Shown: positions 1 to 37,108 of the stretch, piece after piece
Layout: each line of letters begins with the position of its first letter
How positions within the stretch are numbered: the stretch's first letter is position 1
Origin: Sulfuricurvum sp.
GTDB lineage: Bacteria; Campylobacterota; Campylobacteria; Campylobacterales; Sulfurimonadaceae
Length of the DNA: 37,108 nucleotides
Reading direction: 5' to 3'
Assembly (NCBI RefSeq): GCF_019163035.1
Contig: NZ_JAFLKV010000069.1
Coordinates: 1 to 37,108, forward strand
Made by a program: the position numbers and the translations under genes
The notes under the pieces: generated by a model
What the model was told of the DNA's origin: nothing
The model's database searches: none
The model's input: only the letters and a program-made list of their open reading frames with translations

Positions 1-2
1 GT

Positions 3-95
3 AATCATGAGTACATTGATTTTCAGTATGAAATATATGAAAAAAACGGAGAAACTTATGTACTGCTCTTTGGTAAAACTCACTACCTCGCCTGA
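3..95 (+). CDS. C-terminal end of an unknown protein (5' truncated)
   Basis: Frame 3 is open from the window edge to a TGA at 93-95 and reads as about 30 residues ending in GETYVLLFGKTHYLA. The mixed hydrophobic and charged composition looks like the end of a real protein. It would converge on the cheY-like gene with about 10 bases between the stops. The family cannot be told from so short a tail, and the other frames cannot be excluded from the sequence alone. Confidence 0.45.
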   Translation, partial: NHEYIDFQYEIYEKNGETYVLLFGKTHYLA

Positions 96-105
96 CTCAC
101 CACTG

Positions 106-477
106 CTAATTAATCCCTAAAACAGCGGAGAGTTTTTCGTTAAGAACTTGAGGGGTAAAAGGTTTTACAATATAGTTATTAACTCCGGCTTTTAGTGCAG
201 TAATCACTTCCGTTTTCCCCCCTTCTGTTGTAACCATGATGATTGGCAAATCGGTAAAGCGACTGTCTGCACGTACTTTTTTAACTAATTCCAATCCATT
301 CATTTCAGGCATATTCCAATCGGTTATGAGCATTTTGGTATCTGGATTGATATGTAAAGTTTCCCACCCTTGAAGCCCATCTTCACCTTCTAAAATAGTT
401 TCATAACCAAGACGTACGAGGGTATTTTTTATAATTCGACGCATTGTCGAACTATCATCTACTACTAAAAATTTCAA
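106..477 (-). CDS. CheY-like single-domain response regulator
   Basis: This is a stand-alone receiver domain of 123 residues, the normal CheY length. The acidic pair is D7-D8, the phospho-acceptor is D53 (in ITDWNMPEMNG), the switch threonine is T83 or T84, and the conserved lysine is K105 in the KPF motif. No output domain follows, so it should act by protein contact, classically on the flagellar switch. The start codon is TTG, supported by AAAGGGG just upstream. It is divergent from the CZB chemoreceptor at 706 across a 228-base AT-rich spacer. Campylobacterota often carry several CheY-like proteins, so I do not claim it is the main CheY. Confidence 0.9.
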   Translation of the reverse strand: MKFLVVDDSSTMRRIIKNTLVRLGYETILEGEDGLQGWETLHINPDTKMLITDWNMPEMNGLELVKKVRADSRFTDLPIIMVTTEGGKTEVITALKAGVNNYIVKPFTPQVLNEKLSAVLGIN

Positions 478-705
478 CTTTTCCCCTTTAATACATCATA
501 ATATTTAAAGTGTAGATAGCAATAAGTATTCCGATATTGTTGATATACATAATTTGTAAATAGGGCAAATATAAAAAATCATATTACAAAACTACACACA
601 AATATTAATTATAGTTATGATAAGTATAATATTAAGCTGTTATCATCTAAATTGGATGTAAAATAATATAGAAAATACTATTGAATTGACAAAAAGGTGA
701 TTTGC
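478..705. promoter_or_regulatory. AT-rich divergent intergenic region
   Basis: This 228-base spacer separates the divergent cheY-like and chemoreceptor genes. It is very AT-rich with runs of A and T, as is usual for Campylobacterota vegetative promoters, which often lack a clear -35 box. A TATAAT at 625-630 on the plus strand is a reasonable -10 for the chemoreceptor. The ribosome binding site AAAGGTGA ends a few bases before the ATG at 706. I see no small gene or clear repeat here. Confidence 0.4.
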
Positions 706-1968
706 ATGTTTGGTACTACAGTAATAAAGCGTATTGAAGAAGAAAAAAGGTTACTTGAGTTAAGACTTTTATCACTTGAAGAAAAAAATATTCAACTTGA
801 ATCTATTGTTTCTTTTTCGTATGAAGAATATATGGTGACGGTAAGCTCGGATGGTAGAGTGATTGCATCAAATGCAGCATTTAATACTCTTTCTAATCAA
901 GATAAAGTTATTGCAGAACTCAGAAAAAATCAATCAACTATTAAGGTAGATGAGTGTGAGGGAGAAGTTAAATTCCAAAGCATTAATAATGGAACCATTT
1001 ATCGATTTAAAAAAGGGGATGTACGCCACGATCAAAGTCTTTTAGCTACTCATCATACTTCTATTCATCAAGCCCTAAAAAACAATCAAGATGTTTTTAC
1101 TGCAATGGTAGATCATTTGCGAATTATGTCTAAAGACGCCATTCAAATGACTCATGATTCGAACGAAGCAAGTGAACTGGCTACAGAAGCTATGGTTCAA
1201 ACAGATCATCTTTCATCCTATATGAGTGATGCGGTACAATCAACTATTCAACTTGCCCAGCGAAGTGGAGAAATATCAAGCATTATAGCCCTTATTAAAG
1301 ATATCGCTGATCAAACCAATCTTTTGGCATTGAATGCAGCTATTGAAGCAGCACGCGCGGGTGAACATGGTCGTGGATTTGCTGTTGTAGCCGATGAAGT
1401 ACGAAAACTGGCGGAACGTACTCAAAAAGCAACTAAAGAGATTGAAATTGTTGTTCAGACAATGCAGCAAGAAACGACAGATATACAAAGCAGTACGGAA
1501 GAGATAAATAATTTTGCGTCAAAAACTAAAGATTTAATTGTAGCTATCAATAATGATATCGTTATGTTTAAAAACAATGCAATTGAATCAGAAAAAGAGA
1601 CCAACACACTAGCAGATTTCGCATTTGGTAGTTTGGCTAAAGTTGACCATGTAATTTACAAAAACAATATTTATTCGCTCATTTTTGGAGAAAAATCAGA
1701 ATTTAAAGAAGTTGATCATACCTCTTGTCGTTTAGGTAAATGGTATGCAACTCTCGGTAATGAAGCGTATGGCAATACCAATTCATACAGAAGCCTCGAA
1801 CAGCCGCATAGTATTGTTCACCGTGAAGCAAATGCGTTAGCAAAAAAATGCTCTGGAAATAATGTAACGTGTTCAAAAGAAGAAATTAAAAAATCGATTG
1901 ATACGATTGAGCGCGCTAGTGCGGATGTCTTTAAATTTATTGATGAAATGATCAAAGAAAAACATTAA
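706..1968 (+). CDS. Soluble methyl-accepting chemotaxis protein with C-terminal CZB domain
   Basis: A cytosolic chemoreceptor with no membrane segment. Residues 5-35 form a charged coiled coil, about 38-105 look like a divergent PAS domain, and the MCP signalling hairpin ([21 protein letters not shown]) covers about 199-240. The C-terminus is a chemoreceptor zinc-binding (CZB) domain with H315, C341 in the CRLGKWY motif, and H368/H372. CZB domains bind zinc through a 3His/1Cys site and are reported to sense zinc or hypochlorous acid; the ligand here is not known. The ORF track starts at GTG 697, but ATG 706 has the spaced site AAAGGTGA, so I start there (420 residues). It should couple to CheA and CheW, which are not in this window. 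Confidence 0.9.
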
Positions 1969-2109
1969 AGCTTATTAATGTTGAGCATAATAAAAAATAA
2001 TTTCAAGCTGTATGGCAGGATCATGTTAAATCAATTCTCATTTATTACGCTGAATGTTTGGAATCAGAATATTTACTAAATATTAGAGATTCTTTATCTT
2101 ACTTTTGAC

Positions 2110-2115
2110 TATAAT
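2110..2115 (+). promoter_or_regulatory. Putative -10 element for trpB
   Basis: A perfect TATAAT lies about 31 bases before the trpB ATG at 2147, in the 178-base spacer after the chemoreceptor. I see no good -35 hexamer 17 bases upstream. An AGGAG ribosome binding site follows at 2136-2140. Confidence 0.4.
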
Positions 2116-2146
2116 AACCTAAAAATTAATGAGTCAGGAGATCACT

Positions 2147-3364
2147 ATGGGAACATCGTATTTGGAATCGCACCCCGATGAAAACGGTTATTTTGGTAAA
2201 TTCGGAGGTTCGTATATCCCTCCGGTATTGGAAGAGCCGTTTGCCGAAATCAACAAAGCCTATAAAGAACTCAAAAATTCCCCTGAATTTATAAATGAAC
2301 TTAAATACGTACGAAAACATTATCAGGGGCGACCGACTCCTGTCTCTTTTGCCAAAAATCTTACCGAATATTGCGGCGGAGCGAAAATCTATCTTAAACG
2401 TGAAGATCTCAATCACACCGGCGCCCACAAACTCAACCATTGTATGGCGGAAGTGATCCTCGCTAAACATCTGGGTAAAAAAAGGGTGATTGCCGAAACC
2501 GGTGCCGGACAGCATGGGGTTGCTCTTGCTACAGCAGCTGCTTATTTCGGTTTGGAGTGTGAAATACATATGGGGGAAGTGGATATTGCTAAAGAGCATC
2601 CCAATGTCGTTCGTATGAAAATACTCGGGGCACGAGTAGTTCCTGCGACACATGGGTTAAAAACGCTCAAAGAAGCGGTCGATTCAGCTTTTGAAGAATA
2701 CATCAAAGATCCGATTAACTCGATTTACTGCATCGGTTCGGTTGTCGGTCCTCATCCGTTTCCGATGATGGTTAGGGATTTTCAATCGGTAATCGGGTTT
2801 GAAGCGAAAGAACAGTTTGATGAGCTAGAGGGGAAACTTCCAGATAATGTCATCGCTTGTGTCGGCGGGGGATCGAATGCGATGGGAATTTTCTCTGCAT
2901 TTATCGATGATAGCGAGGTGAATCTTTATGGAGTTGAACCATTAGGACGAGGCGAAACACTTGGGGATCACGCTGCAACGCTGACCTATGGGGAAGAGGG
3001 GGTTATGCATGGGTTTAATTCGATTATGCTCAAAGATGCGAATGGTGAACCTGCACCGGTTTATTCAATCGGTTCAGGGATCGATTATCCCTCGGTGGGA
3101 CCTGAACACGCTTATCTAAAAGAGAGCGGCAGAACCAAAGTGGGGTTGTGCAATGATGATGAAGCGGTGGATGCTTTTTATAAACTCTCACAGCTTGAGG
3201 GGATTATTCCGGCACTTGAATCGGCTCATGCGGTTGCGTTTGCAATGAAACTGGCTAAAACACTCGGTAACGATAAAACAATCCTTGTTAATCTAAGCGG
3301 ACGAGGGGACAAAGATATCGATTTCGTGATTGAAAATTATCCTGTACCGCATGCAAAATTTTAA
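2147..3364 (+). CDS. trpB: Tryptophan synthase beta chain
   Basis: PLP enzyme that condenses indole with L-serine in the last step of tryptophan synthesis. The sequence shows the PLP lysine (K95 in HTGAHKLNH), the catalytic glutamate (E117 in [11 protein letters not shown]), the phosphate-binding GGGSN loop near 240-244, the [14 protein letters not shown] segment and the C-terminal SGRGDKD motif. The 405-residue length fits the TrpB1 class that partners TrpA. The track starts at ATG 2129, but ATG 2147 has AGGAG six bases upstream and gives the usual N-terminus. No trpA or other trp gene is adjacent; the neighbours are signalling genes, so this is a lone trpB here. Confidence 0.95.
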
Positions 3365-3455
3365 ATTTTCAGAATTGGATGTTCAATCAGCGCAGTTGTT
3401 GCCCTTTTAAGAAATCTTGCGTTATTCTGTTTACATTAAACTAAAAGGAGAATAG

Positions 3456-4973
3456 ATGGCTGACCCGAATGTACTAAAACAGCTTCGGGCTAATCTGCAC
3501 TCTTATTCTCTTTTGTATGTCGAGGATAATACGGGGCTGAACGCTCAGGCAAGCACTCTTTTTAAAAAATTCTTTGATAATGTTGTCTCCGCGTATGACG
3601 GTGAAGAGGGGTTGAGCCTTTTTAAACTTCATCGTCCTCAAATCGTTATCACCGATATCAATATGCCTAAAATGGATGGACTGAAAATGTCCGAAGCGAT
3701 ACATGCTATTGATTCGGATGTCATAATTATCATTACGACCGCCCATGATGAAATCGAAATGCTCCACCATTCGATTAAAATCGGAGTCTTTGAATATCTC
3801 ATCAAACCACTTAAGATCGATAATCTCATCGAAACATTTACGCGATGTTCTGAAGTATTTTTGGAGGCGTTTCATCGCAAAATTTTTAATGCCAATCTGC
3901 ACGCTGTTTTTAACTATCAAAACAATCTGGTTTTTTTACTCCATGAACGTAATGTGGTGATTGCCAATCAGCCCTGTCTTGATTTTTTCGGTGTCCCCAA
4001 CATCGAGGCATTGCGAAAGAAATTTCAATCGTTCGGTGAGGTTCTACTCGAACATAAAAGTTTTGTTTACGACCACGGGACGATGAAATGGTTTGAGCAT
4101 ATTTCTGCACATCCTGGACGGCTGTTTAATGTCAAAATTGCCGATCAGGAGGAGGTGTCGCACCATTTTATCCTCACGTTTCAGAGTGTTCCTGAAAAAG
4201 AGGGGTATGCTGTCCTTTCCCTCAATGATGTCACTGAATTGGGGCTGCTCAAACTCTATGACAGTACTGCAACCGAGAAAGAAGCCATTCTCAAAGATGA
4301 AAAAACGGTACGTGCACTTCTGGAGATGGGAATGCGCAGTGGTGCCAAGATCAAAGCACACAATCTTTACAAAGGGTTAAGTATCGCGAACGATGGGCTT
4401 GTGGTAACTATCGATGAGAGAGTCGTCACCATGAAGGTTCCGTACGTTCAGCTCAAAGCGATGCAGCATGAGGAGATGTTTTACCTCACTTCAGAACTTT
4501 TCCCCATGGCAATTTTGGCGGAGGGGATCAAACGGATTGATTTTGAGGATCAAAGTGTTACTTTTGAACATTACCACTTGGTTTCAACTTCACCGACTCG
4601 TAGAGAATCGATACGGGTCACGCCTGATGATAAGATTCAGATGAGTATGCTGTATGAAGAGCGGAAGTTAGATACTGAACTCGAGATTATGGATGTTTCA
4701 CTGGGGGGAATGAGGGTTCAGGTTTTATCTTTGCCGGCAGGATTTGCCGTAAAACATTCGGTTATTTTGGATATTGTACTTACCACTATGCTTCGTCCGA
4801 TCATTATTAATACGACGGCAGAGGTGTTTCGGATCGATGAGGTGAATCGACGTTTCGAGGTGGTTTTTATTTTTACACTTCATGCAGAAGGGAAGAAAAG
4901 TATGATCGATTATATCGCCAAACGTCAAATGGTTTTAATCCGCGAATTTAAAGGAATACAGTATGAAAAATGA
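3456..4973 (+). CDS. Response regulator with PAS-like and PilZ (c-di-GMP binding) domains
   Basis: First gene of a three-gene operon, with the strong site AAAGGAG before the ATG. Residues 15-130 are a receiver with E23-D24, phospho-acceptor D67, T94 and K117. About 140-260 resemble a PAS fold. About 285-372 resemble the YcgR-type domain that often precedes PilZ. The C-terminus is PilZ with both c-di-GMP binding motifs intact: RxxxR at 383-387 (RESIR) and DxSxxG at 413-418 (DVSLGG). The protein could therefore combine a phosphorylation signal with c-di-GMP binding, perhaps acting on motility. Its end overlaps the next gene by 11 bases. The receiver is of the same LYVED type as others in the window. 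Confidence 0.88.
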   Translation: MADPNVLKQLRANLHSYSLLYVEDNTGLNAQASTLFKKFFDNVVSAYDGEEGLSLFKLHRPQIVITDINMPKMDGLKMSEAIHAIDSDVIIIITTAHDEIEMLHHSIKIGVFEYLIKPLKIDNLIETFTRCSEVFLEAFHRKIFNANLHAVFNYQNNLVFLLHERNVVIANQPCLDFFGVPNIEALRKKFQSFGEVLLEHKSFVYDHGTMKWFEHISAHPGRLFNVKIADQEEVSHHFILTFQSVPEKEGYAVLSLNDVTELGLLKLYDSTATEKEAILKDEKTVRALLEMGMRSGAKIKAHNLYKGLSIANDGLVVTIDERVVTMKVPYVQLKAMQHEEMFYLTSELFPMAILAEGIKRIDFEDQSVTFEHYHLVSTSPTRRESIRVTPDDKIQMSMLYEERKLDTELEIMDVSLGGMRVQVLSLPAGFAVKHSVILDIVLTTMLRPIIINTTAEVFRIDEVNRRFEVVFIFTLHAEGKKSMIDYIAKRQMVLIREFKGIQYEK

Positions 4974-5733
4974 AACGGTTCTTTTTGACGATACACACCA
5001 TAAATGTGTTATGTTTAGTCTAGAAGATGAGGAACACGCAGCGCACTCACTGTCGGTGAACCAATTTTTGATTATTCAAAATAACAGCGCTGTTTTGATC
5101 GATCCTGGAAGTGAAGTGATATTCAGCGATTTGTATGAAGCAATTTCACGCCATATTGATCCGAAACAGCTGAAATACATCTTTTTTTCTCATCAAGATC
5201 CCGATGTCGCCGGTGCGATTGCTCAGTGGAGCGTTGCCACTTCAGCAAAGCTTGTTATATCGCAGTTGTGGGTTAGATTTATGGGGCATTATGGTCTTAT
5301 GGATATGGACCGTATTTTGGGGCTTGAAGATCATGGCGCTCAAATCACTTTCGGAAGTGATTATTTGCGGTTTATCCCTGCCCATTTTCTCCATTCTCCG
5401 GGAAATTTTTCTCTTTATGATAGCCGCTCGAAAATTCTCTTTTCGGGGGATATTGGAGCGGCGATCGCTTCTCCTCAAAATCTCAATAAAAGAGTTGATG
5501 ATTTTGAGGAACATCGGCCATTTTTAGAAGGGTTTCATAGTCGTTATATGGCATCTAACCGTTTTTGCCGTGCATGGGTTCAGTGTGTTCGTCGTTACGA
5601 TGTCGCTACGATTGCCCCTCAGCACGGGTCCCTCTTTCACGGTGAAAATGCAACACGCTTTTTAGAGTGGTTTGAAAATGTTGAGGGTGGAGCGGAACAT
5701 TGCGATACCCTTTACGGGTGTGAAAAAACGTGA
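4963..5733 (+). CDS. ODP-like diiron metallo-beta-lactamase-fold protein, probable O2/iron sensor
   Basis: A 256-residue metallo-beta-lactamase-fold protein resembling the diiron half of flavodiiron proteins but without a flavodoxin domain. Likely metal ligands are H77, D79 and D81 (SHQDPD), H144 (LHSPGNF), D163 (FSGDIGAA) and H221 (PQHGSLF). The second ligand is Asp where flavodiiron reductases have Glu. Stand-alone proteins of this type (ODP) are described in Treponema denticola as oxygen and iron sensors feeding chemotaxis. Lacking a flavin domain, it is more likely a sensor than an O2 reductase. It is translationally coupled on both sides, to a receiver-PilZ protein and a histidine kinase, which supports a sensing role. 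That role is inference. Confidence 0.8.
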   Translation: MKNETVLFDDTHHKCVMFSLEDEEHAAHSLSVNQFLIIQNNSAVLIDPGSEVIFSDLYEAISRHIDPKQLKYIFFSHQDPDVAGAIAQWSVATSAKLVISQLWVRFMGHYGLMDMDRILGLEDHGAQITFGSDYLRFIPAHFLHSPGNFSLYDSRSKILFSGDIGAAIASPQNLNKRVDDFEEHRPFLEGFHSRYMASNRFCRAWVQCVRRYDVATIAPQHGSLFHGENATRFLEWFENVEGGAEHCDTLYGCEKT

Positions 5734-7682
5734 AGATTGATTCATCATCACTCTTTATCTCGTGGCTTCGTGAAAATGAAACGTGGTTGATGGAGCGGAT
5801 ACTCACCTATGCCAAAACAAATGGATACACTCTTTATACTTCGACCCTTTTGGAAGCGTGGCGAATCTCAATAGTCGGTTTGACCGATTCGCTTGAGCTT
5901 TTGATTACACAATACCCCACCCCACCATCTCTCACCCCTGATGAACATTTCAACGACGATCCAGCTTCGCAATTTGGATTGCTCGAAGCGCAGCGCCATC
6001 GAAGTCGAGGGGTTAATTTCGCGATGTTTATTTCATTGTTTAAATATTATCGGCAAACCTATCATGACTTGATTGAAGAGAACAAAGAGATTTTCGAAAA
6101 TCCGCAGTTTTATTATGAGTATATTCGGCAGTTTTTTGATCGGGTAGAGATTGCCTATTCTATCGAATGGCACGGACGAAGTTCGGAAGAACAAATACAT
6201 GAACTCTCTTCTCAAAATCTTGATCTTACGAATGAAAAAAATCTCTATTTGACCATTTTTGATTCGTTCTCATCAGGGGCAATTTTGCTTGATTCTTACG
6301 GTTTGATCACCAACTACAACCAAAGTGCGAGTGAAGTGTTATTTGATAAAAGACAATCCAGCGGTCACTACTACTACATGAAAAATAAAACGATACCAAC
6401 TCCTGAATGGATTTTTGATGCAATCGGTGATTTGGGAGATAGGGAGAGTTATCGTTTTACGTATGAAAAAAAAGAGAGTGATGGGACACGGAGAATTTAC
6501 GATGTCTCGATTCGTCCATTAGATGATGTCAGTGAGAAATTTTCGGGTTATGTAATGATCTTAAATGATATTACGGCACTCGAAAGTGCTCGTGAACGGT
6601 TTGATTTGGCGATTAATGGCTCACGTGATGGGCTATGGGACTGGAATCTTATTACTAATGAAATTTATTTTTCACCCCGTTGGAAAATGATGCTCGGTTA
6701 CAGTGATGAAGAGCTTCCCAATGCGCTGGAGACATGGAGTTCACTTGTTCATCCCGATGATTTAGAAGCTGCAGAGCGGGCGATTGAAATGAGTATAACG
6801 TCTCAAGGGGTTCCTTATGAAAATATCCATCGTTTACGGCATAAAGAGGGGCATTATATTTGGAATTTGGATCGGGGGCAAGTAATTTTTGATGAGGAGA
6901 ACAAAGCGGTTCGGATGGTTGGATTTCACACGGATATTACTCAGCGTCAGCGTATGCTCGAAGAGATACGTACTACTCAAGAACTAATGATAGCCCAATC
7001 TCGTCATGCGGCAATGGGAGAGATGATTGGGATGATCGCCCATCAATGGCGTCAGCCGCTGAGTACGATGTCGATGGTTATCAATAACATGCTCGTCGAT
7101 CTTGATCTCGATGGGATTGATCCCGAACAGTGTCAAAAAAGCGGTGAAGAGATTTTGGCGATGAGCGACTATCTCTCTAAGACAATTGATGTATTCCGTA
7201 ATTTTTTCCGTCCTGATAAAGAGAAAGAGCCGAGTTTTATCATTGATATTTTGGGTGAAGCCGAATCTATGATCGGTTCGAGTATGCTCAATCATAATAT
7301 TGTTTTGGAGATGGCTAATGAGTCGAAGGGATCAGTATGCATCTATTCTCGTGAAATGCTACAGGTATTGATCAATATTTTAAATAATGCCAAAGAAGCA
7401 TTGGTATCGAGTCCACTTCTTAATAAGAGGATAAATGTTCGTGTATACGATGAAGATGAGTATGTCGTGGCACAACTGTGTAATAATGGCGGAAATATCC
7501 CAGTAGAGGTGATGTCCCATATTTTTGACCCCTATTTTTCGACCAAAGATGAAAAAACGGGGACTGGATTAGGACTTTATATGTCAAAAACAATTATCGA
7601 AAAGCATCTGAATGGAATTATCAGTGTTGAGAATACTGGAGATGGAGTGTGTTTCACGATACGATTACTCAGGGAAAAATAG
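5730..7682 (+). CDS. Sensor histidine kinase, RsbRD-like N-terminus plus two PAS domains
   Basis: Soluble 650-residue kinase with a GTG start that overlaps the TGA of the ODP-like gene (GTGA). Residues 1-150 are helical and resemble the RsbRD N-terminal globin-like domain (NFAMFISLFKYYRQTYHDL). Two PAS domains follow at about 172-285 and 288-410. The dimerisation box has H438 in IAHQWRQPLS, and the ATPase domain has the N box NNAKEAL (about 552-558), the F box FDPYFSTKDE and the G box GTGLGLYMSK. No membrane segment is visible. The natural partners are the upstream ODP-like protein as input and the receiver-PilZ protein as output. The catalytic half is close to that of the kinase at 17547-18683. 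Confidence 0.92.
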   Translation: MKIDSSSLFISWLRENETWLMERILTYAKTNGYTLYTSTLLEAWRISIVGLTDSLELLITQYPTPPSLTPDEHFNDDPASQFGLLEAQRHRSRGVNFAMFISLFKYYRQTYHDLIEENKEIFENPQFYYEYIRQFFDRVEIAYSIEWHGRSSEEQIHELSSQNLDLTNEKNLYLTIFDSFSSGAILLDSYGLITNYNQSASEVLFDKRQSSGHYYYMKNKTIPTPEWIFDAIGDLGDRESYRFTYEKKESDGTRRIYDVSIRPLDDVSEKFSGYVMILNDITALESARERFDLAINGSRDGLWDWNLITNEIYFSPRWKMMLGYSDEELPNALETWSSLVHPDDLEAAERAIEMSITSQGVPYENIHRLRHKEGHYIWNLDRGQVIFDEENKAVRMVGFHTDITQRQRMLEEIRTTQELMIAQSRHAAMGEMIGMIAHQWRQPLSTMSMVINNMLVDLDLDGIDPEQCQKSGEEILAMSDYLSKTIDVFRNFFRPDKEKEPSFIIDILGEAESMIGSSMLNHNIVLEMANESKGSVCIYSREMLQVLINILNNAKEALVSSPLLNKRINVRVYDEDEYVVAQLCNNGGNIPVEVMSHIFDPYFSTKDEKTGTGLGLYMSKTIIEKHLNGIISVENTGDGVCFTIRLLREK

Positions 7683-7696
7683 CGTTTTTTTGAGAA

Positions 7697-7730
7697 TTGC
7701 CACACAATTGCAACACTAACCAATCATAAT
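7697..7730 (+). promoter_or_regulatory. Direct-repeat promoter, site A (before cetB-like gene)
   Basis: TTGCCAC (7697-7703), 4 bp, TTGCAAC (7708-7714), exactly 10 bp (ACTAACCAAT), then CATAAT (7725-7730) as the -10. The 11-bp repeat period and 10-bp gap to the -10 match sites used by PhoB/OmpR-type activators. The gene starts at 7761, preceded by GAGGTGAG. The same arrangement recurs at sites B, C and D in this window. Confidence 0.75.
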
Positions 7731-7760
7731 TACAACTAATAATCTATGAGGTGAGAAAAT

Positions 7761-8249
7761 ATGGCTGGAATAGAACTTACGTTCGATGACAAAGAGTTTA
7801 TCGTTTCTAAAACTGATTTGGCAGGAAAAATTATTTATGGTAATGAATTATTTATCCAAATGTCCGGATATCTCGAATCAGAGCTTCTCGGCAAGCCTCA
7901 TAATATTTTGCGACATCCTGAGATGCCTGCCTCTATTTTTAAATTTTTGTGGGACAAAATCAAAAATAAAGAAGAAGTTTTTGCTTATGTTCTTAATAAA
8001 ACAAAAGATGACAACTATTACTGGGTCATGGCACATGTAACTGCAAGTATGAATGATAAAAATGAGCTGATCGCCTATCACTCTGTTCGTCGCAAACCTT
8101 CCCAAAAAAAATTAGAGTTGATCAAACCAATTTATCGTTCATTGCTTGAAGCGGAGAGACGCGGAGGTATTCATGCCGGGACAGAAGCGTTAACACATTT
8201 TTTAAATCAGAAAAAGGTCTCTTATGAAGAATTTATCCTCTCTCTCTAA
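7761..8249 (+). CDS. PAS-domain energy-taxis protein, CetB/Aer-like
   Basis: A 162-residue soluble protein with one Aer-type PAS domain at about 8-115. The marker stretch [16 protein letters not shown] is typical of FAD-binding PAS domains of Aer and of Campylobacter CetB. A helical tail of about 45 residues follows. Its 3' end overlaps the next gene, a membrane chemoreceptor, by 26 bases. This PAS-then-MCP pairing matches the split CetB/CetA receptor, where the PAS protein senses redox state through FAD and signals through the membrane partner. FAD binding is inferred from family similarity. Expression probably starts at site A. Confidence 0.85.
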
Positions 8250-9663
8250 GCTGCAGTATCTTAATCTTATTTCGATTTTTGTGTTTATGGTAGCGCTGAT
8301 TTTTGAAGTAATTACGATCGGATTTGATTGGATTCGGGTTTTGAATTTAGTTAATTTTGCTATTGCTTGGGCTATATTTGTCAATATTCGTAAAGTTCAA
8401 GCAACTATTCACAATGTAGCTGAAACCATGAAAGAGATTGAGCTTGGGCATATGGAATCTCGGATTACTAATATCGCCGAGAACGGTGAATTGCGTGCAT
8501 TGTGTTGGAATACGAATAACATGATTGATCAGCTCGAAGTCTATATGCGTGATACCTATGCGGTTATTGAGGCATTGAGTCAAGACCGTTATTATCGTAC
8601 GGTTCAAGACTCTGGACTCAAAGGGACGTTTAAACGTTCAGCCGAGTATATTAATCAAAATGTCGTCAAAATGAGAGCAAGTCATGAAGCCCTTAAACTT
8701 TCTGAACTCGATCAAAAACTTGCCGAAATCAGTCGTTCTACCGGAGGATTGGATGTTATCCAAAATGATTTGGTAATCACACTTGGAAATTTGTCGAATA
8801 TTGCATCAATCTCTCAAAATACCGCCGCTCAGTCCTCTACAACAGTTAATGAGATCGGAGAAGTGAGTCAAAACCTCTCTTCTTTGAGTGAACTGGTTGT
8901 CGATTCCAATGGAGCCATCAATGCTCTTAGCGCTCGTGCAAACGATATTAATTCAGTGGTCAATCTGATCAAAGATATTGCCGATCAGACCAATCTTTTG
9001 GCATTGAATGCAGCGATTGAAGCGGCACGTGCCGGTGAACAAGGACGGGGGTTTGCCGTGGTTGCCGATGAAGTTAGAAAACTTGCGGAGAAAACTCAAA
9101 GTGCCACAGGTGAGATATCAATCGCGATTCAAACTCTTCAACAAGAGACAACTTCGATTCAGTCGGGGTCTGAATCGATCAATGAGATAGCGTTGCGCTC
9201 AAGTGCGATGATTCAAAAATTTGATAAAACTATCCATTTGTTTAACACGGATGCTCTAAAAACCGCTTCTGTTGTCCGAAATATTGAATCGACCGCTTTT
9301 GTTATTTTGGCAAAAATCGATCATATGCTCTTTAAAGGGACAGCGTATAATGCTGTATACACCCGAAATGATCAACAACATTTTTCAGATCATCATGATT
9401 GCCGTTTGGGAGCATGGTATGAAAAAGGAGACGGAAAAAAATATTTCAGTTCTCTTTCATCATTTCAAGGGATGTTGCAACCGCATCAGAAAGTGCATGA
9501 TACAATAGGCGTTATCGGTAATACGATTAAAGATATCTCTCGTTTGAGTGAAAATCGTGATCTCCTTATTCAACAATTCGGTACATTGGAAAACTCATCA
9601 GATACGTTGTTCAAGCAAATGGATTTGATGTTGAATGAGGCGGCAGCAAAAGAGGTCGGCTAA
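8224..9663 (+). CDS. CetA-like membrane chemoreceptor with HAMP-like region and CZB domain
   Basis: Chemoreceptor of 479 residues with no periplasmic sensor. Two membrane segments lie close together (about 12-33 and 38-56), forming a hairpin with almost no external loop. A HAMP-like region covers about 57-108 and the signalling tip is near 250-290 ([21 protein letters not shown]). The C-terminus is a CZB zinc-binding domain with H367, C393 in CRLGAWY, and H421/H425. The architecture fits CetA, the membrane partner of a PAS protein, here with an added metal-binding module. The start ATG at 8224 follows AAAGGTCTCTT inside the end of the cetB-like gene. The signalling region is very similar to the other two MCPs in the window. 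Confidence 0.9.
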
Positions 9664-9727
9664 CTATTTGTAAAAAATATGTTGAATGCGTTATGATAAA
9701 AACAAACAAATATCTAAAAGGTTTTTG

Positions 9728-10945
9728 ATGAAGTATCAGCTAAATCATAGAGAAGTGACCTATGCCCTCTCTGAAGCACTCGATTATGTCGGTATCGATG
9801 ATACTATGCACGGTAAACGGGTCGGTTATATGTCTGCAGAGGTCGCAAAACGATTAGGCTGGGATTCTGAACGGATTGACAGAATCATTTTGATGGGGAT
9901 GCTCCATGACTGCGGAGTCTCTTCGACAGATGTGCATCATCATCTTGTTACGGAACTCGATTGGGATAATTCACAAGTGCATTGTCTCCGTGGAGCATCA
10001 CTCCTCTCGAAAGTCCCTTTTTATACTGATTATGCCGAAGTGATTTTATATCATCATACACACTGGAATCAGCTTCCCGACTCCCTTCCAAAAGAGGTGA
10101 AAGAGGAGGCCAATCTCATCTATTTGACAGATCGGGTGGATGCTTTGAGAGTTCAACTGGGGTCAACGACGCTGCATGATAAAGCGAATGTCCGAACAAC
10201 AATCCAAAAATATATCAGTGAGATGTTTTCAGAGGAGCTAACAGCAGCATTTGTCGCGGCGGCTGAAGCAGATTCTTTTTGGTACTACCTGGAAGCTGAA
10301 TCACTAGAGGGCTATTATGAAGACTGGATACGTCAATCTGAACCGATGGCGATCGATTTTTCCGAGCTTAAAAGTATTGCTATGATGTTTGCGGATGTGG
10401 TTGATGCCAAAAGTCCTTTCACCTCCAAGCATACGTACGGGGTTGCATCTTTGGCGCGATATCTTGCCGAGTTATACGGATTATCTGAAGCTCAACAAGA
10501 GTGCATAGAGTTGTCGGCATTCTTTCATGATTTGGGAAAACTGCGGGTAGCCGATGCCATTCTCCATAAAGCAGGTCCATTGGATGAAGAAGAACGTGCT
10601 CAGATGAACCGGCACGGTTTTGATTCAAATGTCATTTTGCGTAAAATAAAAGGGTTTCATGAAATTGCTAAAATTGCAGCGATGCATCATGAAACATTGG
10701 ATGCAAAAGGGTATCCATATCACTTGGGAGGGGATCAGATCCCGATTGAAGCGAGAATATTATCGGTAGCCGATATTTTTCAGGCGCTGGTACAAGATCG
10801 CCCCTATCGTATCGGTTTACATGCAGAAGAAGCACAAACGATTTTAAATGCGATGAGCAATGATCTAAAACTCGATAGCGCTATTGTCAATATCGTAGCT
10901 CAAAATTTAGGTATCTCCTATACGAAGGCGATGTATGCCGAATAG
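9728..10945 (+). CDS. Tandem HD-domain protein with C-terminal HD-GYP phosphodiesterase
   Basis: Probable c-di-GMP phosphodiesterase. Residues 1-200 hold a first HD domain (HD at 60-61 in LHDCG and HH at 109-110) without a GYP motif. Residues 215-400 hold a second, complete HD-GYP domain: HD at 267-268 (FFHDLGKL), HHETLDAKGYP at 320-330, and DRPYR near 374. HD-GYP domains degrade c-di-GMP to pGpG or GMP with iron or another metal. The track starts at ATG 9686; I prefer ATG 9728 because AAAAGG sits 6 bases upstream (405 residues). It lies 64 bases after the CetA-like receptor and probably shares its transcript, linking energy taxis with c-di-GMP turnover. Confidence 0.85.
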   Translation: MKYQLNHREVTYALSEALDYVGIDDTMHGKRVGYMSAEVAKRLGWDSERIDRIILMGMLHDCGVSSTDVHHHLVTELDWDNSQVHCLRGASLLSKVPFYTDYAEVILYHHTHWNQLPDSLPKEVKEEANLIYLTDRVDALRVQLGSTTLHDKANVRTTIQKYISEMFSEELTAAFVAAAEADSFWYYLEAESLEGYYEDWIRQSEPMAIDFSELKSIAMMFADVVDAKSPFTSKHTYGVASLARYLAELYGLSEAQQECIELSAFFHDLGKLRVADAILHKAGPLDEEERAQMNRHGFDSNVILRKIKGFHEIAKIAAMHHETLDAKGYPYHLGGDQIPIEARILSVADIFQALVQDRPYRIGLHAEEAQTILNAMSNDLKLDSAIVNIVAQNLGISYTKAMYAE

Positions 10946-10947
10946 GT

Positions 10948-10968
10948 TTAACAATTTTACTTTGTTAA
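10948..10968. terminator. Possible AT-rich bidirectional terminator
   Basis: TTAACAA (10948-10954), a 7-base loop, then TTGTTAA (10962-10968) form a perfect 7-bp stem between the end of the HD-GYP gene and the end of the convergent small ORF. The stem has only one G-C pair and no clear T run follows, so its strength is doubtful. Confidence 0.3.
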
Positions 10969-10976
10969 CAAATACT

Positions 10977-11153
10977 TTAGGTGTCATAAGATTCAAAATG
11001 CACAGAAAAAATGGACAATGCCAATACGGAACTGGAGCCTAACGGTTTCTCAGCAGAATCCATTTCGAGGGACGTAGACTCGTCATCTTCTGCGTACAGA
11101 AAGGAAAAGTTTTCCATTCGGTTCAGCGATTCAATAATTTGTGCTAATTTCAT
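10977..11153 (-). CDS. Small hypothetical protein, 58 residues
   Basis: An ORF below the track cut-off, starting with ATG 8 bases after the stop of the histidine kinase at 11162 and ending at TAA. The product starts MKLAQIIESLNRMENFSF and is acidic and serine-rich, with no cysteine pair, membrane segment or recognisable domain. An AGAG sits about 7 bases before the ATG. Position and orientation suggest it is the last gene of the kinase operon. I do not recognise a family, and a chance ORF remains possible. Confidence 0.4.
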   Translation of the reverse strand: MKLAQIIESLNRMENFSFLYAEDDESTSLEMDSAEKPLGSSSVLALSIFSVHFESYDT

Positions 11154-11161
11154 GATTTACT

Positions 11162-12286
11162 CTATGAATATATAAATTTTAACTGACTCGCATCATTTCT
11201 CGGAAGAGTGATCGTAAATATCGTCTCATCTTTCACTACCCCAAGTGTAAGACTCCCTTTGAACTCTTGCGTGATTATGAGTCGTGCGATGTGCAGACCG
11301 ATCCCAAACCCTTCTCCATGACCTTTTGTCGAAAAATGGGGCTCAAATATTTTTTCACGTATCGCTTCTGGAACCCCGCCGGCATTATCTTTTACTATTA
11401 AGATGATTGTCTTTTCGGTTATTTGAGTTTCGACGGTGATGATTTTAGGGTAGTCGAGTGCAATATTTAAAAAAGCATCTTTGGCATTGGCGAGTAGATT
11501 GACCAATACCTCTTCTAAATCAGAAGAATAGCCATGCAAAAAGGTATCCTCACCAAGAGGATGGATACGATATTCGATCCGTTCACGTTGGAATTGATCG
11601 GCAAAAAAAAGTTGAACTCGTTCCAGCATGGTATTGATTGAAAACGGCTCTTTAGCGCGGTTTGTTTTCCCCATATTTAGAACATTTTTAAGAATTTCCG
11701 CCATTCTTTGGGATTGCTCCGAGATCATCTGGGTACTTTTTTGAATCGAAACTGAGGGGACGGATTCCTCCAATGTCGATTGGATGGAGAGATTGATTGC
11801 TTCCATACTGATGAGATTGATCGGTTGACGCCATTGGTGGGCGACGACATTGAGTGAATCCACTATCCCTGAACGGTGAGATCGGAGTTTAAGTGCCTCC
11901 ATATAGCGTAGTGTATCGACCTGTTCGCGGAGCATGGGAAGAATGCTGTTAGAGAGCGCTTCTGATTCTTCAATCGCTGATAGGGGTGGAAACAATACAC
12001 ACTGCATGAGTAAAGCCGCTGAGCGGACGAGTCTGTGATCAGCGTTTTCGCTTACTACTATTAGTACGATCTTTTTTCCGATATTATGGAGCGTTTCAAA
12101 TGCCTCTAAATGGTGTTTTTTAAACGTTTTGGTCTCTAAAATAACCCCTATGAGCATTTCATTATTCAGTAATAGTGGATCATAAGGGGCAGATTTGAGT
12201 AAAAAATAATCTTTTAGATTTTGGTTTGGAGAAAATAGAGGTGTTTCATCATAGAGATGAAGGACAATAGGGAGGGTGTTATTCAT
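11162..12286 (-). CDS. Histidine kinase with receiver-like pseudo-domain
   Basis: A 374-residue soluble kinase. Residues 1-115 have an alternating strand/helix pattern like a receiver, but I cannot find a clear acidic pocket or phospho-aspartate, so it looks like a degenerate receiver. The phospho-acceptor is H150 in VVAHQWRQPIN. The ATPase domain has LLANAKDAF (N box), DNAGGVP (G1), FEPHFSTKG (F box) and GFGIGLHIA (G2). The start ATG is preceded by GAGGT and overlaps the upstream gene by 8 bases. It is the last clear kinase of the operon starting at 15788 and probably exchanges phosphoryl groups with the receivers encoded beside it. Confidence 0.88.
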   Translation of the reverse strand: MNNTLPIVLHLYDETPLFSPNQNLKDYFLLKSAPYDPLLLNNEMLIGVILETKTFKKHHLEAFETLHNIGKKIVLIVVSENADHRLVRSAALLMQCVLFPPLSAIEESEALSNSILPMLREQVDTLRYMEALKLRSHRSGIVDSLNVVAHQWRQPINLISMEAINLSIQSTLEESVPSVSIQKSTQMISEQSQRMAEILKNVLNMGKTNRAKEPFSINTMLERVQLFFADQFQRERIEYRIHPLGEDTFLHGYSSDLEEVLVNLLANAKDAFLNIALDYPKIITVETQITEKTIILIVKDNAGGVPEAIREKIFEPHFSTKGHGEGFGIGLHIARLIITQEFKGSLTLGVVKDETIFTITLPRNDASQLKFIYS

Positions 12287-13931
12287 GGGCTACCTCAAAT
12301 GTATTTCCGGCAAGAGATCCGCAGAAGGCATCACAATTCGTATCTTTAATTAATTCGAGTTGTTTCTCATCACTTACACCCTGAGCAATACATTTTGCTC
12401 CAATATGATGAGTAATTTCTACCAGTTTTGAGAGGATAAAACAGATCTGCGGATTATCAGTTTTAGCGATAAGCTCCGGATGAAATTTAATAAAATCGGG
12501 GCGCAATGAGAGGAGAGTCAACAGGTTAAATTGACCGATTCCAAACTCACTGATCATAATTTTAAAACCATTGGCTTGAAGTTCTTTAATATGAAGTAGA
12601 GTGGTATTTTGAAATATTTTGTCTCCATCAACAATATGAAAACAGATATCGGAAGATCTAATTGCATTCCGTTGAGCCCAAAATTGAATATAGGAAAGAA
12701 GCGATTCATCGTTGAGCTCCATCGTACTTAGTGCTAAAAAAATAGGCTTGCGTGGAACCAAAGTAGGGATTAGCTCAAACGCATGTCGTATGATAGAGCG
12801 GGTTATCATCCCCATCTGCCCCATATCAAGGGCAATGGATCGAAATGTTTCTGAACCGTAAAGATGATCACTGTTACGGATTTTGACGACACTTTCATAA
12901 CCGAAAATATCCCGATTGTGAGTATCGCGTATCGGTGCGAAAAAGGGGACAATGTTCTCTTCATGGAGGGCATCGAAAATCATTCGAAGGATCTCACGGC
13001 TTTTGAGGAGAGCGGAAGTTTCATCTTGATCGCTTAGGCTATAAACACTGTATCCTCCCCCTATATGATCCGATACTTTCTCAAGAGAGAGTTTAGAATG
13101 GAGTAACAGGTGCTCTTTTCCATAGGCGATACCCACAGAGAGGGTGGAGTTTAATACAATCCCTTTTTCAGAGGTATGAAAGTATCGGGCAACGGAAATC
13201 ATGCTTACAGCCATTTTGCTTGCAAATTCAATTACATTTCCCTCTAAAACAAGACAAAATTCATCGGTAGCAATGCGGTAAAATTCCCCTTTACTCTCTG
13301 CTGAGATACTTTGTAGCAAGGCGGAGAGTTCGACAATGTATTCATTCGCAAAGACATCTCCGACGAATTTGAAAATATTGTTTAGATGATTGACTCGGAT
13401 TCGAAGGAGGGTGAACGGAGGAGATTCCAATGTTTGAATACGATTGGCAAGTTCTTGAAAACTTTTCCATCCGGTGATGGGATCATTATCAAAAGTGGTG
13501 TGTGGAATGTTGTGTAAAGGTGCTGAAAAAATCTTTTCCAAACTTTCAAACAGTTTTGGCATTGAGAGGGGTTTGATAAGATACCCCTCAACATCTAACC
13601 GGATAGCTTCCGCCATGTATTCAGCTTCATCGTGGGCGGATAAAATTAAAATACGTTGATAAGCGCTTTGTGCTCGGATTTGTTTGATAAGGCGCAAACC
13701 TCCCATTTTTGGAAGCTCCAAGTCGGTGATTACTAAGGTGAATGGGTTGTTTTTTTCAGTACGTGATCGAAAAAGCTCATACGCCTCTTCACCATCAGAA
13801 GCGATAATGCACTCTTTAAAAAAGACGTTTAAAATTCGTCCCAGAGATTCGGCAAGTTCAGGATCGTCGTCTATAATCAAGACACTGCGTGATTCTGATC
13901 CCTCTTTGAGCCGCTGAATTTCGTTAGACAT
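12279..13931 (-). CDS. Receiver protein with degenerate GGDEF and degenerate EAL domains
   Basis: A 550-residue response regulator. The receiver (about 15-130) is intact: D21-D23, phospho-acceptor D70, S98, K120. The GGDEF domain (about 150-300) carries ATDEF at 221-225 in place of GG(D/E)EF. The EAL domain (about 315-545) has lost key residues: ESV for EAL at 346-348, SE for the catalytic DD at 461-462 (ISEFGIGQFN), and AQG for AEG near 516-518. Both enzymatic activities are probably lost, so it may bind nucleotide or proteins as a phosphorylation-controlled scaffold. It overlaps both neighbouring genes by 8 bases. Confidence 0.85.
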   Translation of the reverse strand: MSNEIQRLKEGSESRSVLIIDDDPELAESLGRILNVFFKECIIASDGEEAYELFRSRTEKNNPFTLVITDLELPKMGGLRLIKQIRAQSAYQRILILSAHDEAEYMAEAIRLDVEGYLIKPLSMPKLFESLEKIFSAPLHNIPHTTFDNDPITGWKSFQELANRIQTLESPPFTLLRIRVNHLNNIFKFVGDVFANEYIVELSALLQSISAESKGEFYRIATDEFCLVLEGNVIEFASKMAVSMISVARYFHTSEKGIVLNSTLSVGIAYGKEHLLLHSKLSLEKVSDHIGGGYSVYSLSDQDETSALLKSREILRMIFDALHEENIVPFFAPIRDTHNRDIFGYESVVKIRNSDHLYGSETFRSIALDMGQMGMITRSIIRHAFELIPTLVPRKPIFLALSTMELNDESLLSYIQFWAQRNAIRSSDICFHIVDGDKIFQNTTLLHIKELQANGFKIMISEFGIGQFNLLTLLSLRPDFIKFHPELIAKTDNPQICFILSKLVEITHHIGAKCIAQGVSDEKQLELIKDTNCDAFCGSLAGNTFEVAHE

Positions 13932-14604
13932 GGTCTAACTTTTTCATAATGTAGCCAAATCCTCGAATATTTTCGATCAGCTCTTCTTTGAGTTTGCTTC
14001 GTACCCGATTGACCAATGAGCGTATTGTTGAGGGTTCTGCCTCTTCACCATCCCATATGAATGAACGGATGCTCTCATCGGTCATGATTTGCCCAAGATT
14101 ACTTACAAACATGGTGATTAATGAGAGTTCTCGTTTAGTGAATCTCTGAATGGTCCCGTCATAAAAAAGAAAGTTATTCTCTTTGTTAAACGTATAATGT
14201 TCACTGAGTTGAATAATAGGATCGTATTGGGGTTTTACGGCATGTTGAATCTGACTTGTGAGATGGGAAATCCGTATATCGAGCTCTTTGAGATTGAACG
14301 GTTTTTTGAGATAGTCGCTACACCCGAAGGAAAAAGCATCGGAGATGTATTCAACGTCATGGTAGGCACTGATAATAATTGTAGGGGTATCGGGATATTT
14401 TTCGCTTATTACTTTTAAGCACTCTAAACCTCCTACAAGGGGGGTATTGATATCAAGAATATAAAAATCGTGCGATTGGGTAGTAATGAGATCGAGTACC
14501 TCTTGACCGTTATCGTAATGGTCTACAAAGTGACCACGAGATAGGAGATAGGTGCGGATAGAGCGTGCGAGCATGAACTCATCTTCAAGAAGTAAAATTT
14601 TCAC
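13924..14604 (-). CDS. OmpR/PhoB-family response regulator
   Basis: A 226-residue transcription factor with a receiver at 1-118 (E7-D8, phospho-acceptor D51, S79, K101) and a winged-helix DNA-binding domain at about 130-222. The latter shows RFTKRELSLITMF, SIRSFIWDG, the recognition-helix region TIRSLVNRVRSKL and the wing IRGFGYIM. The start is GTG, overlapping the upstream TGA (GTGA), with GGAG upstream. It is the only clear DNA-binding protein in this window. OmpR/PhoB proteins typically bind direct repeats with an 11-bp period, which is the arrangement of sites A-D here, so it is the first candidate for controlling them (inference). The likely partner kinase is the overlapping gene at 14601-15788. 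Confidence 0.92.
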   Translation of the reverse strand: MKILLLEDEFMLARSIRTYLLSRGHFVDHYDNGQEVLDLITTQSHDFYILDINTPLVGGLECLKVISEKYPDTPTIIISAYHDVEYISDAFSFGCSDYLKKPFNLKELDIRISHLTSQIQHAVKPQYDPIIQLSEHYTFNKENNFLFYDGTIQRFTKRELSLITMFVSNLGQIMTDESIRSFIWDGEEAEPSTIRSLVNRVRSKLKEELIENIRGFGYIMKKLDHV

Positions 14605-15788
14605 TCATTCACTCCGTTTTGTATTAGTAATGGCATTGTAGATGAGTTGTGTTGCAAGAGCGTCGCATTTTTAAAAATATAGCGAAAAGCGGTCCCTCTA
14701 ACTGCTGTAGACGAGAGTTCGATCTCAATATTTTCCTCTTTGCAGATTTGAGCAACGATGCTCAACCCCAGCCCATATCCCCCTTTATGTTCCGATTCGC
14801 GGTAAAAGCGCTGAAAGATCTTCTTTTTATCTTGAATGAGGGGTCCGTGATTACGAACTTCGAAAAATAAATCTCCTTTTCGTATCCCTACCGTCACATT
14901 GATTTCGCTCGGACGGTAAGAATATTTGATAGCGTTGGATAGGGTATTGTCTACAAGACGAGAGAGTTTAAGTACATTAAAATGGATTAATGGAAGATTT
15001 GGCTGGCCGACCCGAATTGACATAGAGAGTTCATTTACTTCGGCTATACAAGTGAAATAACGGACGCGTTCATGGATAAACTCAACCATATCAAGGGTGG
15101 TAAGGTAATCGGGTACGCGGTCACGTTTCATTAGATAGGTCATATCTTCATAGCTGTTTTGAATGATTCTCGATCCTGCTTCGATCGCATTTAAATATTC
15201 GTTATCTATCCCATCTATCCGTAAAAGATCGATATTGGTGATGATGACGGAGAGGGGGGTATGGATTTCGTGAATTGCATTTTTTAAAAATTGATCTTGT
15301 TCTTCGAGGAGTTTCAGGGCATATTCTTTGGAATCTTCGAGAAGTTTTTGGGAAGCTTCCAGCTCGAGGTCATAGTTAATCCGTTGTAAAAGGGTGGTAA
15401 GGGCATTGAATAGCTCCCTTTGATCAATCGGTTTAAGGACGAAACGATCAACTCCATAGCGGATCGATTCGATAAAAATATCTCGATCTTCCGTTCCAGA
15501 TATGGCAATGACTTTTTGATTAGCGTCATACTGTTTGAGTAGGCGAATTAAATCGATCCCATTTTCTTGCCCCAAATGGATATCGCTGATGATGATAAAG
15601 GGGAATGGCATGGATTGCATTCGGGTATAGTTTTCGAGTGCTTCACCAAAGGTAGATGCGGTAAAAATATGGGTAAAAAAATGGGAGAGGAGACGTTCTA
15701 AACTTTCTAAAACATTGAGATCATCTTCGACAATGAGGAGATTTTTCTCATATGAGAGCTTTTTTAATTCGGTTATAGCATTGCTCAT
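14601..15788 (-). CDS. Hybrid protein: N-terminal receiver plus histidine kinase
   Basis: A 395-residue soluble protein. The receiver (about 12-130) has E21-D22-D23, phospho-acceptor D69, S97 and K119. A coiled linker leads to a HisKA domain with H173 in AIHEIHTPL, a different class of H box from the HQWRQP kinases in this window. The ATPase domain shows NTLSNAIKYSY (N box), VRNHGP (G1), FQRFYRES (F box) and GGYGLGLSIV (G2). A receiver placed before the kinase is unlike the usual C-terminal hybrid and suggests that a phosphorylated receiver controls the kinase. It overlaps the OmpR-type regulator by 4 bases and probably phosphorylates it. Confidence 0.9.
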   Translation of the reverse strand: MSNAITELKKLSYEKNLLIVEDDLNVLESLERLLSHFFTHIFTASTFGEALENYTRMQSMPFPFIIISDIHLGQENGIDLIRLLKQYDANQKVIAISGTEDRDIFIESIRYGVDRFVLKPIDQRELFNALTTLLQRINYDLELEASQKLLEDSKEYALKLLEEQDQFLKNAIHEIHTPLSVIITNIDLLRIDGIDNEYLNAIEAGSRIIQNSYEDMTYLMKRDRVPDYLTTLDMVEFIHERVRYFTCIAEVNELSMSIRVGQPNLPLIHFNVLKLSRLVDNTLSNAIKYSYRPSEINVTVGIRKGDLFFEVRNHGPLIQDKKKIFQRFYRESEHKGGYGLGLSIVAQICKEENIEIELSSTAVRGTAFRYIFKNATLLQHNSSTMPLLIQNGVNE

Positions 15789-15807
15789 GGTATTCTCTTT
15801 CTCTTAG

Positions 15808-15831
15808 AGTTAAGATTATTATAGCTTAACT
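15808..15831 (-). promoter_or_regulatory. Palindrome containing a -10-like TATAAT
   Basis: On the minus strand AGTTAAG, a 10-base loop and CTTAACT form a perfect 7-bp inverted repeat in the 44-base gap between two genes. The loop contains TATAAT (15823-15818). It could be an operator over a promoter for the kinase/regulator operon starting at 15788, or a weak internal terminator after the EAL gene. It does not match sites A-D. Confidence 0.35.
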
Positions 15832-15832
15832 T

Positions 15833-17557
15833 TTAGAGGGATTGGATAAAACGCATGGAGGGATTGTAGGGAATCGCGGCTCCAAACAGATACCCTTGCG
15901 ATTCGCTGACCCCCATTGATACGATCATCGATTCAACCGACCTGTTTCCGACAAATTCGGCAACGGTTTTTAGGTTCAGTTTTTTGGCAAATGATGTCAC
16001 CATTTCGACAATGGTTTGAGAAACAAAATCTTTATCGATATTGATGATCAGGGAACCGTCTATTTTGATGTAATCGATATTTAATTTCGCCAGATGGTCA
16101 AAGTTTGAGTATCCTGACCCGAAATCATCGATTGCAATTTTACATCCGTATGATTTAAGGCGGCTGAAAAAATCACCCAGTTCATCGTATGAATCAATTC
16201 CTTCTGATTCAAGTAACTCAAAAACCAATCGTTCAGGCTGAGGGAACGCTTCGATTTGCTTAAAGAGAAAATCTTTAGTCTGTGGATGTTTAATGTCATC
16301 AATGGAGAGGTTCATACTGATGAAACATTCGGAATTTTCAAAATCTTTCATCGCTTTTTGGATAATCATTCGGCTGATTTGAGGGTAGGTTTTAGTCTCT
16401 TTTGAGATAGGTAAAAAGTTTATTGGTGTTATTACCTCACCATCGGGGAGGATTAGACGTGCCAAAGCCTCGTATTTAATGATTTTACCCGTAGCATTAT
16501 CGATAATGGGCTGATAGTAGGGGTAAAAACGCCCCTCTTTGAGTCCCCGTTTGATGTCGTCTTTGCATTTTAGTTTATTAGAATGTAATTTTTCTTTATC
16601 CTCGTCATGGGAATAGACGATCACTTTACCTGTGTGTTGGGCTTCTCGGAGTGCTTTATCGCCATTTGAGAGAGAAATACCGTCTTTTCGATCGACGATT
16701 CCTATTGTCATTTCGAGATACATCAGTTCCGTATCTACACGGATTTCACGCTCTTCGAACATATGAATCGTTAAACGGGCAAACCGTTCGAGATCATAGC
16801 TATCCATAGGGGAAAGGAGGGCAAAGTGGGTTCCGCTGATACGGTAGAGATTTGCATCGTTGAGACCGGAAGTCATTTCACGTAAAAAATCGGCACATTG
16901 GCAAAGGATAGAATTCCCTACTTCGTAACCGTAAAAGTCGTTCAAACTTTTAAAATCGTTAATTTTAAACAAAACAAGTGAGAGATCTGAAGTGCTCAGG
17001 ATGTCATGCTCGAATTGTCCCAAGGTATAGAGTTTCGTAATACGATCCACTCTATACGTATGAAGCAGTTCATTATTTTTTGTTTCTATAAGCTGTTCAA
17101 GGTGGTGTTTATAATCACTGTTCTCTTTTTTTTGATTGATTTGATAGACAATTTTGATGAGTTGTTTGAGGGTTTGCAACGGATTGATGGGCTTAAACAG
17201 ATAACCATCAACCCCCAACTCGACACTGCGATGAAGCATAGTGGACTCTTGATGAGAAGATATCATCAGTACTGCTTGATCAAGAATGTGCTCTTTGATT
17301 TGTTCAATCATCTCCAAACCGTTGAGTTTAGGCATTTCAATATCGCTGATAATAAGATCATAATGGCGATTTAATGCTTTTTTTAGCCCTTCTTCACCAT
17401 TGGTTGCGGTATCAACTGTCGAAAAAAAACGCTCCAAAAAGAGGGTAAACTCCTCTCGTATCATGAATATATCTTCGACATAAAGGATAGAGATATCTTT
17501 TCCTATCGAAATGAGGGTTTCACGTAATGTTTCGAACGTATCATGTTTAGTAAACAT
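15833..17557 (-). CDS. Response regulator with degenerate GGDEF and intact EAL phosphodiesterase domain
   Basis: A 574-residue c-di-GMP enzyme under receiver control. The receiver (about 20-135) has E28-D29, phospho-acceptor D72 and K122. The GGDEF domain (about 165-320) has SGTHF at 241-245, so cyclase activity is unlikely. The EAL domain (about 335-570) keeps its catalytic set: EAL at 363-365, N416, the glutamates in FELLESE, DD at 477-478 (IDDFGSGYSN), K498, E534 and Q554. It should hydrolyse c-di-GMP to pGpG. The track begins at 17620; I chose ATG 17557, which has AAAAGGGG upstream. It overlaps the kinase gene at 17547 by 11 bases and is the obvious partner of that kinase. Confidence 0.9.
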   Translation of the reverse strand: MFTKHDTFETLRETLISIGKDISILYVEDIFMIREEFTLFLERFFSTVDTATNGEEGLKKALNRHYDLIISDIEMPKLNGLEMIEQIKEHILDQAVLMISSHQESTMLHRSVELGVDGYLFKPINPLQTLKQLIKIVYQINQKKENSDYKHHLEQLIETKNNELLHTYRVDRITKLYTLGQFEHDILSTSDLSLVLFKINDFKSLNDFYGYEVGNSILCQCADFLREMTSGLNDANLYRISGTHFALLSPMDSYDLERFARLTIHMFEEREIRVDTELMYLEMTIGIVDRKDGISLSNGDKALREAQHTGKVIVYSHDEDKEKLHSNKLKCKDDIKRGLKEGRFYPYYQPIIDNATGKIIKYEALARLILPDGEVITPINFLPISKETKTYPQISRMIIQKAMKDFENSECFISMNLSIDDIKHPQTKDFLFKQIEAFPQPERLVFELLESEGIDSYDELGDFFSRLKSYGCKIAIDDFGSGYSNFDHLAKLNIDYIKIDGSLIINIDKDFVSQTIVEMVTSFAKKLNLKTVAEFVGNRSVESMIVSMGVSESQGYLFGAAIPYNPSMRFIQSL

Positions 17558-18683
17558 CACACCCCTTTTGATCGATTGATTTAGGGATGGTAATACTAAA
17601 GGTAGAATTACCATTGTCACTGGAGACGGAAATAGCGCCCTTTAAATGCTTTTCGACGATAATAGCAGACATATAAAGCCCCAATCCTGTTCCGTTTTTT
17701 TCACTTTTAGTACTAAAATAAGGTTCAAATATATGGGTGAGTATTTCAGGTCGGATCCCTCCGGCATTGTCACTAACGAGAAACTGAAGGGAACTTGGGT
17801 GTTCAATGAGCTCAAATCGGATCAGGGGAGAGGGGATCGTATGTTCCATAAATGCATCTTTGGCATTGTTAAGCAGGTTTAAGAAAAGTTGCAAAAGCTC
17901 ATTTTTATAGGTGACACAATGGATATCGCTTTTCCCTTCAAATTGTAGTGTTAGACGATTGTTTTCGAAATTTTTACCGATGATGCTGATGAGTTCACTT
18001 TTGATTTCACCAAAAGTAATTGCTTGAGGAAGTTTATTGGGGCGGAAAAAATTTCTAAAATCGTCGATGGTGTGTGAGAGGAAATGGACCTGTTTATCTA
18101 TCGATTCGAGATCTTTGATGAGGCGATCTTGCTTGAGTCCTCCCATTTGGATATCGATGAGGACATTATTGGTTAGCATCCCGATAACGGTAATGGGCTG
18201 ACGCCATTGATGGGCGATCATTCCAATCATCTCTCCCATAATCGCCAGACGTGATTGAGAAATCATTAGTTGTTCGGTTACTTCATTTTTACTTTTTTCG
18301 AGGCTGATCTGAAGTGTTAAACTCCGAAGATTTTCAACATTTAGACACGAATCGATTGCGTTAGAGAGTTTTGTTTTGAATTTTGAGAGCATTAGCCCAG
18401 CGCTTTCCACTCCTATCTCGTGATCGAATAAAAAAAGAAAATTTCCCTGTGCAACCGGCAGTTGAAGAATATTTTCGGTGTAGGTATCTTTATGATCAAA
18501 CGATTCTCCAAAATGAACGAGAGGGGTGAGAGGTGAAGTAGTTTCGAAATATTCTCCTCCCCGTGCACCGCTGCATCGGACGAAGGTGGTGATCACTTCG
18601 GTGATCATGTCAATAAGGTTCAATGAATTTCCGATGGCATTGAGGCATTCGTATTCGGTAAAATGATCATACATCTTTTTCAT
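17547..18683 (-). CDS. GAF-like sensor histidine kinase
   Basis: A 378-residue soluble kinase. Residues 10-120 look GAF-like (LIDMITEVITTFVRCSGARGGEYF). H158 lies in MIAHQWRQPIT. The ATPase domain has NLLNNAKDAF, SDNAGGI, FEPYFSTKSEKNGTGLGLYMS. The track start at 18743 is a TTG codon within promoter site D and lacks a good ribosome binding site, so I moved the start to ATG 18683. That ATG lies only 6 bases after the predicted -10, so the transcript may be leaderless; ATG 18674 is an alternative. Its catalytic half resembles the kinase at 5730-7682 (both have FRNFFRP). It probably phosphorylates the overlapping receiver-EAL protein. Confidence 0.88.
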   Translation of the reverse strand: MKKMYDHFTEYECLNAIGNSLNLIDMITEVITTFVRCSGARGGEYFETTSPLTPLVHFGESFDHKDTYTENILQLPVAQGNFLFLFDHEIGVESAGLMLSKFKTKLSNAIDSCLNVENLRSLTLQISLEKSKNEVTEQLMISQSRLAIMGEMIGMIAHQWRQPITVIGMLTNNVLIDIQMGGLKQDRLIKDLESIDKQVHFLSHTIDDFRNFFRPNKLPQAITFGEIKSELISIIGKNFENNRLTLQFEGKSDIHCVTYKNELLQLFLNLLNNAKDAFMEHTIPSPLIRFELIEHPSSLQFLVSDNAGGIRPEILTHIFEPYFSTKSEKNGTGLGLYMSAIIVEKHLKGAISVSSDNGNSTFSITIPKSIDQKGCDVY

Positions 18684-18689
18684 AGTCAC

Positions 18690-18723
18690 ACTATAATCTT
18701 TTAAAGTTGCAAGTATGTCGCAA
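18690..18723 (-). promoter_or_regulatory. Direct-repeat promoter, site D (before GAF-like kinase)
   Basis: Minus strand: TTGCGAC (18723-18717), ATAC, TTGCAAC (18712-18706), exactly 10 bp (TTTAAAAGAT), then TATAGT (18695-18690). The spacing is identical to sites A, B and C. Only GTGACT separates the -10 from the ATG at 18683. Further TTGC/GTGC half-sites lie just upstream. Confidence 0.7.
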
Positions 18724-18752
18724 TACTTGCACTCAGTATGCAAATACTATTT

Positions 18753-18845
18753 TTATCGAAATGCTTTTGGTCGTGTTACGTAAAGCAGCAGGCTCATAAA
18801 CCCTATAAGGGGCAGTATGAGTAGAAACGTGTTAGAGTCGTCCAT
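18753..18845 (-). CDS. Small single-pass membrane protein, 30 residues
   Basis: An ORF too short for the track, starting with ATG one base after the TAA of the POTRA gene (TAAGATG). The product has a short acidic N-terminus (MDDSNTF), one hydrophobic segment (LLILPLIGFMSLLLYV) and a basic tail (TRPKAFR). This is a convincing small inner-membrane protein with an N-out, C-in charge pattern. AGGGTAAG upstream may serve as ribosome binding site. It is translationally coupled to the POTRA protein and may anchor or modulate it. No family is recognised. Confidence 0.6.
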   Translation of the reverse strand: MDDSNTFLLILPLIGFMSLLLYVTRPKAFR

Positions 18846-18846
18846 C

Positions 18847-19452
18847 TTAGTTCTTACCCTGATAGGCATAGAGGGCTTTAAAATTAGGGTGTTTTTTAAT
18901 CTCAATAGTAACTATCCCTTGTTCATCCACCTTTTTTACCTGAGCATAAGCAAGCTCATATCGGTGCTCACGGTAATAGTTTTCAACTTCCTTAACGATT
19001 TCATCGAGATGGGTCTGATCGTTTGTTTTTCCGAGTGAAGGTTCTATGAGTTTCATAAGGCGGTAGGTAGATATTTTTTCATTGCCGACAAAAAAGATTT
19101 GATTAATAGACCCTTTTTCGATGGTTCGGCGTTTCATTTCCCCAATTGAGCGTTCATTAAAATCAGCGTATTTTCCGACAACAATTTTGAATATACCCTT
19201 GCTCTCATCTTGCGGCTGAACCTGTGCGTAGGCGAGTGTATAGTTGTGTTTTCGGTAATATGCTTCGGTGTCTTGGATAATGGCATTGAGCTCATTTTGA
19301 TCGGCGATTTTCCCGATATGGTTCTGAATGTTTTTTTGCAAGAATTTAGTAGGAACTTTGAGATTCCCCTCGATGTTGATCGTTTGGATCGGACTCGATG
19401 CCAAAAGAGTTGAGGTAAAAGCGATAGAGGTAAGCACAATTTTTGAGATCAT
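18847..19452 (-). CDS. Periplasmic protein made of two POTRA-like repeats, without beta-barrel
   Basis: A 201-residue exported protein: a signal peptide at 1-19 (hydrophobic core then LLAS), followed by two similar modules at about 21-95 and 115-192. Each has the POTRA pattern of strand, two helices and two strands, seen as INIEGN and IFFVGN starts and the repeated YYRKHNYTLAYAQV / YYREHRYELAYAQV. The closest known domains are those of ShlB/FhaC-type two-partner secretion transporters, but here the barrel is entirely absent. POTRA domains bind unfolded chains or partner proteins, so a periplasmic adaptor is likely. The gene has its own direct-repeat promoter (site B) and is coupled to a 30-residue membrane protein. 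Confidence 0.78.
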   Translation of the reverse strand: MISKIVLTSIAFTSTLLASSPIQTINIEGNLKVPTKFLQKNIQNHIGKIADQNELNAIIQDTEAYYRKHNYTLAYAQVQPQDESKGIFKIVVGKYADFNERSIGEMKRRTIEKGSINQIFFVGNEKISTYRLMKLIEPSLGKTNDQTHLDEIVKEVENYYREHRYELAYAQVKKVDEQGIVTIEIKKHPNFKALYAYQGKN

Positions 19453-19482
19453 GGTATTCCTTGACGATGGATGTTTCGTGAA

Positions 19483-19516
19483 AGTTTAATCTCTTAGTGT
19501 GGCAAGTATGTTGCAA
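19483..19516 (-). promoter_or_regulatory. Direct-repeat promoter, site B (before POTRA gene)
   Basis: Minus strand: TTGCAAC (19516-19510), ATAC, TTGCCAC (19505-19499), exactly 10 bp (ACTAAGAGAT), then TAAACT (19488-19483) as a weaker -10. The gene start is at 19452, preceded by AAGGA. Spacing matches sites A, C and D. Confidence 0.72.
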
Positions 19517-19543
19517 TTTTGCGTTTAGGAGAAGTTTATGTGG

Positions 19544-20101
19544 TTAAAATAACTCAGTAAAATCTTTGTACCGCATTTTGTCGAAAAAGCGGATTACTTT
19601 TCGGAGATTCTCTTTTTCTTTTGTGTCATTCGAGGAGAGATGGATATTGTTATAGTGCTCAGTGAGTCTAGTACGGAGCATTAAAAAATCATTTTGTGAT
19701 ACATGTTTGCCATGATTAGCTTTATGAATAGCATTATAAATTTTATTTTGAGCATCTACATTAAAGGGTTGAGACGAGTTTAGAATGATTGCGTTACATA
19801 GCTCGATTGTTTTACCCTCAAAGGTTTCATCGGCAGTTTTGGAGGCTTGATGTTCTGTAGATAAAGGTGGTTCGATTTTTTTTGCTGTCTGGGTATAAAT
19901 AAAACTGTATTGCTTGCTTAGATTGTATTGATGTATCAGTAAATCCATCGCTTGGAAAAGATTGATGCGATAGAGGGGAATCGCATTATGTCTGAGAATG
20001 ATAACTTTACCGTTTTCAGAATATTGCCATCCGATTATAGGAGCTCCTTTCGAGATTGCATGGTCGATGATAGTGGTTAATAGTTCTTCTTTATCGGTCA
20101 T
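19544..20101 (-). CDS. Hypothetical protein, 185 residues
   Basis: Starts with ATG directly after the TAA of the receiver-helical gene (TAAATG), so it is clearly the third gene of the propeller operon. The product is soluble with no signal peptide or membrane segment. The first 70 residues look mixed alpha/beta (IIGWQYSENGKVIILRHNAIPLYRINLFQAMDLL). A polar linker follows, then a helical C-terminal half rich in charged and aromatic residues (VIRFFDKMRYKDF). I recognise no family and no catalytic motif. Being co-translated with a receiver protein, it may be that protein's partner. Confidence 0.75.
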   Translation of the reverse strand: MTDKEELLTTIIDHAISKGAPIIGWQYSENGKVIILRHNAIPLYRINLFQAMDLLIHQYNLSKQYSFIYTQTAKKIEPPLSTEHQASKTADETFEGKTIELCNAIILNSSQPFNVDAQNKIYNAIHKANHGKHVSQNDFLMLRTRLTEHYNNIHLSSNDTKEKENLRKVIRFFDKMRYKDFTELF

Positions 20102-21118
20102 TTAATTTTCAATAGACATTTCAATTTCAGTAATCTTTTTGATCAGGTAGTCATCCATAAAATGGACGTTATCAACATTGTGATAAACAAAAATACCGCG
20201 CCGCCATTGCTCTAAATAATCAAATAAAGCAGTAATGAGTGGAATAAGATACTCAATTGTATCGATATTTTCTGTTTTAATCCCATCGATTCGCCTAGAC
20301 ATCTGCATTAGGGCATATCCCAGTTCATGACATTGAGGGATGAGATGAATTTCATGAGCGTATGCTCTAAGGAGTTGATTGAACGACAGAATGAGATTTT
20401 CGGTGGTCTTTCGATCCGAACTGACCAATAGAAGGTTAAAATCATCTTCAATTTGTTCCAGATCTTCATTCGTGCGGTTTAATTCTAGTGTATCGTTGAG
20501 GGTATAAAACTCCTCCAAACTTGGTCCACACATAGGGATTATAGGCACAAATATATCAGTAATAAGTTCTCCCTTGCACTCTTCTCGTAATCGTCCCAGT
20601 TGATTGAGAGTCGATTCGAGTTCTATATTGCTTGCACGTAGTTCCGAATTAGTTCGTTCCAGCAATGTATTGAAATAGTGAACCATTTCACGATCATAGA
20701 TCGCTTGAGCTGATTTGAGGAGTGTCTCTACGACGCGATTTATTTCGACAGGTTTGAGGATAAAACCGTCCACACCGATATTGATAAGCTCGATCAGTTT
20801 TTCACTTTCGGAATAGGCTGAAACAACAATAACGGGCTGGGAAGCATTAAGGATTCGAATGGCGGAGGTAAGTTGCATCCCCCCCATTTGTGGCATAGTC
20901 AGATCGGTAATGATCAAATCATACGAGTTATTTTTATAGAGATCTAATGCTTCTATTCCGTTGTTAGCGGTATCGACTCTTCCGAAAAAGCGTAAAAAAA
21001 ATGATTTCAACTGTTGTTGAATCTCCAAATCATCTTCGACGTACAATACACTCAACGTAAATCCGATCTCTTTGAGTTGTTTTACGTTAGTGTGGGTCAT
21101 AAATGCTTCAGTATTCAT
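20102..21118 (-). CDS. Response regulator with helical C-terminal domain of unknown function
   Basis: A 338-residue protein. The receiver (about 18-135) is complete: E28-D29-D30, phospho-acceptor D72, S100, K122. A coiled coil (about 140-185) leads to a helical domain of about 150 residues (FNLLLVSSDRKTTENLILSFNQLLRAYAHEI and the tail LEQWRRGIFVYHNVDNVHF) that I cannot assign; it has no GGDEF, EAL, PilZ or DNA-binding signature. ATG 21118 is preceded by GAGGATACAG, so I prefer it to the track start at 21130. It overlaps the propeller gene by 11 bases. The receiver is of the same LYVED...FF type as those at 3456 and 15833. Confidence 0.82.
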   Translation of the reverse strand: MNTEAFMTHTNVKQLKEIGFTLSVLYVEDDLEIQQQLKSFFLRFFGRVDTANNGIEALDLYKNNSYDLIITDLTMPQMGGMQLTSAIRILNASQPVIVVSAYSESEKLIELINIGVDGFILKPVEINRVVETLLKSAQAIYDREMVHYFNTLLERTNSELRASNIELESTLNQLGRLREECKGELITDIFVPIIPMCGPSLEEFYTLNDTLELNRTNEDLEQIEDDFNLLLVSSDRKTTENLILSFNQLLRAYAHEIHLIPQCHELGYALMQMSRRIDGIKTENIDTIEYLIPLITALFDYLEQWRRGIFVYHNVDNVHFMDDYLIKKITEIEMSIEN

Positions 21119-23231
21119 CTGTATCCTCATGTTCTTGTAAGCTTCTCAAAACTTTTTCTCCTGTTAAAAATGTGGTTATTTTCTTGCATTCTTCTTTTAT
21201 CTCATCGAGTTTCTGAGAGGGATTCGGCACGATATCCAACGCTAAGCAAACATGATCGTACGCTTCATCCCACCCAAAACATTCGTGGTAGTGATCAAGT
21301 AAGGATTGCTCTTCTCTCAAAGGGGCATACAGCTTTATTTCATGGATGAGAACTTTTTTGAGAAGAAGCAAATTTTTCTCTTCAAAATATTCTATGCCAG
21401 AGTAGGGTGTGATAAGAGAGATAATTTTAGATACCTCCCCCCTTTTCGTCAGTAAAGAGGCGGGGATGAGGACATTCTTTTTATAATTTTCGAGTTGTTC
21501 TCTGAATAATTCGGTTGTTTTCAGCGCCGGATATTCGGATGCCAAAGCAAAGAGTTTAATCAGATTGTTTGTTTTGGATGCATTTTCAAAAGAATCGTAC
21601 GCTTTAATCTGGTTTTTAAAATCATTACCAGTGAGGGCAAAAGGTTTAATTCGTGTTAATTTAGAGGCATAAATATCAGCTTCGTTCATTTTTCCCGCAG
21701 CGATCATCATCAGTATTTTATCAATCAAAGCTTCTCCCGCATTCATTAGACGGCGATACACTTTCGTTTGCCGCAAGACCCCATATTGCTCGGTAATCTC
21801 CATAAGTGCCGAATAGTTGTTCGCCGTAGCACAGGAGAGGAGCTTTTTATAGTTTTCTTCTAGGATGTCAGGGCTTGGGATAATACTATGAACACAAGCA
21901 GAACATCCCGGAGGAACCGATTCGATATATTCTTTAAACTTTTCAGGGTCGATTTCGAGCAGTTTTATCTCCATCATAAGCTCGCTTAGGCAGTTTGAGC
22001 GTACTTCATGAAACTCTCGGAGTTGGCGCAAAAGAGGGGCTTTATACGCTTTTGCACAGGCACGTTGGGCGTTTCCCTGAAAAATTTCTTCCATAAAGGG
22101 GGCGATATCCTCGGAAGCATACAGGTTGTGCATCAGCTCTTTTCGTATCGCACTGTCGGCGATCATCAACGAAACAATCTTCTCATACCCTTTTCGCTCA
22201 TCGTTATTGGAGGGGTGAAAATTTAAAACACTCTCATAGGCATTTTCGATTTGGCGGCATAAATCTTGGTTGACGAAGAGCAATGGACTCTCTGCAGCTA
22301 AGAGGGAGAGTTTGCTTATGTTATTGGTTTCGATCGCGTTGAATGCCTCTTGGAGGAGTTCATGAAGTTCTATAATCAATCCGTTTCCATCCGAAAAACC
22401 GATAAAAACTTTTTCTGCTGAGGCGCTGATTGAGGTAATTCCCCAAAAATCAAAGCTGATTGTTCCCAGTTTAACTCCATCGGAGTTGTTATAGATTAAA
22501 AGCTGATTGCTTCGTGAACCGAGCAATATCACATGGTCATTAAAACCGGACGCAATATGGGTGGGCCATTCGAGGAGCGGGTCGCCTAAAAACTGCTGTT
22601 TGAGCATTATGTTAAACACATAGGTGGAACCCAGACGGGTAAACCCTAATATCTTATTATTATCCGCTGAAAAGGTGATCGCCTCGACGATATCATCGAG
22701 GCGAAAAACATGTCCAATTTTTTTAGTCGCAATGTAGAGGAGATGGACTTTTTTATCCATTGTCGAAATGGCAACTTTCGACCCCTCTTTTGAGAACGCG
22801 ACACATACGATAGCATCGGGGAGATGAACCTCACACAATAGGGTGCACTGGAGAGTTTGATACACTTTTAATCTACCAGTGCTGCTTCCGATAGCAAAAT
22901 AGAAATTATCATCACTGAACAACACAACATCGGGTTTTTCAATAGGGATCCTGGTAAGAATTTTGATCGGGTCAAGCGATAAAAAAAGAGTTCGTTCATT
23001 TGAGGGGTCACATACCAATCCAAACTCTCCGTTGTTGGTGATAGCTACCGAGCTTCCATAGCGATTGGGATACGAAGAGATCCCTTTCATATTAGCATGT
23101 TTTTGGTATTGCCCTTTCGTGCAATAGCGATACAGTGTTGGAGTAGAGTCGATGAGAATAATGTCGGTATCGTTAATAGTCGATGCGACAATACTTCGAA
23201 ATGCGTGCAAGGAAGAATAGGACAATGGCAT
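21108..23231 (-). CDS. Beta-propeller (WD40-like) protein with helical-repeat C-terminus
   Basis: A large 707-residue soluble protein. The first ~300 residues are a repeating pattern of short strands typical of a WD40-like propeller (VVLFSDDNFYFAIGSSTGRLKVYQ, VAFSKEGSKVAISTMDKKVHLLY, ITFSADNNKILGFT). The remaining ~400 residues are helical and look like an alpha-solenoid, with a cysteine pair in PPGCSACVHS. Propeller plus solenoid is common in eukaryotic coat and transport proteins and less so in bacteria. No catalytic motif is seen, so a scaffold is likely. The track start is GTG 23258, but ATG 23231 has AGGAGGT upstream. First gene of an operon with a receiver protein, driven by site C. Confidence 0.75.
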   Translation of the reverse strand: MPLSYSSLHAFRSIVASTINDTDIILIDSTPTLYRYCTKGQYQKHANMKGISSYPNRYGSSVAITNNGEFGLVCDPSNERTLFLSLDPIKILTRIPIEKPDVVLFSDDNFYFAIGSSTGRLKVYQTLQCTLLCEVHLPDAIVCVAFSKEGSKVAISTMDKKVHLLYIATKKIGHVFRLDDIVEAITFSADNNKILGFTRLGSTYVFNIMLKQQFLGDPLLEWPTHIASGFNDHVILLGSRSNQLLIYNNSDGVKLGTISFDFWGITSISASAEKVFIGFSDGNGLIIELHELLQEAFNAIETNNISKLSLLAAESPLLFVNQDLCRQIENAYESVLNFHPSNNDERKGYEKIVSLMIADSAIRKELMHNLYASEDIAPFMEEIFQGNAQRACAKAYKAPLLRQLREFHEVRSNCLSELMMEIKLLEIDPEKFKEYIESVPPGCSACVHSIIPSPDILEENYKKLLSCATANNYSALMEITEQYGVLRQTKVYRRLMNAGEALIDKILMMIAAGKMNEADIYASKLTRIKPFALTGNDFKNQIKAYDSFENASKTNNLIKLFALASEYPALKTTELFREQLENYKKNVLIPASLLTKRGEVSKIISLITPYSGIEYFEEKNLLLLKKVLIHEIKLYAPLREEQSLLDHYHECFGWDEAYDHVCLALDIVPNPSQKLDEIKEECKKITTFLTGEKVLRSLQEHEDTDEY

Positions 23232-23260
23232 GGCAACCTCCTGCGTGATCGGATACACTA

Positions 23261-23294
23261 ATTATTTCCCTTTAGTGTCGCAACTGTGTTGCAA
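23261..23294 (-). promoter_or_regulatory. Direct-repeat promoter, site C (before propeller operon)
   Basis: Minus strand: TTGCAAC (23294-23288), ACAG, TTGCGAC (23283-23277), exactly 10 bp (ACTAAAGGGA), then AATAAT (23266-23261). The chosen ATG is at 23231 with AGGAGGT in between. The same spacing is seen at sites A, B and D. The divergent phasin-like gene starts about 90 bases away on the other side. Confidence 0.75.
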
Positions 23295-23384
23295 AATAAA
23301 ATAGAAGATAGAATGACAAAAAAACGATACCGGCATTATTTTTTTTCCTTTATACTGTTCTTATTTAAAGCGTAGGAGAAAACA

Positions 23385-23639
23385 ATGTTAAAAGAATTAT
23401 TCTATACCGGTATGGGGAGTGCACTGTTGCTTAAAGAACGAGTTGAAGAAGAACTCAAAAAGCTAGAAGAGAAAGGGAAACTCAACACTACTGATACGAA
23501 AAGCTTCTTAGAAAGTCTTAAAACAAAAGGGGAAGAAGAAGAGAAACGTCTCAAAGAGGAGTTGAAAACAGCGATCAAAGAGGTGATCGAAGAACTCGGA
23601 ATTGCGACGAAAAAGGATATTGAAGCGTTACGATCGTGA
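23385..23639 (+). CDS. Small phasin-like coiled-coil protein
   Basis: An 84-residue, highly charged helical protein (VEEELKKLEEKGKLN, KGEEEEKRLKEELKTAIKEVIEELG) whose sequence resembles the small phasin-like proteins annotated as polyhydroxyalkanoate synthesis regulators. No PHA synthase is in view, so PHA binding is not supported by context. The short hydrophobic N-terminus (LFYTGMGSALLL) could touch a membrane or lipid surface. It has a clear AGGAG ribosome binding site, and its TGA overlaps the GTG start of the UbiB-like kinase (GTGA), so the two are made together and may act together. Confidence 0.7.
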   Translation: MLKELFYTGMGSALLLKERVEEELKKLEEKGKLNTTDTKSFLESLKTKGEEEEKRLKEELKTAIKEVIEELGIATKKDIEALRS

Positions 23640-25165
23640 GACTCTATTCTCCGCTACGACTTTGGAGCGTATTTCGGCTTTTACTCTCATTTTATTTGTT
23701 GATCAAAAAGAGGGAAAGTTTTGGAGGGTTTTCACCGCTCACTCCTGATAAGCTTGCTTCGACTATTACCGAATTAGGGGCTAGTTTTATTAAACTGGCA
23801 CAGGTATTGGCAACCCGAAACGACTTTTTCGATGAGCCTTATTTGAATGCTCTGAAAACACTCCACGATGATTTGCCCCCGATGAGTCATGCCGCATACG
23901 AGCGGGTGGTGGCAAAAGCATTTCCTACGTCCCCTTTTCTCCGTTTCGAGAGCATTCCCATCGCCTCTGCATCGATCGGTCAGGTACACGCCGCGTGGAT
24001 CGACGATACGACCAAGGTAGCGGTAAAACTCCGACGCGAGGGGATAGAGCGATGGGTTCGTGCCGATATACGGATATTGAGCCTCTTTAACGGTCTCTTT
24101 CGACCTCTGTTTACCCAGACCACTCGTCACTCCATTGAATCGGTGATTGCCGAATTCTCCTCTATGATTGTGCAAGAGTGCAGTTTGAACCATGAGCGCT
24201 CCAATCTCGAAAAATTTTCACAGATGTACAAAGATTCAGGGATATTGTTTCCGAGCTGTTATCCCTCTCTTAGTTGTGATGATGCGTTGGTGATGAGTTT
24301 TGAGGAGGGGTGGCGGTTTGATGATCGTGAAGCTATCCTCTCACACAATATAGATATCCATCCTCTCATCGATCAGCTGGTACGTTTTTATACGGACCAA
24401 ATGCTGGTAAAAGGGTATTTTCATGCTGACCCTCATCCGGGTAATCTCTTTATCAACCCTGAGGGGAAACTGGTACTGCTCGATTTTGGAATGGTAAAGC
24501 GGGTCCCCAACGATACCCGTATCGCGATCATTGAGCTGATTAAAGCGGCGAACGAGCGTGATTTTGAAGGGTATGTAAGTGCGGCAAAGCGTCTAGGAAC
24601 CGTCGCATATGATGCTCCTGCGGCAGAACTTGCGGAATTTACTGAGCGGATGTTTGATATCTTCGGCAACGATGCTCTCGACAGCGGTAGTATGCAAAAA
24701 TTGGCGTTTGAGGTGTTGGAACAGACCCGAAATCTCCCCTTTAAGCTCCCTCAAGAAGCGATTTATATTCTCCGTGTGAGTGCGATCATCGAGGGGCTTG
24801 GAACCACCTATATCGAGAATTTCAACGGGATTAAAGACATCCTCCCCATTTTACAGAACAATATCCCCCGCGCGTTAGGGATGAAAGATTCCATCATAGA
24901 GATACTGATCGATGAGATCAAGCGTATTCCGACTGATGTAGCGGCATTCCGTCATGTAATCGAGCGTGCTAGCAAAGGTGAACTGAATGTTCAGCTATCA
25001 TCGTTGCAGTATGAAATGATGAAAAAAGAGCTTCGTGAAGCGACGGCTCCGCTCTATAGCGCTCTCATTCTTGCATTGGGAGCATTGGGTGGATGGATGG
25101 GAGGATTAGAAGAGCTCGCCTACGCACTTTTAGGCGGGGCGATTATCCGGTTATGGTTTCGATAA
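23636..25165 (+). CDS. UbiB/ABC1 (ADCK-like) atypical kinase family protein
   Basis: A 509-residue member of the UbiB/ABC1 protein-kinase-like family, known for roles in quinone and lipid homeostasis. Visible motifs are KLAQ at 53-56 in place of the family's usual KxGQ, the alanine-rich nucleotide loop ASASIGQVHA near 110-119, K131, the catalytic-loop HADPHPGN at 263-270, and the metal-binding DFG at 283-285. The C-terminus has two hydrophobic stretches (about 470-505) likely to sit in the membrane. The start is GTG overlapping the upstream stop. Campylobacterota mostly use menaquinone, so a role in ubiquinone synthesis should not be assumed. It converges on the EAL gene 12 bases away. Confidence 0.88.
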   Translation: MRLYSPLRLWSVFRLLLSFYLLIKKRESFGGFSPLTPDKLASTITELGASFIKLAQVLATRNDFFDEPYLNALKTLHDDLPPMSHAAYERVVAKAFPTSPFLRFESIPIASASIGQVHAAWIDDTTKVAVKLRREGIERWVRADIRILSLFNGLFRPLFTQTTRHSIESVIAEFSSMIVQECSLNHERSNLEKFSQMYKDSGILFPSCYPSLSCDDALVMSFEEGWRFDDREAILSHNIDIHPLIDQLVRFYTDQMLVKGYFHADPHPGNLFINPEGKLVLLDFGMVKRVPNDTRIAIIELIKAANERDFEGYVSAAKRLGTVAYDAPAAELAEFTERMFDIFGNDALDSGSMQKLAFEVLEQTRNLPFKLPQEAIYILRVSAIIEGLGTTYIENFNGIKDILPILQNNIPRALGMKDSIIEILIDEIKRIPTDVAAFRHVIERASKGELNVQLSSLQYEMMKKELREATAPLYSALILALGALGGWMGGLEELAYALLGGAIIRLWFR

Positions 25166-25177
25166 GCGTATTCCACT

Positions 25178-26236
25178 CTAGCTGAGTTTTCGAATAGGTT
25201 CAGCATTAGGGCGACCGAAATAATACCCTTGTGCCAAATCAGCTCCGTTAGCACTGCAAAACGCAACCTCTTCGAGACGTTCAATCCCCTCGGCAAGGAC
25301 GATAATGTTGTTTTCATGGGCAATTTGAGTAATGGCGCGAAAAATTGACTGATTCACTTCGTTGGTGTCGATATGATCGATAATAGCGCGGTCGATTTTA
25401 ACGATGTTAGGGAGAAGTTTGGCAATCATATTCAGTGAGGAATAGCCGCTTCCGACATCATCGAGCGCGACCATAAAACCCTGCGATTTGTAAAAATCTA
25501 AAATCCGCTTGAGATGATCCAAATCTTCAACATGATCGCTCTCTATCACCTCAAAAATAATATTTTTTGGGTCAAATTCGAGCTGCTTTGCCCATTTGAC
25601 GGTTGATTGTAAGCAGTGTTCCGGATCATATATGGCGGTGGGAATAAAGTTGATAAAAACTTTATTTTTTATATTTTTGACCGCAGCGGTTTTGAGTGAT
25701 GACTCTCGACATGCACGATCAAGATAAAAGAGCATATCCCCCTCACGCGCCCATGTGAAGAGTTTGTCGGGATATATGAGATTCCCCTCATCGCTTACTC
25801 CTCGGGCTAAAGACTCATACCCATAAATCGTATCCGATTTCAAATCAACGATGGGTTGAAAATGAGTGGTCAGAGCCCCCTTGGTAATCAAGTTTGAGAG
25901 TTCAGTCGCACCCATTAAATCTTTGTACTTTTGGAGACTTTTCATCTCTTTTAGAATACTTGGTGTGAGCATTTGTGAATGTTTTAAAAAGAGTAGTTTT
26001 ATCCCCTCTCTCTCGAGTTTATTAAATTGATTGGCTAAACAGAGATACTCTAGTAACGATTCGAAACATTCCACACTCACCATCAGAGTTTGAGAGTCTT
26101 GATGGTCAAAATTGATCTTTTTTGTCTTTAAAAAATCTCCTATTTTGGTAGCCAATTCTGGGACGTCACAACTGATAATAACATCTCCTCCATTGGTAGA
26201 AATTGACGGAAGGGTCTGACATTTTGTACAACTCAT
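25178..26236 (-). CDS. EAL-domain c-di-GMP phosphodiesterase
   Basis: A 352-residue soluble protein. The N-terminal ~105 residues are of unknown type and begin with a CxxC pair (C3, C6), with more cysteines near 23 and 57. The EAL domain (about 115-350) keeps the catalytic set: ESL at 141-143 (an accepted EAL variant), NFIPTAIYDP, EVIESD, LDDVGSGYSS, VKIDR, LAEGIE and QGYYFGRP. It resembles the EAL domains of BLUF-EAL proteins. It should degrade c-di-GMP. The track start is ATG 26242; I chose ATG 26236, which sits 6 bases after AAGGA. It is a single-gene unit divergent from the 98-residue protein at 26430. Confidence 0.88.
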   Translation of the reverse strand: MSCTKCQTLPSISTNGGDVIISCDVPELATKIGDFLKTKKINFDHQDSQTLMVSVECFESLLEYLCLANQFNKLEREGIKLLFLKHSQMLTPSILKEMKSLQKYKDLMGATELSNLITKGALTTHFQPIVDLKSDTIYGYESLARGVSDEGNLIYPDKLFTWAREGDMLFYLDRACRESSLKTAAVKNIKNKVFINFIPTAIYDPEHCLQSTVKWAKQLEFDPKNIIFEVIESDHVEDLDHLKRILDFYKSQGFMVALDDVGSGYSSLNMIAKLLPNIVKIDRAIIDHIDTNEVNQSIFRAITQIAHENNIIVLAEGIERLEEVAFCSANGADLAQGYYFGRPNAEPIRKLS

Positions 26237-26429
26237 AAACATTCCTTGTGCTATAGTTTCGATTTAAGTATAATAGTCGGATAACGTAATCATTTGTACG
26301 TCGTTATTGTCGTTTTGTGGTATTTACAAAAAGCTAGAAATACTTAATCCGGATGAATAACCGTAAAAACGGTACAAAAATTTTAAGAATTTTATTACAA
26401 TCGTAAGATTAAAAAAAAGGAACTCTAAA

Positions 26430-26726
26430 ATGGGATCGTATGACGCACTTTTTGAAGATGAAAACGATATTTTCGGAGGGACACCCGAATCAAAATATTG
26501 GGATATCCAAAAGCAGGTAAGCCTCGATATCGTACGACATGAATTTGACACCATGATTGCTAAAATGGCAGCGATGGAGATAATGTTAATGGAACATCAT
26601 GATGAAGAAGCACTTGATAAAATTATTGATCGCTATGTTTTTTCGAATGAAAATATGATCGAAAACCGTAAAAAAAGTCTCTATATGGAGTATGCAGGAC
26701 GCCTGATTTACAAGCTTTCTGATTAA
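26430..26726 (+). CDS. Hypothetical small acidic protein, 98 residues
   Basis: A soluble, helix-rich protein with a good AAGGA ribosome binding site. It has an acidic N-terminus (ALFEDENDIFGG), a methionine-rich central helix (DTMIAKMAAMEIMLMEHHDEEALDK) and a basic C-terminus. No motif is recognised. It stands 93 bases before the second PAS/chemoreceptor operon in the same direction, so it might be co-transcribed with it, but the spacer also has room for a separate promoter. Confidence 0.7.
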   Translation: MGSYDALFEDENDIFGGTPESKYWDIQKQVSLDIVRHEFDTMIAKMAAMEIMLMEHHDEEALDKIIDRYVFSNENMIENRKKSLYMEYAGRLIYKLSD

Positions 26727-26819
26727 ATCAGATACATTTTCTCTTAGTTAAAGGGGATTTTTATCTATACTAGCGCATTATCAACAGACATAATGAAATA
26801 ATTGACTGAGGGAAAATAG

Positions 26820-27200
26820 ATGGAGCACACACTCAACGATACCGATTTTTTGGTATCGCAAACTGACTCAAAAGGGAAGATCCTTTTTGCCAATGAAGAT
26901 TTTTGCAAGATTGCCGGTTACACTCTCGAAGAGTTGATTGGACAGCCGCACAACATTGTTCGTCATCCCGATATGCCAAAAGCAGCGTTCAAAGATTTAT
27001 GGGACACCGTAAAAAGTGGAAAAGTATGGAAAGGGTACGTCAAAAACGCTACTAAAAATGGTGGTTTTTATTGGGTATTCGCCACTGTCTATCCAAATAT
27101 CGCTTGTGGTGATGGTGAGGGCGGCTATATGTCATGTCGTCGTAAAGCCTCATCGGCTGAGATCCAAAAAGCAGAAACGCTTTATAAAACAATGCGATAA
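26820..27200 (+). CDS. PAS-domain energy-taxis protein, second CetB/Aer-like copy
   Basis: A 126-residue protein consisting almost only of an Aer-type PAS domain, with the marker ELIGQPHNIVRHPDMP and the terminal strand region GGYMSCRRK. It is similar to the protein at 7761-8249 but lacks that protein's C-terminal tail. FAD binding is expected from the family. It lies 18 bases before a membrane chemoreceptor, giving a second split PAS/MCP pair. GAGGGAAAATAG precedes the ATG. Unlike the first pair, no direct-repeat promoter is seen upstream. Confidence 0.85.
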   Translation: MEHTLNDTDFLVSQTDSKGKILFANEDFCKIAGYTLEELIGQPHNIVRHPDMPKAAFKDLWDTVKSGKVWKGYVKNATKNGGFYWVFATVYPNIACGDGEGGYMSCRRKASSAEIQKAETLYKTMR

Positions 27201-27218
27201 GTAAGGGTAGTAGAAGGT

Positions 27219-28325
27219 ATGAATAATAGTACAAAAATAATCATTTTATCGGTTTTAGGGATTGTGGGCCTAGTATTAACGATTACCGTTGGTTCTTCTT
27301 GGATGAGCGCAGGTGTTATTGTTATCCTTATGGGAACAGCGATAGGGATGAGTGCATCATCGTCGGGTTCTGAAATATTAGAACAGCAGTTGAGCGAGCT
27401 TGAAGAGTTGATGCAGTTTAAACGCAATCAAATGGAACCGCATCCGGCAGAACCCGGGAGTATGGAAGAAAAATTAAATCATTTGGCTCAAACACATGAA
27501 AAAGTTTTAGAACAAGATACCAAAGTAGCGGGAGAGATGGTACTTCTCGCCGATAAAGTACGACGTGGTCATTATATGTGCCGTGTAGCAAGTGATTCGA
27601 AAACCCCTCATGTCCATCTTTTGAAAAAAACGATGAATGCGATGCTAGATGCGACAGAGAAAAATCTCGATCAAGCCATCAAAGTGCTCGAAGCACTAAG
27701 CGAGGGGAACTTTTCCACCCGTGCCAACGTTGAGGTTGAGGGAAAAATGGCTGAAATGCTGGGAAAAATAAATGATTTGGGTGCCGCTTTGCAATCGATG
27801 GAATATCAAAACAATGAAGCCAAAGAGGTACTTAACAACAATACCCAACAACTCAAGAATACGTTAGAATCTCTCCGCTCCAACCAATTTGTAGAGCTAA
27901 ACGGTATGATAAACACTACGGTTGAGCGAATTCAGGGTGTTGCAAGCAAAGAACATGAACTCTCTGAGAATCTTCAGCATCTCGCAGGCAATGCTCAAGA
28001 GACAAAACAAATTTTGACTACCATCGGCGATATTGCAGATCAAACAAATCTTCTCGCACTCAATGCTGCGATCGAAGCGGCACGGGCAGGTGAACACGGT
28101 CGTGGCTTTGCGGTTGTTGCGGATGAAGTTCGCAAACTCGCAGAACGTACCCAGAAAAGTCTTGCGGAAACAACCGCTACTATAAACATTCTGATTCAAG
28201 CGATCAACGACAACAGTGAGTCGCTTAATAAAAATATGGACGAAATGATGGATCTTACTACCTATGTAGGAAGTGTCGATAATAAAATGGAAGAATTACT
28301 GCACTCAATGGACACTCTTAGCTAA
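27219..28325 (+). CDS. CetA-like membrane chemoreceptor, short form without CZB
   Basis: A 368-residue chemoreceptor with two closely spaced membrane segments (about 5-25 and 29-47) and no periplasmic domain. A HAMP-like linker region of about 120 residues follows. The signalling tip has [21 protein letters not shown] and [14 protein letters not shown], very like the other MCPs here. It ends soon after the descending helix and has no CZB domain. With the PAS protein just upstream it forms a CetB/CetA-like receptor. Its stop overlaps the start of the next gene, a double-receiver GGDEF protein (TAATG), so taxis and c-di-GMP output are linked at this locus. Confidence 0.88.
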
Positions 28326-29575
28326 TGGGGAGTGCAGCAAAGATTGAACGTATTTTACTGGTAGATGATAACAAAACACTTTCAAAGTTGATTTCCCTAA
28401 AAGTTAAAAGTGAACTGGGCATCGATATCGATATAGCCCATTCGCTCTCAGAAGCGGAGCTGTTTACCCACAAATATAGCTATACGTTAGCGATTCTCGA
28501 TCTCAACCTCCCTGATGCTCCAAACGGTGAGATCGTGGATGTAATGCTCAAAAAAAACATTCCCTCTATTGTTTTGACCGGAAGTGTCGATAAAGAGTTT
28601 CGCAAAGCAATGCTCAAAAAAGATATTATCGATTACGTCCACAAAGGGGGGATTGATGATATCGATTATGTGATCGAGATTATCAAGCGGCTTTTGAAAA
28701 ATCGTCATCACAAAGTGATGGTAGTGGATGATTCGGTGGTGTTTCGTAATCAGATGAAAAAAATGGTTGGAAATCTATTTTTTCAAGTTTTTGCCCTCGC
28801 ACACGGTGAAGAAGCATTACTCATCTTGGAGGAGAATCCCGATATCAAAATCATCATCACCGATTACAATATGCCGGTAATGGACGGATTGGAACTGACC
28901 AAAGCGGTGCGTAAAAGGTATACCAAAAACCAGCTCAGTGTCTTTGTCCTCTCCTCGAGCGAAGATTCGGATATTTCGGCAATGTTTCTCAAGGGGGGAG
29001 CAAATGATTTTATCAACAAGCCCTTCAGTAAAGAGGAATTTTCGTGTCGGTTAAATAATGCGATTGAAGGGTTGGAGAACATTGATGCTCTGACGAACTA
29101 TTCGCATCGTGATTTTTTGACCGGTTTATACAATCGTCGCCATTTTTTTAGTGTTATGAACCCTTATTTTAGTGAGGCTGTTGCACGAGATGAAGAATTT
29201 GTAACGGCAATGGTCGCTATCGATGATATTAAAAGTACCAACCACGATTTTATCGATTCTGCAATCATTCATGTCTCTGAAATACTCCGATCCAATGTCG
29301 AATATCGAGACATGATAGCCCGTTTTGATGGAGAAGAGTTTTGTATCGTTCTCAAAGATACGGGTCGGGAAAAAGGGTTTGAAGTCCTAGATTATCTTCG
29401 GCATAAAGTGGCGTCTAGCCCTTTGCTCGGTTCCATGGGAGAAGAGATATTTATGAGTATTTCAATCGGTGCAATCGTTGATCATGAAGACTCATTAAAT
29501 GAGACGATAAATGAAGCCGATGCACAGCTTCATCTCGCAAGAACTGCCGGATACGCTCAGCTCTCTATTATTTAG
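28325..29575 (+). CDS. Double-receiver protein with divergent GGDEF domain
   Basis: A 416-residue response regulator. The first receiver (about 8-125) has D14-D15 and D59, but its conserved lysine is followed by GG rather than P (HKGG, K107). The second (about 128-245) is canonical with D135-D136, D180, S210 and K232 in NKPF. The GGDEF domain (about 258-415) has DGEEF in place of GGEEF, and the DxDxFKxxND metal/substrate segment reads AIDDIKSTNH. Cyclase activity is therefore uncertain. It is coupled to the CetA-like receptor and may be the output of that pair. No I-site RxxD is evident at the usual place. Confidence 0.85.
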   Translation: MGSAAKIERILLVDDNKTLSKLISLKVKSELGIDIDIAHSLSEAELFTHKYSYTLAILDLNLPDAPNGEIVDVMLKKNIPSIVLTGSVDKEFRKAMLKKDIIDYVHKGGIDDIDYVIEIIKRLLKNRHHKVMVVDDSVVFRNQMKKMVGNLFFQVFALAHGEEALLILEENPDIKIIITDYNMPVMDGLELTKAVRKRYTKNQLSVFVLSSSEDSDISAMFLKGGANDFINKPFSKEEFSCRLNNAIEGLENIDALTNYSHRDFLTGLYNRRHFFSVMNPYFSEAVARDEEFVTAMVAIDDIKSTNHDFIDSAIIHVSEILRSNVEYRDMIARFDGEEFCIVLKDTGREKGFEVLDYLRHKVASSPLLGSMGEEIFMSISIGAIVDHEDSLNETINEADAQLHLARTAGYAQLSII

Positions 29576-29697
29576 AGAGATAAGGTTTCACCCATCACAT
29601 AAAGATGTCGTTTTTTGCTATAAGAAGCTCCAAAGGATCAACTCGGTATTCTTATAACAAATAAAAACAATAACATTTTTAGATAAAGTGATTAATA

Positions 29698-32472
29698 GTG
29701 AGCGAACAAGATACACAGGTTTGGAGATCGTACGATCGTAATAGGATACATCCGAAGCCGTTAATGCATCGGTTGATGAAGCCCTTAGGCGCGTTGATCA
29801 TTTTTTGTGTCATCATAACCACCTTTTTACTTTACCAACTACACCGTCATGGTTTACACGATGCTTTTTTTCGAAGCATTTCTGAAATCAACCATAGCAT
29901 GGAAATGTTGCTTCGTGAACAATCTTCTGCCCTCTCTTTAGCCATTAAACCCATTGCGGCTGACCCTGCTGTTCAGAAAGCTCTTCGCGAGGGGGATAGT
30001 AAAGCGCTTCTCATGCAATGGGGACCTACTTTTGCTAAAATGAAAGAAGAAAACCGCCTCACCCATTTTTATTTTATGGATAAGAACCGTGTATGTCTCC
30101 TAAGGGTACATAAGCCTCTCAAAAAAGGGGATATTATCAACCGTTTTACCGCTCTGGAAGCAGAATGGAGTAGAAAAACATCATCAGGTATTGAACTCGG
30201 AACTATGGGGACATTGACATTACGGGTAGTACAGCCTGTTATTATCGATAATGAACTCCTTGGATATATTGAGATGGGAAAAGAGATTGAGGATGTAATC
30301 GATCAGCTTCATTTTCAGTCAGATATCCATATGGGAGTATTGCTTCGTAAGAGTTATCTTGAGCGTAGTGCATGGGAAGATGGGATGCGATCGCTTTCAC
30401 GCGATGCGAACTGGGACCTGTTAAAAGATAGTGTATTGGTTTACTCGTCACTCGGAAAAATTCCTATCACTCTTTTGGAGAAAGCAAACACTCAAACCGG
30501 TTTACGACATAAACATGAAAAAATTGACGATGATATTTATAGCAATGGGGAATCGTATCGTCTGAGTTTTATAGCGATTAAAGATGTTTCCGGTAAAGAG
30601 ATTGGTGACCTGCTCGTTATCAACAATACCACCGATGAAAACGTCGAATTTTTCGATACAGTGGTTATGGGTGGGCTTATAGGTTTTACATTGATAGGAC
30701 TGGTGATCGGTTTTATCTATCTTCTATTACGTCGGACAGACGATGGGATACAAAATCAGCAACGTGACCTTTTTGAGAGTCAGCAGCGTCTCGAACAACT
30801 AGCACGCCACAGTCGAACTTATACGTGGGAAGTGGATGAACACGGGAAATACATTTATCTCAGTGATGTTGTTTACAATGTGTTGGGGTATAAAAGTGAT
30901 GAGCTTATCGGTAAATATTTTTATGATTTGCACCATGAAAATGGAAAAGAGTTATTTAAAGAGATGGCTATGGAGAAATTTGAACGCAAAGAGACGTTTA
31001 CAAATGTAAAAAATCATTCGATCAGCAAAGAGAGGAGAAGTGTATGGTTAACAACAAATGCACTTCCTGTTGTGGCACAAGATGGACGGCTAATAGGATA
31101 TCGGGGTAACGACACCGATATAACGGAACGTAAAATAGCTGAAGAAAAAGTTAATAGACTCGCATTTTATGACTCTCTTACTCATTTACCTAATCGGACC
31201 TTGTTGATAGATCGATTGAACCAAGCAATGGTGTTAAGCAGTCGTAATAATCAATTTAACGCTCTTCTTTTTATTGATTTGGATAATTTTAAAACGCTCA
31301 ATGATACATTAGGACACGTTATTGGGGATAATCTTCTTAAACAATCCAGCCAGCGCCTTATAGGATGCGTACGAGAGGGAGATAGTATTGCCCGCTTGGG
31401 TGGCGATGAGTTTGTTGTCCTCTTATCCGATTTAGGAAGTGATGAAAAATATGCGGCTACAACGTGTGAATTGATCGGTGAAAACATTTTGGCAGCATTG
31501 AGTGAGCCGTATGAACTTGAGGGTATACCGTATCAATCCTCTGCCAGTATTGGAATTACCCTTTTTAATGGAGATAGTACAAGTGATGATGAACTAATGA
31601 AACAAGCAGATCTAGCAATGTATAAATCCAAAGATGCAGGGAGAAATACCCTGAGCTTTTTTGACCCAAACATGGAGCTATCGTTGAGGGCACGTGCATT
31701 GATGGAAGAGGAGATTCGTCGAGGGATCGATGAGGAGCAGTTTCTCCTATATTATCAACCTCAAGTTGATAAAGATTGCCGTGTGTATGGAGTTGAGGCA
31801 TTGGTTCGTTGGAATCATCCAGAGCGTGGAATGGTACCTCCGATTGAATTTATTCCCCTTGCCGAAGAAACAGGTTTGATCGTCCCCTTAGGCGCATGGA
31901 TTATAAAAACAGCTTGTAAGCAAATTGCTCTTTGGTCGAAGAGTGAGAATTTTTTACACATCAGCGTAGCAGTCAATGTGAGCGCGCGTCAGTTTAATCA
32001 AAAAGATTTTTCGGATGAGGTTTTGACTATATTAGAGCAAAGCGGTGCTGATCCGAAACGGCTGAAGCTTGAACTCACGGAAAGTATACTGGTTCAAAAT
32101 ATTCAAGAGGTTATTGAAAAAATGGAGCGACTAAAATCACACGGGGTACGTTTTTCACTCGATGATTTCGGAACAGGGTATTCTTCTCTCTCCTATTTGA
32201 AACGGCTTCCTCTCGATCAGCTAAAAATCGATCAAAGTTTTGTTCGTGATATTCTAACTGATCCAAACGATGCTATCATTTGTAAATCAACGATTGCATT
32301 AACGGAGAGTATGGGGCTATCCGTTATCGCTGAGGGGGTAGAGACCAAAGAGCAGATGGATACCCTTCTTTCATTTGGTTGTCATGCATATCAGGGATAT
32401 TATTTCAGCCGTCCTTTATCGGTTGAAGCTTTTGAAGCTTTTCAAAATGATCTTTTATCGGCAAATTCATAA
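29698..32472 (+). CDS. Membrane Cache-PAS-GGDEF-EAL protein, probable bifunctional c-di-GMP enzyme
   Basis: A 924-residue membrane sensor. Membrane segments at about 29-48 and 323-345 flank a periplasmic Cache-type domain (HFYFMDKNRVCLLRVHKP, GTLTLRVVQPVI). A PAS domain covers about 370-480. The GGDEF domain is intact (FIDLDNFKTLND, GGDEF at 568-572) with an inhibitory-site REGD at 559-562. The EAL domain is intact (EAL at 700-702, NVSARQF, LELTES, LDDFGTGYSS, LKIDQ, IAEGVE). Both making and breaking c-di-GMP are possible. The start is GTG with only a weak ribosome binding site; an ATG at residue 23 is an alternative. The next gene follows after 10 bases and has a similar sensor. Confidence 0.9.
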   Translation: MSEQDTQVWRSYDRNRIHPKPLMHRLMKPLGALIIFCVIITTFLLYQLHRHGLHDAFFRSISEINHSMEMLLREQSSALSLAIKPIAADPAVQKALREGDSKALLMQWGPTFAKMKEENRLTHFYFMDKNRVCLLRVHKPLKKGDIINRFTALEAEWSRKTSSGIELGTMGTLTLRVVQPVIIDNELLGYIEMGKEIEDVIDQLHFQSDIHMGVLLRKSYLERSAWEDGMRSLSRDANWDLLKDSVLVYSSLGKIPITLLEKANTQTGLRHKHEKIDDDIYSNGESYRLSFIAIKDVSGKEIGDLLVINNTTDENVEFFDTVVMGGLIGFTLIGLVIGFIYLLLRRTDDGIQNQQRDLFESQQRLEQLARHSRTYTWEVDEHGKYIYLSDVVYNVLGYKSDELIGKYFYDLHHENGKELFKEMAMEKFERKETFTNVKNHSISKERRSVWLTTNALPVVAQDGRLIGYRGNDTDITERKIAEEKVNRLAFYDSLTHLPNRTLLIDRLNQAMVLSSRNNQFNALLFIDLDNFKTLNDTLGHVIGDNLLKQSSQRLIGCVREGDSIARLGGDEFVVLLSDLGSDEKYAATTCELIGENILAALSEPYELEGIPYQSSASIGITLFNGDSTSDDELMKQADLAMYKSKDAGRNTLSFFDPNMELSLRARALMEEEIRRGIDEEQFLLYYQPQVDKDCRVYGVEALVRWNHPERGMVPPIEFIPLAEETGLIVPLGAWIIKTACKQIALWSKSENFLHISVAVNVSARQFNQKDFSDEVLTILEQSGADPKRLKLELTESILVQNIQEVIEKMERLKSHGVRFSLDDFGTGYSSLSYLKRLPLDQLKIDQSFVRDILTDPNDAIICKSTIALTESMGLSVIAEGVETKEQMDTLLSFGCHAYQGYYFSRPLSVEAFEAFQNDLLSANS

Positions 32473-32482
32473 GGCGAAAAAG

Positions 32483-34294
32483 ATGAAAAATATAAAATAT
32501 AAAATTATTTTCTTAATCACTTTTTTGATTCTAACCGTTGCTTCAGCAGTTACATTTTATAACCTTTATCATGAGCAGCAAGAGAATGAACGGCTCCTCA
32601 ATGAAGCGCATGAAAATGTATATCGTACCTACAAAGAAACAATAAAGGACATAATTTCCTATTACGACTCCAGAGCCGAAACCAGTCTCAAAGCTGTCGG
32701 GGTCATTGAGGCATTTCGTACTAAAGATCATGATACGCTCTATACCATTATGCGCCCGCGTTGGGAGATAATGCAACGGGAAAATCCGTGGCTTAGTGTT
32801 ATGCAATTTCATAATGCTGATGGTACATCGTTGCTGAGACTTCATCAGCCTCTCGTATACGGCGATAACATTGCGGCTCAGCGTTCGATGGTTGCTTATG
32901 CGCATAAAAGCGGTCAAAGTATTGCAGGCTTCGAAGAGGGACGACAGGGACTTGCTTTTCGAATACTTGTTCCGATATTTGATCAAGGGGTCTATATCGG
33001 TTTGGTTGAATTTGGTATTTCAGCTTCTTATTTTAGCGATAAAATTCATCGTTTTGCCGGATACGACTCATTTTTCTTTGTCAATCAAAAAGCGTTAGGA
33101 ACTTTCGGAAGAATAGAGTATTTGGTTAGAATAGGGGAGCATGTCGGTATTGATATCCCGGAATCTTATCGCCCTTTGCTGCAAAAATATGCTGAGACCT
33201 ATAACAAACTTCAGCATAGTATTGCTATTCATACCAATCAGACTTATGAAGTTAATACTATTCAGATTAAAGATTACCGATCGCAGCTATTAGGGGCGAT
33301 TATGTTTATTCGCCCTACCAGTGATTTTCATGCTCATGCGCGGCATATGATCGTTGCTTCAGTCCTCATAGTGATTATGTTAAGCCTACTTGTTGGGGTA
33401 TTGGTCGATAGAATTTATACGTTTATTACCCATAAAATGAGTTTTCAGGAGAGGTATAGCCAAACGATACTCGATGTTATTCCCTCACCCGTTATCGTAA
33501 CGGACGGGGAGTATCTAACTGCTGCCAACAACTCTTTGTTAGAATATTTTAATTATCCAAATGTCCAATCATTCAAAAATGATCATTTGTGTGTTTGTGA
33601 ATTTTTTGAAGCGGGTGATACCGATGAGTATCTTATGCCGCTACACGATGATCAGCGTTGGACAGAATATATGCTTGATCACCCCCTCAAATCACATAAA
33701 GCTAAAATAACGGTTAATGGTGTATCGACCGTTTTCGAAGTGCGAATTTCTGTCTTGAAAGTCAATGAAGATACACGTTACGTTGTTATCTTTAATGATA
33801 TTTCGACGATGCAAATACAAACTATAACTGATCCTCTAACGGGCTTGGCTAATCGACTCCATTTTACAATGGTGTATCAGCACGCGATTAATATCGCACA
33901 GCGTACAGAGAAGCCGTTAGGTATTATCTTTTTTGATATTGACCATTTTAAAAATATAAACGATCACTTCGGTCATTTGATGGGAGATACAGTTCTTCAA
34001 CAAATTGCTTTACTTGTCCAAGAACGAACTCGAAAAAGTGATATTGTTGCTCGATGGGGAGGAGAAGAGTTTATCCTATTGTTGCCCGATACTGATTTGG
34101 ACGAAGCGATTCGCGTTGCTGAGATGCTAAGAAAAGTGATTGATAGTGAACATTTCGACCAAGTTGGACATGTCACCTGCTCATTTGGTGTTGCTATTCT
34201 CGAGGGGAATGAAGAGGGTGAAACTCTTCTTAATCGGGCAGATGATAAACTTTATAAAGCAAAAGAGAGAGGACGGAATAAAGTTGTTTTTTAG
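32483..34294 (+). CDS. Membrane Cache-PAS diguanylate cyclase
   Basis: A 603-residue membrane cyclase. Membrane segments at about 8-28 and 290-313 enclose a periplasmic Cache-type domain of the same style as the upstream protein (VMQFHNADGTSLLRLHQPL, GLAFRILVPIF). A short PAS-like domain follows, then a GGDEF domain with FFDIDHFKNIND, GGEEF at 526-530 and the inhibitory-site RKSD at 517-520, so it should make c-di-GMP with product inhibition. The track start at 32375 lies inside the previous gene; ATG 32483 gives a proper membrane N-terminus. Its stop overlaps the stop of the convergent gene at 34291. Confidence 0.9.
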   Translation: MKNIKYKIIFLITFLILTVASAVTFYNLYHEQQENERLLNEAHENVYRTYKETIKDIISYYDSRAETSLKAVGVIEAFRTKDHDTLYTIMRPRWEIMQRENPWLSVMQFHNADGTSLLRLHQPLVYGDNIAAQRSMVAYAHKSGQSIAGFEEGRQGLAFRILVPIFDQGVYIGLVEFGISASYFSDKIHRFAGYDSFFFVNQKALGTFGRIEYLVRIGEHVGIDIPESYRPLLQKYAETYNKLQHSIAIHTNQTYEVNTIQIKDYRSQLLGAIMFIRPTSDFHAHARHMIVASVLIVIMLSLLVGVLVDRIYTFITHKMSFQERYSQTILDVIPSPVIVTDGEYLTAANNSLLEYFNYPNVQSFKNDHLCVCEFFEAGDTDEYLMPLHDDQRWTEYMLDHPLKSHKAKITVNGVSTVFEVRISVLKVNEDTRYVVIFNDISTMQIQTITDPLTGLANRLHFTMVYQHAINIAQRTEKPLGIIFFDIDHFKNINDHFGHLMGDTVLQQIALLVQERTRKSDIVARWGGEEFILLLPDTDLDEAIRVAEMLRKVIDSEHFDQVGHVTCSFGVAILEGNEEGETLLNRADDKLYKAKERGRNKVVF

Positions 34295-34659
34295 GAAAAA
34301 CTGAGTTTTAATTCACTCAAAATCGACTCTTTTTCCTGCACAGGATTTGCAAAATAACGCTCCCTTACATCATCTTCTAATATAGAGAGGTCATCGTATA
34401 GTTCGGCATCATCTTTATGGGGAAAATGGCGATTTACCTCTTGGGCAATCTCTTCGAGGTCCTCTTCTGTGTGTGTATCATCAAATAACCCTATCCTTCC
34501 CCCATGTGCGATGGTGGATAGGGCGCGAAGTAAATAGAGTTCTTCGCAACGATTATCATCGCCTTCTTCGTAAATCCAAGTATTGATCTGGGTGATTTCA
34601 GAGCGATAAATCTCCGTAGATTCCTTGATAGAGTGTTTAAGTTCTGGTGATAACGGCAT
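34291..34659 (-). CDS. Hypothetical acidic protein, 122 residues
   Basis: A soluble, acidic, mostly helical protein (EEDLEEIAQEVNRHFPHKDDAELYDDLSILEDDVRERYF) with no recognised motif. The track start at 34716 lies within the rhodanese gene; ATG 34659 has AAAGGA seven bases upstream, so I use it. It is the last gene of the DnaJ/TerB-rhodanese-unknown group on this strand, 23 bases after the rhodanese gene. Its stop overlaps that of the convergent cyclase gene. Confidence 0.7.
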   Translation of the reverse strand: MPLSPELKHSIKESTEIYRSEITQINTWIYEEGDDNRCEELYLLRALSTIAHGGRIGLFDDTHTEEDLEEIAQEVNRHFPHKDDAELYDDLSILEDDVRERYFANPVQEKESILSELKLSFS

Positions 34660-34682
34660 AATAATCCTTTGGTAAAATAGAT

Positions 34683-35093
34683 CTAGTGTATGACACTCAG
34701 CCCTCGGGCTTTCCACTCACTAATTCCCCCTTTGAGATTCAGAGGGGTAAAACCGTTTTTGGCGAGGATCCGTGAAGCGCTTACACTTCGGTTTCCGCTG
34801 TGACAGTACACGATGATTTTTTGGTTTTTGACACCGGCTATCAGAGCGAGATTCTTATCGAGTGTTTGCAACGGGATGAGAAGTGCCCCCTCGATGTGCT
34901 CTTGGGTAAATTCATCGGGTGTACGAACATCTACAATGGTTACATTTTCACCCGTTTTGATAAGCTCTTGTGCCTGTTTAGGGGTGATTGATTCGAAATT
35001 AGTAAGAATCCACCCCTTGGTATAGGCAAATATGCCAACGAGACCTATAAATAGTAACCAGTATACGATATTCAGAACTTTTTTCTTTTCCAT
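34683..35093 (-). CDS. Membrane-anchored rhodanese-like sulfurtransferase
   Basis: A 136-residue protein with one N-terminal membrane segment (about 7-24) and a single rhodanese domain (about 36-133). The active-site cysteine is C97 in VYCHSGNRS, and the domain also shows VDVRTPDEFTQEHIEGA and GGISEWKARG. Such domains carry sulfane sulfur as a persulfide. Three positive residues before the hydrophobic segment predict that the catalytic domain faces the periplasm. It starts 9 bases after the DnaJ/TerB gene. A sulfur-handling role would suit a sulfur-oxidising host, but that is inference. Confidence 0.85.
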   Translation of the reverse strand: MEKKKVLNIVYWLLFIGLVGIFAYTKGWILTNFESITPKQAQELIKTGENVTIVDVRTPDEFTQEHIEGALLIPLQTLDKNLALIAGVKNQKIIVYCHSGNRSVSASRILAKNGFTPLNLKGGISEWKARGLSVIH

Positions 35094-35102
35094 ACGATTC
35101 CT

Positions 35103-35861
35103 TTAGATTCCGCGCGATTTTTTGATCATTTCGTAGGCGGCATTGATCTCTTGCACTTTTTCGGTTGCTTCTTTGAGATACTCATCCGATGCACCTTGTG
35201 ATTTGATGATGTCGGGGTGATACTCTCGTACAAGTGATCGGTACGCTTTTTTAACTTCATCGTTGGTCGCCGTAGAAGCGAGATTCAAAAGGGCATAAGC
35301 CCCGTCGATAGAGCTCTCTTTAACACTGTTGCGATGATGTGCCCCAAAGCGCTCCAACATCGATGCCAGATCAGCTTCGCTGAAACGGAGGTGTTTAGCG
35401 ATGACGCCGAGCATCTCCTCTTCGCTATGGCTGAGGGTTCCGTCGATGTAGGTGAGATGGACTAAAAACTCCATCATTTTTTGACGTTTGTGCAGATCGT
35501 TTTGGAGCGCTTTATAGAGAGCTTGTGCTACCGGATCGATGTTATGAGGCGCATCTTTTTCCTCGTCAAAAATCTCTTTGAGGAGTTTTTTGGTCCCTTC
35601 AGGATCGGGGAAGAGGGCGCTGATGTCGTTGAACATATTGCTAACCAACTCCGCTTCGAGCTCATCAACCCGTCCGTCGGCTTTGGCTACTTTGGCACTG
35701 AGGGCAACAAATAGACCCAGTTCACTGTAGGCGAGGTTCTCTTTGGTCAGTTTAAACCCTGCAAACTGATTTTTGGAGTAGGTGTGCTGATTTTGGGCAA
35801 AGCTCCGTGAGAGGACGTAAAACAGGAGAGCAACAACGGCAATAACAATGATTTGAGTCAT
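35103..35861 (-). CDS. DjlA-like membrane co-chaperone: TerB-like plus J domain
   Basis: A 252-residue protein with an N-terminal membrane segment (about 3-18), a TerB-like helical domain (about 45-172, with KADGRVDELEAELV and YIDGTLSHSEEEML) and a C-terminal J domain (about 186-248) carrying the HPD motif at 215-217 that stimulates DnaK. This order matches the DjlA family of membrane co-chaperones. The two (D)G(R/T)xxxxE stretches in the TerB part could bind metal. It is first in a three-gene group with a rhodanese and an unknown protein. Confidence 0.88.
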   Translation of the reverse strand: MTQIIVIAVVALLFYVLSRSFAQNQHTYSKNQFAGFKLTKENLAYSELGLFVALSAKVAKADGRVDELEAELVSNMFNDISALFPDPEGTKKLLKEIFDEEKDAPHNIDPVAQALYKALQNDLHKRQKMMEFLVHLTYIDGTLSHSEEEMLGVIAKHLRFSEADLASMLERFGAHHRNSVKESSIDGAYALLNLASTATNDEVKKAYRSLVREYHPDIIKSQGASDEYLKEATEKVQEINAAYEMIKKSRGI

Positions 35862-35974
35862 CTAAAATCCTAATAGTAAAAATAAGCGATAGTGTACCCG
35901 TAAAAAGTAACATAGGGAAGTGCTCTTTTAGAGGGAGATAGTTATAATTGCGTTTTTAATTTGCAAGGATAATT

Positions 35975-36376
35975 ATGTTTCAACGTCTGATTTTAATCAC
36001 TTTTTTACTCTTAGGCACGCTCCAAGGCGCTGAACTCTCTACGATGGATTCGATCCGCTCTAAAATACTTACCTCTGCTGTGTCACTTTATTTCAGTGCA
36101 CGCGGATATGGCAAAGTCGATAACGTTACCGTAGATACGACGAAAAAAACACTCCGATTTGTTCTCCTCCCTGAGGGGGAAAAACAGCCGCTCAATGTCT
36201 TTATCGGCTCGTATATGACCCTTACGATTGATAAAGAGGAATATCTCATCCTCCAAAAAGTACAGACCAATCGGGTGTGGCTCAATCGCATTTTCGCCGA
36301 CCACATGGAAGAGGGGATAAAAGTGCCGATCGGGATCGTCTCCAAAGGGGCGGGATCACTATTGCTTAGTTTATAG
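35975..36376 (+). CDS. Hypothetical exported protein, 133 residues
   Basis: Begins with a clear signal peptide (LILITFLLLGTLQGA). The mature part of about 115 residues looks mainly beta-stranded (TLRFVLLPEGEKQPLNVFIGSYMTLTIDKEEYLIL) with no cysteine and no motif I recognise. CAAGGATAATT precedes the ATG. It is divergent from the DjlA-like gene across 113 bases and is followed after 52 bases by another exported protein in the same direction, so the two may form a unit. Confidence 0.72.
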   Translation: MFQRLILITFLLLGTLQGAELSTMDSIRSKILTSAVSLYFSARGYGKVDNVTVDTTKKTLRFVLLPEGEKQPLNVFIGSYMTLTIDKEEYLILQKVQTNRVWLNRIFADHMEEGIKVPIGIVSKGAGSLLLSL

Positions 36377-36428
36377 TTCACGAAAAATTCACGATTAGAC
36401 CTTATGCTGGCATAAAAAGGATTACGCC

Positions 36429-37108
36429 ATGAAAATAATCGTTTTACTACTTCTGCTCCTTTCTCAAATGCTGATTGCCAAAGTCATCAGTGCAACCTAT
36501 GAAGTCTCATACGGCATATTTCAAACGATGGGGATCGCCGATGCACGGTTTGAGACTCGCGAGGACGATACCTACTCCATCCGTATCGAAGTTCGTACCA
36601 CCGGAGTGGCAAAATTGCTCACCAACAACCGTATCGAAACCTATGAGAGTCACGGACATATTATCAATGGAGTGCTCGTTCCGAAAAAATACATCAAAAT
36701 CCGTCGTACCGATTCGAAAAAGACGACTAAAATCTATACTTTCGATCATCCTAATAAAATAGTATGGAGAGAGAGTATCCAAAGCGATGAGTGGGACAAA
36801 GTTAAAAATGAATTTTACGCGAGCGAAGATATCCTCACCCTCTTTTTTAATTTTAAAAATTATTTGAAAAATCGCCAAGACAGAGCCTTTTATGTGATCG
36901 GAGGGAACCGCAAAGACGGACGAATTGATGTCACTTTTCCGAAAGAGGATGAGTTGAGAGAGATGAAAGAGACCCTTGAACTCGATGAGGGGGATTTTTT
37001 GAAAGTCATTTTAAATGACCGTATCTTTTCCAGTGCGCAGGGGGAGTTGTTGATTAATCTTGATAGTAGCGGATTGTGCGAAAAAGCGATTTTAGAGGAT
37101 GTACTTCT
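36429..37108 (+). CDS. Exported DUF3108-like protein (3' truncated by the window)
   Basis: Open from ATG 36429 to the window edge, so it is absent from the ORF track. AAAGGATTACGCC precedes the start. A signal peptide (IIVLLLLLLSQMLIA) leads to a beta-rich protein (TYEVSYGIFQTMGIADARFE, RIEVRTTGVAKLL) that resembles DUF3108 family envelope proteins, whose function is unknown. About 226 residues are visible, ending in AILEDVL. The antisense track ORF at 36507-36878 and the plus-strand ORF at 36475-36762 are shadows of it. Confidence 0.75.
   Translation, partial: MKIIVLLLLLLSQMLIAKVISATYEVSYGIFQTMGIADARFETREDDTYSIRIEVRTTGVAKLLTNNRIETYESHGHIINGVLVPKKYIKIRRTDSKKTTKIYTFDHPNKIVWRESIQSDEWDKVKNEFYASEDILTLFFNFKNYLKNRQDRAFYVIGGNRKDGRIDVTFPKEDELREMKETLELDEGDFLKVILNDRIFSSAQGELLINLDSSGLCEKAILEDVL

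Follow-up and report, generated by a model that had tools for sequence, protein, structure and literature searches.

The window analysed here is a stretch of 37,108 nucleotides from Sulfuricurvum sp. (contig NZ_JAFLKV010000069.1), which belongs to a draft genome of 2.05 Mb in 155 contigs that is 88% complete. It holds three overlapping genes on the plus strand, which encode in this order a response regulator with receiver (REC), PAS and PilZ domains, an oxygen-binding diiron protein (ODP) and a PAS histidine kinase (Table 1). A preliminary description of this DNA had reported the trio with overlaps of 11 and 4 bases and had proposed that the products are made together. All three open reading frames and both overlaps are present, and the overlaps support joint production. 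No intrinsic terminator was found between positions 3300 and 7800. Genes were called here by simple ORF finding, and many of the genomes surveyed below are drafts.

Table 1. Features of the regulator, ODP and kinase genes (positions are those of the window).
Feature	Position	Strand	Basis and remarks
REC-PAS-(YcgR-N-like)-PilZ response regulator, 505 aa	3456..4973	+	Pfam, motifs, AF2, Foldseek; core partner of ODP
Receiver domain, residues 20-127, phospho-acceptor D67	3513..3836	+	Pfam; D67 invariant in alignment
Putative PAS-like domain, residues about 140-262	3873..4241	+	Sequence pattern and predicted secondary structure; no Pfam match
YcgR-N-like and PilZ effector part, residues 282-488	4299..4919	+	Motifs, AF2, Foldseek
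ODP (oxygen-binding diiron protein family), 256 aa, MBL fold without flavodoxin domain	4963..5733	+	PF19583; PDB matches
ODP motif H77-Q78-D79-P80-D81	5191..5205	+	Conserved in 33-locus alignment; identical in 6qrq, 6qnm
ODP H141-F-L-H144, third-motif histidine	5383..5394	+	33-locus alignment; comparison with 6qrq, 6qnm
ODP D163, bridging-type aspartate position	5449..5451	+	Alignments; role by homology with metallo-beta-lactamase fold
ODP Q220-H221 (APQHG), last motif	5620..5625	+	33-locus alignment; comparison with 6qrq, 6qnm
PAS histidine kinase: helical N-terminal (1-150), PAS (173-284), PAS_3 (312-400), HisKA-like (429-496), HATPase_c (542-647)	5730..7682	+	Pfam; accessory, not conserved

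The middle gene, previously described as ODP-like, is a member of the ODP family: it scores 245.8 bits against PF19583 (cut-off 27.2), and its best relatives in the PDB are the two solved ODPs, 6qrq and 6qnm (E about 1e-72, identity 44-45%). Its HxDxD, H, D and QH ligand set is identical to both structures at every position compared, and in an alignment of 33 orthologues the ligand-type positions are at least 97% conserved. For motif 5, PMC7785958 notes glutamine as the unusual ODP ligand. Pfam finds a stand-alone metallo-beta-lactamase (MBL) domain and no other domain; the C-terminal flavodoxin domain of flavodiiron proteins is absent, homologues of flavodiiron size (about 413-438 aa) are separate genes, and HQDPDV stands in place of the MBL hydrolase motif HxHxDH. 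An identity as flavodiiron enzyme or hydrolase was rejected on these grounds. Judged from its sequence, the protein would be expected to bind O2 and iron.

In the upstream gene the receiver domain scores 79.7 bits with Pfam Response_reg and has a complete signature, with acidic pocket E23 and D24, phospho-accepting D67 and conserved K117. The Pfam PilZ model scores 19-21 bits (19.4-21.2), under the cut-off of 22.5, and we therefore name this domain PilZ-like from its motifs, RxxxR at 383-387 and DxSxxG at 413-418, and from its predicted fold. The AF2 model of the regulator has a mean pLDDT of 87.6, and Foldseek matches its C-terminal half to MrkH-c-di-GMP, MotI/DgrA, VCA0042 and PA4397 (3kyf), which places it in the YcgR/MrkH-type two-domain fold. 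D67 and K117 of the receiver and R383, R387 and S415 of the PilZ part are conserved across the regulator family; in the ODP-linked copies both arginines are kept in 31/32 and S415 in 32/32, with G, A or S at the last motif position. The earlier naming of this gene as a receiver-PilZ protein thus stands in spite of the Pfam score, and the PAS-like domain between the two parts is an addition to it. Motifs and model together predict that the PilZ half binds c-di-GMP. As this half is comparable to motility effectors (YcgR, MotI) and also to a transcription effector (MrkH), the output of the regulator could be flagellar or transcriptional.

Two PAS domains and a HATPase_c domain were detected by Pfam in the third gene. 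Its helical N-terminal domain (5730-6179) gave no match in Pfam and no identifiable structural match, the AF2 model of this part being of fair quality only (mean pLDDT 75) and the matches that Foldseek lists being PAS/LOV proteins; within the family sample, just six genomes were found to have the domain. When orthologues were sought in 60 relatives with the region from PAS to C terminus as query, those within the genus that were close appeared only in G025 (63% identity), G028 (52%) and G015 (55%, partial), and G028 has no group-1 ODP. Most Sulfuricurvum genomes with the regulator and ODP gave no match at E <= 1e-70, which indicates that the kinase is absent there rather than moved; its relocation was accordingly rejected for most members of the genus.

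Group-1 ODP orthologues (55-89% identical) were collected within the genus and across a phylum sample, and their neighbourhoods were inspected at 34 loci in Sulfuricurvum, Sulfurimonas and other Campylobacterota, which span several genera and families and share ancestry. At 31 of the 34 a REC-PAS-PilZ gene lies directly upstream of the ODP on the same strand; 25 of these pairs overlap by 4-32 bases, five have 0 to 13 bases between the two genes, and one (L040) has a truncated regulator. At the remaining three (L113, L123, L124) the regulator is found within about 3.5 kb of the ODP. A kinase follows the ODP at only 9/34, directly 3' in seven (the window, L038, L110, L115, L117, L118, L164) and one gene beyond in two (L044, L120), so that 25/34 have no kinase adjoining the ODP. 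A REC-HD-GYP-type gene lies downstream of the ODP in L034, L125, L044, L116, L117, L120 and L124, its domain order being scanned in L116 and the rest assigned by similarity. The closest relative (L032) has the order regulator, ODP, PAS, MCP and HD-GYP, without the kinase. Since the regulator adjoins the ODP at 31 loci and a kinase follows it at nine, we take REC-PAS-PilZ plus ODP as the conserved unit, with kinase and REC-HD-GYP optional. The trio had been proposed as one circuit in which the ODP feeds the kinase and the regulator, and conservation of its gene order had been named as a check: the pair is kept and the trio is not, so the kinase as fixed partner of the ODP was rejected on the locus survey and the orthologue search alike, and the partner that is conserved is the REC-PAS-PilZ protein. 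Identities of ODP and regulator between genomes correlate (r 0.91 overall, 0.85 outside the genus), to which shared descent contributes. Such conserved pairing shows a functional link, not physical contact. At L040 (7906-9676) the regulator is reduced to its PilZ-bearing part, which stands behind the N-terminal half of a different sensor protein and still directly precedes the ODP; this is either a deletion or an assembly join.

The co-occurrence of the two genes is asymmetric. Of 397 genomes of the phylum, 22 have a group-1 ODP, and each of these has the regulator; another 12 carry the regulator but lack the ODP. Fisher's test gives p 7e-28 for this co-occurrence, uncorrected for kinship, and the recurrence of the adjacent pair in different genera and families carries more weight. 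On the regulator tree the ODP label needs four changes, versus 11.5 in shuffles. Two close regulator orthologues (L067, L068) stand without ODP, and the regulator can dispense with the ODP, since at least two close relatives (G016, G023) keep the former and lack the latter. Remoter regulator copies without ODP in the genus mostly have a PAS kinase next downstream (L069-L074, L078, L079); next to the ODP-less regulators of Sulfurimonas such a kinase is less regular. On a simple reading, the ODP has been added to a regulator that is otherwise an ordinary two-component partner. In the close relative L068 (4743-7883) the ODP, the kinase and a short PAS gene are all missing, and the regulator adjoins MCP and HD-GYP genes.

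Elsewhere in the phylum ODP domains are joined to signalling outputs in several ways. ODP-GGDEF fusions occur at L056:5985-7634, L057:2775-4538, L058:5431-7065 and L059:6445-8220, and from their domain content each is possibly a diguanylate cyclase under direct O2/iron control; the fusions offer a simple enzyme read-out of the way in which the diiron state becomes a signal. ODP-kinase fusions are present in L052, L053 and L054, and further ones adjoin a response regulator gene in L104, L106 and L108. Group-2 ODPs adjoin stand-alone GGDEF genes in L047 and L049, and one in L102 lies between a REC-GGDEF gene and a kinase. From these fusions and neighbours we conclude that ODPs in Campylobacterota have been wired repeatedly to c-di-GMP or phosphorelay proteins. 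The survey of PilZ pairing covers Campylobacterota; a genome-contig search with a single-sequence query returned matches in Sulfuricurvum only, and the ODPs in a plasmid collection had no PilZ regulator annotated beside them. In an Acinetobacter plasmid record (L166:1590-5228) an ODP is flanked by genes for a TonB siderophore receptor and a YkgJ cysteine-cluster protein, a neighbourhood that hints at an iron link of ODP in an aerobe.

The account that we favour, and hold to be probable with considerable room for doubt, is a core of two genes in which the ODP is an O2/Fe(II) auxiliary sensor acting on the REC-PAS-PilZ regulator and the kinase is optional. The soluble diiron protein would serve the regulator encoded just upstream, and the latter would combine three inputs: phosphorylation of D67, the state of the ODP, and c-di-GMP at the YcgR/MotI-like PilZ half. 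The ODP state would probably be conveyed by direct contact, as the Treponema ODP is reported to do through conformation-dependent interaction with its cognate receptor (PMC6978683); by this analogy the REC-PAS-PilZ protein, being the conserved neighbour, is the likeliest contact partner. Phosphate would come from the third-gene PAS kinase in the window genome, and elsewhere from another kinase, or a REC-HD-GYP phosphodiesterase would join the operon. The integrated regulator would then alter its output, most likely flagellar motility or the switch between attached and free life. Contact, phosphotransfer and motility output are steps that we infer, and the last is plausible. The sub-threshold PilZ score and the relatives that keep the regulator without ODP count against this account, as does the draft genome of the window (88% complete), in which flagellins were found and FliG, present in nearly all relatives, was not.

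A broader form of this proposal makes the ODP of Campylobacterota the O2/iron arm of c-di-GMP signalling, which would gate the REC-PAS-YcgR/PilZ effector directly and without a dedicated kinase, and in relatives would gate diguanylate cyclases through fusions and operons; we put it forward tentatively, as a possibility that may well fail. The circuit of the preliminary description, read as an ODP-modulated two-component system in which O2 sensing by the ODP sets the PAS kinase and this kinase phosphorylates the regulator, seems unlikely. The overlap of the three genes speaks for it, as do the recurrence of the order regulator, ODP, kinase in L038, L110, L115, L117, L118 and L164 (the last with the same kinase N-terminal domain), the ODP-kinase fusions in the phylum and the PAS kinases beside ODP-less regulator paralogues. 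Against it, the ODP has no kinase next to it at 25 loci, most carriers of the pair in Sulfuricurvum have no close orthologue of the kinase, and G028 has a kinase relative (52%) yet no group-1 ODP.

Two further readings concern the ODP itself. That it is a redox enzyme or hydrolase (an O2/NO reductase or MBL hydrolase), protecting or tuning the pathway enzymatically instead of sensing, would suit an MBL fold related to flavodiiron proteins; given the missing flavodoxin domain, the altered hydrolase motif, an almost exclusive pairing with signalling genes and the fusions to GGDEF and kinase outputs, we regard it as very improbable. That it reports to a chemoreceptor array through the downstream PAS and MCP genes (7761-9663) has a precedent in Treponema, whose ODP senses oxygen and is coupled to an MCP (PMC7666581), and PAS and MCP-CZB genes do lie downstream, both in the window and in L032. 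Most orthologous loci have no such genes near the ODP but do have the PilZ regulator there, and this reading has the slimmest chance of all. Direct coupling of ODP and MCP genes as in Treponema is not seen in the window, where the neighbours are the REC-PAS-PilZ and kinase genes; downstream of the ODP the first MCP gene (8224-9663) comes third, an arrangement that is not conserved. The two-gene reading suggests that the ODP feeds c-di-GMP signalling rather than classical chemotaxis in these bacteria.

The ODPs of Treponema denticola and Thermotoga maritima (Muok et al., 2019; 6qnm, 6qrq) share the fold family, the ligand-type residues and 44-45% identity with the window protein, and are likewise encoded beside a signalling partner. 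That known partner is a chemoreceptor (MCP), and here it is REC-PAS-PilZ with an optional kinase or REC-HD-GYP, which bears out the earlier suggestion of a wiring different from the spirochaete pair. According to PMC7319448, Muok et al. (2019) reported ODPs drawn into various signalling pathways, both as operon neighbours and as fusions; this summary names no PilZ or c-di-GMP partner of the kind seen at the locus described here. The two-domain PilZ proteins YcgR, MotI (DgrA) and MrkH have the same predicted C-terminal fold and c-di-GMP motifs as our regulator, in which, unlike them, the PilZ half lies under a receiver and a PAS domain and is paired with a diiron protein. PixA of Myxococcus xanthus, a PilZ-receiver response regulator controlling motility (PMC8316039), is similar as a response regulator with a PilZ domain and differs by its opposite domain order and by having no PAS domain, neighbouring kinase gene or ODP. 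In the pertinent passages of PMC8846402, hemerythrin-GGDEF and hemerythrin-HD-GYP sensors deliver diiron O2/redox input to c-di-GMP, as proposed here, with an unrelated fold fused to the enzyme domain; the sensory-domain census in these passages lists heme PAS, protoglobin, hemerythrin, flavin PAS and disulfide for oxygen or redox, and ODP is not among them. Linkage of ODPs to signalling genes is therefore already published, and in the open-access literature searched we found no paper that reports the pairing of ODP with a PilZ regulator.

If the ODP gates c-di-GMP effectors or cyclases, it would represent, beside hemerythrin, a separate class of diiron oxygen input to c-di-GMP, and if it feeds a c-di-GMP effector, an oxygen sensor of chemotaxis type would have been rewired throughout the phylum to the switch between attached and free life. 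For Sulfuricurvum and Sulfurimonas, whose habitat is the oxygen-sulfide interface, the choice to swim or settle according to oxygen is central. The window holds two pairs of a short PAS protein gene and an MCP gene (7761-9663 and 26820-28325), the first of them downstream of the ODP block, which resemble bipartite energy-taxis receptors of the CetB/CetA type. On the minus strand, positions 11162-21130 are densely packed with receiver, GGDEF-EAL-like and kinase genes, several of which overlap.
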